Shown one piece after another: positions 1 to 64,000 of a stretch of 64,000 bases of DNA. A program made the position numbers and the translations under genes. Below the pieces are notes generated by a model. The model did no database searches. It saw only the letters and a list, made by a program, of their open reading frames with translations, and was not told where the DNA came from. Source of the DNA: an uncultured Acidobacteriia bacterium (GTDB lineage: Bacteria > Acidobacteriota > Terriglobia > Bryobacterales > Bryobacteraceae); the NCBI GenBank assembly GCA_903929755.1, contig CAIYVZ010000003.1, forward strand, positions 1 to 64,000. The letters are read 5' to 3'. Within the stretch, counting starts at the first letter, position 1, and every line of letters begins with the position of its first letter.

Positions 1-71
1 CCATCCGGCCCGATCACTTTCCCGCCACTCGTGGCGATCAACTCGTCAATTATCTCTTTTCTGATTGTCAT
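1..71 (-). CDS. IS256-family transposase, N-terminal fragment (continues beyond the window)
   Basis: Minus-strand frame with ATG at 71-69; only 23 codons lie in the window. The visible protein starts MTIRKEIIDELIATSGGKVI and continues GPDG, the familiar N-terminus of IS256-type (Transposase_mut) DDE transposases, which normally run about 400 residues. The catalytic DDE residues would lie outside the window, so completeness and activity cannot be judged. The terminal inverted repeat at 108-133 supports the assignment. Confidence 0.75.
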   Translation of the reverse strand, partial: MTIRKEIIDELIATSGGKVIGPD

Positions 72-133
72 GCCGTTCTCCTATGGTCTTACTCACCGGA
101 GAACCGCGTTTACACAATCCTTTGTACACCCTC
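1..133 (-). mobile_element. End of an IS256-family insertion sequence, cut by the window edge
   Basis: The first 133 bases hold the 5' end of a transposase gene on the minus strand, about 35 bases of leader, and a terminal sequence at about 108-133. Read outward-in on the minus strand that terminus begins GAGGGTGTACAAAGGATTG, resembling ends I know from IS256-family elements. The element extends left beyond the window, so the partner inverted repeat and the target duplication cannot be checked. It ends about 57 bases before the reading frame of a damaged receptor gene, which suggests the insertion removed that gene's promoter region. Confidence 0.75.
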
Positions 134-189
134 TTGACTTCCACTGACCGCTCTTGATAGCTTAGACGACGAAGGTACCCACAATCTCA

Positions 190-3100
190 ATAAAACTATT
201 TCTCAGAATTGCGCTCGCCGTCTCGGTCTGCGCCCTCTTAAATGCACAAAGCGACCGCGGCAGTATTACCGGTACGGTTGCGGACGCCACAGGCGCTCTG
301 GTTCCCGGAGCCAAAATCGCCGTGGTTAATGCGAACACGGGAACTAAATTCGATACCGTAACTACCTGAACCGGCAATTACACGATGCTCGCGCTCCCGG
401 CCGGCAGCTACGTACTCACGGTAGAACAGCCGGGTTTCAGCAAGCACGAACAGAAGAATATCGCGGTGCAGGTGGCCGTGACAACCCGCGTCGATATCAG
501 CCTGAAAGTGGGCACGGCGACGGAGTCAGTGCAAGTGACGGCGGAGTCTTCGCTGCTGAAAGCGGACAGCGCGGAACAGTCCAGCACGATTACCAGCAAG
601 CAGATTGCTGAATTGCCGATTAATTTCGGCATCGGCGCGGGAGCAATCCGCAACCCTTTGTCGTTCGCTCAGATGACGCCGGGCGCGACATTCAACGGGT
701 GGAACAACATCTCCATCAACGGCGGAGCGAATAATTTCAAGATTATGTTTGAAGGGCAGGAATCGGACAGCGCCCGCCAGACGCAGGTTTCCGACGAATT
801 GCAGCCGTCAGTGGAAGCGATTGAGCAGTTCACACTGCAGACGTCGAACTTCTCGGCGGAATTCGGGCGCGTCGGCAACGGCGGCGTCTATAACTTCACC
901 TCGAAGAGCGGCACGAACCAGTTCCACGGCAGCGCTTACACGTATTTCGAGAACACGTTCCTGAACGCCGGCATTCCGTTCACCAATAGCGGGAGCGGGA
1001 AACACATTAAAGTGGTGAAGCACCTGGCAGATTACGGTGGTTCCATCGGCGGACCCGTGCTGCTGCCGAAGATTTACAACGGCAAGAGCAAGACGTTCTT
1101 CTTCTTCAACATGGAGAAGTATCGCGACCGCGAAAGCCTCTATGCGGGGACGTCCACCGTTCCCAACAGCGCGTATCTGGCAGGAAATCTGAGCAACAAT
1201 CTGGCGGTGACAGGCAACCGGAATCTGGGAACAGACTTCGCGGGGCGGGCGATCATTCAGAACGCCATTTACGATCCGGCCACGCAGGTTCTGGATTCGT
1301 CCGGCCGTCGCGTACTGAACCCGTTTCCGGGCAATACCATCCCTTCCAGCCGGATCGATCCGACAACGGCGAAGATTCTGACGTATCTGCCGAAACCGAA
1401 TCTGGGCAGCGACGGTTACGTGAACAATTTCACGCAGTCGGGCGCTTTCTTTAAACTGCAGCAGATTCCTTCGGTGAAGATTGACCACAACTTCAGCGAC
1501 AACAGGAAGATTTCAGGCTACTGGGGTTCGCAGAACACGGACAAATCGAACGGCGTGGACGGACTTTCCGATCAGCTGTCGCGCGTCCGGGTACAGAACA
1601 TCCGCAGCATGACGACCCGGGTGAACTACGACGAGACACTGAAGCCAACGCTGCTGCTGCACCTGGGCGCGGGCTTCATCCGCTACAAAAATCCGGATAC
1701 CGTGCCGCCGATCAGCTTCGGGTTTGACCCGGCCAAGCTGGGGATCACGGGAGCACCTGGCACGGGATTCCCGCGCCTCGGCCCCATCGGAGACAGTGTC
1801 CTGGGTGGCATGGCGTTGCCGTTCGGTACAGGAAACCACACGCTGCTTTTCGACCAGAAGGCAACGGGCGTGGCCAATCTGAGCTGGATTCACGGCAATC
1901 ACACCACCAAAGTCGGCGCCGACTGGAAGCTGGAAACATCGAGCCCGCTGACGTACAACAATCTGACTCCGACCTTCAATTTCAGCGGATCACAGACCTC
2001 GCAGCCGCTCTACGGCCAGGCTCTGCCCAGCGGTACGGGTACGGGTTCGGCATGGGCCAGCTTCCTGCTGGGACAGTATGACAACGCCTCGGCGGGAAAT
2101 GCGTCCGAACCCCAATATCGCCGGAAATCGTTCGCCTGGTTCGCGCAGGACACGTGGAAACTGACGCGGAAGCTGACGCTGGATCTTGGCCTCCGTTGGG
2201 ATTACCAGGGTCCGCTGGGGGAACTGTGGAATCGCGTATCGACCTTCAGTCCCACCACGCCCAATCCGAATGCGAATGGGCTGTTGGGAGCGGTGATTTA
2301 TGGCGGCGAAGGCAAGGGCCGGTGTAACTGTTCGCTGGTGCCCTCCTATAATTACGCCTACGCGCCGCGTCTGGGTGCCGCGTATCAGTGGAACCAGAAG
2401 ACGGTCATCCGTGCAGGCTGGGGCCTGGTGTACGGCCCTCTGTCGCCGATTACGGTGGCTCCTTCCACCGCGAGCATGGGCTTCAATGTGGTCAACATTC
2501 CGTCGCCCGGCAATGGCGTGGCGGCCGGAACCCTTTCGAAGCCGCTGGTGCTGGATCAGGGACTTCTTTACGGGGCCGCTTACGATGCCGGCCTGAACGT
2601 GATACCCGGCGCGGCAGTTCAGGGCGCTCCGGCGCTTGTGGACAAAAACGGCGCGCGCCCCTCGCGCGTGAATGAATGGAATATCTCGGTGCAGCGCGAA
2701 GTGGCACGGGATATCGTTGTGGAAGCTTCCTATATGGCCAACCGAACGGTCTGGCAGAATGCGGGCGGTGGCGGCAACGGCCAGTATCCCGTAGGGTCGC
2801 TGGTGAACTACAACGCGGTAAACCCGGCGACGCTGCAAAAGTACGGGCTGGGCGATCTGACCAACGCGAACACGCGCACACTGCTGAATTCGACCATTAC
2901 CTCTCCGGCTGCGGTGGCGGCGGGCTTCAAGCTGCCGTATGCCAACTTCCCGACGAGCGGAACGGTACTCCAGAGTCTGCGGCCGTTCCCGCAATTCAGT
3001 GGCGTGGGCCAGTTGTGGGCGCCGCTGGGCAAATCGTGGTACGACGCGTTGCAGGTGAAAGCGACGAAGCGTTACGCGTACGGCCTGACTGCGACTTTAG

Positions 3101-3819
3101 CGTATGCGTTTTCGAAGACGCTGGACAACGCGACCAACGCAGGCAGCATCTACGACCGGACCAGTTTCAAGGGCCTGTCGCCGCAGTATTTCCCCCACGT
3201 CACCAGCCTGAGCGTAAACTACACGGTTCCGGCTTTCGGATTCGTGAAGCAAAGCCAGCTGGCGAAAACCCTGCTGAGCGGTTGGAAGCTGGGCACAATC
3301 AGTACGTGGCAGAGCGGCGTTCTCCTCTCATCGCCTGGCTCGAACAACGGCATCGGCGGGTTCCTCTCGACCGGTTATACCAGGCAGGTTCGTGTCCCCG
3401 GTGTACCGCTTTACCTGAAGAGCCTGAACTGCGGATGCATTGATCCGACGCAGGAAACGGTTCTGAATCCGGCCGCATGGCAGGACCAGGCACCGGGTGT
3501 TTCCGGCAGCAATATCGCCTATTACAACGATTTCCGCGGCCAACGCCGGCCGGTGATTTCGGGCGGTTTGGGCAAGGAATTCCGGATTCGGGAGAAGGTT
3601 ACGATGAGTCTGCGGGCTGAGTTCTTCAACCTGCTGAATCAAAATCTGTCTCTGGCGAATCCGAGCACCGGTAGCCCGGCAACACCCCCGACGCTGTCAA
3701 ACGGACTGCTGACGGGTGGCTTTGGGTTCATGAATTACCTCGGAATCGCGTCAAACAGCGTAAATTCCTCGCTGCCGACGCCGCGATCGGGGCAACTGGT
3801 GGCGCGCATCGAATTCTAA
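190..3819 (+). pseudogene. Full extent of the Oar-like TonB receptor locus, with lost start codon and in-frame stop
   Basis: The frame of the receptor at 385 can be followed upstream through an intact-looking signal peptide (KLFLRIALAVSVCALLNAQS, about 193-252) and most of a carboxypeptidase-regulatory domain (GSITGTVADATGALVPGAKI). It is interrupted by a TGA at 367-369, between TVTT and TGNYT. No ATG, GTG or TTG precedes the signal peptide in frame after the TAG at 163-165. The ATA at 190 sits where a start would be ideal and may be a decayed ATG; the ACG at 166 is another possibility. The remaining 1144 codons show no lesion, so the damage looks recent. A sequencing error at the TGA is possible but would not explain the missing start. 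Confidence 0.7.
385..3819 (+). CDS. Oar-like TonB-dependent receptor (intact part of the frame)
   Basis: Outer-membrane beta-barrel of the large acidobacterial Oar-like family, thought to import large substrates with TonB energy. The open part begins inside the carboxypeptidase-regulatory domain (LALPAGSYVLTVEQPGF), followed by a plug (ELPINF, MTPGA, VEAIEQFTLQTSNFSAEFGR, NGGVYNFTSKSGTNQFHGS). The C-terminal barrel ends in the expected aromatic residue (LVARIEF). At 1144 residues it is of normal size for the family minus the signal peptide and first part of the regulatory domain, which lie upstream of an in-frame TGA. The ATG at 385 is simply the first one after that stop and would give a protein with no export signal, so product from this start would not reach the outer membrane. 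A CRTAC1-like gene follows 25 bases downstream. Confidence 0.8.
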   Translation: MLALPAGSYVLTVEQPGFSKHEQKNIAVQVAVTTRVDISLKVGTATESVQVTAESSLLKADSAEQSSTITSKQIAELPINFGIGAGAIRNPLSFAQMTPGATFNGWNNISINGGANNFKIMFEGQESDSARQTQVSDELQPSVEAIEQFTLQTSNFSAEFGRVGNGGVYNFTSKSGTNQFHGSAYTYFENTFLNAGIPFTNSGSGKHIKVVKHLADYGGSIGGPVLLPKIYNGKSKTFFFFNMEKYRDRESLYAGTSTVPNSAYLAGNLSNNLAVTGNRNLGTDFAGRAIIQNAIYDPATQVLDSSGRRVLNPFPGNTIPSSRIDPTTAKILTYLPKPNLGSDGYVNNFTQSGAFFKLQQIPSVKIDHNFSDNRKISGYWGSQNTDKSNGVDGLSDQLSRVRVQNIRSMTTRVNYDETLKPTLLLHLGAGFIRYKNPDTVPPISFGFDPAKLGITGAPGTGFPRLGPIGDSVLGGMALPFGTGNHTLLFDQKATGVANLSWIHGNHTTKVGADWKLETSSPLTYNNLTPTFNFSGSQTSQPLYGQALPSGTGTGSAWASFLLGQYDNASAGNASEPQYRRKSFAWFAQDTWKLTRKLTLDLGLRWDYQGPLGELWNRVSTFSPTTPNPNANGLLGAVIYGGEGKGRCNCSLVPSYNYAYAPRLGAAYQWNQKTVIRAGWGLVYGPLSPITVAPSTASMGFNVVNIPSPGNGVAAGTLSKPLVLDQGLLYGAAYDAGLNVIPGAAVQGAPALVDKNGARPSRVNEWNISVQREVARDIVVEASYMANRTVWQNAGGGGNGQYPVGSLVNYNAVNPATLQKYGLGDLTNANTRTLLNSTITSPAAVAAGFKLPYANFPTSGTVLQSLRPFPQFSGVGQLWAPLGKSWYDALQVKATKRYAYGLTATLAYAFSKTLDNATNAGSIYDRTSFKGLSPQYFPHVTSLSVNYTVPAFGFVKQSQLAKTLLSGWKLGTISTWQSGVLLSSPGSNNGIGGFLSTGYTRQVRVPGVPLYLKSLNCGCIDPTQETVLNPAAWQDQAPGVSGSNIAYYNDFRGQRRPVISGGLGKEFRIREKVTMSLRAEFFNLLNQNLSLANPSTGSPATPPTLSNGLLTGGFGFMNYLGIASNSVNSSLPTPRSGQLVARIEF

Positions 3820-3844
3820 ATGGATTCGGGCATAGACTGGTAAT

Positions 3845-5506
3845 TTGCCGTACCGTCTGCCAGCCTTCGGGATTGCCGCCTTCTGCCTGGCTTACCTCGC
3901 GCACAGCGCGGTTAAGCCAGCGCAGATCCGGTTCGCGGAGGTTGCGGGCGGGGCCGGTTTGAAGTTCACACTACGCAACGCCGCCGCCGGCCAGTTCCAT
4001 CAAATTGAACTGACTGGCGGCGGCGTTGCTGTTTTTGATTACAACAACGACGGCTGCATGGACGTATTCTTCGCCAACGGAGCGGCGATTCCGGCGCTCA
4101 AGAAAACAGGGGCAGAGTTTTACAACCGGCTCTTCCGTAACAACTGCGATTTGACGTTTACCGATGTGACGGAAGAGGCGGGACTGCGGGGCGAAGGTTA
4201 CTCGATGGCCGTTGCTTCGGCGGACTTCGACAATGACGGCTTTGCGGACCTCTACGTGACCGGGGTGCGCGGAAATATGCTGTACCGAAATCTGGGCAAT
4301 GGCCGGTTTGCCGACGTGACCGCACGAGCGGGCGTGGGCGGCGGAATGTGGTCGGTTTCAGCGGGCTGGCTGGACTACGACAACGACGGGTTGCTGGATC
4401 TGTTCGTATCGAATTACGTTGTCTGGGAGGCGGACAAGGAACCCCGCTGCGGGAGTCCGGAGCAGCAGTTCTATTGCCACCCGCGGGAGTACAAGGGTCT
4501 GCCGGATCAACTGTTCCACAACAACGGCGACGGCACGTTTACCGATGTTTCGCAGAGTTCGGGAATCGCGCGCCATACCGGCAAGGGCATGGGCGTCGCG
4601 TTTGCGGATATGGACGGCGACGGCCTGACGGACATCTTTGTGGCGAACGATTCGGTCCGCAGTTTTCTGTTCCACAATCTGGGTGGCGGAAAGTTTGAAG
4701 AGATCGGGCTGGAGTCGGGTGTAGCGCTGCGCGATGACGGCTACGCGATCGCCGGGATGGGGGCGGATTTCCGGGATTTCGACAACGACGGCAAACCCGA
4801 TCTGGTGATTTCGGGGATCATCAACGATTCTTTCCAGCTGTTTCGAAATCCGGGCGGGGGCCGTGGGTTTGAGGATTACGGCCAACGCACGGGCCTGCTG
4901 CTGGCGACGCGCCAGTTCACCGGCTGGAGCCTCGGTATGTACGACTTCGATAACGACGGCTGGAAGGATCTGTTCTTCGGGCTTTCGCACCTGGCGGAAC
5001 TGGAACGGTATCTGGGGCGCGATTCCGCGCTGCCGAACCGGGTTTTCCGGAACGTGGACGGGAAACGGTTTGAAGATGCTTCAGCGGGCGCCGGGGAGGC
5101 TTTTCAGAAGGCTGCGATGCATCGCGGGGTCGCGTTTGCCGATTTCGATAATGACGGACGCGTGGATGCGGTAGTGACCGTTCTGAACGGCGCCGCGAAG
5201 CTGTTCCGGAATGTGACGGAAGGCCAGGGTCACTGGCTGGCCCTCCGGCTGCGGGGGCGAAAGAGCAACCGGCAGGGTCTGGGAGCGGCTGTCCACATTC
5301 ATCTGGCGAACGGGCGCGACCTTTACAACCAGGCGACGACCTCGGTGGGGTATGCGGGGTCGAGCGAACCTTTAGTGCGCTTCGGTTTGGGAGACAGTGC
5401 GCGAGTAGAGAAGCTGGAGATCCGGTGGCCGCGGGGCGGCACACAGGTGCTGCGGGACATGGGGGCGGACCGGATTCTGGACGTGACCGAGGAGGTTTCG
5501 AAATGA
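3845..5506 (+). CDS. CRTAC1-like secreted protein with FG-GAP/VCBS repeats and ASPIC/UnbV domain
   Basis: Predicted secreted protein of 553 residues that starts at TTG with a hydrophobic signal peptide (LPAFGIAAFCLAYLAHS). At least seven calcium-binding-like repeats of the D-x-D/N-x-DG type follow (DYNNDG, DFDNDG, DYDNDG, DMDGDG, DFDNDG again), typical of FG-GAP/VCBS beta-propellers. The last 90 residues form an ASPIC/UnbV domain (NRQGLGAAVHI, VGYAGSSEP, FGLGD, RWPRGG). Family members are extracellular or outer-membrane proteins, often encoded with TonB receptors in Acidobacteria; the ligand is unknown. Its stop overlaps the next start (ATGA), so translation is likely coupled to the TPR gene. 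Confidence 0.85.
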   Translation: MPYRLPAFGIAAFCLAYLAHSAVKPAQIRFAEVAGGAGLKFTLRNAAAGQFHQIELTGGGVAVFDYNNDGCMDVFFANGAAIPALKKTGAEFYNRLFRNNCDLTFTDVTEEAGLRGEGYSMAVASADFDNDGFADLYVTGVRGNMLYRNLGNGRFADVTARAGVGGGMWSVSAGWLDYDNDGLLDLFVSNYVVWEADKEPRCGSPEQQFYCHPREYKGLPDQLFHNNGDGTFTDVSQSSGIARHTGKGMGVAFADMDGDGLTDIFVANDSVRSFLFHNLGGGKFEEIGLESGVALRDDGYAIAGMGADFRDFDNDGKPDLVISGIINDSFQLFRNPGGGRGFEDYGQRTGLLLATRQFTGWSLGMYDFDNDGWKDLFFGLSHLAELERYLGRDSALPNRVFRNVDGKRFEDASAGAGEAFQKAAMHRGVAFADFDNDGRVDAVVTVLNGAAKLFRNVTEGQGHWLALRLRGRKSNRQGLGAAVHIHLANGRDLYNQATTSVGYAGSSEPLVRFGLGDSARVEKLEIRWPRGGTQVLRDMGADRILDVTEEVSK

Positions 5507-6300
5507 CAGCGGCGCTGTGGTTTGCGCTGACGGTGCTTTTGGCCGCGCCGGAATCGCCGGGTTACGTGGCGTACCAAAGGGCGAACGCGCTGTTTGTGAA
5601 GCAGGATTTCACGGCGGCCCAGAAGGCTCTCGACGAGGCGCTTGGCCTGGAGCCAAAACTGGTCCCGGCCCTGACGCTGAACGCCAAACTGGCGATGGCG
5701 AACAACCGCTTCGATGTGGCAAGGCGGAATCTGGAAACGGCGCTGGCGGTGGATCCGCAGGCGCAGTATGCCCAGTTCCTGTACGGTCTGACGGCGTATC
5801 TGGCAAACGATATGCCGGCGGCCTTGTCTCGGTTTCGGGCCGCGCACCGGCTGAAAAAAGACGAACCCAAAGCGACGCTTTATCTGGGCCTGGCGCTGGA
5901 AAGCACGGGAAATACCAGCGAGGCCCTGGAGATGTACCGGGAGGCGATCCGGCTGGAGGAGGCGGCGGGGACATTGCAGGCCGATACTTTGTTGCCCGGT
6001 ATCCGGCTCCAATTGGTACTGGGGCGCGCGGATGCGGCGGAACAGTGGGCAAGGCAGACGTTGCAACTGGCCCCGGAAGACAGAGATCCCCGCTTTGAAT
6101 ACGCGCGGGTTCTACTGGCGCTGGGAAAACCGGGCGAAGCGGCTGCTGCTGCCGAAAAGGCCCTCACCCTGCGGGGAGGGATCGCCACGGACGTTCAGAT
6201 CCACTACCTGCTGATCCGGGCGTGGCGGGAATCGGGGCAGCCGGATCGCGCAGCTCTGCACGCGGCCACGGTACGGGCCATGGAAGCGGGCGGGAAGTAA
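5503..6300 (+). CDS. Tetratricopeptide-repeat protein, exported
   Basis: A 265-residue protein of stacked TPR-like helix pairs (AYQRANALFVKQDFTAAQKA, AEQWARQTLQLAPEDRDP), starting with a short hydrophobic segment (LWFALTVLLAAPES) that probably acts as a signal peptide. The ATG at 5503 was chosen because it overlaps the CRTAC1 stop as ATGA, has a strong GAGGAGG site at about 5488-5494, and starts directly at the hydrophobic segment. The frame is open further upstream only by chance. TPR proteins of this kind are protein-interaction scaffolds. Its place as third gene after a TonB receptor and CRTAC1 protein suggests a role at the envelope with them. No enzymatic motif is visible. Confidence 0.8.
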   Translation: MTAALWFALTVLLAAPESPGYVAYQRANALFVKQDFTAAQKALDEALGLEPKLVPALTLNAKLAMANNRFDVARRNLETALAVDPQAQYAQFLYGLTAYLANDMPAALSRFRAAHRLKKDEPKATLYLGLALESTGNTSEALEMYREAIRLEEAAGTLQADTLLPGIRLQLVLGRADAAEQWARQTLQLAPEDRDPRFEYARVLLALGKPGEAAAAAEKALTLRGGIATDVQIHYLLIRAWRESGQPDRAALHAATVRAMEAGGK

Positions 6301-6348
6301 CGGCTGCCCCCCGCGCGAGCACCAGTCCTGCTACGCGCCGGGTAATCT

Positions 6349-7740
6349 CTAATCAATCGACCGAGGCAAAGCTCCCGCCGGCGTCGGGCTCACCTTCTTC
6401 TCTTTGGTGACGGCCCAGTCTCCGGCGATGGCGTCGGGGAAGGTCTTCATTTGGGTCTCGAGCTTGGCCATGATTTGGCGGACGATATCGGGATGAAGGT
6501 CGGCTACGTCGTAGCTTTCATCGGGGTCGGTGTCGAGGTCGTAGAGTTCCGGGTTCGTCAGCAGCAGATTGCGGAGCCCCATAGCGGGGTTGGGGCTGTA
6601 CGCTTTGCGGTTGTAGCGGGAGACGTGGAGCTTCCACTTCCCCCAGCGGGCGCACTGCAGATGGACGTCGTCAAAGTAGAGCAGGGGTTCGCGTTCGAGT
6701 TGCGCTGCTTCACCGGTCCAGAGCTTCCAGACGTTCATGCCGTCCATCGGCTTGTTGGGGGGCGTGGCTCCGCAGAGAGCGGCGATGGTGGGGGTCACAT
6801 CCAGCATGGACCCGAGGCCGGCGGAGACCTTACCTTTCGGAATGCGGCCTGGCATGGAGACGATGAACGGCTCGCGCACGCCGCCCTCCCAGGTCTCCCC
6901 TTTGCGGCCTCTGAGGCGACCGGAACTTCCCTGGTGCCAGGGACCGTTATCGCTGGAGAAGATCACGAGCGTATTGCGCGTCGCGCCCGTCTCCTGCAGG
7001 GTCTTCATTACTTCGCCCACGCTCCAGTCGAGTTCGGCCAGAACGTCACCGTAGATACCTCGCGGGGACTTGCCGCGGAAACGTTCGGAGGCTCCGAGCG
7101 GAATGTGCGGGAAGGTGTGCGGGAAGTAGAGGAAGAACGGGGCGCCTCCCTTTGAACCGGCCATGGATTCCCGGATGAATTTTGTGGCTTCTTCGGTGTA
7201 CTTGCGGGTGAGGGAGTTGAGGTCAGCCTCTGGCTCCACGACGGCGGTATCTTTCAGGAGAGGACGGGGCGTCATGTCGTTGCTGTAAGGGATGCCGAGA
7301 TAGTGATCGAAGCCTCGCTTGGTAGGCAGGTACTGCGGTGCCGATCCGAGATGCCATTTGCCGACGCACTGGGTCTTGTAACCCTTCGTCTTCAGCAGGT
7401 CGGCAAGGGTCTGCTCGTCGAGGTTGAGGCCGTCTTTGTCTTGCGGAAAAAAGACGCGCGGGACGCCGACCCGGGTGGGGTACCGGCCGGTGAGGAGCGA
7501 GGCGCGGGAGGGGGAACAGACGGGGTTGGCGGAGGTCCAGTTGGTGAAGCGGGTGCCTTCGGCGGCAAGCTTGTCGATATTGGGCGTGGAGAGTGTGGAG
7601 CCGTAGACGTGCAGGTCACCGAAGCCGAGATCGTCGGCGTAGATGAGCACGATATTGGGGGACGGGTCACCGGCGGCGGGACTGGCTTCAAGAAGGGCCG
7701 GAGCGGCGGCGAGCGTTTGCAAAAAATGGCGGCGATGCAT
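6349..7740 (-). CDS. Arylsulfatase-family sulfatase
   Basis: A 463-residue type I sulfatase that hydrolyses sulfate esters. The N-terminus (MHRRHFLQTLAAAPALLEA) looks like a twin-arginine-type export signal. Metal-site aspartates lie in IYADDLGFGD (D36, D37), and the formylglycine motif C-x-P-S-R is present as NPVCSPSRASLLTGR with C75 as the modified residue. GKWHLG and SSDNGPWHQ supply further active-site residues. The substrate cannot be told from sequence; relatives act on sulfated polysaccharides or aryl sulfates. It needs a formylglycine-generating enzyme or anaerobic maturase, and none is visible here. It is followed on the same strand by unrelated hydrolases and converges with the TPR gene, leaving about 48 bases between them. 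Confidence 0.9.
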   Translation of the reverse strand: MHRRHFLQTLAAAPALLEASPAAGDPSPNIVLIYADDLGFGDLHVYGSTLSTPNIDKLAAEGTRFTNWTSANPVCSPSRASLLTGRYPTRVGVPRVFFPQDKDGLNLDEQTLADLLKTKGYKTQCVGKWHLGSAPQYLPTKRGFDHYLGIPYSNDMTPRPLLKDTAVVEPEADLNSLTRKYTEEATKFIRESMAGSKGGAPFFLYFPHTFPHIPLGASERFRGKSPRGIYGDVLAELDWSVGEVMKTLQETGATRNTLVIFSSDNGPWHQGSSGRLRGRKGETWEGGVREPFIVSMPGRIPKGKVSAGLGSMLDVTPTIAALCGATPPNKPMDGMNVWKLWTGEAAQLEREPLLYFDDVHLQCARWGKWKLHVSRYNRKAYSPNPAMGLRNLLLTNPELYDLDTDPDESYDVADLHPDIVRQIMAKLETQMKTFPDAIAGDWAVTKEKKVSPTPAGALPRSID

Positions 7741-7784
7741 CGCCCGTTAGTTTACTGCGCTGCATCGCCGCGTGGTGCGTTTGG

Positions 7785-8690
7785 TTAGCGGATGTTCTTG
7801 TTGAAGCAGGCCAGCGTACGGCCCCAGGCCAGTTTCGCGTTGGCTTCGTCATAACGGGGCGTGGTGTCGTTGTGGAAGCCGTGGTTGGCACCTTCGTAAA
7901 TGTAGCCTTCATAGCTGACGCTGGCAGCTTTCAGCGCCGCTTCATAGGCGGGCCAGGTGCCAGCGAGGCGGGTATCGAGCGAACCGTGATGGACCAGGAC
8001 GGCAGCTTTAATTTTTGATACGTCTGCGGCGGCGGGCGGGCCACCGTAAAACGGGACTGCAGCGCTGAGATCGGCCCCCAGCCGAACCGCCAGAGTATTG
8101 GCGATACCGCCGCCATAGCAGAAGCCGACGACTCCAAGTTTCCCGTTGCAATCCGGACGGGCTTTCAGCCATTTTGCGGCGGCCACAAAGTCTTCGGTCA
8201 TCTTGTTTCGGTCCACCTTCTGGAAGGCTGCCCCGCCCTTCTCATCGTCTCCCGGATAGTAGCCGACAGAGCTGAGGCCATCGGGTGCGAAGGCGATGAA
8301 GTTTTCGAGCGCGAGGCGGCGGGCGACGTCTTCGATGTATGGATTGAGGCCACGGTTTTCATGGACGACGAGGACGGCAGGGAGCTTGCCCGTCGGCTTT
8401 CCCTGAGGATTTGGGGCAGGATGTGCCAGATAGCCACGAATGCTGCCGTTACCCTGCGGGGAATCGACAGGCTGGTATTCGGTGCGGATGCGCAGGTCGC
8501 CCCTGGGCACCTGCTCAGCCCACGCGTAGTTGGGGCGCAGGCTTTCCCAGATGGCGGTGGCGGACACGGTCGCGGTGGCGAACTTTTTCGCGCCATCCAG
8601 GAAGGACCGGCGGTCGATATCGCCGTGAACATATTTGTCGAAGAGATTGAGTAGTTCCTGCGGGTAGTCAGACGCTTTTTTTCGTTCCAT
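7785..8690 (-). CDS. Dienelactone hydrolase-family protein, probably exported
   Basis: An alpha/beta hydrolase of 301 residues. The catalytic triad is visible: C191 in GVVGFCYGGG, D239 in HHGSLDTR and H270 in EGANHGFHN, with the HENRGL motif at 110-115 typical of the family. Unlike classical DLH it carries about 60 extra N-terminal residues including a DRRSFLDGAKKFATATVSA stretch that resembles a twin-arginine signal set back from the start, as in YghX-like proteins. The reaction is inferred to be hydrolysis of an ester or lactone; the natural substrate is unknown. It lies 44 bases upstream of the sulfatase on the same strand and may be co-transcribed with it. Confidence 0.85.
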   Translation of the reverse strand: MERKKASDYPQELLNLFDKYVHGDIDRRSFLDGAKKFATATVSATAIWESLRPNYAWAEQVPRGDLRIRTEYQPVDSPQGNGSIRGYLAHPAPNPQGKPTGKLPAVLVVHENRGLNPYIEDVARRLALENFIAFAPDGLSSVGYYPGDDEKGGAAFQKVDRNKMTEDFVAAAKWLKARPDCNGKLGVVGFCYGGGIANTLAVRLGADLSAAVPFYGGPPAAADVSKIKAAVLVHHGSLDTRLAGTWPAYEAALKAASVSYEGYIYEGANHGFHNDTTPRYDEANAKLAWGRTLACFNKNIR

Positions 8691-8758
8691 TCGGACCTCG
8701 GTAAGGCGAGATTATCATATTGCGGGCAGGGCCGGGTGGCTCTCCAGGACGCCGCGCT

Positions 8759-10375
8759 TTACCTGGGGGCACCCGCGGGGAAGAATTTCGGCGGGGTGGC
8801 GGTGTCACCAAAATCGAAGCCGGTGGCGTAGGCGAGGCGCAGGATCTTCTCCATCTTGGCGTAGTTGATCTTCTCCGCCGTGTCGGTGATCTGGTGGTAA
8901 TCGGGATGGAAGCCGGTGAACCACCAGATGGCCGGAATGTCGTGCATCAGAAGGGGGTACTGGTCGCTGCGGAAGAGGACGTTGAGGACAGTGTCGTCAT
9001 CCCATTTGTAATTGAGGTGGATGCCGACGAGTTCATTGGCGCGGACCACAGCGTTGCGGTAATCGGGGCTGTAACGGGTGCCGATGATATTCACTTCGTT
9101 GGTAGTATCGGCGGCGATATCGATGAGGCCTTTGGTTTGGTTGCTGTCCTTCTCGTCACGGCCGATCATGTCGAAATTGATCTGGGCACGGGTAGTGGCG
9201 AGGGGGCGGAGGGGATGGTCGGCATAGTAGTACGCGCCGAGGAGACCGCGCTCTTCGGCGGCGAAAACCACCAGCGCGATGGAGCGTTTCGGCTTCACGG
9301 AATTCTTCGCAAAAGCGCGGGCGAGCGAGACAACGCCGACCGTGCCGGAGCCGTTGTCATCGGCGCCGCGATAGATTTCTCCATCCACGCGGAGACCGTC
9401 ATGATCGTAGTGTGCACTGTAGAGAATGGTCTCGGCTTTGAGCGTGGGGTCACTGCCCTCGATGAGACCCGCGACGTTGTACGAAGTGCCGCGTTTGCGC
9501 TGAGAGGTGGCGAGGTGGAGTTCCACTTCGGCGGCTTTGAAGGACGCGGGTGCGGGCTTCAGGGTGGTGTCGATGGCGGTCTGCAACTCGGCTGCCTTGC
9601 GTCCAGTGAGGGCGAAGAGTTCGTCAGACAGTTTAGCCGAGAGGGTGAAGACCGGGATGGAGGTTTCGCCATCAATGTTCTGGATGGGGCGCGGGGTGCG
9701 GAGGGCGAGGCTGGCCTGGTTGGTGCCATCAAGCGTGCCGCGTTCCCGGCCGGCGATGTGGTTCGGGTCTGGCACGATGAGGACGGCGACGGCCCCGTGG
9801 TGCAGGGCGTTGGTCATCTTGGCGCGCGCGTTGGCGTAGCGGGTATTGCCCTTACCGTTAAAGACAGAGGCGGCGTCCTCTTCCTGCGGTTCGTGGTTGA
9901 AGATGACAACGATTTTGCCTTGTGCGTCGAGACCGGCGTAGTCGTCGTAGTTCAGTTCGGGAGCGGTGATGCCGAAGCCGGCGAAGACGAGTTGGCCCTT
10001 ATAGACGCCGTCATCGGGATAGTTGCCGGTGAGGTCGGGGGCTTTGAATTCCTTCGTGCCGGCTGCGGTGCGGAGGGCCAGTGTGGTTTTCGCACGGTCC
10101 ATTTTGTATTCGACCAGGGGGACGGGCTGGAGGTAAGTGTTACCGGCCAGCGGTTTGAGACCAGCCTTGGCGAACTCGGAGGCGATCCACTGAATGGCCA
10201 CCTCGGAACCGCGGTCGAGCGACATGCGGCCCTCCATGGCGTCGGAGGCGAGAAAAGTGAGGTCGGCGCGAATCTTCGCGGCCTGAATGTCGTCGAACCC
10301 CGTCGCGATGCGGTCGCGCGTTTGCGCTGCGAGGAGACTGGTTGCAAGCAGAAGGAGACATCGTGCGGAAGTCAT
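8759..10375 (-). CDS. Secreted M28-family zinc metallopeptidase with PA domain
   Basis: A 538-residue aminopeptidase-like enzyme. The start was set at the ATG at 10375 because it opens directly on a signal peptide (MTSARCLLLLATSLLAAQ); the frame upstream reads as non-coding. A protease-associated (PA) insert lies in the first half. The M28 core shows the co-catalytic zinc ligands: H in YSAHYDHDG, the bridging D in RGADDNGSGT, the E-E pair in AAEERGLLG, D in NFDMIGRD and the final H in FTGFHPDYHQITD. The family removes N-terminal amino acids or acts on C-terminal glutamates, and substrate choice cannot be read here. An antisense frame of more than 600 codons overlaps this gene but has none of these motifs. 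Confidence 0.9.
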   Translation of the reverse strand: MTSARCLLLLATSLLAAQTRDRIATGFDDIQAAKIRADLTFLASDAMEGRMSLDRGSEVAIQWIASEFAKAGLKPLAGNTYLQPVPLVEYKMDRAKTTLALRTAAGTKEFKAPDLTGNYPDDGVYKGQLVFAGFGITAPELNYDDYAGLDAQGKIVVIFNHEPQEEDAASVFNGKGNTRYANARAKMTNALHHGAVAVLIVPDPNHIAGRERGTLDGTNQASLALRTPRPIQNIDGETSIPVFTLSAKLSDELFALTGRKAAELQTAIDTTLKPAPASFKAAEVELHLATSQRKRGTSYNVAGLIEGSDPTLKAETILYSAHYDHDGLRVDGEIYRGADDNGSGTVGVVSLARAFAKNSVKPKRSIALVVFAAEERGLLGAYYYADHPLRPLATTRAQINFDMIGRDEKDSNQTKGLIDIAADTTNEVNIIGTRYSPDYRNAVVRANELVGIHLNYKWDDDTVLNVLFRSDQYPLLMHDIPAIWWFTGFHPDYHQITDTAEKINYAKMEKILRLAYATGFDFGDTATPPKFFPAGAPR

Positions 10376-10462
10376 TTTCCTGAGTGTAGCGGGACACGAA
10401 CCACTGCCACAACGGGCACAGATTATGAAGTTAGCTTTTGTGTTTGCGCGCCTGTCGGCCAC

Positions 10463-13234
10463 TTATCCCGTATTGTGAAGTCCGGCTGCGATGCCGTTCA
10501 TGGTGGACGCGATGGCGCGGTCGAGCCTGTCGTCAGTTTCACCAGCGCGTTTCCGGCGCAGCAGTTCGACCTGAATCAGACTGAGCGGATCCACGTAGGG
10601 GTTACGTAACTGAATGGAGCGCGCCAGAACAGGACTGCGTTCGAGCAGCACCGACGTGCCTTTGAGCGAGAAGATGACCCGTTTGGTGCGCTCAAACTCG
10701 CTCAACAGCATGCCGAACACCCGCGCGCGGACCTGCTCATCGCTAACCAGGCCCGAATACAATTCGGCAATGGACATGTCTGCCTTGGCCATAGCCAGTT
10801 CCACGTTGCTCAACATATCGGCAAACAGCGGAAACTGCTTCAGCATCCGCTGCAGCAGTTCAAACTCGTCGGTGCCGCGATTCATGAAACTTTCGATGGC
10901 ATAACCGACGCCGAACCACGCCGGAACCGCATGGCGGCTTTGCATCCATCCAAAGACCCAGGGGATGGCCCGGAGGTCTTCCACTTTGCGACTGCCGGCG
11001 CGTCGGCTGGGCCGGGAACCGATATGCGCGTGTTCCAGTTCGTTGACCGGCGTTGCCTCTTCAAAATAGCGCAGAACGTCGGGGTTCTCGGCAATACTCC
11101 GGCGGTAGAAGGCAAAGGCGTCAGCGGACATCACATCCATGCAGTGCAGTACGTCGGATGTCGGCGGAGAAGCTTCCGTACCGGGCCGTACAAAGGCCTC
11201 AAGGCTTGCCGCGAGCATCACTTCCAGGTTCCACTCGGCGAGCACCGGGTCAGAATATTTCCAGTTCAGAACTTCCCCTTGCTCTGTAATGCGGATGGCG
11301 CCGGAGAAGGCCCCTGGAGGCTGCGCCAGAATGGCGCGGTGCGTGGGCCCTCCGCCACGGCCCACAGTTCCACCACGGCCGTGGAACAACCGCAGCCGCA
11401 GGCCATATTCCCGGGCGGCCTCATGCAAAGCATGGTGCGCTTTGTACAACTCCCAGGTACTGGTGAACATGCCGCCGTCCTTATTGGAATCCGAGTAACC
11501 GAGCATGATCTCCTGCCATCCGTTCCAGGACTCGAGGAGTTTCGCATACTCCGGATGAGACCAGACCCTGCGCATCATTTCGGGAGCGCGCCGGAGCGCG
11601 TCAATGGATTCAAACAGAGGCACGGGCATGAGACCGGGATCATCACCGGATCCCGCAACACGGACCCCCGCCAGAGCGGCGATGCGGACCACGTTGAGAA
11701 TGTCGTCTTCGCTTTCTGTTCCGCTGATGATATGAGAGCGAATCACGTCACCACCGTGCAGTAACTTCTGCTGCGCGATGGCGCGCATCGTATCGAGCAG
11801 CTCACGCGACGCATCTGACAGGCTGCGGGCCAGGGCATCGGTGTTCCCGGAACTCTTGTCACGAATTTCAGCCAGAACACCGGCATGCACGTTTCGATGC
11901 TGGCGGACATCGAGCACGTAAAGTTTGAACCCAAAATGCCGAAATTGGAGCAAGAGCGGGTCCAGCAGGGCCTGCGCCAGTCTGATGCCCCCATTCTGCA
12001 TGAGGCTCTCACGAATCAAATTCAGGTCATTCCCGAATTCGGCAGGGGTCTGGTAGGCAGCTGCGGTGGGTGAGCCATCACGCGCCAACCGCAGCCGCAG
12101 GTGCATGAACGTAAGCAAACGCCTGTACCATTCGGCGGGCGAAGTCCGCTGCAGTTCGGCCGATTCCGGAAGGGATTGCGCATAGACATAGAGTTGCGCT
12201 TTGAGACTTAACGAAGCGGGGATCTGGCGAACAGACACACGCAGGCGACGCATCAGACTGCGGAGGGCCAACAGGTAGTAATCGAGGATGGTCTGCCTCG
12301 CCAGCGCAAGGGCCTCGCAGGTGCGGGCGGCCGTGGCAAACGGATTACCATCCCGATCGCCGCCGATCCATGAACCGAAGCGCACGCAAACGGGTAGCTG
12401 GGATGGGTCCAGGTGGAGACCGTAGACGCGGCTGAAGGAGTCAACAATCTCGTCACAGACCTTAGGGAGAGCCTCAAAGAGGGACAGCTGGTAGTACTCC
12501 AGGCCGAAGCGGATCTCATCGGACACGGTGGGGCGCTTCAGGCGGATGTCATCTGTCTGCCAGAGGCCGGTCACCTCGGCGAGAATCGCTTCCTGACAGC
12601 GGGCTGCTGTGGCGTCTGACAGCGGCAACTCATCGAGCGCCTCAAGGTTCTGCGCAATGAGGGCGCGCCTGGTGAGGACGGCCCGCCGCGCGAATTCCGT
12701 GGGATGGGCGGTAAACACAGGCTCCAGGGAAATGTGGCCGAGGGCTTCCAGAGCTGCTTCCCCGGAAATGCCCCAGGCTTTCAGGCGCAGCAGCGTGCCG
12801 TGAAATGTGCCGGCCAGCGGTGTGTGTTCGGCCTGCAACCCAGCGGCACGCCGCCGGCGTTTGCGATGATTGGTCTCCGCAAGATTGGTCAACTCAAAGT
12901 AGGTGGAGAACGCCTTTGTAACCCGATTGGCTGTTTCGGTATCGAGGGAGGCAACCAGGGCTTTGGCCTTCCCGATAAGCGGGCCGCCATGCTCGCGATG
13001 TTCAATGAGTAGTCGGCGCAACGATTCCACGGTTTCGAAGAGTCCGGGACCACACTGCTCAACCAGTACCTTCCCCAGCAGAATTCCGAGGGAACGAATG
13101 TCGCGCTTCAGCGGGAGTTCTTTGCGGCTGTCCCGAGTATCGGCGGTTAACTCCGCAAGACGCTCGTGCTGAATGGGGGCGGACCAAAAGGAGCTTAAGG
13201 CTGTTTCCGCATCTTGCCGGGTCGGCTCACTCAT
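10463..13234 (-). CDS. ppc: Phosphoenolpyruvate carboxylase
   Basis: Catalyses PEP + bicarbonate to oxaloacetate + phosphate, the main anaplerotic CO2 fixation step, in the cytoplasm. The 923-residue length fits the bacterial enzyme. Key motifs are in order: VFTAHPTE with the catalytic histidine at H177, RFGSWIGGDRDGNPF at about 286-299, IMLGYSDSNKDGG at 576-588, and the PEP-binding loop FHGRGGTVGRGGGP with H618 and R620; the protein ends with the conserved NTG. It sits 54 bases downstream of cysD and in line with dabB-dabA. The DAB importer delivers bicarbonate, which is this enzyme's substrate, so co-expression would make metabolic sense; this is inference from position. Confidence 0.97.
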   Translation of the reverse strand: MSEPTRQDAETALSSFWSAPIQHERLAELTADTRDSRKELPLKRDIRSLGILLGKVLVEQCGPGLFETVESLRRLLIEHREHGGPLIGKAKALVASLDTETANRVTKAFSTYFELTNLAETNHRKRRRRAAGLQAEHTPLAGTFHGTLLRLKAWGISGEAALEALGHISLEPVFTAHPTEFARRAVLTRRALIAQNLEALDELPLSDATAARCQEAILAEVTGLWQTDDIRLKRPTVSDEIRFGLEYYQLSLFEALPKVCDEIVDSFSRVYGLHLDPSQLPVCVRFGSWIGGDRDGNPFATAARTCEALALARQTILDYYLLALRSLMRRLRVSVRQIPASLSLKAQLYVYAQSLPESAELQRTSPAEWYRRLLTFMHLRLRLARDGSPTAAAYQTPAEFGNDLNLIRESLMQNGGIRLAQALLDPLLLQFRHFGFKLYVLDVRQHRNVHAGVLAEIRDKSSGNTDALARSLSDASRELLDTMRAIAQQKLLHGGDVIRSHIISGTESEDDILNVVRIAALAGVRVAGSGDDPGLMPVPLFESIDALRRAPEMMRRVWSHPEYAKLLESWNGWQEIMLGYSDSNKDGGMFTSTWELYKAHHALHEAAREYGLRLRLFHGRGGTVGRGGGPTHRAILAQPPGAFSGAIRITEQGEVLNWKYSDPVLAEWNLEVMLAASLEAFVRPGTEASPPTSDVLHCMDVMSADAFAFYRRSIAENPDVLRYFEEATPVNELEHAHIGSRPSRRAGSRKVEDLRAIPWVFGWMQSRHAVPAWFGVGYAIESFMNRGTDEFELLQRMLKQFPLFADMLSNVELAMAKADMSIAELYSGLVSDEQVRARVFGMLLSEFERTKRVIFSLKGTSVLLERSPVLARSIQLRNPYVDPLSLIQVELLRRKRAGETDDRLDRAIASTMNGIAAGLHNTG

Positions 13235-13288
13235 AAGAAGACATTTCAGGGATTAGGGCAATATAGCAGACTTTGAATTCCGGCTGCA

Positions 13289-14143
13289 TCAGAAATATCC
13301 TTCTCTCTTCCGATCTTCCATGGCGGCGGCTGACACCCTGTCGTCAGCGCGGCCCCCTCGCTCACTCACCCTGCTGGTCTGAATCTCGGCAACAATCGCT
13401 TCTATGCCGGAAGCTTCCGAAACCACGGCACCTGTGCAGGTCATATCACCGATTGTACGGAAGCGAATGCGGCACTTGTGGTACCGCTCCCCGGGCTTCA
13501 GCGCGATATAGTCGCACCGGGCCAGCAAGGTCCCGTCGCGCTCCAGGCACTCCCGCTCATGGGTAAAGTAAAGGTCGGACAGTTCCACCCCTTCCTGCTG
13601 TATGTACTGCCAGACATCCAGCTCCGTCCAGTTACTGATGGGGAACACGCGGAAATGTTCACCGGGATTCATGCGGGCATTGTAGAGTGACCACAACTCA
13701 GGACGCTGACTTCCTGGCTCCCATTGACCCAATTCATCACGCAGGGAAAAGAACCGCTCTTTGGCCCGAGCCTTCTCTTCATCGCGACGAGCACCACCAA
13801 TCGCGCAGTCAAAGCGGAACTCACGGATTGCATCCAGCAAGGTGACGCTCTGGAGTGCATTGCGGCTGGCGTCGGGGCCTTTTTGTTCCACCACCCTTCC
13901 CCGCCGAATCGAGTCCTCAACGCTGCGGACGATCAACCGGGTGCCGAGCTTCCTGACCCAACGGTCCCGGTACTCCAGGGTCTCTGGGAAATTATGCCCT
14001 GTGTCGATGTGCATCAAGGGAAATGGGATCCTGCCTGGCCAGAATGCCTTCCGAGCCAGGTGGCTGATCACGATGGAATCCTTGCCTCCGGAGAACAGCA
14101 GAACCGGACGTTCGAACTCTGCAGAACACTTCGCGCAGAACAA
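13289..14143 (-). CDS. cysD: Sulfate adenylyltransferase small subunit CysD, main part; 5' end frameshifted
   Basis: CysD is the catalytic ATP sulfurylase subunit (ATP + sulfate to APS + PPi), normally working with the GTPase CysN. Visible motifs are the N-type PP-loop LLFSGGKDS, HIDTGHNFPE, the signature FDCAIGGARRDEEKARAKER, ISNWTELDVWQYI, and the characteristic end KREGYF. This frame can only start at a TTG (14143). The natural start is the ATG at 14180, which overlaps the dabA stop as ATGA and reads THLDALEAEGIVVLREVF, the standard CysD N-terminus. The two frames join if one base near 14123 is removed, giving LREVF-AEFERPVLL. So there is either a genuine frameshift or a one-base sequence error. 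No cysN is present; ppc follows. Confidence 0.85.
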   Translation of the reverse strand: MFCAKCSAEFERPVLLFSGGKDSIVISHLARKAFWPGRIPFPLMHIDTGHNFPETLEYRDRWVRKLGTRLIVRSVEDSIRRGRVVEQKGPDASRNALQSVTLLDAIREFRFDCAIGGARRDEEKARAKERFFSLRDELGQWEPGSQRPELWSLYNARMNPGEHFRVFPISNWTELDVWQYIQQEGVELSDLYFTHERECLERDGTLLARCDYIALKPGERYHKCRIRFRTIGDMTCTGAVVSEASGIEAIVAEIQTSRVSERGGRADDRVSAAAMEDRKREGYF

Positions 14144-14180
14144 CGATACCTTCGGCTTCGAGAGCGTCGAGATGGGTCAT
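14120..14180 (-). pseudogene. cysD: Out-of-frame N-terminal piece of cysD
   Basis: Starts at ATG 14180-14178 and encodes MTHLDALEAEGIVVLREVF, which matches the usual N-terminus of CysD, before running out of frame at about 14123. The extra base lies in the stretch GTGTTCTGCAGAG (minus strand). Total length from 14180 to the stop is 892 bases, one more than a multiple of three, consistent with a single-base insertion. The ATGA overlap with dabA supports this as the real start. Confidence 0.75.
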
Positions 14181-16426
14181 CCGACGGGCATCGGCTCCCA
14201 AAGCCCGGCGGGCTTACGTTTGTGAAATGCCGTCCCTTCCATCGCAATCAGATGGATCCAGGCGTTTTCGACCAGTTGCTTTACCTGCGGATGAGCCGCC
14301 AGTACATCATCGATACGTGCTCGCGGCGCTTCAACAAAGACCTGGAGCCGCAGAGGTTCATGCACCCAGTTTTCACCATCATGAAGTGACTGCATCGGGA
14401 GCCCTGTTCTCAGGTCGCCGGCATTACCTTCCCAGATTCCGAACGTCCCCACCACGTTATGCAGCACCTTATTGCCGCTGCCGAATAATTCGTTATTGAC
14501 CGTGGACCCGAAGTACTGCAGATTGATCCAGCTGGCCACCACAACGGGAGCGGTCAGAATCAGGCTCAGCACCGAGCCATCCGGGTCGGCAGCCGAGTCA
14601 TAGTCATGCAGGAACGCACGTCCCCCGAGATCCAGAGATTGTGTTCTTGACCGCGGCGCGGCGATAAAGGCGGCATTGCCTGCCAGCCCCCATTCCGGCC
14701 GGACTTCGGACCAGTCCCTGCTTCGCCTCACGCCCTCGCGCCCCTGCATTTGTGATGCATTACGAAGCCAGGACTGCAACTCTCCGAGCTGCGCAGGTGC
14801 CAGCACCTCAGTGTCATAGAGCACTACTTCGTGGGTAGTTGTTATGTGCAGGCCGGCAATAAAGACGGTGTCTGCGGGAATTGCGATATTTCTGCGCTTC
14901 AGTTCTTCCCGAACCTCGGGATCGTTCATCAGCGCGGCCGCGAATCGTGCATTCACGTCACCTTTGTGTCCGCCGCATGCACCGCAATCGAGGCTGGAGC
15001 CGTAGGGGTTGTTCTCGGTGCTGCTGCCGTGCCCGCAGATGAGAACGACGGGAGCCAGTTTATGCGGGGCGAGGCTCATGTTGCGCAGAGCATCGGCCAC
15101 CAGCTGAACCCGCGACTCCAGCGGAATCTGCCATTTCAACTCCAGGCTCCCGACGACTTTGTCCGACCAGCCCAGCAAGCGTTTTGCGATCGCCCACCCA
15201 TACCAGAGTCCACCTGTTTCCACGGAAGGGAAACAGGCTGAGGCTGAACCGCGCAGGTTGCTCCACGCCCCGGAGAGCCAGTTCATTCCAGACTCTGGCT
15301 TCTCACTCTTTACCTGGTATCGCGGCGAAATCAGCACCGGGCAACGAGCGGAATCCTGGAATTCCAGAGCCATTCCGAAGAAGCCCGCGAAGCCGATGGT
15401 TTCGATCCCATCGGCCTGCGCTTCCAGGGCTCTGCGGTAGCCCTCCGAACGGACATCAATGCAGAACACGGCCTGCAGTCGCGTTCTTGCGACGCTCTGT
15501 TGCTCAGCGGGTGCGGTGGCAAGCTTTGCTGCCAGGGCCGAACGGAAAGTCCCCTCGGCTGCCAGTTGCGCCACATATCCTGCAGTGGTAAAAAAGGCGG
15601 GCGCGGAACTTCTCCGCCCTGCATGGTACCCGTCGGCAATTGCCAGCAACGCTGCTTCGTAGGCCAGACGAATCGCCAGCAATTGGCGTGTCAGGTTTTC
15701 TCCTGCCGTCTGTCGCTCGCGGTACACGGACCACGCACTCCAGCCGAAGATGCTCATTAGCTGCCGGTGCAGGAAGTCCCCGGCATCGGCGACAGGAACG
15801 TCCAACAGAAACAGCAACTGGGCGATCGCAGCCTCCTCGCACTCGGGCAGGGCGCGCACCAGCATCCGGAAGCCGCGCAGGCCATAGACCTCGGGGTTCA
15901 GATCGATTGAGGCGGCGTGCTTCCACGCCCGATAAAGCGATTCGTCCCGCCGGGGCATTGCCCACCGGCTCTGGGTACGATCGAAATAAGAGGAGCACCA
16001 CTTCGAAATTTCGTCAGTCACGAACCCTGCCCAATTCGTTCCCCTCACGTGGTCGAGCCAGTCTGCGACCGTCTGGATTCGAAGCGCCTGCTCATTCCGG
16101 GCCAGTTCGGCTTCCAGCCACGATGCGGCGTGCAGAGGTGCCGGGAGACCAGTGCAGTCGGTGTATGCAGCCGCGATCTGAGCCTCGGCGATTCGCCCTG
16201 CCTGGCATTGCCTGCCGTAGTATTCAGGGGCCATCAGCATCGTGCCATGCCCAACCGTGTCCATCAGACGGGCAGCCTGGGGGAACGTGCGGTCGGTCAG
16301 CCCGAGGAACGGGTTGACGGCAACAAAGTTCTGCAAAGGCCACAATGGCGGAATCCGTTTGCAGGCGGCTTCAATGGCAGTGGCAATTGCTTCGTTTGAT
16401 AGACCTGGCACAGATTGAACCGGCAT
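14177..16426 (-). CDS. dabA: DabA, DUF2309 subunit of a DAB-type inorganic carbon importer
   Basis: Cytoplasmic, membrane-associated, carbonic-anhydrase-like subunit that, with DabB, powers one-way hydration of CO2 to bicarbonate for uptake (known for Halothiobacillus DAB systems). The N-terminus (PPLWPLQNFVAVNPFLGL) is the family signature. The four expected zinc-site residues are present: C322 and D324 in VFCIDVRSEGYRRAL, H466 in ICGHGSSTENNPYGSS, and a cysteine (C481 or C484) in LDCGACGG. At 749 residues it is somewhat shorter than the long DabA proteins. I prefer ATG 16426 over the GTG one codon earlier because AAAGGAG lies six bases upstream. Its start overlaps the dabB stop (TGATG) and its stop overlaps the cysD start (ATGA). 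Confidence 0.9.
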   Translation of the reverse strand: MPVQSVPGLSNEAIATAIEAACKRIPPLWPLQNFVAVNPFLGLTDRTFPQAARLMDTVGHGTMLMAPEYYGRQCQAGRIAEAQIAAAYTDCTGLPAPLHAASWLEAELARNEQALRIQTVADWLDHVRGTNWAGFVTDEISKWCSSYFDRTQSRWAMPRRDESLYRAWKHAASIDLNPEVYGLRGFRMLVRALPECEEAAIAQLLFLLDVPVADAGDFLHRQLMSIFGWSAWSVYRERQTAGENLTRQLLAIRLAYEAALLAIADGYHAGRRSSAPAFFTTAGYVAQLAAEGTFRSALAAKLATAPAEQQSVARTRLQAVFCIDVRSEGYRRALEAQADGIETIGFAGFFGMALEFQDSARCPVLISPRYQVKSEKPESGMNWLSGAWSNLRGSASACFPSVETGGLWYGWAIAKRLLGWSDKVVGSLELKWQIPLESRVQLVADALRNMSLAPHKLAPVVLICGHGSSTENNPYGSSLDCGACGGHKGDVNARFAAALMNDPEVREELKRRNIAIPADTVFIAGLHITTTHEVVLYDTEVLAPAQLGELQSWLRNASQMQGREGVRRSRDWSEVRPEWGLAGNAAFIAAPRSRTQSLDLGGRAFLHDYDSAADPDGSVLSLILTAPVVVASWINLQYFGSTVNNELFGSGNKVLHNVVGTFGIWEGNAGDLRTGLPMQSLHDGENWVHEPLRLQVFVEAPRARIDDVLAAHPQVKQLVENAWIHLIAMEGTAFHKRKPAGLWEPMPVG

Positions 16427-17817
16427 CACAAACTCCTTTCTGTGTCATGTACTGGCCAAAGCGCCGTTGTCAGGCGGTTCGCCAGGGTATTGAAGTAAAA
16501 CCCATTTCGGGCATGAATGTAGAAGCTGCTGACGGCATCTGTCTGCCAAATCCGCGGCAACTGGCTCTGTAGTAAGGCCGCTAAAAAGAACAGCATCAGG
16601 ATCGCGGCGGAAAGCGTCTGGTTGTGTTGAATATGTACCGGCGCCACTATGGTGGAAGCGGCGGTTTCCAGCCCGAGGTACACGGCAGTTACGAAGGCCC
16701 CGGCCAGGCCCGCAGTGAGCGCGTGCCAGCCTCGTTTCGAGTCCCAGAGTAACTGGGCAAGGCCAAGGAAGAAGATCCCGCTGAGCACGGGCTGGTCAAA
16801 CTGTTTGAAGCTCACGAGCCAGGCCAGCGTTACCGGCAACAAGCCCGCAACCAGAACCGCCGCGCTTTTTGCGGTATCCGTTCGAGGTGGCTCCGAGGAA
16901 ACCACGCTGCCGGAAGAGAGGAAAGCGTACGCTTTGTAAAGCGAGTGCGCAACCAGATGGAGAAGCGCCAGATGAAATGCGCCCAGGCCGCATTCCAACA
17001 TCATGAAACCCATCTGCGCCACTGTTGAGAAGGCGAGGCAGCGCTTCACGCTGGCCTGCGTAAGAGCCACCACGGACCCGAAGAGTGCAGTGAAAGCTCC
17101 AACTACCGTCAGCGCCATAAGTGCCGCAGGGGACAGGGAGATCAGGGGGCTCAGCCGGATCACCAAAATCCCGCCCGCGTTGATGATACCGGCATGCATC
17201 AGAGCAGAAACCGGCGTTGGGGTCTCCATGGTGTCCGGCAGCCAGCTGTGGAACGGAAACTGAGCGGATTTCAGCATGGCGGCAAAGACCAAGAGGCACG
17301 CGGCAAGACTAACTGACGCAGGAATGTGTTCCCCGTCGCGAAGCGATTGAGCAGCCGCGAAGAGATCCTGGAAGTTCCAGGTGCCGAATGCGCGGTACGT
17401 CAGGATCAGCGCGCCCGCCAGAGCGCAGTCTCCCAGCCTGCTGACCAGGAACTTCTTCCGCGCCGCCAGCAGGGCTCCGGGCCTGGCCCCATAGAACTGC
17501 AGGAGCTGATGAAGGCTGAGGCTCATGGCCAGCCAGGCGAGGGCGAAGAAGAGAAGGTTCTGCGCCAGGATGAGGGCGAACACGCAACTGCCCGTTCCGC
17601 ACAACCAGAAGGAGAATCGGGCCTGCCCGGGATCCCCGGCGAGATAGCGTCGCGAGTACCGGCAGATGACGGCTAACAGCAGTGTGCTGAGAAGCAGCAG
17701 GACATCGGTCAACCGGTCGAGAAAAGGCATGGCGGCCAGCGCGCTGGCCACACACAACCAGGAGAAGATCTCTCCTGCTGCGGCGGCCCGGGTGTGCTTC
17801 GTACCTGTTATTTGCAT
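16426..17817 (-). CDS. dabB: DabB, NuoL-like proton-channel subunit of the DAB importer
   Basis: Integral membrane protein of 463 residues related to the antiporter-like subunits of complex I (proton-translocating NADH dehydrogenase family) and thought to couple proton entry to DabA. About 12 hydrophobic segments are visible. The conserved core KSAQFPFHSWLPDTMETPTP continues as VSALMHAGIINAGG, followed by a lysine in ASVKRCLAFSTVAQMGFM and a histidine in LHLVAHSLYKAYAFLSSG, which are hallmark positions of the family. Its neighbour is a DUF2309 gene and no other nuo genes are present, which separates it from a complex I subunit. It is the first gene of the minus-strand group and is divergent from a LysR gene 74 bases away, the probable regulator. 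Confidence 0.88.
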   Translation of the reverse strand: MQITGTKHTRAAAAGEIFSWLCVASALAAMPFLDRLTDVLLLLSTLLLAVICRYSRRYLAGDPGQARFSFWLCGTGSCVFALILAQNLLFFALAWLAMSLSLHQLLQFYGARPGALLAARKKFLVSRLGDCALAGALILTYRAFGTWNFQDLFAAAQSLRDGEHIPASVSLAACLLVFAAMLKSAQFPFHSWLPDTMETPTPVSALMHAGIINAGGILVIRLSPLISLSPAALMALTVVGAFTALFGSVVALTQASVKRCLAFSTVAQMGFMMLECGLGAFHLALLHLVAHSLYKAYAFLSSGSVVSSEPPRTDTAKSAAVLVAGLLPVTLAWLVSFKQFDQPVLSGIFFLGLAQLLWDSKRGWHALTAGLAGAFVTAVYLGLETAASTIVAPVHIQHNQTLSAAILMLFFLAALLQSQLPRIWQTDAVSSFYIHARNGFYFNTLANRLTTALWPVHDTERSL

Positions 17818-17891
17818 CCTGTTGCCAGATTAACGGGGACAGTACTCTTTCTTCAAGCAGAAGATATATATGCTAACGTTCTATTTAATAT
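17818..17891. promoter_or_regulatory. Divergent promoter region between dabB and the LysR gene
   Basis: This 74-base gap is the only place for the promoters of both divergent genes. It is much more AT-rich than its surroundings; the stretch 17862-17893 contains ATATAT on both sides of a GCTAACGTTC core, a rough inverted arrangement. LysR regulators usually bind such divergent gaps at T-N11-A sites, but I cannot fix a specific operator by eye. Confidence 0.4.
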
Positions 17892-18794
17892 ATGATTCTG
17901 GCGGACGCAGCTCTGAACTATCACCACTTGCGTTATTTCCGCGCGATTGCTCACGAAGGCGGCCTGACCAAGGCTGCGGCCCGCCTGCATGTTGCCCAGT
18001 CCGCCCTCAGCATTCAGCTCCGCCACCTGGAAGAGAACCTGGGCCACCCCCTGTTTCTCCGCAAGAATCGAAAGCTTGAGCTGACCGAAGCCGGACAACT
18101 GGCGCTTCAGTATGCAGACTCGATCTTTCGCACCGGTGACGAACTGGTGGATACCCTTCGGCACCAGTCCCCGCGGGCGCGGCAGGTTCTGCGAATTGGA
18201 ACCGTCGCCACCCTCTCCCGCAACTTTCAGTGGGAATTTATCAAGCCGCTTCGCACCAGTCGCGACATCCAGCTTGTCCTGCGGTCCGGCACCGTACGAG
18301 ATCTTATCGCGCAACTCCGCAATCACGAAGTGGATGTCGTCCTCTCCAACCAGGCCATGCGGCGTGACGCTGATACGGGACATCACAGTCATCTGCTGGC
18401 CGAGCAGGAGATCAGTCTGGTAGGCCGTCCTGTGGCGGGCCAGGCCCCGTTCCGTTTTCCCGAAGACCTGCGAAAGACTCCGGTGATTCTGCCCAGCCTC
18501 GAGAGCGAGGTGCGCGCATCTTTCGACCTGATCATGGACCAGGCAGGACTTCGCCCGATCATCGCCGCCGAGGTGGATGATATGGCCATGTTGCGCGTCC
18601 TGGCCCTGCGTCTTCGCGCGGTTGCTTTGGTGCCTAAGGTGGTGGTTCAGGATGAACTGCGTTCCGGCGCGCTGGTTGAGCGCTACCGTCTTTCGGATGT
18701 GAAGGAACGCTTTTACGCAATCACACCAACTCGCACCTTCCCGAATGTCCTGGTAAGGGACCTGATCGCGCACGCAACGAATAAGAAACGTTGA
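17892..18794 (+). CDS. LysR-family regulator (NhaR-like), probable regulator of dabBA
   Basis: A 300-residue LysR-type transcription factor. The winged helix-turn-helix occupies about residues 8-68 (LNYHHLRYFRAIAHEGGLTK, AARLHVAQSALSIQLRHLEE, LTEAGQLALQYAD), followed by a linker helix and a LysR substrate-binding domain. The LNYHHLRYF opening and the overall N-terminus resemble NhaR-type members, a type I recall being found beside DAB genes. It is divergent from dabB with a 74-base gap, the usual LysR arrangement, so regulation of dabB-dabA-cysD-ppc is a reasonable inference. The inducer is unknown. ATG 17892 has no obvious ribosome-binding site, and the next in-frame start would cut into the DNA-binding domain. 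Confidence 0.85.
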   Translation: MILADAALNYHHLRYFRAIAHEGGLTKAAARLHVAQSALSIQLRHLEENLGHPLFLRKNRKLELTEAGQLALQYADSIFRTGDELVDTLRHQSPRARQVLRIGTVATLSRNFQWEFIKPLRTSRDIQLVLRSGTVRDLIAQLRNHEVDVVLSNQAMRRDADTGHHSHLLAEQEISLVGRPVAGQAPFRFPEDLRKTPVILPSLESEVRASFDLIMDQAGLRPIIAAEVDDMAMLRVLALRLRAVALVPKVVVQDELRSGALVERYRLSDVKERFYAITPTRTFPNVLVRDLIAHATNKKR

Positions 18795-18862
18795 ACAAAC
18801 CGTACCAGGTGCAAGGCAGGTGTTCCCGTGCGAGAAAGCCCCCCGGATTTCTTCTCCGAGCC

Positions 18863-20293
18863 TTAAACCAGCAGTTTCCGCACCACATTGCCGGCCACGT
18901 CCGTTAAGCGGAAGTCGCGGCCCATGTAGTTGTACGTGAGGCGTTTGTGGTCGAGGCCGAGGCAATGCAGGAGCGTCGCCTGCAGGTCATGGAGGTGGAT
19001 GGGGTCCTCTTCGATGTTGAAGCAGAGGTCGTCTGTCTTTCCTACAGTTTGACCAGCCTTCAGGCCGCCTCCCGCCATGAACATGCTGAAGGCTACGGGG
19101 TGGTGGTCGCGTCCGGCGTTGTCAGCTTCCGAGGGGACGCGAATTTCCGACATCGGGGTCCGACCGAATTCCCCGCCCCAGACGACTAACGTGTCGTCCA
19201 GCATGCCGCGTTGCTTCAGATCTTTCAGGAGCGCGGCGACGGGCTGGTCGGTGATGTCGCAGTTCTTTTTGAGCTTCTTGTCGATCTGCGTGTGGTCGTC
19301 CCAGCTGGCGTGCATCAGCATGACGCAGCGGACTCCGCGTTCCACCAGACGACGCGCCAGCAGGCAGTTGGTTGCGTAGGGTTTGGTGGGTTCCTTGTTC
19401 ACTCCGTACATTTCGAGGGTCGCGGGAGATTCCTTTGAGAAATCGAGGAGTTCCGGGGCGGACATCTGCATCCGGTAAGCGAGTTCGTAGGAGTTGATTC
19501 TGGACGCAATTTCGCGGTCGCCCGTTTTCTCCTGGTGCTCCTGATTGAGATCGCGAAGGGCATCGAGCGAGGCCCGTTGCGTGCGCTGCGTGACGCCAGG
19601 CGGATTCGAGAGGTACAGGATGGGATCGCCACTGCCGCGGAACATGGTGCCGGAGTAAGTGGAGGGCAGGAAGCCTGAGGAGAAGTTGGATTCACCACCG
19701 CTGGTACCGTTCCCGGAACTGAGTACGACGAAGCCGGGGAGGTTCTGCGATTCGCTGCCGAGGCCATAAACAACCCAGGAACCGAGGCTGGGGCGACCCA
19801 CCTGCAGCGTTCCGGCGAAGAGCATGAGCTGGCCGGGGTGGTGGTTAAAAGCTTCCGTGTGGAGCGAACGGACCACGGTGATGTCGTCGGCCACGGTGGA
19901 GAGATGCGGCAGATAGTCACTGAGTTCGATGCCCGACTGACCGTATTTTTTGAAAGGCCGGCGGCTGGCGAGGACCGCTGCGGTGGGCTTAATGAACGCG
20001 AGCTGCAGGTTCTTCGTGAGCGAATCGGGGAGCGGCTTACCGTCCCATTTCGCCAGTTCGGGCTTGGGGTCAAAAAGGTCGAGCTGGCTGGGGCCACCTT
20101 CCTGGAAGAGGAAGATGATGTTCTTCGCTTTACCGGGGAAGTGGGATTTGCGGGGCGCGAGAGGGTTCAGATCGGCGGCGTAGCCATCCTTCGCCAGCAG
20201 CTGCGCGAGCGCGATGGTGCCGATGCCTCCGGCCGCTTCGCAAAAGAAGTTGCGGCGTGTCTGGATCTGGCGAAACTTGAGGTCGTCGAACAT
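18863..20293 (-). CDS. DUF1501 protein, twin-arginine exported
   Basis: A 476-residue protein of the DUF1501 family, a sulfatase-like/alkaline-phosphatase-fold group abundant in Planctomycetes and Acidobacteria and almost always encoded beside a DUF1549/DUF1553 cytochrome protein. The start at 20293 (MFDDLKFRQIQTRRNFFCEA) was chosen because it gives the usual twin-arginine signal TRRNFF; the long upstream extension of the frame is low-complexity Arg/Pro sequence overlapping the neighbouring gene. Family motifs seen are IFLFQEGGPSQLDLFDPKP, HHPGQLML, VVWGGEFGRTP and GRDHHPVAFSM. The function is not established. It lies 19 bases after the DUF1553 gene in the same orientation, so the two form an operon. 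Confidence 0.88.
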   Translation of the reverse strand: MFDDLKFRQIQTRRNFFCEAAGGIGTIALAQLLAKDGYAADLNPLAPRKSHFPGKAKNIIFLFQEGGPSQLDLFDPKPELAKWDGKPLPDSLTKNLQLAFIKPTAAVLASRRPFKKYGQSGIELSDYLPHLSTVADDITVVRSLHTEAFNHHPGQLMLFAGTLQVGRPSLGSWVVYGLGSESQNLPGFVVLSSGNGTSGGESNFSSGFLPSTYSGTMFRGSGDPILYLSNPPGVTQRTQRASLDALRDLNQEHQEKTGDREIASRINSYELAYRMQMSAPELLDFSKESPATLEMYGVNKEPTKPYATNCLLARRLVERGVRCVMLMHASWDDHTQIDKKLKKNCDITDQPVAALLKDLKQRGMLDDTLVVWGGEFGRTPMSEIRVPSEADNAGRDHHPVAFSMFMAGGGLKAGQTVGKTDDLCFNIEEDPIHLHDLQATLLHCLGLDHKRLTYNYMGRDFRLTDVAGNVVRKLLV

Positions 20294-20312
20294 GGTAATT
20301 ATTCCCGCTGGT

Positions 20313-22772
20313 TTATTCACGAGTGATGAATTCGTCGAGGTTGAGAAGAATGCGGCTGACGCCGATCCAGGGTGCGATGGCAGTGGGATCCTGCTGGCGC
20401 AGGGTCGCCTGCGTGTCGAAGTAGTTGGCCAGACGTGCGGTTTCCTTCGCCGTCGGCGCACGATTGAGAGCGGCTTTATACACGAAGTTCAGTCGGGCGG
20501 TGAAGTCTCCGGTGGCTTCGGTCTCCACTCGGTTGGCGAGAGCTTCGGCGGCTTCGAAGAAGGCCGGGTCATTTAAGAGATTGAGCGACTGCAGCGCCGT
20601 ATTGGAGAGGCGGCGACGGGTGCAGGCAAGCGTGGTATCAGGCGCATCAAAGTTAACGAACAACGGGTACGGGGTAGTCCGCTGGTAGTGGACATACAGG
20701 CCACGGCGGTACTTCTCACGGCCGGGGCTTTCGATCCACTTTTTCACGGAGTAGCCGAGTTCGGCGACGCCCACAGGCTGGAAGGGGCGGATACTGGGAC
20801 CACTGACATCGGTATTCAGAAGCCCACTGACGGCGAGGACTTCATCGCGAATCAGTTCGGCGGAGAGCCGCACGCGTGACTGGCGGGCGAGCAGGACGTT
20901 CTCCGGGTCCCGCTGGTCCAGATCGGGGCGGGCCGTGGAAGCCTGACGGTAGGTTCGTGAAAGCACAATCTCGCGAATCAGAGCCTTGTTGCTGAAACCG
21001 AGGCGGCGGTACTCGGTGGCCAGCCAGTCGAGGAGTTCGGGATGGGAAGGCTTGTCGCCCTGCAGACCGAAGTCATCGGAGGTGCTGACGATGCCACGCC
21101 CGAAGAGTTCCTGCCAGAGGCGGTTGACGGCGACGCGGGCGGTGAGCGGGTTTTCGGGAGCCATAATCCACTTCGCCAGATCAAGGCGGGTGGGGGCGGG
21201 CTTGTCGCCGTTGGGGAGGAAGCCGGGAACCGCGGGCTGGACTTCGTCACCAGGATTCTTCCAGTCGCCACGGACGGCAATGTGGGCGGCACCGTAATCG
21301 TTGCGCGACTCCATCGCGTACGCCTGGCTGAGCGCGGGGAAGTTTTTCTCTATCTCGTCGAGCTTCTCTTTGGCTTCTTTGAGTTTGGCGGTCAGGTCCT
21401 TATCTTTGCCGATGCGAGGACCCGGCGTGCGGATGAAACGGGAGGTGATGCGGCGGGCGGCGGCGAGATCACGCTTCTCGACCGGGGTGCGGAGAATGCG
21501 CTCGCCGTGGTCAGTACCGGCGCGAATCTCGGTCACCTGGAAATCCCAGTCCAGCTCAATGCCGGGATGGTCCATGGCCTGCAGCATGTCGGCTTCCCAC
21601 TGCTTCTGTAGTTCCGGGATGTTGTATTTGGCGGACCAATCGGCGCGCTGTTTTTCGTAGCCGGGGCGGGCGCGCAAATACGAACCCACTTCGCCGGGGA
21701 GCGGGGCATCGATATCCACTTCATCGGCGGCGTTGAAGTAGGCCAGCATGCTGTAGAAGTCGCGCTGTTTAATGGGGTCGTATTTGTGGTCGTGGCACTG
21801 GGAGCAACGGACGGTGATGCCGAGGAAGGTGGTTCCGGTGGTGCCAACGCGGTCGATCAACTGGTCGAAGCGGGCTTCGCGGCGGTCAACGCCGGCTTCG
21901 CGATTCGTCATGGCGTTGCGATAGAAGCCGGTGGCGACGCGGTCGTCAGCCGAAGCTCCGGGCATCAGGTCACCCGCGATTTGGAGGGTCACAAAACGGT
22001 CGTAGGGAAGATCGCGGTTGTAGGCGTTGATGACCCAATCGCGGAAGCGCCAGGCCCAGGGGCGCACCAGATCTTTTTCGAAGCCATCGCTGTCGGCGTA
22101 GTGGGCCATGTCAAGCCAGGGCCGGGCCCATTTCTCACCGTAGTGGGGACTGGCGAGCAGGCGGTCCACCTGACGCTCCAGAGCGCCGGGTCGGGTATCG
22201 GCGAGAAATTCGGCGGTCTCCTGCGGGGTGGGCGGCAGACCGGTAAGATCCAGAGAGACGCGGCGGAGAAGGGTGGCTTTGTCGGCATCGGGGGAGGGCG
22301 CGACGCCTTCCTTTTCGAGGCGGGCGAGGATAAAGTTGTCGATTGCGTTGACGGGCCAGGCAGTCAGCTTCACCGGAGCCGACGCGGGGCTCTGCACGGG
22401 CTCCCAGGCCCAGTGTTTATTGGGAGTCGCGTTGGCTGGCCAGGTGGCGCCTTCGTCGACCCAGCGGGTCAGGAGCGCAACCTGGGCATCGCTGAGGGTT
22501 GCCCCGGTGGGAGGCATCACCTTGCCGGCTGTCCCTTTCACCATGGCGATGAGGCGGCTCTCGGCGGCTTTACCGGGCTGGATGACGCGGCGGGCGGAGG
22601 CGCGGTCGTCGAGCCGCAGGTTGGAGAACTGTTGTTTGGGGCCGTGGCAGAGGAGGCACTTCTGCTGGAAGAGAGGCTGGATCTCGCGGACGAAATCGAC
22701 GTTGGGGGCGCGCATCTGCGCAAGAGCGGGGAGCGTGAGCGCGAAAAAGGGCAGTACAAAACGGAACTGCAT
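20313..22772 (-). CDS. DUF1549/DUF1553 protein with planctomycete-type cytochrome c domain (PSCyt1)
   Basis: An 819-residue exported protein. The chosen start (22772) opens on a signal peptide MQFRFVLPFFALTLPALAQ; the frame is open for another 93 codons upstream but that part looks random and would cross the divergent promoter. A single CxxCH haem site follows (C39-x-x-C42-H43 in QKCLLCHG), with LRLDDRASA and GKVMPPTGATLS typical of PSCyt1. DUF1549 comes next (FILARLEKEGVAPSP, RVSLDLTGLPPTP, YGEKWARPWLDMAHYADSDG, RCSQCHDHKYDPI) and DUF1553 at the C-terminus (ARVAVNRLWQELFGRGIV, PSHPELLDWLA, RTYRQAS). Function is unknown; a periplasmic redox or catabolic role is assumed for the family. Confidence 0.9.
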   Translation of the reverse strand: MQFRFVLPFFALTLPALAQMRAPNVDFVREIQPLFQQKCLLCHGPKQQFSNLRLDDRASARRVIQPGKAAESRLIAMVKGTAGKVMPPTGATLSDAQVALLTRWVDEGATWPANATPNKHWAWEPVQSPASAPVKLTAWPVNAIDNFILARLEKEGVAPSPDADKATLLRRVSLDLTGLPPTPQETAEFLADTRPGALERQVDRLLASPHYGEKWARPWLDMAHYADSDGFEKDLVRPWAWRFRDWVINAYNRDLPYDRFVTLQIAGDLMPGASADDRVATGFYRNAMTNREAGVDRREARFDQLIDRVGTTGTTFLGITVRCSQCHDHKYDPIKQRDFYSMLAYFNAADEVDIDAPLPGEVGSYLRARPGYEKQRADWSAKYNIPELQKQWEADMLQAMDHPGIELDWDFQVTEIRAGTDHGERILRTPVEKRDLAAARRITSRFIRTPGPRIGKDKDLTAKLKEAKEKLDEIEKNFPALSQAYAMESRNDYGAAHIAVRGDWKNPGDEVQPAVPGFLPNGDKPAPTRLDLAKWIMAPENPLTARVAVNRLWQELFGRGIVSTSDDFGLQGDKPSHPELLDWLATEYRRLGFSNKALIREIVLSRTYRQASTARPDLDQRDPENVLLARQSRVRLSAELIRDEVLAVSGLLNTDVSGPSIRPFQPVGVAELGYSVKKWIESPGREKYRRGLYVHYQRTTPYPLFVNFDAPDTTLACTRRRLSNTALQSLNLLNDPAFFEAAEALANRVETEATGDFTARLNFVYKAALNRAPTAKETARLANYFDTQATLRQQDPTAIAPWIGVSRILLNLDEFITRE

Positions 22773-22805
22773 GATCGATTTGATTTTAGTCCATAACAGG
22801 GGTGG

Positions 22806-22834
22806 TTGACTCCGGATTTTGGCAATGATATCGC
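22806..22834 (+). promoter_or_regulatory. Candidate sigma-70-like promoter for the second TonB receptor
   Basis: In the 147-base divergent gap, TTGACT at 22806-22811 is followed after 17 bases by TATCGC at 22829-22834, about 85 bases before the receptor ATG. The -35 match is good and the -10 match poor, so this is a guess from spacing. A TATAAC at about 22887 could serve as another -10. Confidence 0.3.
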
Positions 22835-22919
22835 CATAACGAAAGTTTTTCGGCGAATGCGTGATCGAAGCTCGGGTCCAGGCCAGTATAACGATAACGC
22901 GCCAGGGGAGTAATTTTAC

Positions 22920-25900
22920 ATGAGAAGAATGTTGCGCAGCAGCCTCGTCGCTGCTGTATTGGGTAGTGGAATGTTCCTGCTCGGCCAGGGGGCATTGTTC
23001 GCCCAGGTACAGTCGGGACGCATTGTGGGAACAGTGTACGACCCGCAGCACGCCTCTGTTCCGGGTGCCACCGTGACGATTACCGAAACCGCGACCAACG
23101 TGGCGCGCAAAGTAACGGCTGACGGCTCAGGCGACTACGTGGTGACCCCGTTGCTGCCGGGCATCTACTCCGTGAGCGCGAGCTCCGCAGGCTTTCAGAC
23201 CACGGTTCGGAACGGAATTGAGCTGACAGTGGCGCAGGCCGCCCGCGTCGATATGGAACTGCGGATCGGCGAGACGACGACGCAGGTGGAGGTGACGACG
23301 GAAGCGGCGTTGCTGGCGACCGAATCGGCAACCCTGGGCCAGGTGATTTCGACCCAGCAAATTACAGATCTGCCTCTGAACGGGCGCAAGTTCACGGAAT
23401 TGGGCCGCATGACGCCGGGTGTGACGCTGCTGCCCGCGACGGGCAACGTGCAACGCGTGCGACCGGAACAGGTGAACGGCAACGTGATCAGCGGCGTGCC
23501 GGGGTCGCAGACAACGTTTCTTCTGGACGGTGTGGACGTGACGGAACAGCACCAGGGCGGAACCTGGATCCAGACTTCAGTGGATGCGCTGCAGGAGTTC
23601 AGCGTGATGCAGAATGCGTATTCGTCTGAGTATGCAAGAGCCGGCGGGTCGTTCAATGTTTCGACGAAGAGTGGCGGCAACAGGCTGACGGGCAACGCAT
23701 TTGAATTCTTGCGAAACGGCCAACTGGATGCACGGGATTTCTTTGCACCGGCGCGAACCGTACTGAAGCGGAATCAGTTCGGCGGGACGCTGGGGGGGCC
23801 TGTGTTGATCCCGCGAGTTTACAACGGGCGCAACCGGACGTTCTTTTTTGTCAGTTACGAAGGGGAGCGGACACGGCAGGGGCTGATCCAGAACTCTGTG
23901 GTTCCGACTGCGGCGCAGAGGGCGGGCGATTTCAGCGCCCCTGGCCTGGCAAAGATTTATGATCCGTTGACGAGCGTGGGGACCACGAATGCGCGAACGC
24001 AGTTCCCCGGCAATATCATCCCGGTGAATCGCCTGGCCACCACCGCGACGTACTTCAATAAGTACATTCCGCTGGCGAATACGGCGGGGGGCACCGCCAT
24101 CTTTGCACCGTCCTACGCATACAACCAGGACCAGTGGACGATGCGCGGGGATCAGGAATTGACCGGCAACCACAAGCTATTTATGCGCGTGAGCCTGGTG
24201 AGAAACGCTGACAGCACTCCGGGAGCCTTCCCGGCGCTCGGATCCACGCAGTTATCGGGCCCGGCACGCAACATTGCCGGAGCGCTGACGAGCAACCTGC
24301 GGGCGAACATGATTCATGAGTTCCGCTTCAGCATGTTGTACGGCGAGTATCGCTCGACGGCATATTTCCAGGGCCAGGGCGCGACGTTTAATAAGGAAGC
24401 CGGCCTGACGGGTCTCGAAACCAATCAGGACGCTTCCATTTCCAGTCTGCCCGCGTTTTCGTGGTCAGGCCTGGCTGGCTTCTCGGGCAATGCGGGTGAC
24501 GGGCGGCCGAAGTGGCAGAACCGCTCGGCCAATGAAATTACCGACACGCTGACGTGGGTGAAGGGCAAGCATATTGTGAAGGTGGGAACCCGGATCCACT
24601 ATTACAAGCCGCTGTTCACCGATTCACGGACGCAGAACGGAGCTTATTCGTTCACGGGGATTGGCACTGAGAACCCGGCGTCCACGGCGGGTACCGGCGA
24701 TGCCTTTGCTGACTGGATGCTGGGTTATCCGGCCAACGGGAGCCGGTCCAATCCGGCCACATGGTGGGGTGGATACGGTACCTACTGGCACTTCTTTGTG
24801 CAGGATGACGTAAAGATCAGCAACCGCCTGACGTTGAATATCGGACTGCGTTACGAGTACACGCCGTGGCTGAATGGCTACAAGGGCCAGGTGGCTACTT
24901 TTGACCCGAAGAGGGCGAAGTCCATTATTGTGGCGAGCGAAACGGACCAGATTCAGCTGGATGCGCAGCCGCTGGCGAAGGTCGGGTATGACCTGTACAA
25001 GGATCTGATCCAGACCAGCAGCCAGGCTGGTTTACCGTTGAGCATTACTGAACAGACGAAGGCGAACTGGGCTCCGCGTATTGGCCTGGCGTGGCGGCCT
25101 GTTGGGGACAAGACCGTGATTCGCGGCGGGTACGGCATTTTCTATGAATCGGAAGGCACCAGCGGCCGGCTGAACTTCAACTTCCTGCCGTTCAATGTCT
25201 CGGAGACGGTGAATGCGGATCGTGGAGTGAAACCGACGCGAACGCTGGCGAATTTCTTCCTGGGTGCGCCCTTTGGGTCCGCCGTTACCAATGCGGCGTG
25301 GGTGCCGGTTCCCACAAAGGTGAGGATGCCGTATGACCAGCACTGGAACCTGGGCATTCAGCAGCAGGTGATGCCGAAGTTGCTGGTGGAACTGGATTAC
25401 GTCGGTAACAGAGGCTTATTCCTGCCGGGCACGGACAACATCAATTTCCCGGAGGCGGGTGCGGGGACCATTCAAACGCGGCGGCCTTATCCGCGGTTCG
25501 GCACCATTGCCTACAACACCCAGGATTCGGCGAGTATCTATCATTCGCTGCAGGCCAAGGTGGAGAAGCGGCTGTCGGCCGGCTTCTGGACAATGCTGGC
25601 TTACACGTATTCGAAGACCATTACGTTTGCCGCGACGCCGGCGGTTGGCGGCAACTACGGCTGGGAGCGGGCGCTGACAGGCTTCGATGTTCCGCAGAAT
25701 GTGGCGATCAGCTTCGGGTATGACCTGCCCTTCGGTAAAGGACGGCAGTTCCTGCATTCAAACGCGGTTGCCGATAAGGTGATTGGCGGCTGGCAGATGC
25801 AGGGGATCTGGAACTATCGGAGCGGAACTCCTTACACGCCAACGGTATCGCGCGATGTGGCGAATAACGGTATTGGCGGGCAGAGGCCGAACCGAATTGG

Positions 25901-26222
25901 TTCGGGCGTGCTGGCAAATCCGACGCTGGATCTGGCGTTTGATAAGGCGGCATTCACCGTTCCGGCCAACTTCACCTATGGCAACTCCGGCGGAAATATC
26001 CTGCGCCGCGACTATGCGGCCAACATGGATTTCTCAATCTTCAAAGTATTCAGCATTACGGAAAAGTCGAAGCTACAGTTCCGGGCCGAGGTCTTCAACC
26101 TGCCGAATACGCCTTACTTCAGCGCTCCGAATACGAACATTGACGTGGCAGCAGGCGGGAAGATCACGAGTACGCAAAACACCCCGAGGCAAATGCAGGT
26201 GGCCCTGAAGCTGAGCTTCTAG
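22920..26222 (+). CDS. Oar-like TonB-dependent receptor
   Basis: Outer-membrane receptor of 1100 residues, complete. Signal peptide MRRMLRSSLVAAVLGSG to about residue 28 (ALFAQ); carboxypeptidase-regulatory domain from about 30-110 (GRIVGTVYDPQHASVPGATV, LLPGIYSVSASSAGFQ); plug domain (QQITDLPLNGRKFTELGRMT, NVISGVPGSQTTFLLDGVDV, FNVSTKSGGNRLTGNAFEFL); a long beta-barrel ending in a terminal phenylalanine (MQVALKLSF). GGGGAG lies a few bases before the ATG. It is the first of four same-strand genes (receptor, DUF1592-type cytochrome, DUF1552, NHL-like), with three bases between it and the next, so it probably imports a substrate handled by that set. The ligand is unknown. Unlike the receptor at the left end, it shows no lesion. 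Confidence 0.9.
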   Translation: MRRMLRSSLVAAVLGSGMFLLGQGALFAQVQSGRIVGTVYDPQHASVPGATVTITETATNVARKVTADGSGDYVVTPLLPGIYSVSASSAGFQTTVRNGIELTVAQAARVDMELRIGETTTQVEVTTEAALLATESATLGQVISTQQITDLPLNGRKFTELGRMTPGVTLLPATGNVQRVRPEQVNGNVISGVPGSQTTFLLDGVDVTEQHQGGTWIQTSVDALQEFSVMQNAYSSEYARAGGSFNVSTKSGGNRLTGNAFEFLRNGQLDARDFFAPARTVLKRNQFGGTLGGPVLIPRVYNGRNRTFFFVSYEGERTRQGLIQNSVVPTAAQRAGDFSAPGLAKIYDPLTSVGTTNARTQFPGNIIPVNRLATTATYFNKYIPLANTAGGTAIFAPSYAYNQDQWTMRGDQELTGNHKLFMRVSLVRNADSTPGAFPALGSTQLSGPARNIAGALTSNLRANMIHEFRFSMLYGEYRSTAYFQGQGATFNKEAGLTGLETNQDASISSLPAFSWSGLAGFSGNAGDGRPKWQNRSANEITDTLTWVKGKHIVKVGTRIHYYKPLFTDSRTQNGAYSFTGIGTENPASTAGTGDAFADWMLGYPANGSRSNPATWWGGYGTYWHFFVQDDVKISNRLTLNIGLRYEYTPWLNGYKGQVATFDPKRAKSIIVASETDQIQLDAQPLAKVGYDLYKDLIQTSSQAGLPLSITEQTKANWAPRIGLAWRPVGDKTVIRGGYGIFYESEGTSGRLNFNFLPFNVSETVNADRGVKPTRTLANFFLGAPFGSAVTNAAWVPVPTKVRMPYDQHWNLGIQQQVMPKLLVELDYVGNRGLFLPGTDNINFPEAGAGTIQTRRPYPRFGTIAYNTQDSASIYHSLQAKVEKRLSAGFWTMLAYTYSKTITFAATPAVGGNYGWERALTGFDVPQNVAISFGYDLPFGKGRQFLHSNAVADKVIGGWQMQGIWNYRSGTPYTPTVSRDVANNGIGGQRPNRIGSGVLANPTLDLAFDKAAFTVPANFTYGNSGGNILRRDYAANMDFSIFKVFSITEKSKLQFRAEVFNLPNTPYFSAPNTNIDVAAGGKITSTQNTPRQMQVALKLSF

Positions 26223-26225
26223 CGA

Positions 26226-28805
26226 ATGAGGCGAGAACTTCTTATAGCCGCGTTGCTGGCTACAGGTGCGGCGCAGGGGGCGGATGACACGGTCTTTACT
26301 AAGACCGTGCAGCCGTTCCTTGCGCAGTATTGTGTGGGTTGCCACAACGACAAGCTCAAAACGGCAAGCCTGAATTTTCAGGCGTACAGGAATGGCGCCG
26401 AGGCGGCCGAGCATCCCGAAGTTTGGAACAGGACGCTGGAGAAGCTAACCCTGGAGCAAATGCCCCCGGGCGGTCTGCCCGCGGCAGGAAAGGCCCAGCT
26501 TGCGGCCGTAAAGGCCTGGATGGAACCGGTTCTGGCGAAGGCGGGACTGCGGAAGGAAACTGGTCCCGGGCGGGTAGTGGCACGACGCCTCAATCGGGTC
26601 GAATATAACAACACCATCCAGGATTTGCTGGGCATTCACTACCGGCCCGCCGATGAGTTCCCGGTGGATGATTCGGGGTATGGGTTTGACAACGTGGCGG
26701 ACGTATTAACCATGTCCCCCATGTTGCTGGAGAAGTATCTGGCGGCAGCGCGGAAGGCGTCGCAACTGGCTGTCTTTGGCCCCGCGTTTCCGCAGAAGCC
26801 GGTTTTGATTTCGCACCAGCTGGCCAAGAGGTCTTACGACTTCGGAGTGGCAGCGGGCGCGGAGAATTCGGCCGCGGGCGGCACGTATCTCCCTTATTCC
26901 ATGAGGGGCAATCTGGAAGGTTCGTTTGTGTTTCCAGTGGATGCCGAGTATGAGATCCGCTTCCGGGTAATGAACCTTCGAAATGCGAACGGCAATAACT
27001 TTTCGTATCTGGATGTGGTCAACGGGAAGACAAGTGCGACGCTGGGGCGCGGAGCCGCGGTGGATCCGGACTTTGTGCCTCCCCCGGCCAATGCCGGGCG
27101 TGGCGGACGCGGTGGACGGACACCGGAGGAGATAAAGGCCGCGCAGGAAAAGGCCCGCCTGGCTGCCCCCCCGGTGAAGGTGACCCTGCTGTTCGATGGC
27201 AAACCGATCCTGAATGATGTGATTGAGGGCGAGACGGATTTTGGCTATGCCCGCGGGGAATTTGTGGCGAAGATTCCAGTGCAAGCCGGCGAGCACACGA
27301 TGCGCGTGTCGTTCCCCGATCTGGCGAATCTGGACGATCCCCGGCGGCACCTGAATATCGATCTGCGGCGGAAGATTTTCGTGGATTACCTGGATGTGGC
27401 GGGACCGTTCAATCCAGCTAAGGAAAGCCCGACAAGTTACCGCAAGCTGTTTGTGTGTGGACATGCGCCGGGGAAACATACGGCCACCTGTGCGCGGCGG
27501 GCTTTGACGAGCCTGATGCCCCGAGCCTACCGTCGTCCGGTGACGGCGGATGAGGTGGAGGGGAAGTTGCGGCTGGTAGCACTCGCGCAAAAGGAAGGGG
27601 ATTCGCTGGAGGAGGGAGTACGGCTGGCGCTGGAAGCCATTCTTTCGTCACCGAACTTTATCTTCCGGATGGAGCGGGATCCGAAACCTGTGCCGGCGGC
27701 CGCTAAGGCACACGCGATCAGCGATCACGAACTGGCCGCACGGCTCTCCTATTTCTTGTGGTCCAGCATGCCGGATGAAGAACTACGGCGGGTTGCGAAC
27801 AGCGGGGGCCTGCGCAAACCGGGAGCGATGGAAGCGCAGGTACGGCGGATGATGGCCGACTCGCGGTCAAAGAATCTGGTGGATAATTTCGCGGCTCAGT
27901 GGCTGCAATTGCGCAATTTTGGCCGAACGAAGCCGGATGGCGCGCGGTTTGGAACCATCGACGACGAGCTTCTGGGCTACATGCGCACCGAGGCGCTGCA
28001 GTTTGTTGCCGCGATCATTCGTGAAGACCGGAGTGTACTGGATTTCATTGACGCCCCATTCACCTATCTGAACGGGCCACTGGCCCGGCACTACGGTATG
28101 GCGGGAGTGGATGGCGAAGAGTTCCGCCGAATGGATGTTGATCCGAATCAACGGGGAGGCCTGCTGGGGCAGGGCGCGATTCTGACGGTTTCTTCGTACC
28201 CGACCAGGACGTCGATTCCGGTGCGGGGGAAGTGGGTCCTGGAGAATCTGCTGGGGACACCACCGCCGCCCCCTCCGCCCGATGTGCCGGTGTTGGTGGA
28301 GAGCGGCCTGGGCGCCAACGTATCGTTGCGGCAGAGGACTGAACAGCATCGGGCCGACCCGAATTGTTCGGGCTGCCATAACCTGATGGATCCGATCGGC
28401 TTTGGTCTGGAAACATATGACGCCGTGGGCCGGTGGCGGACGCATGACGGCGGTATCAGGATTGACGCTTCCGGCGTGTTGCCGGGCGGGAAGTCGTTTG
28501 ACGGCGTGGCGGGTTTGCGGCAGATACTCAAAGGACAGTCGGCGGCCTTCACGCGGAACCTGACGGACAAGCTGATGACGTTTGCGCTGGGGCGCGGGCT
28601 GGAACTGTCGGATCGGCCTGTGGTAGAAAAGATCGTGCAGAAGGCCGCTTCCAGTGACTACCATTTTTCCGGGCTGGTAATGGGAGTGGTGAACAGCGAG
28701 GCATTCCAAATGCGAAGCAACCTGGCAGCAAGCAATCCGATAGCAAACAACGTGACAGCAAACAACGTGACAGCAAACAACGTGACAAAAAGAGTGGCCC
28801 GATGA
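26226..28805 (+). CDS. Planctomycete-type cytochrome protein (DUF1587/1592/1588/1585, PSCyt3-like)
   Basis: An 859-residue exported protein. After a signal peptide (MRRELLIAALLATGAAQG) comes a haem c site, C36-V-G-C39-H40, in QPFLAQYCVGCHNDKLKTA. DUF1587 follows (RRLNRVEYNNTIQDLLG), then DUF1592 (LAARLSYFLWSSMPDEEL), DUF1588 (RGGLLGQGAILTVSSYPTRT) and DUF1585 at the C-terminus, with a second Cys pair in CSGCHNLMDPIGFGLE. The family occurs in Planctomycetes, Acidobacteria and Verrucomicrobia with DUF1552 partners; function is not established. Its last codons consist of a tandem repeat (NNVTA units, 28742-28786), and its stop overlaps the DUF1552 start as ATGA. Confidence 0.9.
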   Translation: MRRELLIAALLATGAAQGADDTVFTKTVQPFLAQYCVGCHNDKLKTASLNFQAYRNGAEAAEHPEVWNRTLEKLTLEQMPPGGLPAAGKAQLAAVKAWMEPVLAKAGLRKETGPGRVVARRLNRVEYNNTIQDLLGIHYRPADEFPVDDSGYGFDNVADVLTMSPMLLEKYLAAARKASQLAVFGPAFPQKPVLISHQLAKRSYDFGVAAGAENSAAGGTYLPYSMRGNLEGSFVFPVDAEYEIRFRVMNLRNANGNNFSYLDVVNGKTSATLGRGAAVDPDFVPPPANAGRGGRGGRTPEEIKAAQEKARLAAPPVKVTLLFDGKPILNDVIEGETDFGYARGEFVAKIPVQAGEHTMRVSFPDLANLDDPRRHLNIDLRRKIFVDYLDVAGPFNPAKESPTSYRKLFVCGHAPGKHTATCARRALTSLMPRAYRRPVTADEVEGKLRLVALAQKEGDSLEEGVRLALEAILSSPNFIFRMERDPKPVPAAAKAHAISDHELAARLSYFLWSSMPDEELRRVANSGGLRKPGAMEAQVRRMMADSRSKNLVDNFAAQWLQLRNFGRTKPDGARFGTIDDELLGYMRTEALQFVAAIIREDRSVLDFIDAPFTYLNGPLARHYGMAGVDGEEFRRMDVDPNQRGGLLGQGAILTVSSYPTRTSIPVRGKWVLENLLGTPPPPPPPDVPVLVESGLGANVSLRQRTEQHRADPNCSGCHNLMDPIGFGLETYDAVGRWRTHDGGIRIDASGVLPGGKSFDGVAGLRQILKGQSAAFTRNLTDKLMTFALGRGLELSDRPVVEKIVQKAASSDYHFSGLVMGVVNSEAFQMRSNLAASNPIANNVTANNVTANNVTKRVAR
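28742..28786 (+). repeat. Three perfect tandem copies of a 15-base unit at the end of a coding region
   Basis: The unit AGCAAACAACGTGAC is repeated three times without change and encodes (A)NNVT repeats at the C-terminus of the cytochrome protein, just before its stop. A diverged partial copy precedes it (AGCAATCCGATAGCA). The 15-base period keeps the frame, so copy-number change would be tolerated. Confidence 0.9.
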
Positions 28806-30160
28806 ATCCTGTTTTTAAGAAGCATCTGAACCGGCGGACTTTTCTGCGGGGAGTGGGCACCGCGCTGGCACTGCCAATGATGGACGCCATGGTACCGGCG
28901 ATGAGTTCGGCAGCCGCCTCAAAAGCGCCCCTGCGGATGGCATTTGTCTATTTCCCCAATGGCATTCAGGAGAATACGTGGAGTCCGAAGATGGAGGGCG
29001 AAGTTGCCGCTCTGCCGGAGAAACTGACGCGGGTTCTGGAGCCACTGCAGGCGTATCGGAATGAAATTACGATTCTGGATGGCCTGACAATTAATGGCGG
29101 CCGGGCGTTGGGTGACGGGCCCGGTGACCATGGCCGTGCCGGTGCGAGTTATCTGACCGGGGCGCATCCGAAGCGCACCTTCGGGAAGGATCTGCAGGCG
29201 GGCGTTTCGGTGGATCAACTGGCCGCGCAGGCCATGGGGATGAAGACGCGATTTGCGTCTCTCGAGCTCGGCGGCGAAGAGGGCATTCAGGGCGGGAATT
29301 GCGACAACGGTTATAGCTGCGCCTACTCCAACAGTATTTCGTGGAGAACGCCTTCCACCCCGAATCCGCCGGAAGTTCGGCCCAGAGCCGTTTTTGAGCG
29401 GTTGTTCGGCGGCGTGGACCTGGAATCTGATCCGGTGAAGCGAGCGAAGCTGGAGCGGTACAAACGCAGCGTTCTGGATTCGGTGCTGGCCGATGCGAAG
29501 AAACTGGAAAGCTCGCTGGGTCGCGACGACAAGCGAAAACTGGATGAGTATCTGTACGCGCTGCGAGATATCGAAACGCGCATCCAGCGGACCGAAGCCC
29601 AGAGCGGTACGGTGACCACATCAATGACGGCGCCTCCGTCGAGTGTTCCGGAAAATTATACCGAACATTCGCGGCTGATGTTTGACCTGATGCTGGCCGC
29701 GTTCCAGACCGATTCGACGCGGATCATTACGTTCTTAATGGCGATTGAGCAGAGCAACCGGAACTACCGGGAGATCGGGATTGCCGAGTCACACCACGGC
29801 TTGACGCACCACGGCGGCGACAAGGAAAAGATCGAGAAGTGCGTTCTGATCAACCGGTACGAGACCGAGCAGTTCGCATATTTCCTGGGCAAGCTGAAAG
29901 CCACTCAGGACGGGGACGGAACCTTGTTCGACCATTCGCTGATCACCTATGGCAGCGGGTTGAGCCTGGGGCATAATCATGATAATGTTCCAACGCTGCT
30001 GACGGGCGGCAATAATGGCCGCTTCAAGCTGGGCAAGCAGATGAAATACAAGGCGGAGACGCCGCTGGCGAATCTGCACGTGATGATGCTGGACGCGATG
30101 GGCGTGCCGGCGGAGAAGTTCGCAGACAGTAACGGCACGCTGGGTTATCTGTCGGTTTAG
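28802..30160 (+). CDS. DUF1552 protein, twin-arginine exported
   Basis: A 452-residue DUF1552 family protein, the standard partner of DUF1592-type cytochromes. The N-terminus (NRRTFLRGVGTALALPMMDA) is a twin-arginine signal. Family features visible are FVYFPNGIQENTWSPK, the GPGDHGRAGASYLTGAHP motif, ISWRTPSTPNPPEVRPRAVF, and HHGLTHHGGDKEKIEK near the C-terminus, with many His/Asp residues that could bind metal. No tested function is known to me. It is translationally coupled to the gene before it by an ATGA overlap and followed 41 bases later by an NHL-like gene. Confidence 0.9.
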   Translation: MNPVFKKHLNRRTFLRGVGTALALPMMDAMVPAMSSAAASKAPLRMAFVYFPNGIQENTWSPKMEGEVAALPEKLTRVLEPLQAYRNEITILDGLTINGGRALGDGPGDHGRAGASYLTGAHPKRTFGKDLQAGVSVDQLAAQAMGMKTRFASLELGGEEGIQGGNCDNGYSCAYSNSISWRTPSTPNPPEVRPRAVFERLFGGVDLESDPVKRAKLERYKRSVLDSVLADAKKLESSLGRDDKRKLDEYLYALRDIETRIQRTEAQSGTVTTSMTAPPSSVPENYTEHSRLMFDLMLAAFQTDSTRIITFLMAIEQSNRNYREIGIAESHHGLTHHGGDKEKIEKCVLINRYETEQFAYFLGKLKATQDGDGTLFDHSLITYGSGLSLGHNHDNVPTLLTGGNNGRFKLGKQMKYKAETPLANLHVMMLDAMGVPAEKFADSNGTLGYLSV

Positions 30161-30201
30161 ATTTGCCTGAAGTTAGATTTGCCTCAAGGGAGAACGACGA
30201 G

Positions 30202-31089
30202 ATGAGACGCAGAGATTTCTTGTATGGAGCGACAGCCGTATCGGGCATGGTTCCGATGGCGGGCGCGGCTGTGGATGTGGCGTCGATCAAGTCGCGCGGA
30301 ACGAAGAAGGTTGACCTGGTATATAAGTCGCCACACGCGACTCCCAATGGCTTGCAGGCAACGAGCGAAGGGCTCTGGGTAGTGGATCAGGGGAAAGAGA
30401 ACTGGGTCTCGCTGATTAACTTTGCGGATGGCAAGGTGATTCGGGAATTTCAGGTGCCGGGGTTGGCCGGCGCGAGTGGTCTGACTGTTGATCCCGATGG
30501 CGTGATGTGGATCAATGACACGCACAACAGTTTGATTGTGACTTGCAGCGCGAAGGATGGGAAGATCCTTGCGAAATACTGGTGCCCCGGATCGGGGCGG
30601 ACGTATCAGGTGCCGGGCGATCCGGCACCGGCGAGGAGTCCGATTGCATCTCCGTTTCCGGCTCCCGCTGGCGCGCCCGCGGGCGGACGTGGACGAGGGC
30701 CGTCGCGCCCAGCGGGACAGGTGGCGTTAGACGCAACTACCGGGCTGAGCGGCGAAGGCGGTCAGGGTATGGAGTGGCGGGATGGTTTGTTGTATTACGC
30801 CTGCCTGCCATCGCGGCGCGCTTATGTTTTGGATCCGAAGACGTGGCGCGTGCAGGCGATGTGGAATCTGCCAGGCAACCGGGCTCACGGCGTGGGCTGG
30901 GAGGGTGACAGCCTGTGGATTGCAGACAGCAACTGGCGGGCGTTTTTCCGCCATGACCGAAAGACGGGCGACATTGTGGAGAAGATTCAGCTGACCGATA
31001 AAGATCCGTTGATTCACGGGGCCACCGTGCATGACGGGTATATGTGGTTCAGTGACGATGTCGGGTACATCTGCAACTTCAAGCTGTAG
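30202..31089 (+). CDS. Exported NHL/SMP-30-like beta-propeller protein
   Basis: A 295-residue protein with a twin-arginine-type signal (MRRRDFLYGATAVSGMVPMA). Repeated blades of the form GLWVVDQGKENWVSLINFAD, VMWINDTHNSLIVTCS and DSLWIADSNWRAFFRHD point to an NHL or SMP-30/gluconolactonase-like propeller. A Pro/Gly/Arg-rich insert interrupts it at about residues 145-175. ATG 30202 was preferred to the start 13 codons upstream because AAGGGAGA lies about 10 bases before it and it opens directly on the signal. Function and ligand are unknown. It is the last gene of the receptor-cytochrome-DUF1552 set. Confidence 0.75.
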   Translation: MRRRDFLYGATAVSGMVPMAGAAVDVASIKSRGTKKVDLVYKSPHATPNGLQATSEGLWVVDQGKENWVSLINFADGKVIREFQVPGLAGASGLTVDPDGVMWINDTHNSLIVTCSAKDGKILAKYWCPGSGRTYQVPGDPAPARSPIASPFPAPAGAPAGGRGRGPSRPAGQVALDATTGLSGEGGQGMEWRDGLLYYACLPSRRAYVLDPKTWRVQAMWNLPGNRAHGVGWEGDSLWIADSNWRAFFRHDRKTGDIVEKIQLTDKDPLIHGATVHDGYMWFSDDVGYICNFKL

Positions 31090-31115
31090 GTTGAGCTTCA
31101 CGGCTCAGCGTTAGT

Positions 31116-31727
31116 TCATGTCGGAGGGGGATGGGGATTCGTGCTCCCCCCCCCGATGTCGAAGGAGATGCCGCGATAGAGGTAGGCCAACTTGACTTCG
31201 GCATCCACCGCCGGAATTCGACAAATTGCTTCGCTGCCCACAAACTCTGTGAAGGTCCATTTGCCATCGGGCATACGGGAGAAGACCTCGATACGCGGTT
31301 CCGTCTGGGAAATCAGTACATAGTCCCGCAGAGAAGAGATACCGCGGTAATGGGCAAACTTCAGACCTCGATCGTAGGCCTCGCTCGACTTTGACAGGAC
31401 CTCAAGGATCACTACGGGGTTGAGAAGGGTGGCACTATATTCATCCGCCAACTCTGCCTGGCCGCAGTAGACCGTCAAATCCGGATAAAAGAATGGACCC
31501 TTGACGGCAACCCGCACTCGCAGGTCGGAACCAACTATAGTGCACCCACGAGAATCCAGCGTCGCTTGCAGGGAAGCAATAAGACGGGAGGCAAGGATGG
31601 CGTGAGGCAAGGTTCCACCCGACATGGCGAACATCTCGCCATTGATGTACTCACTCTTGATATCCGCCTCACGCTCGATTTCCAGATATTGTTCGGGCGT
31701 GAGGCGGGGGATGGGCGCGGCAGCCAT
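31116..31727 (-). CDS. Uma2-family (DUF820) putative PD-(D/E)XK nuclease
   Basis: A 203-residue protein of the Uma2 family, common in cyanobacteria and Acidobacteria and predicted to be a restriction-type endonuclease; its role is unknown. The N-terminal MAAAPIPRLTPEQYLEIERE and NGEMFAMSGGTLPHAILASR are typical. The putative catalytic residues are D in FYPDLTVYCG, E in VVILEVLSKSS and K in YDRGLKFAHYR. The C-terminal tail (GGGSTNPHPPPT) is atypical and is encoded by a run of nine G/C at 31146-31154, where slippage could change the reading frame. It converges with the NHL-like gene, leaving only 26 bases between the stops. Confidence 0.85.
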   Translation of the reverse strand: MAAAPIPRLTPEQYLEIEREADIKSEYINGEMFAMSGGTLPHAILASRLIASLQATLDSRGCTIVGSDLRVRVAVKGPFFYPDLTVYCGQAELADEYSATLLNPVVILEVLSKSSEAYDRGLKFAHYRGISSLRDYVLISQTEPRIEVFSRMPDGKWTFTEFVGSEAICRIPAVDAEVKLAYLYRGISFDIGGGSTNPHPPPT

Positions 31728-31760
31728 AACTTCAGTCTAACCGCATTTCACCACCAGAGT

Positions 31761-32948
31761 TTACTGATTGCCTCGCCCGGGACCTGCGGGCGCAGCACCT
31801 GCCGCACCCGGAGCGCCGGGCTGCCCACCACGTCCACCAGCACCGCCGCGCCCCTGGCCAAACGGACGAGGCGGGTTCGCAACATAGGTCGCGACATCCC
31901 TTGCCGCCTTGGTTTCTATTCCCGGCTTCTGGAGGAAGCCGAGATCGCGCGCCCAGTCGATAAACCGATACTGCCAGGTTCCGTAGGGAACGTTGCTGCG
32001 GTCCGTGAGCCCACCCGCCATGCGGGAGCCATCGGGCAGCGGATCACCGGGGTGGCGGCCATTGCCGTAGAGGTGCATTTCCACGTTGGGCACGCCGGCC
32101 ATCAGCATGGCCTGGTAGTAATCGAGAGCCCAGATCGCGTGCCCCTGGTCCCCGGCGCTGCCGCAGACGAGGAACGCGGGCGGAACATTTTTCGGGATGG
32201 GCGGCGCGGTTCGGTTGCGGGCGAAGGGCGTCGGACCGGGATAGATGATGCCTGCGAAATCCGGGCGCGAGGAGATGCCAGCGAAGGGGTCGGAAGGATC
32301 GTTATTCTTCTGGTCCCAGGTATCGTAGAGAACAGCGGCGGGGGCGGCCAGCTCCGCGCCGGCGGAGAAGCCCATGACGCCGATGCGGTTGGGATCAACA
32401 CCCCACTCCTTCGCGTAGGCGCGAACCACGCGGACGGCCTGTTGCGCGTCATTCACGGCATCGACTTCCGCCACGTAGCCATCGGCACGGAGCCGGTTGC
32501 GGAGAATGACGGTGTTGATGCCGTAGTTGTAGAAGAACGGGATGAAGTCCGCCGACTCGCCGCCCACGTTGAGGGTCCTGTGCCCGCCTCCGGCGATGAC
32601 GATGACGACTGTGCCGGTATTGAGCGACTTATCGACAAGGTGCACTTCAATGGACGGGTTGTGGATATTAACGATGCTGTTGATGCGCGCCGGGACCGCC
32701 TGGCTCATGTTGTAGACCTCGGGCAGGTGGACCTTGTCGGCCTTGAGGTATGGCGAGTTGGGAGGAAACAAAGGAATGACCACGCCGCCGGGCACGATGG
32801 TCTGCGGGGCGTAGGGCTGGCCTGTGTCGGGACCGGGCTTCGGGATGGCCTGCGCGGCGGGAAGCGGGGGTAACGGGGCCTTGGTCTGAGCCAAAGCGGC
32901 AGATGTCGCGAGGAGCGAGCAGGCGAATAGAAATGAGGTTCGGTTCAT
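31761..32948 (-). CDS. Secreted alpha/beta hydrolase (acetyl-esterase-like)
   Basis: A 395-residue exported hydrolase; signal peptide MNRTSFLFACSLLATSAALAQ. An oxyanion-hole segment VIVIAGGGHRTLN precedes the nucleophile motif GVMGFSAGAELA; the acid and base residues probably lie in the later FAGIIYPG to HLYGNGRHPGDPL region, with H in GRHPGDP. The fold resembles BD-FAE/acetyl-xylan-esterase-like proteins, so deacetylation of a carbohydrate is plausible but not shown. The C-terminal 40 residues are very rich in Gly, Pro, Ala and Arg (FGQGRGGAGGRGGQPGAPGA) and look like a disordered tail. It lies just upstream of, and on the same strand as, the Uma2 gene. Confidence 0.8.
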   Translation of the reverse strand: MNRTSFLFACSLLATSAALAQTKAPLPPLPAAQAIPKPGPDTGQPYAPQTIVPGGVVIPLFPPNSPYLKADKVHLPEVYNMSQAVPARINSIVNIHNPSIEVHLVDKSLNTGTVVIVIAGGGHRTLNVGGESADFIPFFYNYGINTVILRNRLRADGYVAEVDAVNDAQQAVRVVRAYAKEWGVDPNRIGVMGFSAGAELAAPAAVLYDTWDQKNNDPSDPFAGISSRPDFAGIIYPGPTPFARNRTAPPIPKNVPPAFLVCGSAGDQGHAIWALDYYQAMLMAGVPNVEMHLYGNGRHPGDPLPDGSRMAGGLTDRSNVPYGTWQYRFIDWARDLGFLQKPGIETKAARDVATYVANPPRPFGQGRGGAGGRGGQPGAPGAAGAAPAGPGRGNQ

Positions 32949-33075
32949 GTTGTTCGAAAGTCCTTGTTGCGGCGTCTGGACGCGACACCAGGGCCGAGGC
33001 TTCGGCTCGGCGCTTTGCGCTGATTCTATCAGGTTGAGCGGCGCTGGGGGACTGAACGGAGTGTGCGACCGGAGA

Positions 33076-34431
33076 CTACAGTCCGAAACGAGCCGCGAGG
33101 AAGTCGAGCAGAGCGCTGCGCTGATCGTCTTTTACTTCGGATCCCCAGCCGGTCATTTTGGTGACTTCGCGATCCCATTGAGCTCGGGTAAGATGCTGCT
33201 GGCGCATCATGTGATCGTCGTGGCAACTCAGGCAGGCTTGTTTGTAGACTGCGGGGGCTTCGGCGGCAGATTCAGCTTTCGCGGCGGGCGCAGAGGGCTG
33301 CGTCTTCGCCACAACCACCTCACGGGCCTGTGACGCGTTGTAGAGATAACCACTGGGGTTCCACTCCGGTTCCATCGGCTGAGCCTGCCCCGCAGCGTTG
33401 GTGGCCCGCGCCATCAGCGTGTGGGTGCCTTCTGCGGCCTTCCACTGATAGCTGAAGCGGCGGAAACCGTATTTGGTGGCATTGCCGAGGAGCTTCGCCT
33501 CATTCCACGTCTTGCCCCCATCAGCCGAAAGATCCACCTTCGTAACCGGGGACGAGTTCGACCAGGCTACGCCCTGGACGAGGACGGCTCCGGGCTTTGC
33601 CCAGGCCCCAGGCGTCGCGATCACGGACTTCACGTTGATATCGGTCACGGGAACCAGCTCGGCCGGCGCTACCGTGGCTCCAGGCTCCACGTGCTTTGCA
33701 GGATGGCGGTACGCGGTCTTCATCCAGAAGCCATCGTGCTCGTGGTCGAGGAGTTCGATTTTGGTAAGCCACTTGACCCAGGAATCGCCGGCCCAGCCCG
33801 GCGCGATCACGCGGATCGGGAAGCCGTGTTCGGCTGTCAGGGGCTTGCCGTTCATCTCATACGCGAGAAGGGTGTCTTCGTGGTTGGCCTTGGCGAGCGG
33901 GAGTGAACGCTGGAAGTCCGGCATCTTACCCATGGGGACGTCGGCGCCATCAAGTAACAGATGAGCGGCTCCAGGCTTCAGCCCGGCTTTGGCCAGAACC
34001 TCGCGGAGGCGGACGCCTGTCCACTTTGCGTTGCCCACACTGCCAAAGCGCCATTGCGCTCCAGGCATGCCCGGCTTGTAGAAACTGCGGCCGTTCCCAG
34101 CGCATTCCAGCACGCCGATGAGTTCCACTTTGGGAAGTTTTTTGATCTCAGCCAGGGAAAGTTTTAGCGGCGTGTTGACCAAACCGGAGATCTCCAGTTG
34201 CCAGGTGGCGGCGTCAACCTTCGGCGTCATGGTGTGGCAGCGGACGAAAAAATTTTCGACCGGAGTGATTTCGGAGATAAAGCCTTCCACTGGCATCTCC
34301 AGATCGACCGGCCCGGGGGAGAGTGTAATGAGTTTCACCCGCCCGCTGGCGCTGCTGGCCAGGTAGGGGGTAACTGCTGCGGCGAGGCCAGCTTTCAGGA
34401 GATGGCGTCTGGTTGAGGGCATCGGGTTCAT
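33076..34431 (-). CDS. Sulfite-oxidase-like molybdopterin enzyme with C-terminal cytochrome c domain
   Basis: A 451-residue periplasmic oxidoreductase. Twin-arginine signal at the start (STRRHLLKAGLAAAV; ATG 34431, with 34422 also possible). The molybdopterin domain has the molybdenum-ligating cysteine C110 in GVLECAGNGRSFYKPG and the cofactor-binding segments LLAYEMNGKPLTAEHGFPIR and APGWAGDSWVKWL; a dimerisation (Mo-co_dimer) domain follows. The last 55 residues hold a haem site, C400-L-S-C403-H404, and a possible axial methionine in VTKMTGWGSE. It therefore looks like SorA and SorB in one chain and would pass electrons from sulfite (or a similar substrate) to the respiratory chain. The substrate is inferred. 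Confidence 0.88.
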   Translation of the reverse strand: MNPMPSTRRHLLKAGLAAAVTPYLASSASGRVKLITLSPGPVDLEMPVEGFISEITPVENFFVRCHTMTPKVDAATWQLEISGLVNTPLKLSLAEIKKLPKVELIGVLECAGNGRSFYKPGMPGAQWRFGSVGNAKWTGVRLREVLAKAGLKPGAAHLLLDGADVPMGKMPDFQRSLPLAKANHEDTLLAYEMNGKPLTAEHGFPIRVIAPGWAGDSWVKWLTKIELLDHEHDGFWMKTAYRHPAKHVEPGATVAPAELVPVTDINVKSVIATPGAWAKPGAVLVQGVAWSNSSPVTKVDLSADGGKTWNEAKLLGNATKYGFRRFSYQWKAAEGTHTLMARATNAAGQAQPMEPEWNPSGYLYNASQAREVVVAKTQPSAPAAKAESAAEAPAVYKQACLSCHDDHMMRQQHLTRAQWDREVTKMTGWGSEVKDDQRSALLDFLAARFGL

Positions 34432-34616
34432 TCTAGCGAGACTTGACCCCTGAAACACAGGGGGGGCGCAAAGAAAGCCGCGTAGAATCTGTTCCGCAGC
34501 ATTTGGAGCTGGCAAATCAAATCCAGAACGTGAATGAACGCCAGGTGGAAGCGTGCAATGCGCGGCTGGCGGAGTTGTTTTCTGAATTCCGGACCAGACT
34601 CGGCAGAAACCGGAGC
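34432..34616. other. Intergenic stretch with a possible gene remnant
   Basis: Between the molybdoenzyme start and the etfA stop. Read on the plus strand, about 34500-34615 gives HLELANQIQNVNERQVEACN and continues with helix-like sequence ending in FRTRLGRNRS. It looks like the tail of a coding sequence but has no start or stop of its own and runs into the antisense of etfA. It may be a relic or chance. Confidence 0.3.
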
Positions 34617-35591
34617 TTACTTCTTCTTCAGTTCTGCGATCAGGGCGGGAACCACCTGGAAGAGGTCGCCCACAATACCGTAATCGGCAACTTCGAAGAT
34701 TGGCGCTTCCGGGTCTTTATTGATGGCCACAATGACCTTGGAACCCTTCATGCCGACCAGGTGCTGAATGGCGCCGGAGATACCGACGGCCAGATACATT
34801 TTGGGGGCCACGGTCTGGCCGGAACTACCCACCTGACGCTCCATGGGCAGCCAGCCGTTGTCGCAGATGGGCCGAGAGGCCGCGAGTTCCCCGCCGAGGA
34901 CATCGGCAAGTTCCTGCACGAGGGGGATGTTATCTTCTTCGCGAATACCGCGGCCAACCGAAACGATGATGGGGGCGGCCGTCAGGTCTACAGCGCGCGC
35001 GGACTCACGGAAACGTTCCAGCGGCTTTGTGCGGATCTGCGCGGCATCCAGCGTGGCGGAGAACGCTGCGATTTTCGCGCTACCGGCAACCAGCGTGTCA
35101 GCCCGGAAAGCACCTGCCTGCACGGAGGCGAAAAAAGGGCCTTCGCCGTTGAAATGAACATCGGCGGCAATCTTGCCCTGGAACATCTGGCGCACCAGAA
35201 CCACCGCGCCGTTTTCCGCCCGGTGACCCACCACGTCACTGACGAGGACGCGGTTGAGAGCCGTGGCCAGACGCGGGGCGAAGTCGCGAACCTGATAGGT
35301 GTGCGCGAAGAGGACGTACGTCGGGTTAAGGGCTTCGATTAACTGGCGCAGGGCGAGCGTGTAACCATCCGGCGTATATTCAGCGAGAAGGTGGTGGCCG
35401 AGAACGTGAACGCCGGCAAGGTCATACTGAGCCACAACCTGCGCGGCAGCATCCGCACCGGTGCCCAGAAGCGCGGCGTAAACCGGAGCGCCAAGCTCGG
35501 CCCCAAGTTTTTGTGCCGCGGCGAGAGCTTCCAGCGCCATCTTATGAAGCTGGCCTTCGCGCTGTTCAAGAACTGCAAGAATGCCGCTCAT
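34617..35591 (-). CDS. etfA: Electron transfer flavoprotein, alpha subunit
   Basis: Alpha subunit (324 residues) of the heterodimeric FAD/AMP flavoprotein that carries electrons from acyl-CoA and other dehydrogenases to ETF:quinone oxidoreductase. The C-terminal FAD-binding domain is clear: GSSGQTVAPKMYLAVGISGA, IQHLVGMKGSKVIVAINKDP and EVADYGIVGDLFQVVP. The N-terminal domain shows the ETF fold (YVLFAHTYQVRDFAPRLATA). Its start overlaps the etfB stop (ATGA), so the two subunits are made together. No acyl-CoA dehydrogenase is beside it. Confidence 0.95.
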   Translation of the reverse strand: MSGILAVLEQREGQLHKMALEALAAAQKLGAELGAPVYAALLGTGADAAAQVVAQYDLAGVHVLGHHLLAEYTPDGYTLALRQLIEALNPTYVLFAHTYQVRDFAPRLATALNRVLVSDVVGHRAENGAVVLVRQMFQGKIAADVHFNGEGPFFASVQAGAFRADTLVAGSAKIAAFSATLDAAQIRTKPLERFRESARAVDLTAAPIIVSVGRGIREEDNIPLVQELADVLGGELAASRPICDNGWLPMERQVGSSGQTVAPKMYLAVGISGAIQHLVGMKGSKVIVAINKDPEAPIFEVADYGIVGDLFQVVPALIAELKKK

Positions 35592-36358
35592 ATCACCCTC
35601 GCTTCAAAACGGAGTTTTTCCACCAGCTTTGCGGCTGCTTCTTTGGGGGCATCGTCAAAGATCTGGGATTGTTTGGTCTTCGGCGGCACGTAAAGACGCG
35701 AAACCGTGACGGTGGGAGCGGCAAAGCCGCCCAGTTCATCGGCAGACAGGACCTTGATTTCCTTGGTCTTCGCCTTCTTGATACCCATCAGGGTGGCGTA
35801 TCGGAGCCGCGTGGCACCCGACTGGATGGTCAGCAGCGCCGGAAGAGGCATATCCACGTTCTGGAACCAGCCATCTTCAAGCTCCCGGCGGACGCGAATA
35901 CCAGCGCCTTCCGTATCCACGTTCATGATGAGCGTGGCATGGGGCAGGCCGAGCAGTTCGGCCAGAATCACACCGGTCTGGCCGTAGCCAAGATCGTCGG
36001 ACTGCAGCCCGGTCAGAATCAGATCCGGCTGCTCGTCTTCAAGAGCTTTGGCCAGAAGACGGGAAAGGGAAAGAGGATCGCCGACGGAATTTTCGTCGAG
36101 CTCGATGTGCAGGGCGCGGTCCGCGCCTTTAGCGAGGGCTTCCCGAATGGTCTGGGTGGCGCGGTCAGGGCCCGCGCACAGGACGACAACTTCCCCGCCT
36201 TCTTTTTCTTTTAGCTGAAGGCCGGCTTCAAGAGCGTAGGCGTCTGGTTCGTTGATTTCGAATGATAAATCGGAATCTTCGATCCAGCTGGCTTCCGTGT
36301 TGACCTTCAGCAGGCTGTCCCTGGCGGGGACCTGCTTAATGGCGACGACGATTTTCAT
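35588..36358 (-). CDS. etfB: Electron transfer flavoprotein, beta subunit
   Basis: Beta subunit (256 residues) of ETF. It begins MKIVVAIKQVPARDS and has the conserved FEINEPDAYALEAGLQLKEK, LCAGPDRATQTIREALAKGA and LTGLQSDDLGYGQTGVILAE segments that form the AMP-binding site and subunit contacts. The last part carries the lysine-rich recognition-type loop (GIKKAKTKEIKVL). It lies 54 bases downstream of fabF on the same strand and overlaps etfA, so a transcript acpP-fabF-etfB-etfA is plausible. Confidence 0.95.
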   Translation of the reverse strand: MKIVVAIKQVPARDSLLKVNTEASWIEDSDLSFEINEPDAYALEAGLQLKEKEGGEVVVLCAGPDRATQTIREALAKGADRALHIELDENSVGDPLSLSRLLAKALEDEQPDLILTGLQSDDLGYGQTGVILAELLGLPHATLIMNVDTEGAGIRVRRELEDGWFQNVDMPLPALLTIQSGATRLRYATLMGIKKAKTKEIKVLSADELGGFAAPTVTVSRLYVPPKTKQSQIFDDAPKEAAAKLVEKLRFEARVI

Positions 36359-36412
36359 ACTTCTAACCTTTCGTGTCCAGAAACGGAGGGGGCGCTGATA
36401 AGTCAGTGAAAC

Positions 36413-37657
36413 TTAGTCCGTGAAGCGCTTAAAGACCAAGGCTCCGTTAGTACCGCCAAATCCAAAAGAGTTGGAGAGGGCGTAGTCGATCTTCATGGGC
36501 CGGGGCTCTTTCGGGATATAGTCCAGATCGCAGCCGGGGCCGGGGTTTTCAAGGTTCGCCGTCGGCGGGGCCACCTGATGGCCAATCGCCTTCACCACGA
36601 TGCCTGCCTCAATGCCACCAGCGCCGCCAAGCAGATGCCCGGTCATGGATTTGGTGGAACTGACGGCCAGCTTTTTGGCATGGTCCCCGAAGGTACGTTT
36701 GAGGGCGATCGTTTCCGCCAGATCGCCGACGGGCGTTGACGTGCCGTGGGCGTTGACGTAATCGATCTGCTCGGGAGTGATGCCGGCGTCGCGGATGGCG
36801 TTCCGCATTACACGGTAGGCGCCTTCGCCGTCATCCGGGGGTGACGTGAAGTGGTGCGCGTCACCACTCATGCCGTAACCCACAATTTCGGCCAAAATGT
36901 TCGCGCCGCGGGCTTTGGCAAATTCGAGTTCCTCCAGAATGAGGACCCCGGAGCCTTCACCCACCACGAAGCCGTCGCGATCCCCGTCAAACGGACGGGA
37001 GGCATGAGCCGGATCATCGTTGCGCTGGCTCATGGCACGCATGGCCGCAAAGCCGCCAATTCCCAGCGGCGTGATGCAGGCTTCCGCACCACCGCAGATC
37101 ATTACGTCGGCATCGCCGCGCTGAATAATTTTAAAGGAATCGCCGATGGAGTGGGCGCTGGTAGTACAGGCGGTGGCGGTGGCCGAGTTGGGGCCCTTAG
37201 CTCCGTTCCGAATGGACACCACACCGGACGCCATATTGATGATGACAGCAGGGATGAAGAAGGGGGAAATGCGGCGCGGACCGTGTTCTATCAGATTGCG
37301 GTACTCGCGCTCAATAACTTCGAAACCGCCAATGCCACTACCAATGCAAACCCCTGTCCGCTCAGCCAGTTCCTGGCTGGTGACCTTGTAGCCGGCATGG
37401 TTCATCGCTTCGTCAGAAGCGGCAACCGCCATTTGCATGAACCGGCCCATCTTTTTGATCTCCTTCTTCTCAATGAAGCGGGCAGGATCAAAATGATGGA
37501 TTTGGCCGGCGATCTGACAATTGAAGCCAGTCGGGTCAAAACAGGTGATCGAGGAGATTCCGTTGCGGAGCTCCATCAGACCATCCCAGGTTTGTTCAGC
37601 AGTGTCACCGATAGCGGTCAGGAGACCTACGCCGGTAACTACGACTCTACGGGAAAT
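36413..37657 (-). CDS. fabF: 3-oxoacyl-ACP synthase II; probable ATT start
   Basis: Beta-ketoacyl-ACP synthase II elongates acyl-ACP with malonyl-ACP in fatty acid synthesis. Catalytic triad: Cys in ATACTTSAHSIGDS, His in VNAHGTSTPVGD, His in MTGHLLGGAGG. Family proteins start MxRRVVVTG. Here that position is ISRRVVVTG, and the codon is ATT at 37657-37655, six bases after a perfect AAGGAG (37669-37664). Counting ATT as residue 1 places the triad at C164, H304 and H341, the Escherichia coli FabF positions. The frame stays open upstream to a GTG at 37690 (adding 11 residues) and a GTG at 37726, neither with a better ribosome site. I prefer ATT but this is not proven. acpP lies upstream. Confidence 0.9.
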   Translation of the reverse strand: MSRRVVVTGVGLLTAIGDTAEQTWDGLMELRNGISSITCFDPTGFNCQIAGQIHHFDPARFIEKKEIKKMGRFMQMAVAASDEAMNHAGYKVTSQELAERTGVCIGSGIGGFEVIEREYRNLIEHGPRRISPFFIPAVIINMASGVVSIRNGAKGPNSATATACTTSAHSIGDSFKIIQRGDADVMICGGAEACITPLGIGGFAAMRAMSQRNDDPAHASRPFDGDRDGFVVGEGSGVLILEELEFAKARGANILAEIVGYGMSGDAHHFTSPPDDGEGAYRVMRNAIRDAGITPEQIDYVNAHGTSTPVGDLAETIALKRTFGDHAKKLAVSSTKSMTGHLLGGAGGIEAGIVVKAIGHQVAPPTANLENPGPGCDLDYIPKEPRPMKIDYALSNSFGFGGTNGALVFKRFTD

Positions 37658-37806
37658 AACGTTCTCCTTAACCGATCTCCGCTCCGCCACCAGCCCCGCA
37701 GCCAAAATAAGGTAGGGAACCGACACGGATCCGGATCACGCGCTGCTTCACAAGCCAGCGCTGGTCCTTCTTTTGGATGCCGTGACGCCCGCAACCGTCG
37801 CATCTT

Positions 37807-37828
37807 CGCCGATAAGATCTTATCGGCG
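37807..37828. promoter_or_regulatory. Perfect 22-base palindrome between acpP and fabF
   Basis: Both half-sites read CGCCGATAAGA on opposite strands with no mismatch. It lies 43 bases after the acpP stop and about 150 bases before the fabF start. In RNA it would form a 9-base-pair stem with a GATC loop, but no run of T follows on the minus strand, so a simple terminator is unlikely. An operator, an RNA processing site or an attenuator are the options. Confidence 0.6.
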
Positions 37829-37871
37829 AGCGACAAGAACCTACCGGCTCGGGATTGGCGGAGATTGGAAG

Positions 37872-38114
37872 TTAGTCTTTTTTCTTGCCTTCGATGTACG
37901 TCACGGCGTCTCCAACCGTGGCGATCTTCTCGGCATCTTCATCCGGAATTTCGAGTTCGAAGGCTTCTTCGAACGCCATGACCAGTTCCACGATGTCCAG
38001 GGAGTCTGCACCCAGATCGTCCACGAAAGAGGCCTTATTGTCGACCTGGCTCTCATCGACGCCCAGTTGCTCGACAATGATCTGCTTTACCTTTTGCTCA
38101 ACAGCTGATGCCAT
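37872..38114 (-). CDS. acpP: Acyl carrier protein
   Basis: An 80-residue acidic acyl carrier protein that carries growing acyl chains on phosphopantetheine attached to S38 in the DSL motif ([20 protein letters not shown]). The rest matches AcpP closely ([37 protein letters not shown]). The start was taken as ATG 38114 because GGAGA lies just upstream and the GTG four codons earlier overlaps that site. It heads the acpP-fabF-etfBA group and is divergent from trmJ across about 157 bases. Confidence 0.96.
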
Positions 38115-38271
38115 AACTTTCTCCACTATAGCCTGGGGGTCGCGCGGGACCTGAATTTCATACCCCTGAATTTACGCGCGAGGAGGCCAAAAGTACGCGA
38201 AGTTTCGATTTTACACTATAGGGACGCCCCTGAGCGGACACAGTCAACAGAGTGCCGCTCCCGGACGGGCG

Positions 38272-38997
38272 ATGTGCAACGATACATACATCCCGACCGA
38301 AATCACAGTTGTTCTGATTGACACGCGGAACCCTTTGAATATTGGGTCTGCGGCGCGTGCCCTGGCGAATTTTGGCGTAACCGATCTGCGTCTGGTCAAC
38401 CCCTACGACGTGGCATTCCGCGAGGCCGTCTCCGCTGTGGGTGGCGCGCCGGTCCTGCAAGCCGCCAGAGTTTTCGAAACTCTGGCGGAGGCTCTGGCGG
38501 ATTGTTCACTGATCGTCGGGACCACGGCGGGGCAAGGGCGGATTGCACAGCATCCAGTGGATCGACTGGAAGCGGGCATGGCGCACGTGAGAGGGTTTGA
38601 CGGCCGCGTCGCCCTGCTGTTTGGCTCCGAAAAATTCGGACTCTCGAACGAAGATCTGAGCTTTTGCCATTCGCTGATCCGGATTCCTACAGTTCCCGAA
38701 ACACCTTCCATGAACCTTGGCCAGGCGGTGGCGGTCTGCCTGTTTGAGATCATTCGAGAGGGAGGCTCACCGCCGGTGCGCGCGGCGTTTGAGAGCCCGG
38801 ACGGGGCCGACGTGGAGAAGATCACGTCGCTCCTGAAGGACGTCCTGCTGGAATCCGGCTACACGAACAGGACTACCTCCATCTCTACCCACGAAAAAGT
38901 CCGACGCTGGGTGAGGCGACTCCGGATCAGCCGCCGCGACGCCCCCCTCGTGCTCGGAATCCTGCGGCAGATCCTGTGGAAGTTCCACAGGCAGTAG
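38272..38997 (+). CDS. trmJ: SpoU/TrmJ-type RNA 2'-O-methyltransferase
   Basis: A 241-residue SPOUT-class methyltransferase. The three SpoU motifs are visible: TRNPLNIGSAARALANFG (motif 1), VALLFGSEKFGLSNEDL (motif 2) and IPTVPETPSMNLGQAVAVCL (motif 3), which form the trefoil-knot S-adenosylmethionine site. Overall similarity is to TrmJ (LasT), which methylates position 32 of tRNAs, rather than to TrmH or RlmB, since the N-terminal start and the C-terminal helical extension of about 80 residues fit TrmJ. The exact target is inferred. It stands alone, divergent from acpP, and converges with a GGDEF gene. Confidence 0.85.
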   Translation: MCNDTYIPTEITVVLIDTRNPLNIGSAARALANFGVTDLRLVNPYDVAFREAVSAVGGAPVLQAARVFETLAEALADCSLIVGTTAGQGRIAQHPVDRLEAGMAHVRGFDGRVALLFGSEKFGLSNEDLSFCHSLIRIPTVPETPSMNLGQAVAVCLFEIIREGGSPPVRAAFESPDGADVEKITSLLKDVLLESGYTNRTTSISTHEKVRRWVRRLRISRRDAPLVLGILRQILWKFHRQ

Positions 38998-39014
38998 CTC
39001 CCTCTCACGGGAAA

Positions 39015-39069
39015 GAGCAGTCACGCAGTCACGCAGTCAGGCAGTCACAAGGTCACGCAGTCACAAGGT
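39015..39069. repeat. Degenerate tandem repeat of an 8-base unit
   Basis: Copies of GCAGTCAC, some extended to GCAGTCACAAGG, fill the gap between trmJ and the GGDEF gene and run into the last codons of the latter (its C-terminal SDLVTA and stop are encoded by the final copy). Probably slippage-generated; no CRISPR-like spacing or other structure. Confidence 0.85.
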
Positions 39070-40144
39070 CCGACGCACTCGCTTTAAGCCGGGCTTTTGA
39101 GCTATAGAGCTTTTGGTCAGCCCGATCCAGGAGCTCCGTGCCAGACTCCCGGCCATCCCATTCGACGACCCCCATGCCGGCGGCCACCGTCACCTTCACC
39201 TGGCGCGTACCGGCGTCCAGTACGTATTCCCCAAACGCCCACTGCCGAACCCGGCTGGCACGTGATTCCGCTTCCACAATGCCGCCATCCACGATGACGA
39301 CGAATTCGTCCCCGCCCCATCTGCCAACAAGGTCGGTCGCCCGAAACTGATTCCGAAGTTCCGCCGAAAACTGCGTTAGCAGGCTGTCACCCGCAACATG
39401 CCCCCAGCTATCGTTTACCAGCTTGAACCCATTCAGATCCATCATGATAAGCGAGAAAACGGAACCGGCCCGAATCCGTTCTTCCATGTGCCGCTCAAAG
39501 GCTCCGCGATTCGCCAGCCGAGTGAGCGAATCCTGAGCGGCAGCTTCTTCTGCTTCCGCCAGCTTGGCGCGAAAATGCTCCACCTGGGCCGACAACTCAG
39601 TGACAGCGCTCTTATTTTCCTCTGCCAGCTTGTCCATACAGGATTTAAGCGCGGCCGTGGTATCCAGAATGGATCGCCGGATAGGGGCCAGGTCCTTCAT
39701 ATCCGCAATGGAGCGCAGTCGGCTCGTCAGGTCGCCCACTTGCCGCCCGTATTTCTGATCACGCTTCCCGATGCTTTCCGCCGCGCGCGCGACGCCGCTC
39801 ATAATTTCCTTAATCTCTCGCTCATTGTCGGCGTGAAACTGCAGGGCTTTACATGCCCAGACATCGAGATCGGTGCGGACCCGGTCCCGGGTCGCGGGAG
39901 AAATATCGGATCCGCCTTCCGCCATTACCTTTTCCCTGATCTCCTTCAGGCCACGGGCAAGGTCGATGCCAACTCCCGGAACAGCTTTGTTGTTGGCATC
40001 ACTGACGACCGCCAGCAGCTCGCACCATGCTTCCTGATTAACCAGTACAGGAGCGTGCTCCTGCGCAGGAATGGGCGGTAAAGTGACGGGCGGCAGGGGG
40101 CCGGCTCCGTCTATGTGTTTTCTAAGTGAAATCATCCAGTCCAT
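39053..40144 (-). CDS. Diguanylate cyclase (GGDEF domain) with an uncharacterised N-terminal helical domain
   Basis: Predicted to make cyclic di-GMP from two GTP. The 363-residue protein has a GGDEF domain from about 200 to 360 with an intact GGDEF active site at 277-281 (GRWGGDEFVVIVDGG) and an intact RxxD product-inhibition site five residues upstream (R268-A-T-D271). DSLTRLANRGAFERHM marks the domain start. The first 200 residues have no membrane span and no recognised sensor; they are mostly helical and end in a coiled coil (about 165-200). It is a cytoplasmic protein. Its stop lies within a tandem repeat. It is encoded just upstream of the seven-gene MoxR block's last gene but after it in orientation, with no obvious link. 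Confidence 0.9.
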   Translation of the reverse strand: MDWMISLRKHIDGAGPLPPVTLPPIPAQEHAPVLVNQEAWCELLAVVSDANNKAVPGVGIDLARGLKEIREKVMAEGGSDISPATRDRVRTDLDVWACKALQFHADNEREIKEIMSGVARAAESIGKRDQKYGRQVGDLTSRLRSIADMKDLAPIRRSILDTTAALKSCMDKLAEENKSAVTELSAQVEHFRAKLAEAEEAAAQDSLTRLANRGAFERHMEERIRAGSVFSLIMMDLNGFKLVNDSWGHVAGDSLLTQFSAELRNQFRATDLVGRWGGDEFVVIVDGGIVEAESRASRVRQWAFGEYVLDAGTRQVKVTVAAGMGVVEWDGRESGTELLDRADQKLYSSKARLKASASDLVTA

Positions 40145-40207
40145 GAAAGTGAGCTCCGCGCATTCTTATCGGCAGAATGCAGGGAAAACTTTCGCGCCGG
40201 AGATTAT

Positions 40208-43200
40208 TTATTGTTTGCTTAGCCGTTTGTAGTATTCTGCGACTGCGGAAGCATAGCCCGGCGGCGTGTTCCGCGGACTTGTACTGCGCACAGAGCCATC
40301 GTTGGCGTCCAGCTTGCGACGCAACAGAAGCTCCAGCTGGTCGATTGCGGGCATCACCTGACCGTTGATCACCTGATCGAGCTGCCCGTTGGTGGCCCAG
40401 CGCTTCGGATCCAGTTGCTGCGCCTGGCGGGCCAGTTCCTGGTACTCTTTGGCGAGGTCGCGGTCACCCGAGACGTCGTTACGCAGCCTGCCAATATCGC
40501 GCATCAGTTCGGCATAGGCCTGATCGGCCTGCGCTTGCGTCTGGATGCCATTCCCGTTCCGGGGATTGTCGAATGTAGAGCCTTCGATCCGCCGGTTTTC
40601 ATCCCAGCGGCCCGCGCCACCATTGAACTGGCCATTATTCGCGCCGCCGAACGCACCCACATTGCCACCGTTGCGATTTCCGGCATTATTCACACCGCCA
40701 CCACCGCCCTGCTGTCCACCACCCTGCTGGCCCTGACCCTGACCTTGACCTTGACCCTGGCCTTGGCCTTGGCCCTGGCCCTGACCTTGACCCTGGCCTT
40801 GGCCTTGACCTTGACCCTGACCCTGGCCTTGGCCCTGACCCTGCTGGCCTTGACCTTGTTGCTGGCCTTGCTGGCCGTTACGGGCTTGCTGCTGGCCGCC
40901 CTGCTGACCTTGCCCCGGCTGTTGGCCACCCTGTCGACCGTTTTGACCCGGCTGCTGACCCTGCCCCTGCTGGCCATTACGACCCTGTTGACCCGGCTGA
41001 TTGCCCGCCTGCTGGCCGTTGCGCCCATTCTGCTGGTCCAGCGCACCGCGCGCCAGCTGTTCCATATTTCTGCGGATCCGTTCTGCCTGATTCAGAGCCT
41101 GTTGCATGGCCACCTGGCTCCGGTCATCACTAGTCCCCTGACCCTGCTGACCCTGTTGACCGGCCTGCGAAGCAAGCTTCTTCAGCTCGTCCTTCAGATC
41201 GTTGAGCGAACGCGTCACCGGAGCTTCCCGCATCACCGCGTACTGCCCATAGCCCTGACGCAGAGCCGCTTCGGTCCATTCCATCTTGCTCTGGACTTCA
41301 TCCTGCTGGCTCTTGCCCATGGCATCACGAAGCTTCTTCGCCGCGTCGGGCTGAGCCCCGCCCAGGTTGCGCGTCGCCTGCTGCATCTGCTTCTGCAGTT
41401 GCTCGTAGCTTTCGCGCATACCCTTCTTTTCTTCGGCCATCTGCTGCCCGGCCTGCTGATTCTCCTGCCCCTGTCCAAAGTTCTTGCGCAGGCGCTGTTC
41501 GAAATCCTGCTGATGCCCGGCGAGTTCTTCCGCCTTATTCGCCAGCTCGGCCATTTCCGTGCCGTTCTGCTGGCTGCGCATGGACTGGATCGACTGCTGC
41601 GCCTGCTTCAGACGTTCAGCGGCACGCTGAGCTTCTGTCTGTCCGGCGGCGCCACCCTGCTGCCCCGGCTGGCGCGCCGAGGCGGCCGAACTCATGTCAC
41701 GAGTCGCCTGTTCCAGCTGGCGAATGGCCTGCTCCAACTGCTGGCGGCTGGCCTGCTCCTGACGGGACCCGGGCCGGTTCATCCCTTGTTGCTGCTGGGC
41801 TTGTTGCTGCTGGGCTTGCTGACCCTGGGCCTGTTGCTGCTGCTGGGCTTGCTGTTGGCCCTGCTGCTGTTGGCCCTGCTGATTCCGAGCGTTCTGCTGC
41901 CCAGCCTGCTGACCAGACTGGCCTTGCTGGCCCTGCTGCCCTTGCTGGCCCTGTTGTCCTTGCTGTCCCTGCTGACCCTGCTGTCCTTGCTGTCCCTGCT
42001 GGCTGGCCGACTGTTGACCCTGCTGGCCCTGTTCCCCGCGCTGCAACTGCTCCATCTCCCGGCGCAACTGCTCCGCTTCACGACGCAGCATTTCCTGCTG
42101 CCACCGCTGCTGCGCCAACTGCTGGGCATTCGGCTGCTGTTGCTGCTGCGCGAGTTCCTGCTGGCGGCGGGCCAGGTCGGCGAGCTTCTTCATCGCGTCA
42201 TCAACCGCCTGCTGCTTCTGCTCCTGCTGGGAACTGGCGTTCGATTCGTACTGATTTTTATCCTTATCGAGTTCCAGATCGAAAAGGTTGGCCAGATCGC
42301 GACCCGCGCCACCTCCTCCGCCACCACCACCGCCGCCACTGCGGCTGACCTGAACCTGAATATCCCGGAACGTGGATTCAGCCCGCAGCAGGTGCTGTAA
42401 AGCCTGCTGTTCGGGCGTAAGCGCGTCCTGGAATGCCTGCGCCTTCAGTTTGTCGGTAGCCGACGTCATGGCGGCAATCGCGGCATCCATCTCTTTCACG
42501 AACTGCGAGACGGCGGCGCCGGCGGAATCCAGTTGACGAGCCCTGGTCCGGTCAGCCAGCGATTTCGCCTGATCCCGAAGCTTGCCCTGCACTTCCGAGA
42601 GATACTTGGCATTCTCGGCGGCTGCGGCTTTGGCCTTGGCATCACCCTTTACCTGGTTAAACGTCGCGGCGATAATTTCCTTCTGGCGCTCGGAGATCTG
42701 CTGTTCCTGTTCGCCACCACCACCACCGCCACCACCGCCCGCCTGCTGGGACTGGGTGTAATTGAACTCAAACGGCACAGCCTGGATGAAAAACATGTCG
42801 GTCTTGGCCGAGTTCTTACCGTCTTTCGCTGTCGCGTAGATGCTGACAATATCGCCAGGCACCAGCTTGAAATCTTCCATCGCCAGCAGAGTGGTGGCCT
42901 GGAACTTCTTTGCGCCCTTATCCTTCAACATGTTGAGGGTCTTCTCCGGCGCACCATTTACGGAGTAGTGAAGGTCCAGTTCCTGCAGCGGGTATTCGTC
43001 TTCAGCCGAAAGCTCCACCAGAACTTCTTCAATCGGGCTGACCTTGGCATCGCGCCCCGGCTTGGTAATGCGCACGGTGGGCGGCGAAACCTTGCGGGCC
43101 TCAATGAAGTAATCGTCGGTCAGGCGAACCACCTCGCCGTGATCCACCACGGATAAGTGATAAGTCCCGTCTTTTTCGATGGTGACCTTCGCGTTGGTCT

Positions 43201-44233
43201 TGTTGTTCGTCGTATCCGGCAGATCCATCGGCTTCGCGCCTTCGATGAGCAACTGCGCGCCGTTCAGCGGACGATCCGTCTGGATTTCGAGGGACGCTAC
43301 CGTCCCTTCCACGGCGCGGAGATCGCCCCCGGGATCTTCGGTTTCCCCCGCCAGACCAGTCCAGCCGGGGAAAGCGTACGTAACCTTAATATTCTTCACG
43401 GAGGGCAGGTCCACCGTGTGGATCTTGTAATCGCTGGAACGCAGGCCACCCGCGGTGACATAGTATTCCACGTCCTCCGGCAGACCGACGAACATGAACC
43501 CGTACCCGGCGCCGCCCTTTTGCGACTCCATGGGAGCTTCTTCCCATTTGCCGGAGCTGGCGTACTTCACGAAAACGCTGGACTTCGCGGCCGTGAAGCC
43601 GTTGAGCTGGGCTGAAACAATAACATCCGTGCGGCGACGAATCGTCTTCGAACCAGGCTCAACCGTGATGGAATACAAAGGTTTAGCGGCATCCTTGGGA
43701 TAACTGCCCCACAAAAGCTGGGTGCCGTGCCCGAAAACTCCCGGGCCCCAGAACATGAGCCATGCGAGCACCCCGGCTGCCACAGCGGCACCCGAGGCGA
43801 AGCGGAAAATCAGACTGGAAGAGACCACCTGTTCGGGCTCGGCGTTACGCGCCACCCGCAGAGCGTCCGCCGCGAGCAAAGGCAGGAAGGGATCAGCAGC
43901 GTTTGCCTTCTGTTTTTCCGTGAAGGTAAGCAAACGCTGGTCGAAGTCGGGATACTTGTGCTCGGCATCCTGCGCGGCACCGCGGCGATTCATGCGCATG
44001 AGCGGCACCACCAGCGCCACAGCCACAGCCGCGCCAATCCCCACAAAGAGCGCAAACCGACCCACAAGAAGAGTACCTGGCGTGAAATTCGCCCAGATCA
44101 GCAGGCCTACTACCGCCAGCGTCACCAGCAGCGCGGCTCCGGCCACTGCGGCTGCGCCGCGCGACCAGGTTACCCAACGGAGACGCTTCTCCAGCCGGTC
44201 CAGATATTGCGAAAGGCTCTCAAGAGGATTCAT
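40208..44233 (-). CDS. DUF4175-like membrane protein with very long Gln/Gly-rich repeats
   Basis: A 1341-residue protein. Three N-terminal membrane segments are seen (about 29-50, 55-79, 145-168), followed by an Ig-like or cadherin-like beta region (YSITVEPGSKTIRRRTDVIV; VSPIEEVLVELSAEDEYPL) and helical repeats. From about residue 650 the chain is dominated by Gln: long QQGQQG runs near 41880-42030 and an almost pure GQ dipeptide run near 40735-40855. Coiled-coil stretches with NLGGAQPDAAKKLRDAMGKS and a C-terminal part (AYAELMRDIGRLRNDVSGDR) are conserved-looking. The overall plan fits DUF4175-type proteins encoded after BatA and MoxR in several phyla; function unknown. It is the last gene of the seven-gene block, overlapping the BatA-like gene by four bases. 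Confidence 0.8.
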   Translation of the reverse strand: MNPLESLSQYLDRLEKRLRWVTWSRGAAAVAGAALLVTLAVVGLLIWANFTPGTLLVGRFALFVGIGAAVAVALVVPLMRMNRRGAAQDAEHKYPDFDQRLLTFTEKQKANAADPFLPLLAADALRVARNAEPEQVVSSSLIFRFASGAAVAAGVLAWLMFWGPGVFGHGTQLLWGSYPKDAAKPLYSITVEPGSKTIRRRTDVIVSAQLNGFTAAKSSVFVKYASSGKWEEAPMESQKGGAGYGFMFVGLPEDVEYYVTAGGLRSSDYKIHTVDLPSVKNIKVTYAFPGWTGLAGETEDPGGDLRAVEGTVASLEIQTDRPLNGAQLLIEGAKPMDLPDTTNNKTNAKVTIEKDGTYHLSVVDHGEVVRLTDDYFIEARKVSPPTVRITKPGRDAKVSPIEEVLVELSAEDEYPLQELDLHYSVNGAPEKTLNMLKDKGAKKFQATTLLAMEDFKLVPGDIVSIYATAKDGKNSAKTDMFFIQAVPFEFNYTQSQQAGGGGGGGGGEQEQQISERQKEIIAATFNQVKGDAKAKAAAAENAKYLSEVQGKLRDQAKSLADRTRARQLDSAGAAVSQFVKEMDAAIAAMTSATDKLKAQAFQDALTPEQQALQHLLRAESTFRDIQVQVSRSGGGGGGGGGGAGRDLANLFDLELDKDKNQYESNASSQQEQKQQAVDDAMKKLADLARRQQELAQQQQQPNAQQLAQQRWQQEMLRREAEQLRREMEQLQRGEQGQQGQQSASQQGQQGQQGQQGQQGQQGQQGQQGQQGQSGQQAGQQNARNQQGQQQQGQQQAQQQQQAQGQQAQQQQAQQQQGMNRPGSRQEQASRQQLEQAIRQLEQATRDMSSAASARQPGQQGGAAGQTEAQRAAERLKQAQQSIQSMRSQQNGTEMAELANKAEELAGHQQDFEQRLRKNFGQGQENQQAGQQMAEEKKGMRESYEQLQKQMQQATRNLGGAQPDAAKKLRDAMGKSQQDEVQSKMEWTEAALRQGYGQYAVMREAPVTRSLNDLKDELKKLASQAGQQGQQGQGTSDDRSQVAMQQALNQAERIRRNMEQLARGALDQQNGRNGQQAGNQPGQQGRNGQQGQGQQPGQNGRQGGQQPGQGQQGGQQQARNGQQGQQQGQGQQGQGQGQGQGQGQGQGQGQGQGQGQGQGQGQGQGQGQGQQGGGQQGGGGGVNNAGNRNGGNVGAFGGANNGQFNGGAGRWDENRRIEGSTFDNPRNGNGIQTQAQADQAYAELMRDIGRLRNDVSGDRDLAKEYQELARQAQQLDPKRWATNGQLDQVINGQVMPAIDQLELLLRRKLDANDGSVRSTSPRNTPPGYASAVAEYYKRLSKQ
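40735..40855. repeat. Hexanucleotide tandem repeat encoding a Gly-Gln run
   Basis: About 20 copies of a six-base unit (plus strand CCTTGG, CCCTGG, CCTTGA, CCCTGA variants) encode an uninterrupted alternating GQ stretch in the minus-strand protein. The variation is confined to two positions per unit, so the protein repeat is kept. The antisense frame reads as Leu/Thr/Ala repeats and produces a misleading long open frame. Confidence 0.9.
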
Positions 44234-46281
44234 GCAGCTTCCTTACCGGCCAGATGCCGGTTACCCAATATCGATTCGGCGACCGCCAGCATTGCAAGCA
44301 AGGCCAGCACCCACCACCAAAGTTCCGATTTCACTTCGCGGGTATTCGATCCCGTCGGATTTGCACCTGACGAAGCCGCGCCCGGCGTATTCGAGGCTAT
44401 CCCTGTATTTTTCCACAATTCGATGGTCTCTGCCGGGACCACCGTAAAATCTGATTCCCGCCGGTCCGCATTCACCGCCGCCAACTCTTGCCGCCCGTTG
44501 GCGCGGCGAATCTCGAAGAAACCCTCCGAGGGGAACTGATAGTTGGTCGCTTTCGACGATTCCGACAGCGTCATCATGCGTTTGCCGTCAGGGCCGAGGA
44601 TCTCCACCGGAACATTGCGCTCACGGACGCTGCGCAGTTCTACAAACGAACCCACACGGTACGCACCACGCCCCGAACCGACGCCGCCCATTTCGTGAGT
44701 CGTCTGCTCCAGAAACGGCAGCCAGATCGGCTGCAGCGGCAGGTTGTTCGCAATATTGTCGAAAGCCGACGCGAATACCAGCGCATGCCCTTCGCCGATC
44801 TTCCGGTCTACGAAAAGCGGCAGACCGTTGGCGAGGCGGGCAGCAATGCGGGTCTCCGGAGATTCCTGCGGAGTCTGCAGCTTTACGTACTGGAAGATCT
44901 GCACGGCGTCCCAACTGGCGGAGCCGCGCGAGGAGGCGAGGGAGAACGCCGGGTACGAGGTGTCGATCTGCGCCACCGTTTGCACTGGCTCGTCACCGGT
45001 GATGGTATGAATCTGCGTGGCAGGGAAGCCGGCGACCGGAATATTGCGCCCCGGCGTCGTGTAGCGTCCGAGAGAAATCAGCACCGAACCGCCACCCTGC
45101 ACAAATTTCTCAAGGGAATCTTCGAGGCTGCGCGGCAGCGGGCCTGGATCCGCCAGGATCGCGAAGGCGAATTTCGAGATATCGGCATTGGCCGCCTGAT
45201 CCGGAGTGCGCGAGTCGAGCGTAAACGCCGCATCGGTAGCGGATTCCAGAGCGGTCTTCACATAAAGAGTACTGGCCGCGTCGCTGGCGGAATGCAGCAG
45301 AAGCGCCGGTTTGGGGTCCGCACGTTCCACAGAGAAGAACCAGTGGTCGTCCTGGGGGAAGGCGTCGGCAGAATCGATGCGGATTTCGCATTTGGTGAGA
45401 CCGTAGGGGACGTCAAGCGTCAGAAATTCAGCCGTCGCACGGCCACCCGGCGTGAGCTTCACCTGCTTCGATTCCACGGTTTTTCCATTCGCAACCAGTG
45501 AAACCGTGCGCGTGGCCATGTCGCCGCCATACGAAGCGACGGTGGCCAGAGTCCGGACCTTCTTCGTATCAAACACGCGGCGCGGGGCGTCAACCGCCTC
45601 AATCGTCCAGTTTGGCACCGGCCCGTCGCCCACATTGTGGACATTCAACTTCGTGCCATCGTTCAAACGAAGATCGGCAAAGCTGGCGGGCAGCGAAGAT
45701 TTCTGCAGATCCGTGAAAACATGGGCGTCCACGTTGGTCTTATAGCCTTCGCTGGTGGAGCGAAGAACCCGCGCGATCTCAGCATAGGAACTGGCGTCGT
45801 CGCCCGGGTCCAGCGCCGAAACAGCTGCCCGCAGAATTTGCTTGTCGCCCGTCATATCGGTCACCAGCTTCGCCGGCCCGCCGAACGTGACCACCTGGCC
45901 ACGATCCGCCGCAGACAGCTTGCCAATTTCATCCAGGGCCTGCTGTTTCGCTTTCGCGAAGGCCCCGCCCCGGCGCATACTCAGCGAGTTATCCAGAGCA
46001 AAGACTACCGTGCGGGCAGAGTTCGGATTGCTGACCGCGGAGGAACTAATGTAGGGCCGCGAAAACGCCAGTACCAGCAGCAGGATAAACAACGCCCGCA
46101 GGGCAAACAGCAGCAAATACTTCAGCCGACGATGCTTCACCGAGCTCTGCGTCCGCCGCTCGAAGAACATGAGAGAGCTGAACTTTATTGGCGTCTGCTG
46201 GTACTGGCGCAGCAGATGGATATAGACCGGCAGCCCGACTGCTGCGGCCCCGGCGAGAAACCATGGCGTGAGAAACCCCAA
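44230..46281 (-). CDS. BatA-like membrane protein with vWA domain
   Basis: A 683-residue inner-membrane protein. The N-terminal BatA-type double-membrane region is clear (LTPWFLAGAAAVGLPVYIHL, then PIKFSSLMFFERR, then LLLFALRALFILLLVLAFSR). A von Willebrand A domain follows with an intact MIDAS motif D97-N-S99-L-S101. The middle contains a GATase1-like segment (SVLISLGRYTTPGRNIPVAG, and EGHALVFASAFDN). A last membrane helix lies at about 655-675 (LWWWVLALLAMLAVAES). Such proteins work with MoxR ATPases and DUF58 proteins, probably in envelope protein or cofactor maturation. It starts directly after the DUF58 stop without any gap. Confidence 0.85.
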   Translation of the reverse strand: MGFLTPWFLAGAAAVGLPVYIHLLRQYQQTPIKFSSLMFFERRTQSSVKHRRLKYLLLFALRALFILLLVLAFSRPYISSSAVSNPNSARTVVFALDNSLSMRRGGAFAKAKQQALDEIGKLSAADRGQVVTFGGPAKLVTDMTGDKQILRAAVSALDPGDDASSYAEIARVLRSTSEGYKTNVDAHVFTDLQKSSLPASFADLRLNDGTKLNVHNVGDGPVPNWTIEAVDAPRRVFDTKKVRTLATVASYGGDMATRTVSLVANGKTVESKQVKLTPGGRATAEFLTLDVPYGLTKCEIRIDSADAFPQDDHWFFSVERADPKPALLLHSASDAASTLYVKTALESATDAAFTLDSRTPDQAANADISKFAFAILADPGPLPRSLEDSLEKFVQGGGSVLISLGRYTTPGRNIPVAGFPATQIHTITGDEPVQTVAQIDTSYPAFSLASSRGSASWDAVQIFQYVKLQTPQESPETRIAARLANGLPLFVDRKIGEGHALVFASAFDNIANNLPLQPIWLPFLEQTTHEMGGVGSGRGAYRVGSFVELRSVRERNVPVEILGPDGKRMMTLSESSKATNYQFPSEGFFEIRRANGRQELAAVNADRRESDFTVVPAETIELWKNTGIASNTPGAASSGANPTGSNTREVKSELWWWVLALLAMLAVAESILGNRHLAGKEAA

Positions 46282-47184
46282 TTACCTTCTCCTCTGGCGA
46301 ATTGCGAGATAGTTGCGCAGACCCTGATCAAGGGGCTTTGAGGTATCCAGAAACACATAGTCCAGACCCGCCGCAGCCGCTTTATCCGCCAGTTGCTTGC
46401 AGTGATTATTGATCTTGTCGCGGTATTCGTTCCGGGCGTATTCGGGCGAAATTTCCATCGCCGTCTCATCTTCGGCGTCGATCAGCAGTACCGGATCCCG
46501 GAACTTTGGCGCCAGTTCGTTGGGATCCAGAAGATGGAACATCACCACATCGTTGCCCCGATACCGCAAAGGCTCTACCGCTTTGATGATTTCGGTGGGA
46601 TCGGCGTAGAAATCCGACAGCACCGCCACAATGCTGCGGCGATGCAGGAATTCCTGAAAGTGGTGGAACGGTTTCACGAAATCCGTGCGCGCGCCGTTCT
46701 CCGCTTTTTCAATGGTGTGCAGCAGCCGGACCAACTGGCCCTGCCGAGTGGAAGGCGGCACATACGCGCGAACATCGTCGTCGAAAACGATAATGCCCGC
46801 GGCGTCGCGCTGCTGTGACGACATATAGACGAGCGATGCCGCAATAAACCGGGCGTAGTCGAGCTTCGAGATGGTCCCGCCCTTGTACGCGACGGTGCCA
46901 TACGACATGGACGCGCTGGTATCCAGCAGCACCAGCAACTGGGAGTTGGTCTCGCCCTTGAACCGCTTCAGGTAAATACGGTCCGAGCGGGCATAGACGT
47001 TCCAGTCTACGTGGCGCAGATCGTCACCCTCCACATATTGGCGGTATTCGGCGAACTCCTGGCTGAAGCCGAAGGTCGGTGAGCGGTGCAGACCGGCGAC
47101 GAAACCATCAACCACGGTCTTGGCTATCAGGTCGAGCGACCCAATGGACGCGAGGACCTGCGGGTCCAGAAAGCGCTGCAGCAT
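46282..47184 (-). CDS. DUF58 domain protein
   Basis: A 300-residue protein of the DUF58 family, a permanent companion of MoxR ATPases. It has the signature VEGDDLRHVDWNVYARSDRI (about 51-70), followed by a vWA-like fold with the motif D88-T-S90-A-S92 in LLVLLDTSASMSYG. No membrane segment is visible, so it is probably cytoplasmic or attached through BatA. Its start is nine bases from the moxR stop. Function is inferred from family context: an adaptor or substrate-binding partner for the ATPase. Confidence 0.93.
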   Translation of the reverse strand: MLQRFLDPQVLASIGSLDLIAKTVVDGFVAGLHRSPTFGFSQEFAEYRQYVEGDDLRHVDWNVYARSDRIYLKRFKGETNSQLLVLLDTSASMSYGTVAYKGGTISKLDYARFIAASLVYMSSQQRDAAGIIVFDDDVRAYVPPSTRQGQLVRLLHTIEKAENGARTDFVKPFHHFQEFLHRRSIVAVLSDFYADPTEIIKAVEPLRYRGNDVVMFHLLDPNELAPKFRDPVLLIDAEDETAMEISPEYARNEYRDKINNHCKQLADKAAAAGLDYVFLDTSKPLDQGLRNYLAIRQRRR

Positions 47185-47193
47185 GTGAAGCGT

Positions 47194-48219
47194 TTACTCC
47201 CTGGGGGCGGGTTTCGCCTGCAGAATCTGATTGAGAACATCATCCGGCGTTACCCGGTCGGATTCGGCATGGAAATTGAGCAGGATGCGGTGCCGCAGAA
47301 TCGGGACATAAAGCTCGCGCACGTCCTCAAAGCTCACGTGATAGCGGCCCTTCATCAGAGCTCGTGCCTTCGATGCGAGCACAAGATTCTGCGCAGCGCG
47401 GACGCTGCCTCCGTAGTTGACGTACTTCTTCACCACATCGGGCGCAGCCGGATCCTTAAATCGCGTGGCTCGAACGAGTTCGATGGCGTACTTCGCGACA
47501 GTCTCGCCGATGGGCGTCATGCGGACCAGTTGCTGGAATGAGAGCAACTCTTCACAACTGGTGATGGAATCAACCTTTGAGACATGGGTGGTCGTCGTCA
47601 GGTCGATAACCTGCAGTTCCTGCTCGGCTGTCAGATAGTCGAGCATGATATTGAACAGGAAACGATCCAGCTGGGCTTCCGGCAACGGATACGTGCCTTC
47701 CAGTTCAATGGGATTCTGCGTAGCAAGCACGAAGAACGGCGCAGGCAATTTATAGTGATGGCCGCGTACCGTGCAACTCCGCTCCTGCATGGCTTCCAGC
47801 AATGCCGACTGCGTCTTCGGGGGCGTACGGTTGATTTCGTCGGCCAACAGAACGTTGGCAAAAATGGGCCCCTGAACAAAGGTCCACGTACGGTGCCCGG
47901 TAGTCGGATCTTCCTCGATGATGTCGGTACCGGTGATGTCGGTCGGCATCAAATCGGGCGTGAACTGGATGCGCTTGAAGAGCATGCCCAGAACATCAGA
48001 TATCGTGCGCACAAGTAGAGTTTTCGCGGTGCCGGGGAGGCCAGTGATCAGGCAGTGGCCGCCCACGTACAGGCCAATGCGGACCTGCTCAATCACTTCG
48101 TCCTGGCCGACGATAACGCGCTTCACCTGCCGGACGATCTCGGCATCGACTTCACGGAAACGCGTAATCCGCGACATTAAAACATCGGGTTCAATTGGAG
48201 TGGTCTCGTTTGTGGACAT
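47194..48219 (-). CDS. MoxR-family AAA+ ATPase
   Basis: A 341-residue MoxR AAA+ ATPase. Walker A is at G60-L-P-G-T-A-K-T67 and Walker B at LLADEINRTPPKTQSALLEA with D127 and E128; sensor and arginine-finger regions follow (FVLATQNPIELEGTYPLPEA, QLDRFLFNI). MoxR proteins are chaperone-like ATPases acting with vWA and DUF58 partners to mature or activate target proteins, often enzymes needing metal insertion. Here the partners are on both sides, in the order vWA/GATase, caspase-fold, TPR-protease, MoxR, DUF58, BatA, DUF4175-like. The target is unknown. Confidence 0.95.
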   Translation of the reverse strand: MSTNETTPIEPDVLMSRITRFREVDAEIVRQVKRVIVGQDEVIEQVRIGLYVGGHCLITGLPGTAKTLLVRTISDVLGMLFKRIQFTPDLMPTDITGTDIIEEDPTTGHRTWTFVQGPIFANVLLADEINRTPPKTQSALLEAMQERSCTVRGHHYKLPAPFFVLATQNPIELEGTYPLPEAQLDRFLFNIMLDYLTAEQELQVIDLTTTTHVSKVDSITSCEELLSFQQLVRMTPIGETVAKYAIELVRATRFKDPAAPDVVKKYVNYGGSVRAAQNLVLASKARALMKGRYHVSFEDVRELYVPILRHRILLNFHAESDRVTPDDVLNQILQAKPAPRE

Positions 48220-48225
48220 GAGTTC

Positions 48226-50373
48226 CTATGGTTTTGGGCCTTCGCCGCTCAGTTCGAGCAGCAACTTTTGGGCGGGCCGGAAATCCGGAGCCGCTTCGAG
48301 TGCGTTGAAAGCTTCCTCTCTGGCCTTGTCTTTCAGGCCCTGCGCGTTTAGTGCTCTTGCAAGATTGTAATGGGCACCCGCCATGTCGATCGGTTTCAGG
48401 GCGAGTTGGACCGCGTACTCACGCGCGGCTTTGTCCGGCTGGCCGGTGGCGAGGGCCAGTTCCGCTAGTTTGGGGTGAAGCTGTTGATCGAGAGGGCTGA
48501 TGTAAAGGAGGCGCTCCAGCGCGGCAGCGGCTTCCTTCTTCCTGCCTGCTTCGTCCAGCAGTTTCGACAGCTCAAAAACGGGGGCGGAATCGCGGCCACC
48601 CTGTTTCGAGTATTTCTCGTATTCGGTGAGGGCGCAGGCCTTATCGCCCTTTTTCATGCAGGCCTGGGCTACCACCACGTAGGCGTTGCCCGCTTCCACG
48701 TAATCGGGGTAGAGAGTTTCCAGTTCCCTGCCCTTCTTCATAATCTCTTCGGTGTTGGGCTCCGCCTCGCGCGCCATCTTGTTTAGTTCGGCCAGGCTCT
48801 TGGTCCAGACTTCGAAGTTTTTCACGGTAACGGCGGTTTCTTTGTCCACCTCGGCCAGGAAGTCCTTGTCGAAAGCTTCCGGCTCCATGCCAAGCTCATC
48901 ACGGAGAACGTCAACGGTGGGCCGGTTCTTCGCGAACTGGTGAGCGATGTCCAGAAGCTTCTTTTCACCCCAACGCTTCGCGATGTAATCGCAAATGCGC
49001 CCTGCCTGGTAATAGGAGACGATCACCTGGGAAGGATACGACGGATGAACGAAGCCGCGGTCGATTTTGGCCACAGGCAGCAGTTTTTTATCCCGGATCG
49101 CGGTAATGATGCTCGGCGTAACCCGGTCGCCCCAGTCGGCGTTGGTGGCGGATTCTTCGTGAACCGCCACGCCTTCGGTGAACCAGCGCGGGACCCGGTA
49201 GTTCGTCAGCGTCAGAATGTAAACGTGGCTCAGTTCGTGCCACAGAGTTCCCGCCCAGTGAAATTCGCCCGGCGTGCGCCCGGAGGGGCTATCCATCGCC
49301 ACAACGTCATTAAACGTGACGCCGAGCGCGCCCAGGCCAGGCAGCCCCATCGTGCGGACCGCGAAGTCTTCATGATTCGGGTAGACCTCCAGCTGCACAG
49401 GCTTCTTCAGCTTGAACTCGTATTTCTTTTCGTAGACCGCCATCGCCCGCAGCAACTCGGCTTCGAAGTAAGGCCGCAGCGCCGCCGACTCCTTTTTGTT
49501 CATCTTCAGGATGGAGACCGGCGTGGTGAAGGTGTCGAAATCTTTGTACGTATCCATCAGCCGCAGGGAATTGACAGTGGCGGCATCCCGGAAGTGGTTT
49601 GTGTACGAGAGTTCCAGTTCCAAACGGGCTTCTTCTTCGCGACCGAGGCGCATCAGATTCACACCCAGTTGTGCGTGCGCGGTCCAGAGCGTGGGTTCCG
49701 CCGCGATGGCCTTGCGATAGTACGCGATGCCCTCTTCGTAGCGACGATTCAGCACCATCAAATGCGCGATCAGCGCAAAACCTTTCGCCCGGTTGGCCAG
49801 CTTGGGGGCCCAGGTGGATTCCTTGTCATCCAAAAGATCGAGCGCCGTGTGTATCGCGATAGCCCCCAGCGCGGTGGGTTCGATTTTCAGCGCGGCATCG
49901 GCTTCTTCAGCCGCTTTTTTGTGGTCGTCGTCTTCCAGCGCCATGCGCGCTTTGATTTCGTACGCATGGTAGAGCTTCGGATCGATTTCGAGGGCTTTAT
50001 CCGCGGCTTCGCCAGCCTTGGGGTTGAACTCTTCTACCAAAACATCGGCCGTTGCCAGATACGCCTGGGCGTTCTTCGGATCGATTTCCAGAGCTTCCTG
50101 ATAGAGTTTCACTGCTTCGTTCGGAGCAAACCGCTCGGCGAACAACTGCCCCCAGCGGACCCGATACTGCGCATTGTCCGGGTAGGCGGCAACCAGCGCC
50201 TTAAACAGATTATTGGCGCTCTCAAACTCTCCCGCCGTCCAAAGCGCTTCGGCCGCCTGCAACGTCGCGGCATTGCCCGATGTGGAGGCCGGCGGCTGGG
50301 CAGGCTTCCGCACGGGCGTCTGCGCAAAGCACAGAAACGCCGTCAACGCGATAGCGATGCCCGCCGGTCTCAT
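48226..50373 (-). CDS. TPR protein with gluzincin (peptidase MA-like) metallopeptidase site
   Basis: A 715-residue exported protein (signal peptide RPAGIAIALTAFLCFAQ). The first 270 residues are TPR repeats (EALWTAGEFESANNLFKALV, AVKLYQEALEIDPKNAQAYL). A peptidase MA-like domain follows with the zinc motif H379-E380-L-S-H383 and the third ligand E400 in PRWFTEGVAVHEES, so the protease site looks intact. More TPRs complete the C-terminus (YEKYSKQGGRDSAPVFELSK, AAAALERLLYISPLDQQ). Its start overlaps the stop of the caspase-fold gene (ATGA), and six bases separate it from moxR, so it is part of the block. A periplasmic protease or protein-holding role is inferred. Confidence 0.88.
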   Translation of the reverse strand: MRPAGIAIALTAFLCFAQTPVRKPAQPPASTSGNAATLQAAEALWTAGEFESANNLFKALVAAYPDNAQYRVRWGQLFAERFAPNEAVKLYQEALEIDPKNAQAYLATADVLVEEFNPKAGEAADKALEIDPKLYHAYEIKARMALEDDDHKKAAEEADAALKIEPTALGAIAIHTALDLLDDKESTWAPKLANRAKGFALIAHLMVLNRRYEEGIAYYRKAIAAEPTLWTAHAQLGVNLMRLGREEEARLELELSYTNHFRDAATVNSLRLMDTYKDFDTFTTPVSILKMNKKESAALRPYFEAELLRAMAVYEKKYEFKLKKPVQLEVYPNHEDFAVRTMGLPGLGALGVTFNDVVAMDSPSGRTPGEFHWAGTLWHELSHVYILTLTNYRVPRWFTEGVAVHEESATNADWGDRVTPSIITAIRDKKLLPVAKIDRGFVHPSYPSQVIVSYYQAGRICDYIAKRWGEKKLLDIAHQFAKNRPTVDVLRDELGMEPEAFDKDFLAEVDKETAVTVKNFEVWTKSLAELNKMAREAEPNTEEIMKKGRELETLYPDYVEAGNAYVVVAQACMKKGDKACALTEYEKYSKQGGRDSAPVFELSKLLDEAGRKKEAAAALERLLYISPLDQQLHPKLAELALATGQPDKAAREYAVQLALKPIDMAGAHYNLARALNAQGLKDKAREEAFNALEAAPDFRPAQKLLLELSGEGPKP

Positions 50374-51257
50374 TTGTCGATCTCGCTTTGCGTCCGCGCC
50401 AAATCCAGCAACAGCGCGTTCATCTGCTTCCGGTAGTCTTCCGGAGCCATCAGGTCTTTCTGATACTTCAGGTTGTCAATCCGGTTCTCGATGTCTTCTT
50501 TCTTGCTGACCAGCGTGCGCTTGGCAGGGTCATTGACGACAGCTGCCGCGGAGCCATACCGGATCAGCGTAAAGGCGTTGGCGCGCTGCGGATCTTCCAG
50601 CTGCGAATGCTCGGTCGCCAGACGCTTCTGGTCTGTGAAGAACGCGGTCGTCTTGGTCTGCGCGTATTTGTAGGCCTCGAGCGCCGTCACCACTTCGTTT
50701 TTGTCCGTGTCGGCAGCCGGATCACGCAACGCTTCCACCCAGTAGCGGCCAAACAGCGTCGCATTCTTCTCGCTGCCGGATTTCGTAGCTGTAATCACGG
50801 TCCGGCCATCGTGCTTGAGCGCAGGCAGAATGCCTCCGCTGGCGCTCGTCATATCCACCACCAGCTGGCGCGCTGCCGGAATTTTGTTCAGCAGCGCGGC
50901 CAACTCTGTGCCGGAAATATCCGGACCCACCAGGTTGAACTTGTACTCCGTGCCATCGAAAGTGCCGTGGCCGATCATCATCAACACGACAACATCAGGC
51001 GTTTTCGCGTCAGAAGCGAGCTTCGCCAGTGCAGCGGTCATCTTCGCCTTCGTGGCATCCGCGCCCTTCAGCGTGGTGATGATCCGGTCGGTTGCGCCGC
51101 CCGTCTTCAGCAGCTTGTCGGTATCCGCGGCCAGCAGGGCAAAGCGCTGTTCGTAGTCGGGCTCACCACCCAGTCCCGCAACCGTCAGAAAGAAAGTGGC
51201 GCCGTGCAGAGCGGTGGGCATAGCCGCAAGAAGAACGGTTGCCAGAAGCTTTTTCAC
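50370..51257 (-). CDS. Exported caspase-fold protein lacking the catalytic cysteine
   Basis: A 295-residue protein. The GTG at 51257 overlaps the upstream stop (TAGTG), has a GGGGGG ribosome site and opens on a signal peptide (MKKLLATVLLAAMPTALHGA); an in-frame ATG 15 bases earlier is possible. The body follows the C14/caspase-like plan: a GHG motif with H97 in VVLMMIGHGTFDG, a DISGTELAALLNKIPAARQL helix, then the strand where active members have DxCxSG. Here it reads VVDMTSASGG (D135-M-T137), and no cysteine exists anywhere in the protein. FGRYWVEALRDP and DTDKNEVVTALEAYKYA match the rest of the fold. A coiled coil ends it. It is probably an inactive scaffold; the caspase assignment is by eye. 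Confidence 0.7.
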   Translation of the reverse strand: MKKLLATVLLAAMPTALHGATFFLTVAGLGGEPDYEQRFALLAADTDKLLKTGGATDRIITTLKGADATKAKMTAALAKLASDAKTPDVVVLMMIGHGTFDGTEYKFNLVGPDISGTELAALLNKIPAARQLVVDMTSASGGILPALKHDGRTVITATKSGSEKNATLFGRYWVEALRDPAADTDKNEVVTALEAYKYAQTKTTAFFTDQKRLATEHSQLEDPQRANAFTLIRYGSAAAVVNDPAKRTLVSKKEDIENRIDNLKYQKDLMAPEDYRKQMNALLLDLARTQSEIDK

Positions 51258-53497
51258 TAAACGACCCCCCATTTTCTGCGTAACATCCACTCGCCACCCC
51301 GAAGCAGGATCGCCAGAAGGAAGAGAATGGGCATATCCCAAAGGTCCAGATTGTCATGCGCCGTAATGCCGGCTTCAGAAACCGTGATTTCCTCCGCCAG
51401 CCTCTTTGCTTTAGACGGTGTGTAGTAGTTACCGTTTGTATCGGCGGAAAGCTTTTCCAATAACTCTTTGTTTTGCGAGGCGTTAAAGTTCTCGGCAACC
51501 CCGTCTTCGCGGCGGAACGTCAGCGAGTCCCTGCCGATTTCGCCCTTTTCGTCGCGGGCGACGATCTCGGCCACATAGGCTCCGGGCTTGTCCGCCGTGT
51601 ACGCACCGGTGTAAGTACCGGGCTCCAGAGGATCGGGCTTGAGGTCAACCGTGGCTGTGCTGCCGTCTGGCTGGCTGACCACCGCCTGAGCCGTTGCCCC
51701 GGCCACCGTCTGGTAAGCCTTATCGTGAATCACCGCGCGGAACGGCACCAGGGTCTCGTCCGACAGAACCTGGCGGGGGGTGCTGCCTGACACCTGCCCG
51801 GGAGTTTCCGAAACCAGCCAGCGCAGCAGCTGCTGCCAGTAAGTGGCGTGTGTCTTATCCGCATGATCCTGCAGCATTTTCCAGCGCCAGGTTCCGGCCG
51901 TTGCCAGCACGGCAGTCCTGCCATGGCCGTAATTCTGGATTGCCAGCAGCGGACTCGGCCTCTTTCCGGGCGGCACCACATTCATCAGCACCACCGCACC
52001 CGGTTTCGGGGTTCCCAAAGCCGTGTAATTTGCGATCAGCGGCATCTTCTTCCAGCGTGCCAGATTGGCGTCGCGGCCTTCTTCCAGCCTCGTGATCACG
52101 CTTTCTTTACCCGCATCCGTCAACTGCGCTTCGGCAAAGTCACGCGACCAGGTCTTTTCCCCAGGCAGACGCAGCGGCAACATCTCGGCTATGGGAGTCG
52201 CGCCATATCCGCCCTCATTCAGGGCAAAACGCCCAGCCAGAAACAGGACACCACCGCCACGCCGATCGGCAAAATCTTTGATCATGTTCTGCTGCGTAAT
52301 GGAGAAATAGTTGGCCTCCATGCTGCCGATAATCAAACCATCGTACGTAAACAGACCTTCCACCGTGGGCGGGAAGCCCTGGTCGAATTCCCCATCCTTA
52401 CCACCCTGCTGGTAGGTCTTGTTCTGCGTTGTGCGAACAACGGACACCAGTTCCATGCTTTCGTCGTCTTCGAGAGCCCGGCGAATGAATTTATACTCCC
52501 AGCGCGGCTCGCCTTCCACATAGAGGATGCGGCGCTTGCCCTTCGTGACGTTAATCACGCGGACCACGGCATTATTCCTCGTGTTTTCCTCGCCCACCAG
52601 CGGCTCCACCCCGACCGTGTAACTGTGCGCCCCTTCGGCGCCGGCATTAAACAGGACGGTCTGGCTTTGTTCCACATCGCCCTTCAGCGTGAACTCCTGC
52701 TGGGCCAGGGGTTTCCCGTCCTCGCGGACGATAATCCGGGCCTTCTGGTCCGCGTAACCATGCTGCCGGAACGCCACCCGGGCCACAACCCGTGAATTCC
52801 TCACCGTCCGAGCCGGAACCGCAACATCTTCTACTTCAATATCTTTCGCGAAATGGTCGGGGCCGAAACCGATGGTGTGTACCGGAACCCGAAGTTGACG
52901 GAGTTGCGCGAGCGTCTCGCGATCCACCCCGCCCGTGTTGTCGCCACCGTCGGTCAATAGCACAATCGCGCCCAGCGGCATGGTGCCCGCTTCGCCCGCA
53001 ATGTGCTTCAGGCTGTCCCCGATGCGTGTCGCATTATCGTTCGGGGTGACGTTCTTCACATCATCCACCCGAACCGCGTCCTTGCCGAACTCATACAGCC
53101 GAACCTGGAACTTCTTCCCCAGTTCCGACAGGAGCTGCCCGTTCAGCAGTTCGGTCGCACCCTGAATTCGGGATTTCCCGTCTTCCACAAGGGCCATGGA
53201 GCGGGAGTGGTCCACCAGAACTGCCACTACGTTCTGTTGCGGCCGCAACCGGGCAACGCTGATCGCCGGGTTCCATAACATGAAGAGAACAATAGCCACC
53301 AGAACGGTTTGGGCCGCCCAGATTGCCAGAGATCGAACGCGCGTCAGGACCCCGCTGCTGCGGTTCACGTGCCAAAACAGGCCTGCGCCAGCAGCTACCG
53401 CCAGCGCAATCAGCAGCCAGACGGGCCATGGCGACAATAGGACGAACTTCCCCCGCGCGAAGATTGCCGGCGGGTATTTGAACAGCATTTCGAACAT
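51257..53497 (-). CDS. Membrane protein with vWA domain and GATase1-like domain; first gene of the MoxR block
   Basis: A 746-residue inner-membrane protein. Two N-terminal membrane helices (about 26-43 and 58-76) precede a von Willebrand A domain with MIDAS motif D96-H-S98-R-S100 and LLTDGGDNTGG further on. An Ig-like stretch follows (EDVAVPARTVRNSRVVARVA), then a glutamine-amidotransferase-like domain (DGLIIGSMEANYFSITQQNM, GGGVLFLAGRFALNEGGYG, GHGRTAVLATAGTWRWKM) without an obvious catalytic cysteine. A third membrane helix lies near the C-terminus (ILFLLAILLRGGEWML). The plan is that of large vWA proteins encoded with BatA and MoxR. It heads the block, with about 445 bases free upstream. 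Confidence 0.82.
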   Translation of the reverse strand: MFEMLFKYPPAIFARGKFVLLSPWPVWLLIALAVAAGAGLFWHVNRSSGVLTRVRSLAIWAAQTVLVAIVLFMLWNPAISVARLRPQQNVVAVLVDHSRSMALVEDGKSRIQGATELLNGQLLSELGKKFQVRLYEFGKDAVRVDDVKNVTPNDNATRIGDSLKHIAGEAGTMPLGAIVLLTDGGDNTGGVDRETLAQLRQLRVPVHTIGFGPDHFAKDIEVEDVAVPARTVRNSRVVARVAFRQHGYADQKARIIVREDGKPLAQQEFTLKGDVEQSQTVLFNAGAEGAHSYTVGVEPLVGEENTRNNAVVRVINVTKGKRRILYVEGEPRWEYKFIRRALEDDESMELVSVVRTTQNKTYQQGGKDGEFDQGFPPTVEGLFTYDGLIIGSMEANYFSITQQNMIKDFADRRGGGVLFLAGRFALNEGGYGATPIAEMLPLRLPGEKTWSRDFAEAQLTDAGKESVITRLEEGRDANLARWKKMPLIANYTALGTPKPGAVVLMNVVPPGKRPSPLLAIQNYGHGRTAVLATAGTWRWKMLQDHADKTHATYWQQLLRWLVSETPGQVSGSTPRQVLSDETLVPFRAVIHDKAYQTVAGATAQAVVSQPDGSTATVDLKPDPLEPGTYTGAYTADKPGAYVAEIVARDEKGEIGRDSLTFRREDGVAENFNASQNKELLEKLSADTNGNYYTPSKAKRLAEEITVSEAGITAHDNLDLWDMPILFLLAILLRGGEWMLRRKWGVV

Positions 53498-53942
53498 TCG
53501 GTTACCTGGATTCCCCTGTTGGTCCGTCTTGCAGTGCTTCTGGTGTGTGAATAGCCGGTTACCGCATCATCTTACGGTGGAACGGTAAAACGCAATAACT
53601 GGTGACGTAAAGTTTTGCATGAGGAACCGCCCTCCTTCGGAAAATCTTCCAGCGGGACTTCGGGGCCCGGATCCGAGGGTACTCTTTCGGATGCCGCAAG
53701 CATATCACGGGAGTCGAAAACGCTTGCTGCAAACCGGCACCAAGTGAGTTTCTCCGGCTCCGGTCCGCAGCGGTCCAGCGGACATTTTGCGTTCAACTCT
53801 GCTGCGGCACTACTGGAGGACTACGGCCCGCGACAAGCTCCAGAAATTGCACTTCCACGGAAATTGCGCTCTAATAAAGGATGGATGCGCGCTGGCTGGT
53901 CCTGTTCGACAAAACGGTCAGGTCGCGTAATCCGGAGGTAGT
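53498..53942. other. 445-base gap between the MoxR block and the AT-hook gene
   Basis: It must hold the promoter of the minus-strand block near 53500-53600 and that of the small plus-strand gene near 53870-53940. Open frames of 74 to 108 codons exist here on both strands, but none has a recognisable product, a good ribosome site or a signal peptide. No repeat or RNA structure was recognised. Confidence 0.5.
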
Positions 53943-54137
53943 ATGGACATCGAAAAGATCCTGGATGAACTGCGCCAGGAGAGACAACAAATGGAAGAAG
54001 CCATTGCCAGCCTCGAGCGGCTAGCCAGTCAGGCTCCCAAGCGGCGTGGACGACCACCATTATGGATGGCCAAAGCAAAAGGGGATGTCGTCGAAAAAGC
54101 GAAGCCCGGACGTAAGCCAAAACAGTCCGCCGCCTGA
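53943..54137 (+). CDS. Small basic protein with AT-hook-like motifs
   Basis: A 64-residue protein with a strong ribosome site (GGAGG, five bases before the ATG). The first 30 residues form an amphipathic, coiled-coil-like helix (MDIEKILDELRQERQQMEEA). Then come two short basic motifs of the AT-hook kind: KRRGRPP at 33-39 and KPGRKP at 54-59. That suggests a DNA-binding, nucleoid-associated protein that oligomerises through its N-terminus. I recall similar small proteins in several Acidobacteria, but no function. It is a single gene with nothing of similar strand close by. Confidence 0.8.
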   Translation: MDIEKILDELRQERQQMEEAIASLERLASQAPKRRGRPPLWMAKAKGDVVEKAKPGRKPKQSAA

Positions 54138-54164
54138 TTAAAGTTGTCGGTTCACTAAAAGAAG

Positions 54165-54225
54165 CCGGACTACCGCACCTCTCCTGAACCCGAGGGATGC
54201 AGTAGCCCGGCTTTGTTGCGCCCGG
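54165..54225 (+). terminator. Possible stem-loop after the AT-hook gene
   Basis: AGCCGGACTA at about 54165 can pair imperfectly with TAGCCCGGCT at about 54207, followed by TTGTT. The loop is long and the T run weak, so this is tentative. Confidence 0.35.
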
Positions 54226-54315
54226 CCTCTCAGGGCTTTTTGACTGCGGACGTGCATTGGATGTCGCCCGGTTCTCAGTCTTGCCCTCGCGCAGGCAACA
54301 GTCACGGATTCTTAA

Positions 54316-54645
54316 TGCGCCAATACGGAGGACAGTCTCAAGACCGAAGTCATTGAGATTGGAAGTTTTTTTAGCTTCATCCTCACGGTGGATGGGCCTG
54401 CATTGACCAGACCCGCCAATGACGGACGTGAGTTCTAAGCGGATCTGCTGGCCTCGGACTATAGTGTCCTTTCCGGGCCCACGGATGGCTCTGGAATTGC
54501 CGCACTTGCCATCAATGGTGACGCGAGCGTTCCCAGCCCTGCGGAGGGCTTCTCTACCCTCGCGCCGGCGCCCGAGCCGTCAACCCTGATCCTGCTCGGT
54601 CTCGGTACCCTCCTTCTGCCCGCACGCCGATTCCGACGCCGCTAA
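54316..54645 (+). pseudogene. Relic of a PEP-CTERM exported protein
   Basis: One plus-strand frame reads through this stretch with protein-like sequence: VIEIGSFFSFILTVDGPALT, then a TAA at 54436-54438, then LASDYSVLSGPTDGSGIAAL and a proline-rich spacer. It ends in a clear PEP-CTERM sorting signal: APEP followed by a hydrophobic helix STLILLGLGTLLLPA and a basic tail RRFRRR before TAA. Another in-frame stop (54313) and the absence of a start or signal peptide show that the gene is broken. Intact members are exported and cut by exosortase. Too many stops for an open frame to be called, so it is easily missed. Confidence 0.75.
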
Positions 54646-54779
54646 CCATTCGAGGTCATTCAACGGGTTATCCTCAGCCACCCACTTGCTCACCGGGGGC
54701 CCATTCTATATCGGCTCCATCAAAAGAATTGATGGGAAGCACTTTGCAGGCTCTTATTCTGCGATATACTCACCTTGGG

Positions 54780-54841
54780 CCCCGTCTGCCCAGCACTAGC
54801 TGCATAGTGCACCGCACGCCCCTGAGCCCCGTCTGCCCAGG
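54780..54841. repeat. Direct repeat of 15 bases, two copies
   Basis: GCCCCGTCTGCCCAG occurs at 54780-54794 and again at 54827-54841, upstream of the zincin-like gene. No function is apparent; it could be a duplication or a regulator site. Confidence 0.6.
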
Positions 54842-54884
54842 CTGGCATGCCCCTAAAGACTGTCCTTTAAGAGAGTTAGTGGCC

Positions 54885-55502
54885 ATGTATATGCCGCGAC
54901 GCCATACCCTGATCAGTTTGATTCTTGCGCTCTATGTTCCCGTCAGCGCCGGGATGCCTCCCACACCGTTGGCGGATATAACGGTAGTCCTCGATTTCAA
55001 AGGGGCTAATTCGCCAGGGACCACCAGAGAAATGCAACGGGAAGCTACCCTGATTTTGGGAGCCACCGGAGTTCATCTGTCTTTTACCAACCGCACTGAG
55101 GCGTCTTCCCACGATTTCAGCGACCTTGTTGTGATGACCTTCCGGGGGAACTGCAAATCTGAACCTCCCGCGCCGCGATACGACGAATCCGGACCTTACG
55201 CGGTCACATGGACCACCGATGGGCGAGTTCTTCCATTCGGTGAAGTCGATTGTGAGAAGGTAATCCAGTCAGCGCGCTCCGCGATGTGGGGTGGGGACCT
55301 GGCCCGGGCAGAAATGTTTTACGGTCGCGCCCTGGGGCGCGTAATGGCCCATGAACTGGTTCACATGCTCACGAAGTCCGGAAACCATGCGCGCAGTGGG
55401 GTGCAGCGCTGGGCGCTTTCGCCGCGCGACTTAACCGGAACGGTGCTAACCCTGAGCAAGGATGATGTAAATCGGCTGCAGGCCTTCTACCACGCACGCT
55501 GA
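54885..55502 (+). CDS. Secreted zincin-like metalloprotease, uncharacterised
   Basis: A 205-residue protein. ATG 54885 (or 54891) was chosen because it opens on a signal peptide (PRRHTLISLILALYVPVSAG); the upstream 52 open codons look random. Near the C-terminus, H156-E157-L-V-H160 is followed by H168, a HExxH-x7-H pattern with the context NHARSGVQRW. This recalls small matrixin-like zincins of Acidobacteria that I remember as HExGHxLL...HS..GIM. The glutamate and three histidines are present, so it may be active. The rest (ADITVVLDFKGANSPGTTRE) has no recognised domain. It stands alone. Confidence 0.65.
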   Translation: MYMPRRHTLISLILALYVPVSAGMPPTPLADITVVLDFKGANSPGTTREMQREATLILGATGVHLSFTNRTEASSHDFSDLVVMTFRGNCKSEPPAPRYDESGPYAVTWTTDGRVLPFGEVDCEKVIQSARSAMWGGDLARAEMFYGRALGRVMAHELVHMLTKSGNHARSGVQRWALSPRDLTGTVLTLSKDDVNRLQAFYHAR

Positions 55503-55667
55503 AGCCGCTCACCCCCACCACCCCACCCGACATTTGGATCCGCATCCGCTGGTTCCATCACTTGAGCCGGTAAGGGCCGGAGCTTCGCCGCTCCAGGGTA
55601 GCCTTCGGGCTTCACCCTGTTCTTCCCCTGCGACCGCCGCCGAACGTACTCGAAACACCAGCAAAAA

Positions 55668-55693
55668 GCCCACCTCATCGAGGTGGGCCTTTT
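55668..55693. terminator. Strong bidirectional hairpin terminator
   Basis: GCCCACCTC and GAGGTGGGC form a perfect 9-base-pair stem around an ATC loop. On the minus strand it is followed by TTTTT and lies about 40 bases after the tRNA-Ser gene, so it should end that transcript. On the plus strand it is followed by CTTTTC and could also stop read-through from the zincin-like gene. Confidence 0.85.
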
Positions 55694-55726
55694 CATTTCA
55701 GTAATCGCATATTTCAAACAGAAAGG

Positions 55727-55816
55727 TGGCGGAGAGAGAGGGATTCGAACCCTCGATAGAGTTTCCCCTATACACGCTTTCCAAGCGTGCGCCTTCAACC
55801 ACTCGGCCATCTCTCC
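55727..55816 (-). tRNA. tRNA-Ser (anticodon GGA)
   Basis: Ninety bases including an encoded 3' CCA. The 7-base-pair acceptor stem is GGAGAGA with TCTCTCC, discriminator G. The anticodon stem CACGC/GCGTG encloses a TTGGAAA loop, so the anticodon is GGA, reading UCC and UCU. A long variable arm (about TATAGGGGAAACTCTAT) is typical of serine tRNAs, and GGTTCGAATCC forms the T loop. Upstream on the minus strand lies a TATTAA that could be the -10. The minus-strand open frame crossing it is spurious. Confidence 0.97.
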
Positions 55817-55943
55817 CCGGTTTGGGAAGTAGCTTCTTTTAATATTCCAGACTGGATAACGTCAGGTTGGAAGCACTTTCGCACGCAACACAACAGTTCG
55901 CGTGTGAACCCTCAGGATAACATGGCCTCGTTCAAAAACCCGG

Positions 55944-57161
55944 CTAGCGACCCCGAGCGCCACCAGGTGCCCCGCCAGAGGCCGCTGGAGCGGCGGCCGG
56001 AGCCGAGACGGGGGCCTGCTGCGTCCCTCCCGTATTACTTGACACTGAGGGCGCGGCATTACCAAACCGCCCGCCAGAACCAGGACCACCAAAATTACCC
56101 CCGCCAAAATCGCCCGCACCGCGGAATCCCGTCGAGTTCATACCCGGGGCTTCCGACGAACGAACCGGCGAGCTCAATGTGGGATGGCTGTTGATCCCGG
56201 AGCCAAAACGCGCAACCTGCGAGGCTGCAACACCGGACGTACCGATGTTCGTCAGAGGAACACCAGTAGAAACGCCATTGCGTGCTCCCCCTCCGCCACT
56301 CCAGTAATACCGATCCGGAGAATAATAAGCGAAAATCGTGCCAGGACTGAAGTACCCGTATCCAAACGGACTCCAGACTGTGCCACTGCGCGGCATGTAG
56401 GTATACATTCCCAGATAGGGATTGTAATACCAGCCGCCGCCGAACCCAGGATAACCTGTCGCCGGGTTATAGACGCCCATGCCATTCAGGAAACCGCCGC
56501 CCATCAGAGACTGGTTCGCCACCGATCGGGCCGAAGCCATATTGGCCGCCGAGAGGTGCGCGGAGCGATCACGTGTCCAAAGATACAAATCATCGATATT
56601 CTTCTCGTCAACCTTCTCCGCCAGCAGAGCAGCGGAGAAAGGAACCTGCCGTCCCTCTTTCACCACCACACGACTCCCACCGGCTTCCACCGACGCCTGG
56701 CCCTTGTATACACGAAGCAGACCAGCAGAAGAAGAGAGTTCGAACAGACCAAACTTAATCGGCTGTATCGAATAATCCTTATAAATGATAGTGACCGCCG
56801 GATCCTTCACAGAGGAATCCTGCCCGTCGGACTCAACCATCGCGGAGCCTTCCAGGAATTCGATGCGCGTGCTCATCAACCTGTTGTCCAACACCTTGAT
56901 CGCAGACTTCTCACCAAGCCGGAGAAATACGCCAGGCGTCAGCAGGATCTCCGCCCTTCCGAACTCGGTCCGGAAGACGCTGTTGTCCTTTATTTCAGGG
57001 AACTTCCCAGGATGCTGCTCAACGGCCTTGCCATCGATCGAGACGACTCCGTCAAAATAATGCAGCGTGCCGGAGTGGGCAGAAACCACGCTCTGGGCGT
57101 AGGCGGCCGTAGTAAAAGCTGAGATGGCTAACGCAGAGATGAGAATGCGGCGAGCGGACAT
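55944..57161 (-). CDS. Exported FecR-domain-like protein with Gly-rich C-terminus
   Basis: A 405-residue protein with a signal peptide (SARRILISALAISAFTTAAY). Residues 30-175 resemble the FecR domain as found in periplasmic proteins (VVSIDGKAVEQHPGKFPEIK, LLTPGVFLRLGEKSAIKVLD, GSAMVESDGQ, LRVYKGQASVEAGGSRVVVK). The later part is rich in Gly, Tyr, Pro and Ser (GFGGGWYYNPYLGMYTYMPR) and ends in a Gly/Ala tail (FGGGNFGGPGSGGRFGNA), probably disordered. No sigma factor or TonB transducer is beside it, so a signalling role like true FecR is doubtful; a structural or surface role is equally possible. It is divergent from the receiver gene over about 135 bases. Confidence 0.75.
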   Translation of the reverse strand: MSARRILISALAISAFTTAAYAQSVVSAHSGTLHYFDGVVSIDGKAVEQHPGKFPEIKDNSVFRTEFGRAEILLTPGVFLRLGEKSAIKVLDNRLMSTRIEFLEGSAMVESDGQDSSVKDPAVTIIYKDYSIQPIKFGLFELSSSAGLLRVYKGQASVEAGGSRVVVKEGRQVPFSAALLAEKVDEKNIDDLYLWTRDRSAHLSAANMASARSVANQSLMGGGFLNGMGVYNPATGYPGFGGGWYYNPYLGMYTYMPRSGTVWSPFGYGYFSPGTIFAYYSPDRYYWSGGGGARNGVSTGVPLTNIGTSGVAASQVARFGSGINSHPTLSSPVRSSEAPGMNSTGFRGAGDFGGGNFGGPGSGGRFGNAAPSVSSNTGGTQQAPVSAPAAAPAASGGAPGGARGR

Positions 57162-57297
57162 CGTAAGACCTCTGTTGTGATGATCTGCTCATTTTGTCCC
57201 ACTGTCAACCGGGCATTGAGCTCCAGGGGGGGGAGATATCGACCTGCCACTACACTTTCGACAACAACCTGCCGATATTACATTCGGAGGAAGTTTC

Positions 57298-57684
57298 ATG
57301 ACCGCTACTGCGCCACTGGATGTATTGATCGTTGACGACTCGGCCGCAATTCGGAAGATCCTGCAAAGGGTCCTCCGCCAGACAGATCTGCCACTCGGTG
57401 AGATTCACGAGGCAGGAGACGGGACCGAGGCGATCGAAATCCTGCAGACGCGAACCTTCGGTCTCATCCTGTCTGATATAAATATGCCTCACATGGACGG
57501 CTTGCAACTGCTTGCCCGCCTGCGCCAAATGGATCAACACAAGACTGTACCTGTGATTATGATCACAACCGAGGGTGGTCAGGGAAAGGTGATGGAAGCG
57601 GTTCAGCTCGGTGCGAGCGGCTACGTCCGAAAACCCTTCACCGCTGACCAGATCAAGGAGAAACTCACCGGCATAGTCTGCTAA
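57298..57684 (+). CDS. Single-domain response regulator (CheY-like receiver)
   Basis: A 128-residue receiver without an output domain. D13, D14 and the phosphoacceptor D60 (LILSDINMPHMDG) are present, as are the switch threonine in VIMITTEGG and the lysine in YVRKPF. A good ribosome site (GGAGGAAG) lies before the ATG. Without histidine kinase or chemotaxis genes nearby it is an orphan; PilG/CheY-like roles in motility or a phosphorelay are possible. A strong terminator follows. Confidence 0.92.
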   Translation: MTATAPLDVLIVDDSAAIRKILQRVLRQTDLPLGEIHEAGDGTEAIEILQTRTFGLILSDINMPHMDGLQLLARLRQMDQHKTVPVIMITTEGGQGKVMEAVQLGASGYVRKPFTADQIKEKLTGIVC

Positions 57685-57706
57685 ATCCCGGTACAACGGA
57701 AAACAC

Positions 57707-57745
57707 AACGCGGACCTGGGTTCACCACCCAGGCCCGCGTTTTAG
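57707..57745. terminator. Hairpin terminator between the receiver gene and the oxidase operon
   Basis: ACGCGG-ACCTGGGT pairs with ACCCAGG-CCCGCGT around TTCACC, giving a long stem with one mismatch area, followed by TTTTAG on the plus strand. It lies between two convergent genes and can end both transcripts; the T run favours the plus strand (receiver gene). Confidence 0.85.
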
Positions 57746-57771
57746 CTTTATAGATCCCGAAATAGACTGGC

Positions 57772-58083
57772 TTACCGGCCCGGTACGCCCATCCAGCCCC
57801 GAGTCCACATGTCACCCATGGTGACGAAAAGCAGGAACATTAACCAAAGTATCCCCGAACAGACGATCATCTTCGTCAACCGAGTCCCATACTTCACATG
57901 CATGAAGAACAGGACCACAATGCTGGCCTTAAAGACCGCAATCGACAACGCGACCCAAATGTTCATGGGACCAAGATCAACCGTCGAAATCCAGGCAGTA
58001 ACCCACGTCATGATGATCAGCGTGGTGAAAACCAGCGCGTAGACGCGCTTTGGAACAATATGATGTTCAGAATGTTCTTGCAT
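57772..58083 (-). CDS. ctaF: Cytochrome c oxidase subunit IV (bacterial, CtaF-type)
   Basis: A 103-residue protein with three membrane segments (YALVFTTLIIMTWVTAWIST; IWVALSIAVFKASIVVLFFM; IVCSGILWLMFLLFVTMGDM). The core ALSIAVFKASIVVLFFMHVK is the signature of the bacterial COX4/prokaryotic subunit IV family. It is the last gene of the oxidase operon; its ATG shares one base with the coxC stop (TGATG), so it is translationally coupled. Confidence 0.9.
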   Translation of the reverse strand: MQEHSEHHIVPKRVYALVFTTLIIMTWVTAWISTVDLGPMNIWVALSIAVFKASIVVLFFMHVKYGTRLTKMIVCSGILWLMFLLFVTMGDMWTRGWMGVPGR

Positions 58084-58793
58084 CAGAGTAATGGCCTCCC
58101 CACGCGGTCAATCAGGTATAGCAGCGGGAACAGGAAAATCCAGACGATATCAACAAAGTGCCAGTAGAGTCCAAACATCTCCACTGGTGTATACCATTTC
58201 GCGGTGAAGTCGCCCCGGTTCGCCTGGAAGATCAAAACCAGCAGAATGCCGAAACCGATAATCATGTGCGAAGCATGCAACCCCGTCATCCCGAAGTAGA
58301 GGGAGAAGAATAACTGAGCATGCCCGGCGTCCTGACAACCTTCGCATTCGAAGTGCTCGCCCGGAATTTCGTGATGCACCCACTTGTCGTGGTATTCGTA
58401 GCCCTTCACGCCAAGAAAGATGCCGCCAAGCAAAAGCGTAGCAATCAGGAAGAAAACCAACAACTGCTTCTTACCCAGCGACGCGTAATGTACCGCAAGC
58501 GCCATGGTAAGACTGCTGCAGATCAGGACCGTGGTATTGATTGCCCCGATCAGAACATCCGTCTTGTTGCTGGCCGAGATGAAAGCCGCCGGGTACCATT
58601 GGCGATAGACGAAGTAAGCGAGGAACAGGCCCCCGAAGAACATCAGTTCCGTCAACAGGAACACCCACATCCCAATGGAAGCGGATTCTTTTTGTTGGTC
58701 GGCGTTCTCGAAGTGGTGCTTCAGATTGGGGTCGTGAGCCGCCTCATGACCGACGACGGCGGAAGTGTGGCTGGAAGCCGCATGGCTAGACAA
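58083..58793 (-). CDS. ctaE: Cytochrome c oxidase subunit III
   Basis: A 236-residue membrane protein of the haem-copper oxidase subunit III family. After a His-rich soluble N-terminus ([20 protein letters not shown]) five membrane segments are seen. The conserved parts are [36 protein letters not shown] and the last [20 protein letters not shown]. The third and fourth helices are separated by an insert with [13 protein letters not shown]. The gene overlaps subunit I by eight bases. Confidence 0.93.
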
Positions 58794-60411
58794 TGTGCGG
58801 CACCTCCGTGTTGGAGTAATCGTAGACTTCAGTGGTCACTACTGGCGTTACCTCAAAATTTGCGGTCGGAGGAGGCGAGGATGTCTGCCACTCCAGTGTC
58901 GTCGCACCCCAGGGATTATCACCAGCCTTGGCACCATACTTCAAAGACCACAAGAAATAAACACCGGGGATCAAATAGCCAAGTCCCAAGACAGCTGCGC
59001 CACCAGAAGAGAGCACATTCAGGACCTGAAATTCCACCGGATACACGTGATAACGGCGGGGCATACCCAAGTAGCCAAGAACGAACTGGGGGAAGAAGGT
59101 CAGATTGAAGCCGATGAACACCAGGCAGCAGGCAACTTTCGCCCAAAGCTGCGAGTACATCCGGCCCGTAATCTTCGGCCACCAATAATGGAGGCCTGCC
59201 ATGTAACCCATGATGGCACCGCCGACCATGACGTAGTGAAAGTGAGCGACCACAAAGTAAGTGTCGGTCACATGTACATCCAGACCCATCGCGGCCAGGA
59301 AGAGCCCGGTTAATCCACCAACCGTGAAGAGGCCGATGAATCCAAGCGCGTAAAGCATGGGTGCCGTGAGCCGTACCTGGCCTTTATACATCGTGGCAGC
59401 CCAGTTGAAAATCTTAATCGCCGACGGTATGGCCAGGATATAGGTCAGAATGGAGAACACCATACCGGCATATGCAGACTGGCTCGACACATAGAGGTGA
59501 TGCCCCCATACCAGGAAGCCGAAGACCGCGATTGCCACTGAAGAGAAGGCGATGAAGGTGTATCCGAATGGCTTCTTGGAACAGAAGGTGGACACAACTT
59601 CAGAGATCACACCCATCGAGGGCAGAATCATGATGTAAACAGCAGGGTGCGAGTAGAACCAAAACAGATGTTGGAACAGAACCGGATCACCACCATAGGC
59701 AGGATCAAAGAACCCGATATGGAGACCACGCTCAAGCATCAGCATGAACAAGGTGACAGCGATAACCGGTGTCCCCAGAATCATGATCACGCTGGTGGCG
59801 TAATGTGCCCAAACAAAAAGCGGCAGGCGGAACCAGGTCAACCCAGGAGCACGCATACGGTGAACAGTAACAATAAAGTTCAGCCCGGTAAGGATCGAGG
59901 AGAAACCCGCCACGAAGGCAGCCATCGCGGTCAATACGACATAGCCGTTTGAGTATGTAGTACTCAATGGCGTATAAAAGGTCCATCCGGTATCCACGCC
60001 ACCCGTAGCCAGAACCACCACACCCAGCGTGCCGCCAAGCATGTATACATACCAACTCAACAGGTTGATTCTGGGGAACGCCAAATCCTTCGCGCCGATC
60101 ATCAAAGGCAACAGGAAGTTACCCAGGATTGCAGGGATGGAAGGAATCAGAAAGAAGAAGATCATTACCACGCCGTGCGCAGTAAAGACCTTGTTATAGG
60201 TATTGGAATCCAACAGATCGCCAGCGGGAGTGGTTAGCTCCAGACGGATCAGGGCCGCAAAAAGGCCGCCGACAATGAAAAATACGGTCACTGAGAGCAA
60301 GTACAAGAGCGCTATGCGCTTGTGATCCTGCGTCAGAAGCCAGCTCTTTAGGCCGTGCTCCGCATTCATGTAATTCTTTTCTTCCTTTACAGGTACAGTC
60401 GCCGCTATCAT
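58786..60411 (-). CDS. ctaD: Cytochrome c oxidase subunit I, type A2 haem-copper oxidase
   Basis: The 541-residue catalytic subunit with 12 membrane helices; reduces oxygen and pumps protons. Haem and copper ligands are present: H79 (HGVVMIFF), H255 and Y259 in [10 protein letters not shown]304-H305 (VWGHHLYV), H390 and H392 ([12 protein letters not shown]). The D-channel glutamate of HPEVY is replaced by alanine and preceded by Y253-S254, the YSHPAVY form that defines type A2 oxidases such as Rhodothermus caa3. The K-channel lysine is kept ([10 protein letters not shown]). The first ATG (60411) has GGGGA upstream; M15 is another possible start. It follows subunit II by 19 bases. Confidence 0.95.
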
Positions 60412-60430
60412 TCGTATTTCCCCGGCATAC

Positions 60431-61513
60431 TCATTTGTTGCCCGCCGATGTGGGGGCTGTTACGGGCGTGGCGGCTCTGGCCGCCCCGCGCCCCGCTGTT
60501 GGTGCAGTCGAATTTGTGGTCACCGAAGCGGGTGGCACCGTATTGGGTGCGCCCTGCTTCAATCCCATCGATTTGACGTAAGCGATCAGTTTCAGCATGC
60601 CCTCGTCCGAGATCAACCCTTTAAAGGTGGGCATGACGTCATCAAAACCAGCCACGAGCTTCGCTTGCGGATACATCACAGATTCCCGGATGTAGGACTC
60701 ATCGGCTTTTACGGCGGTGCCATCTTTCAGGTCCACTCGCGACCCGTACAGGCCATTCAGATTCGGCCCGCGTCCAATGCCGTTGTTCACCGCGCTCGCG
60801 TGACAGTTGCCGCATCCGAGTTGATTGAACAGCGATTGACCCTGTTCCGCCATCGAACCCTCGCCGCTACCGGCCGCAAGCCACTGAGAATAATCCGCTT
60901 CGTTCATCACGTAGACGGTACCGATCATTTCCGAATGCTTGGTACCGCAGTATTCAGCGCAGAAAATATGGTAGGCGCCAGTCTTCGTCGCCTTGAACCA
61001 TTCGGTAGTATATTTGCCCGGAAGAACGTCTGCCTTGGTCCGGAACGCCGGGATGTAGAAGTCATGAATCACATCTTCCGAGGTCATGGTCAGCTTGATA
61101 TTTCGATTCAGTGGAATATGCAACTCGTTAATTTCACGAGCACCTTCCATGTGCTGAACCTTCCACATCCACTGTTTTCCCGTAACGTAAATCTCCATGG
61201 AATCGGCTGGAGGCCGGGACTGAGTGAAGTAAATACTCACGCCCCACACGAACATCACCATCGACAGCACCAGCGGAATCGCGGTCCATACGATTTCAAG
61301 GACCATGCCTCCGATGCTGTGATCGTCAGCCGGCTTGAATGTCGGCTTGATTCCCGGACGGTGCCGGTACTTAATCGCAAAGAAAATAATGAGGAAGGCA
61401 ATTAGGAGCGAGAATAGGGCGCTAATGAGCACCATGAACGCATATAACGCGTCCACCTGGCCGGCTATCGACGACGCCGCTTCCGGAAATAGCTGAAAAC
61501 TTTGATCTGGCAT
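60431..61513 (-). CDS. ctaC: Cytochrome c oxidase subunit II with fused cytochrome c (caa3 type)
   Basis: A 360-residue subunit II. Two N-terminal membrane helices (about 22-47 and 72-97) anchor a CuA domain with ligands H150, C185, E187, C189, H193 and M196 ([13 protein letters not shown]). The last 130 residues are a haem c domain, C234-G-N-C237-H238, with a methionine in [10 protein letters not shown] as likely axial ligand. The protein thus takes electrons directly from its donor, here probably alternative complex III. I chose ATG 61513; a GTG one codon earlier is possible. It ends in a Thr/Ala/Pro-rich tail. Confidence 0.95.
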
Positions 61514-61533
61514 CACAATTCAGGCGGCAGCCC

Positions 61534-62484
61534 TTAGGCAGCCCGGCTTCCTTTCTGCCGGCTTTCCCGACGCAGCATGATAAACACGAATCCCCCAAGC
61601 ATTAAAACGGTGGCACCTCCCGCCACGCGCAAGAGACCGAGCGCGTATGGCGTGTACTTCGCCGAGTGCGGATCGAAGTGGTAGCAAAACAGCAGAATCT
61701 GGTCCACTGCATTGCCAATCTTGTTGTGTGACGCCTCAACCATTGCGAGGCGCATGTCTTTCGGCGAATAATCAATGCCGTAGAAATATTTCGAAAGACG
61801 CCCCTCGGGCGTCAAGATATAGATGGCGCTCGCATGAGCAAACTGGCCGGTATGGGCGTCCCAGGTATAGCGAAAACCTACCGAATCCGTGACCCGCTTC
61901 ACTGACTCCACGTCACCGGTCAAAAAGTGCCAGTTGGCACCAGCTTCCGGGTGGCCATAACTTTTCAGATATACCGCTTTTTTCGCCGCCGCCTGCGCCG
62001 AGGTTTCCCGAGCGTCGAAGCTGATGGCGACCACGTCGTACTCAGTTCCCGGGGTAAAGCGGAGAACCTTGGCGGCGCGAACCACACCGTTTAGAATCTG
62101 GGTGCAAAGCATGGGGCACTCGTAGTAAACGAGTGCAAGAACCACAGGCCGCTTCCCGAAGTAGGCTCCGAGGGGCACAGTGTGGCCGGTTTCGTCACGA
62201 AATGGCGCGTCGAGGGGTAACTGGGAATCCAACTTCTGTTCGATGGTGACGCTCTTCAGGGGCAGAGGCCGATCCATACCCTTCATATTCAGGAGATCCT
62301 GGGTAGGAGCGTTGCGGCCTGCGTTGATCGTTACGCCCTCTTCTGAGCGTAGCGGTTCCGGATAGCCAGGAAGGTTATCCTGACCCATCGCGGATACCGC
62401 GCCAAACAACAGCAACACCCCAAGTGCGCTACCTGCGAGGTAACGAACTGTGGTGCCCGCCGAATTGTACTTCAATCGAGTCAT
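61534..62484 (-). CDS. SCO1/SenC-family copper chaperone
   Basis: A 316-residue protein that delivers copper to the CuA site of oxidase. It has an N-terminal signal or anchor (YLAGSALGVLLLFGAVSAMG), the thioredoxin-fold copper motif C123-P-M-L-C127 in VYYECPMLCTQ, and the third ligand H217 in GQFAHASAIYILTPEG. Unusually for SCO it also has a C-terminal membrane helix (GGATVLMLGGFVFIMLRR), a form common in oxidase operons with alternative complex III. It overlaps the gene before it by four bases (ATGA) and precedes subunit II by 20. Confidence 0.9.
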   Translation of the reverse strand: MTRLKYNSAGTTVRYLAGSALGVLLLFGAVSAMGQDNLPGYPEPLRSEEGVTINAGRNAPTQDLLNMKGMDRPLPLKSVTIEQKLDSQLPLDAPFRDETGHTVPLGAYFGKRPVVLALVYYECPMLCTQILNGVVRAAKVLRFTPGTEYDVVAISFDARETSAQAAAKKAVYLKSYGHPEAGANWHFLTGDVESVKRVTDSVGFRYTWDAHTGQFAHASAIYILTPEGRLSKYFYGIDYSPKDMRLAMVEASHNKIGNAVDQILLFCYHFDPHSAKYTPYALGLLRVAGGATVLMLGGFVFIMLRRESRQKGSRAA

Positions 62485-63002
62485 TGAGAGATCTTTTCGA
62501 GTGTTCTTCCGCCGCTGGCGTCCGAGGGAATACTCCGGTATCCACCATTCGCGCCAGCCGGACTCGGCCGGGACGGAAGGCCTTTCGCGGCCACCAAATC
62601 TATAGCCACAGCCACCGGCACACGTACGGTTCCCTTGGTTGTGTCCACCCAGCCGTAACTGGTCAAAAGGGCATCCTCAGAATTGCGAAGTTCTTCCAGT
62701 TCCACTTTCGGGAGTTCCGGAAGTGCGGCCGTACCTTTCGATACGCCGCTGAGCCGAGGCTCCGGAGGTAACAGTTGGCGATCTTTCGTCATAGCTGGGC
62801 GATTCGGAGGGTTTACCGCGTCCTCTCGTTTCCCGAGGTAAGCGAACATACCCCACACCATTACCACCACGACGAGACAGCAAATGACCATGCCAATGCC
62901 ATAGCCAGCTACCTGAAAGATATCGATATCCGAACGCTCATGCGAAACATGTGCGCTGTTATCTTGTTCGGGCTCGTGATGTTTATTAGTGATCTCTGCC
63001 AT
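62481..63002 (-). CDS. Membrane-anchored protein of the alternative complex III/oxidase cluster
   Basis: A 173-residue protein with a soluble His-rich start, one membrane helix (about 31-55, VAGYGIGMVICCLVVVVMVW) and a periplasmic C-terminus. The segment PPEPRLSGVSKG, followed later by EELRNSEDALLTSYGWVDTT and VRVPVAVAIDLVAAKGLP, is a pattern I know from proteins encoded between ActF and SCO in Acidobacteria and Bacteroidetes; no haem site exists. Function unknown, probably an assembly or accessory subunit. It overlaps actF by 17 bases and the SCO gene by four. Confidence 0.75.
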   Translation of the reverse strand: MAEITNKHHEPEQDNSAHVSHERSDIDIFQVAGYGIGMVICCLVVVVMVWGMFAYLGKREDAVNPPNRPAMTKDRQLLPPEPRLSGVSKGTAALPELPKVELEELRNSEDALLTSYGWVDTTKGTVRVPVAVAIDLVAAKGLPSRPSPAGANGGYRSIPSDASGGRTLEKISQ

Positions 63003-64000
63003 GATTCAACGCCTTAACAAAGTCCGGGGCTCCAATCGGCAGCAAGCGCTGCGAACCCAGGTTCCGGAAGAATAACGCCAGCCATAGACCACCAAAACCA
63101 ACAGGAGCGGTCACATCGAGCCAGGAGAAAATCAGTTGCGGGTGGTCCACACTCGTGAAGTTTGGCTCCACAAGAGCATACACATCCACCGCGTGGATCA
63201 CGATCAGGTAAATGGCGATCGCCTGCACAATGTTCTTGGTCTTCTTGGCCGGCTGAGAGATCAGCAGGAAGAAGGGCAACATAAAGTGGCCAATCAGCAG
63301 AAGAACAGATACCCAGCCGAAGCCGCCGTTCCATCGCTTGATGTACCACATCACTTCGGTAGGCAGGTTGGCCGAATAAGTGATCAGGATTTGCGAGAAG
63401 TTCAGATAGGCCCACAACATCACCAGAGCAAAGAGCAACTTCCCAAGATCATGGAAGTGTTTCTTCGTGATGGCGTGGTGCATGGGTTCGTCGGCGGTCA
63501 GTTTTACCAAAACGGCGATCATAACCGCCATCGTTGTAAGACCCCATCCGATAATTACCAGGAAACCATAAATAGTGGAGGTCCATTTAGGTTCCAGCAC
63601 CATCATGTAATCAATGCCGCAGAATGTCATCAAAAGAAAGAACATCAGGAGGCCGGGCGCGCTGAGCGCTTCGAGCCGGGCCGAGATCTTCATCGACTTC
63701 GTCTCATCTTCTTCTTTGGACCACTTGGTCAGCAGATAGGTGAAGCCAATCAGAAAAGCTGTGTAGATCACCCAACGTCCCCACATGAATGGGACATTCA
63801 GGTAGAGTTCCTTCGCCTGGATGACCTTGTCGGCCAGGCCGGCGGGCGTCGCCCACCAGTAGAGCTTGTCAACCCAAATCAATAGCGGCAGGAAGCCAAA
63901 ACTCATCACATACAGTGTCTTGGCACCGGCTTCCAGGGGCCGGCGAATGACAGTACCCCAGGCACCACCCGTCAGGTATTGAACCATCAGGAAGCCAAGG
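62986..64000 (-). CDS. actF: ActF, quinol-oxidising membrane subunit of alternative complex III (partial)
   Basis: The window edge cuts its 5' end; 338 codons are visible, reading through the edge without a clear start. Eight or more membrane helices are seen (YVMSFGFLPLLIWVDKLYWW; WVIYTAFLIGFTYLLTKWS; LLMFFLLMTFCGIDYMMVLE; YGFLVIIGWGLTTMAVMIAV; LLFALVMLWAYLNFSQILIT; VLLLIGHFMLPFFLLIS). The WAYLNFSQ and NVPFMWGRW segments identify the NrfD/PsrC-type ActF subunit. It oxidises quinol and passes electrons via the complex's haems to the downstream caa3 oxidase. The other act genes should lie just beyond the right edge. Confidence 0.88.
   Translation of the reverse strand, partial: LGFLMVQYLTGGAWGTVIRRPLEAGAKTLYVMSFGFLPLLIWVDKLYWWATPAGLADKVIQAKELYLNVPFMWGRWVIYTAFLIGFTYLLTKWSKEEDETKSMKISARLEALSAPGLLMFFLLMTFCGIDYMMVLEPKWTSTIYGFLVIIGWGLTTMAVMIAVLVKLTADEPMHHAITKKHFHDLGKLLFALVMLWAYLNFSQILITYSANLPTEVMWYIKRWNGGFGWVSVLLLIGHFMLPFFLLISQPAKKTKNIVQAIAIYLIVIHAVDVYALVEPNFTSVDHPQLIFSWLDVTAPVGFGGLWLALFFRNLGSQRLLPIGAPDFVKALNHGRDH

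Follow-up and report, generated by a model that had tools for sequence, protein, structure and literature searches.

A DAB-type CO2-hydrating system encoded beside PEP carboxylase may supply ordinary biosynthesis in an acidobacterial host

The DabAB gene pair found next to a PEP carboxylase gene in a 64,000-nucleotide stretch of acidobacterial DNA (the window) is best explained, with a probability of about 0.63, as a PMF-driven CO2-hydrating pump that supplies PEP carboxylase and other bicarbonate users. On this reading the dabB-dabA products would form a vectorial carbonic anhydrase powered by the PMF, in which proton flow via DabB and a DabA 'finger' would drive one-way hydration of CO2 at a buried DabA zinc site, and CO2 of respiratory or external origin would be trapped as bicarbonate in the cytoplasm. 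From there it would enter biosynthetic carboxylations, in a host where no CO2-fixing RuBisCO was found. The co-directional PEP carboxylase would be the nearest and probably the main consumer (PEP + HCO3- to oxaloacetate, anaplerosis), PurE-PurK would be additional bicarbonate users in relatives, and a divergent LysR protein probably controls the dab set. Coupling, flux direction, co-transcription and regulation of the set are what we infer from sequence. What is understood of DAB pumps comes from their role in concentrating carbon for RuBisCO, and ideas on why heterotrophs keep them have so far come mainly from staphylococcal physiology. The recurrent pairing of dab with bicarbonate consumers provides genomic evidence for the biosynthetic-supply idea and names likely customers; compact dab operons with bicarbonate users make the idea testable.

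Open reading frames and family profiles confirmed the gene row of a preliminary description of this locus, with dabB, dabA, a cysD-like gene and ppc following each other on the minus strand and lysR divergent, ahead of dabB. The membrane subunit, a relative of NuoL/Mrp antiporters, is encoded by dabB (17817-16426, minus strand; PF00361, 167 bits), and the zinc-containing, beta-carbonic anhydrase-like subunit, of the short type, by dabA (16426-14177, minus; PF10070, 765 bits, E 1.5e-229); the two adjoin and constitute a DabAB pump gene pair. The dabB stop and the dabA start share a TGATG overlap, and the dabA stop shares ATGA with the start of the cysD-like paralogue (13289-14180, minus; ATG at 14180, open frame 14143-13289). 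A gap of 54 bases separates the latter from ppc (13234-10463, minus), whose product matches PF00311 with 893 bits and NF000584 with 858 bits (cut-off 815).

The LysR-family regulator (lysR, 17892-18794, plus strand; PF00126/PF03466) has NhaR as its best NCBIfam model, at 132 bits and under the cut-off of 219. Its gene is divergent from dabB across 74 bases (17818-17891) that hold an interrupted palindrome, CTTC-N5-GAAG, conserved in an alignment of eight genus members (92 columns, which take in a little of the coding sequence on both sides; mean column identity 82%). LysR boxes look like T-N11-A, and the palindrome resembles such a box. Among the other loci, 59 have 1.3 kb or more of sequence upstream of dabB, and in 36 of these a divergent lysR match also lies ahead of it, the one in L132 being only 27% identical; the LysR protein of the window is probably the regulator of the DAB set. 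Rfam models gave no match at gathering scores within 8000-20000, and a promoter and terminator scan gave results no better than shuffles.

Residues were compared with HnDabA2 of the solved DAB2 complex (PDB 9rd0), with window DabA (749 aa) numbered from its ATG. DabA matched 9rd0_A with E 4.4e-150 and DabB matched 9rd0_B with E 6.3e-75. C322, D324, R326, E403, H466, C481, H527 and L581 of DabA align with C351, D353, R355, E444, H524, C539, H585 and L658 of HnDabA2, for which roles have been assigned (PMC13144422). The Cys, His and Cys zinc ligands and the Asp-Arg dyad are thus present, and they are invariant in 14 short-type sequences; the finger glutamate (HnDabA2 E444) is kept as E403, and Ser and His are retained at the water-relay positions S356 and H585 (HnDabA2 numbering). 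The proposed water/proton-relay residue D590 of HnDabA2 is His in window DabA and Asn or Asp in relatives. Ten of the 11 proton-path and ion-pair residues tested in DabB are identical, and the 11th changes from I to L. The preliminary description had predicted zinc residues at C322, D324, H466 and C481, which are borne out by their HnDabA2 counterparts, and at C484, which is conserved but is not mentioned as a zinc ligand in PMC13144422. It had also called the system a CO2/bicarbonate importer. The DabA and DabB residues uphold the DAB assignment, and they look more like those of a CO2-hydrating, PMF-driven vectorial carbonic anhydrase than those of a bicarbonate importer.

These residues also bear on a different explanation, in which the locus would serve ion or pH homeostasis, or Na+/HCO3- symport of the kind put forward for MpsAB in Staphylococcus aureus, and would affect bicarbonate only secondarily. 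Such a role would suit the kinship of DabB with Mrp/Nuo antiporter subunits, the sub-threshold NhaR match of LysR and the Na+ symport model proposed for MpsAB in the accessible part of PMC6689103. However, the zinc site, Asp-Arg dyad, finger glutamate and 10/11 DabB residues are as in the proton-coupled DAB2, which needed no Na+ (PMC13144422), and bicarbonate-using enzymes occur among the dab neighbours. We consider the explanation very improbable.

DabA and HnDabA2 fall in one supported clade of 43 rows in the tree. The long-type DabA of the same order (10 rows tested) forms a deep separate lineage, and the f3 rows L048/L049 form another; no match to ppc, cysD or lysR was found in 26 sampled DAB loci without the short type. 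On these grounds the long-type DabA was rejected as the same system. A DabA structure predicted from 14 close relatives had a pLDDT of 61.7, too poor for a fold search.

The genome is a 6.86 Mb draft (97.9% complete), and a family profile search of the whole draft found no CO2-fixing (form I/II) RuBisCO; no carboxysome genes were present among the scanned window proteins. The earlier statement that no RuBisCO is in view therefore extends, for the CO2-fixing enzyme, to the entire draft, and a true RuBisCO elsewhere, which had been named, if co-regulated with DAB, as evidence against anaplerosis, did not turn up. What could be taken to favour autotrophic CO2 fixation is the single PF00016 match of the genome, a protein that scores as RuBisCO-like (225 bits). 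Its best model is OiaX, a RuBisCO-like 3-oxo-isoapionate-4-phosphate decarboxylase; an OiaK-like kinase gene adjoins it, and it has SSGQTVRQVPG at the position of the loop-6 lysine of true RuBisCO. Because its OiaX score (425 bits) is below the curated cut-off of 700 bits, we describe it as a relative of OiaX and not as a certified member. Among 50 genomes with DAB, RuBisCO-family matches of 199-236 bits occur in six and of 408-470 bits in three. Autotrophy in this organism is hardly credible, and a RuBisCO-linked CCM was rejected since the genome gave only the RuBisCO-like gene.

The full-length ppc product (above the NF000584 cut-off) is the sole PEPC found in the genome, and its TAHPTE, GYSDSNKD and FHGRGGTVGRGGGP are the catalytic His, Lys and Arg motifs. 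The pyruvate-carboxylase family (PYC_OADA) had no match in this genome. A beta-carbonic anhydrase match occurs both in this genome and in each of the 15 genus members that the order sample contains. Bicarbonate should therefore be obtainable without DAB, and the idea that DAB plainly substitutes for a missing carbonic anhydrase is unsupported.

Had the dabA-ppc linkage been unique to this genome, the preliminary description would have regarded its own reading as refuted, but the linkage recurs. Across 19 congeneric genomes, 5/5 full-length ppc genes adjoin dab, on either side of it: downstream in G000 and G065, and tail-to-tail with lysR in G086, G101 and G054. In these last three ppc lies beyond lysR, and hence outside the dab operon. 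The dab-linked ppc of the genus stem from two ppc lineages, that of G054 being from the other one. No ppc match was obtained for five of the 11 short-DAB genus genomes, and G203 has a ppc fragment only, on another contig. Either ppc or PYC_OADA is present in 9/11 short-DAB genomes vs 2/8 without (one-sided p 0.02 with relatedness ignored, or 0.055 when the G203 fragment is left uncounted). Throughout the order sample, ppc is absent from 68/74 DabA genomes and DabA from 15/21 ppc genomes; order-wide co-occurrence of DabA and PEPC was not found, and what stands out is only their physical linkage, seen within the genus and here and there in other phyla. Separate dabA-ppc pairs exist in Verrucomicrobia (L070) and Planctomycetaceae (L115), one locus each, and the dab-paired ppc genes occupy four separate positions in the ppc tree. 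With no true RuBisCO found, the dab-PEPC pairing, also in two other phyla, suggests that the DAB converter feeds ordinary biosynthesis. Searches of open-licence literature turned up no earlier account of a dab linkage with ppc or purK.

PEPC is one of several dab-linked bicarbonate users. A purE-purK pair lies near dab in 5/78 other loci, plus G065; in four of the five it is downstream on the same strand, and in L071 it is 5-8 kb upstream. Twelve comparison proteins were near dab in 0/78 loci at >=120 bits (one RecN match, at 108 bits, fell just under this line), as were the bicarbonate-related queries PYC and beta-CA in 0/78. No ppc lies close to most of the DAB loci examined, and many genomes carry just one of the two genes: among the 50 genomes behind the wider DAB loci, ppc is present in 35 and within 10 kb of dab in only two. 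With PEPC among several linked users and none near most loci examined, anaplerosis is no general rule; the earlier proposal that the system feeds it survives as a good inference for this clade.

The same counts leave some room for DAB as a general provider for all carboxylases (acetyl-CoA carboxylase, carbamoyl-phosphate synthase, PurK and PEPC), a stand-in for or reinforcement of carbonic anhydrase for which ppc would be a convenient co-regulated client and not the purpose. While the scarcity of ppc near DAB loci, the purE-purK neighbours and the mutual complementation of MpsAB and carbonic anhydrase (accessible part of PMC6689103) all fit such a role, the pairing of dab with ppc from four places in its tree and the 5/5 in the genus go beyond coincidence, and the beta-carbonic anhydrase matches in this and 15/15 genus genomes argue against simple replacement of that enzyme. 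General provision is thus possible, if on balance unlikely.

The cysD-like neighbour of dab recurs and provides a lead. Its frame belongs to the CysD family (TIGR02039, 402 bits vs a cut-off of 396.6), and comparison with relatives indicates an apparent one-base frameshift near 14125, close to the gene start, due either to misassembly or to a genuine lesion. No CysN partner adjoins it; the cysN that exceeds its cut-off sits on contig C19 in the genome's own cysD-cysN pair, the CysD of which is 49% identical to the DAB-linked one. CysD-like paralogues without adjacent CysN are joined to dab in three phyla, and they represent at least two lineages of CysD. The locus might be a heterotrophic bicarbonate-feeding module dedicated to PEPC and PurE-PurK, a proton-driven trap for CO2 that shares one regulator with these consumers, in which the CysD-like paralogue is a repurposed adenylylating partner and not a sulfate-assimilation enzyme, but we rate this elaboration as quite unlikely.

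Among known systems, DAB2 of Halothiobacillus neapolitanus, whose mechanism is described in PMC13144422, shares with the window the dabB-dabA pair, the large DabA clade, the zinc site, the Asp-Arg dyad, the finger Glu and 10/11 DabB residues. It differs in chain length (870 vs 749 aa for DabA and 551 vs 463 for DabB, although the DAB2 chains in the structure may carry tags); here, D590 is replaced by His, no true RuBisCO was found in the host and the row runs into cysD and ppc. For the dabAB of Halomonas sp. CUBES01 the authors likewise suggest bicarbonate provision, or pH upkeep, with no ppc linkage mentioned in the accessible part of PMC11338360. MpsAB of S. aureus is also a DAB homologue in a non-autotroph, and the feeding of carboxylases in heterotrophs was already proposed for it in 2019, as a supply for anaplerotic and purine carboxylations; the accessible part of that paper (PMC6689103) proposes Na+ symport and mentions no ppc or purEK linkage. 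S. aureus is without carbonic anhydrase, according to the accessible part of PMC8552792, whereas the present genome has one.

The genes dabB (17817-16426), dabA (16426-14177, directly after dabB), a cysD-like gene (frame 14143-13289) and ppc (13234-10463) form a row on the minus strand, with lysR (17892-18794, plus strand) divergent from dabB. ORF coordinates and family matches confirm this arrangement, as given in the preliminary description. The dabB/dabA overlap is TGATG, the dabA/cysD overlap is ATGA, and 54 bases separate cysD from ppc; the row has the layout of a single predicted operon. The relatives' cysD reads in frame from the ATG overlapping dabA; a one-base difference near 14125, which may be an assembly error, shifts the frame in the window. 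Among the 59 other loci whose upstream sequence is long enough, 36 have a divergent lysR match ahead of dabB (with only 27% identity in one case), and the short lysR-dabB intergenic region is conserved in eight genus members and contains an interrupted palindrome. The neighbours of lysR (18863-23051) are a DUF1501 and PSCyt1/PSCyt2/PSD1 gene pair; a sulfatase gene (6349-7740) lies on the opposite flank of the row.

DabA and DabB match the solved HnDabA2 and DabB2 of Halothiobacillus neapolitanus (PDB 9rd0) with E values of 4.4e-150 and 6.3e-75 respectively. Alignment to HnDabA2 shows retention of the zinc ligands and the Asp-Arg dyad, as well as of the finger glutamate and the conserved leucine; all are invariant among 14 short-type DabA sequences (the window's kind, 749 aa from the ATG). 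C322, D324, H466 and C481 had been correctly recognized. The structure paper names three water-relay residues: S356 and H585 are retained in the window, and D590 is His (Asn or Asp in relatives). Of the 11 DabB residues that it names, 10 are unchanged and one differs, with L in place of I; the glutamate absent from DabB2 is therefore absent here too. PMC13144422 describes DAB2 as a carbonic anhydrase that is driven by the PMF and has CO2 as its substrate. From this description and the kept residues, we read the window system as a putative CO2-hydrating trap; the earlier assignment to the DAB type stands, whereas the suggested import of bicarbonate does not fit this reading. In a DabA tree (quick method, SH-aLRT support only) the window sequence falls within a 43-row clade that includes HnDabA2. 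Verrucomicrobial DabA is closest to it there, and the long-type DabA found at other Bryobacterales loci is distant. Long-type proteins have open frames of ∼930-1000 aa, with dabA before dabB, and 10 such rows (L022, L024, L029, L031, L032, L037, L041, L043, L045 and L050) form a deep lineage apart from HnDabA2.

Short-type DabA occurs in 11 of the 19 genus genomes; three more match weakly, via long-type DabA. Six of the 19 have a ppc match, five full-length and one a fragment (G203) on a different contig from dab. Each of the five full-length copies sits at the dab locus: as dabB-dabA-cysD-ppc in the window's own genome (G000), as dabB-dabA-cysD-purE-purK-orf-ppc in G065, and tail-to-tail with lysR in G086, G101 and G054. 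By an arithmetic estimate, chance alone would place a gene no more than 6 kb from a given locus in ∼0.2% of genomes of 6 Mb, and the five cases are not independent because the genomes are related. However, the G054 ppc is only 32% identical to that of the window and belongs to a separate lineage, so the slot beyond lysR is occupied by ppc of two origins; the change of side together with the change of lineage argues for repeated dab-ppc pairing events. Across the order sample, ppc was matched in 21 and DabA in 74 of 200 genomes. Both occur in six, namely the five linked genus cases and G098, whose long-type DabA is on another contig than ppc.

Beyond the genus, the comparison covered 78 further DAB loci, namely the 80 best listed without L066 and L069 (duplicates of G190 and G008). 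Many of their contigs are short, so the neighbour counts are lower bounds. ppc adjoins dabA, directly downstream, in L070 (Verrucomicrobia) and L115 (Planctomycetaceae), which in the ppc tree are placed apart from each other and from both genus lineages (L115 is partial and long-branched). The linkage is therefore not unique to this genome, and the dab-cysD-ppc observation is confirmed. ppc is present in 35 of 50 searched genomes and lies within 10 kb of dab only in those of L070 and L115. purE and purK are near dab in five of the 78 loci (L067, L071, L072, L102 and L113; 5-8 kb upstream in L071). None of 12 comparison proteins from Bryobacterales (SerA, a RecN fragment, MsrA, MsrB, RimO, TatD, LarC, CysK, PepA, an ABC ATPase, beta-CA and PYC) reached the same 120-bit line at any of the 78 loci; one RecN match came to 108 bits. 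Since beta-CA and PYC are themselves bicarbonate-related, finding neither near dab speaks against a tendency of such genes to cluster as a class. In G036 (locus L012), a gene for a larC-type nickel insertion protein (PF01969) is part of the row that follows dabA.

A cysD-like gene lies downstream of dabA in ten of the 78 loci (L067, L089, L097, L106, L107, L108, L118, L119, L126 and L140) and in the window (13289-14180). cysN is nearby in two of the 78, both of them dab-cysD loci (L118 and L140); the L089 and L108 contigs end too early to judge. The window's genome has a separate cysD-cysN pair, whose CysD is 49% identical to the dab-linked protein. In the CysD tree, the dab-linked sequences of Acidobacteriota, Pseudomonadota and Planctomycetota branch at no fewer than two separate points and perhaps at four, L126 and L140 having long branches. 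Genes of a single DUF6671-like cluster recur after dabA or the dab-linked cysD in nine loci (L097, L107, L111, L121, L081, L132, L133, L140 and L105; family name, PF20376, from one scanned member).

The lack of RuBisCO first noted in the window extends to the whole draft: a PF00016 profile search of the 6.86-Mb assembly (97.9% complete) found no CO2-fixing RuBisCO. The only match scored 225 bits; its top NCBIfam model is OiaX (425 bits, cut-off 700). Among 50 other DAB genomes, three have PF00016 matches of 408-470 bits and six only of 199-236 bits. We take the former as RuBisCO and the latter as RuBisCO-like, and the window genome's gene would belong to the latter. A RuBisCO-grade match is thus absent from 47 of these 50 genomes, a chosen part of the 78 loci for which completeness is not given. 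Within the genus, PF00016 was matched in 10 of 19 genomes, at 234 bits or less. The OiaX-related gene adjoins one for an OiaK-like kinase (L001/L151, own-genome contig C51), a pair that probably represents an apionate-type sugar-acid pathway.

PYC_OADA gave no match in the window's genome, leaving the dab-linked ppc as the only one present of the two tested bicarbonate-using, oxaloacetate-forming families. One or other family was matched in 9/11 short-DAB genus genomes vs 2/8 others (P = 0.02, relatedness ignored; 0.055 with the G203 fragment left out), and in 8/10 vs 0/3 of genomes ≥ 90% complete and ≤ 5% contaminated (P = 0.035, relatedness ignored). Within the genus, PEPC and PYC_OADA all but exclude each other; both were matched only in G065, whose short PYC_OADA frame (671 aa) may not be a pyruvate carboxylase. 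The window's genome also has a beta-CA match, so DAB would supplement carbonic anhydrase instead of replacing it.

The proposal that the importer feeds anaplerosis is favoured by the repeated linkage to ppc and by the lack of a PYC_OADA match in the genome. However, purE-purK is also linked, ppc is near dab in only 2/50 genomes elsewhere, and the system is predicted to be a CO2 trap. The proposal is thus partly supported and can be sharpened: in a genome with no CO2-fixing RuBisCO found, a predicted PMF-driven CO2 trap has a recurrent place next to enzymes that spend bicarbonate, and here PEPC is foremost of these. The available portions of PMC6689103, PMC8552792 and PMC11338360 contain no mention of dab linkage to ppc or purEK. 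Bicarbonate supply in non-autotrophs as such has already been proposed: in those portions, the DAB homologue MpsAB is argued to supply anaplerotic and purine carboxylations (PMC6689103) and is compared with CA (PMC8552792), and bicarbonate provision is suggested for Halomonas (PMC11338360).
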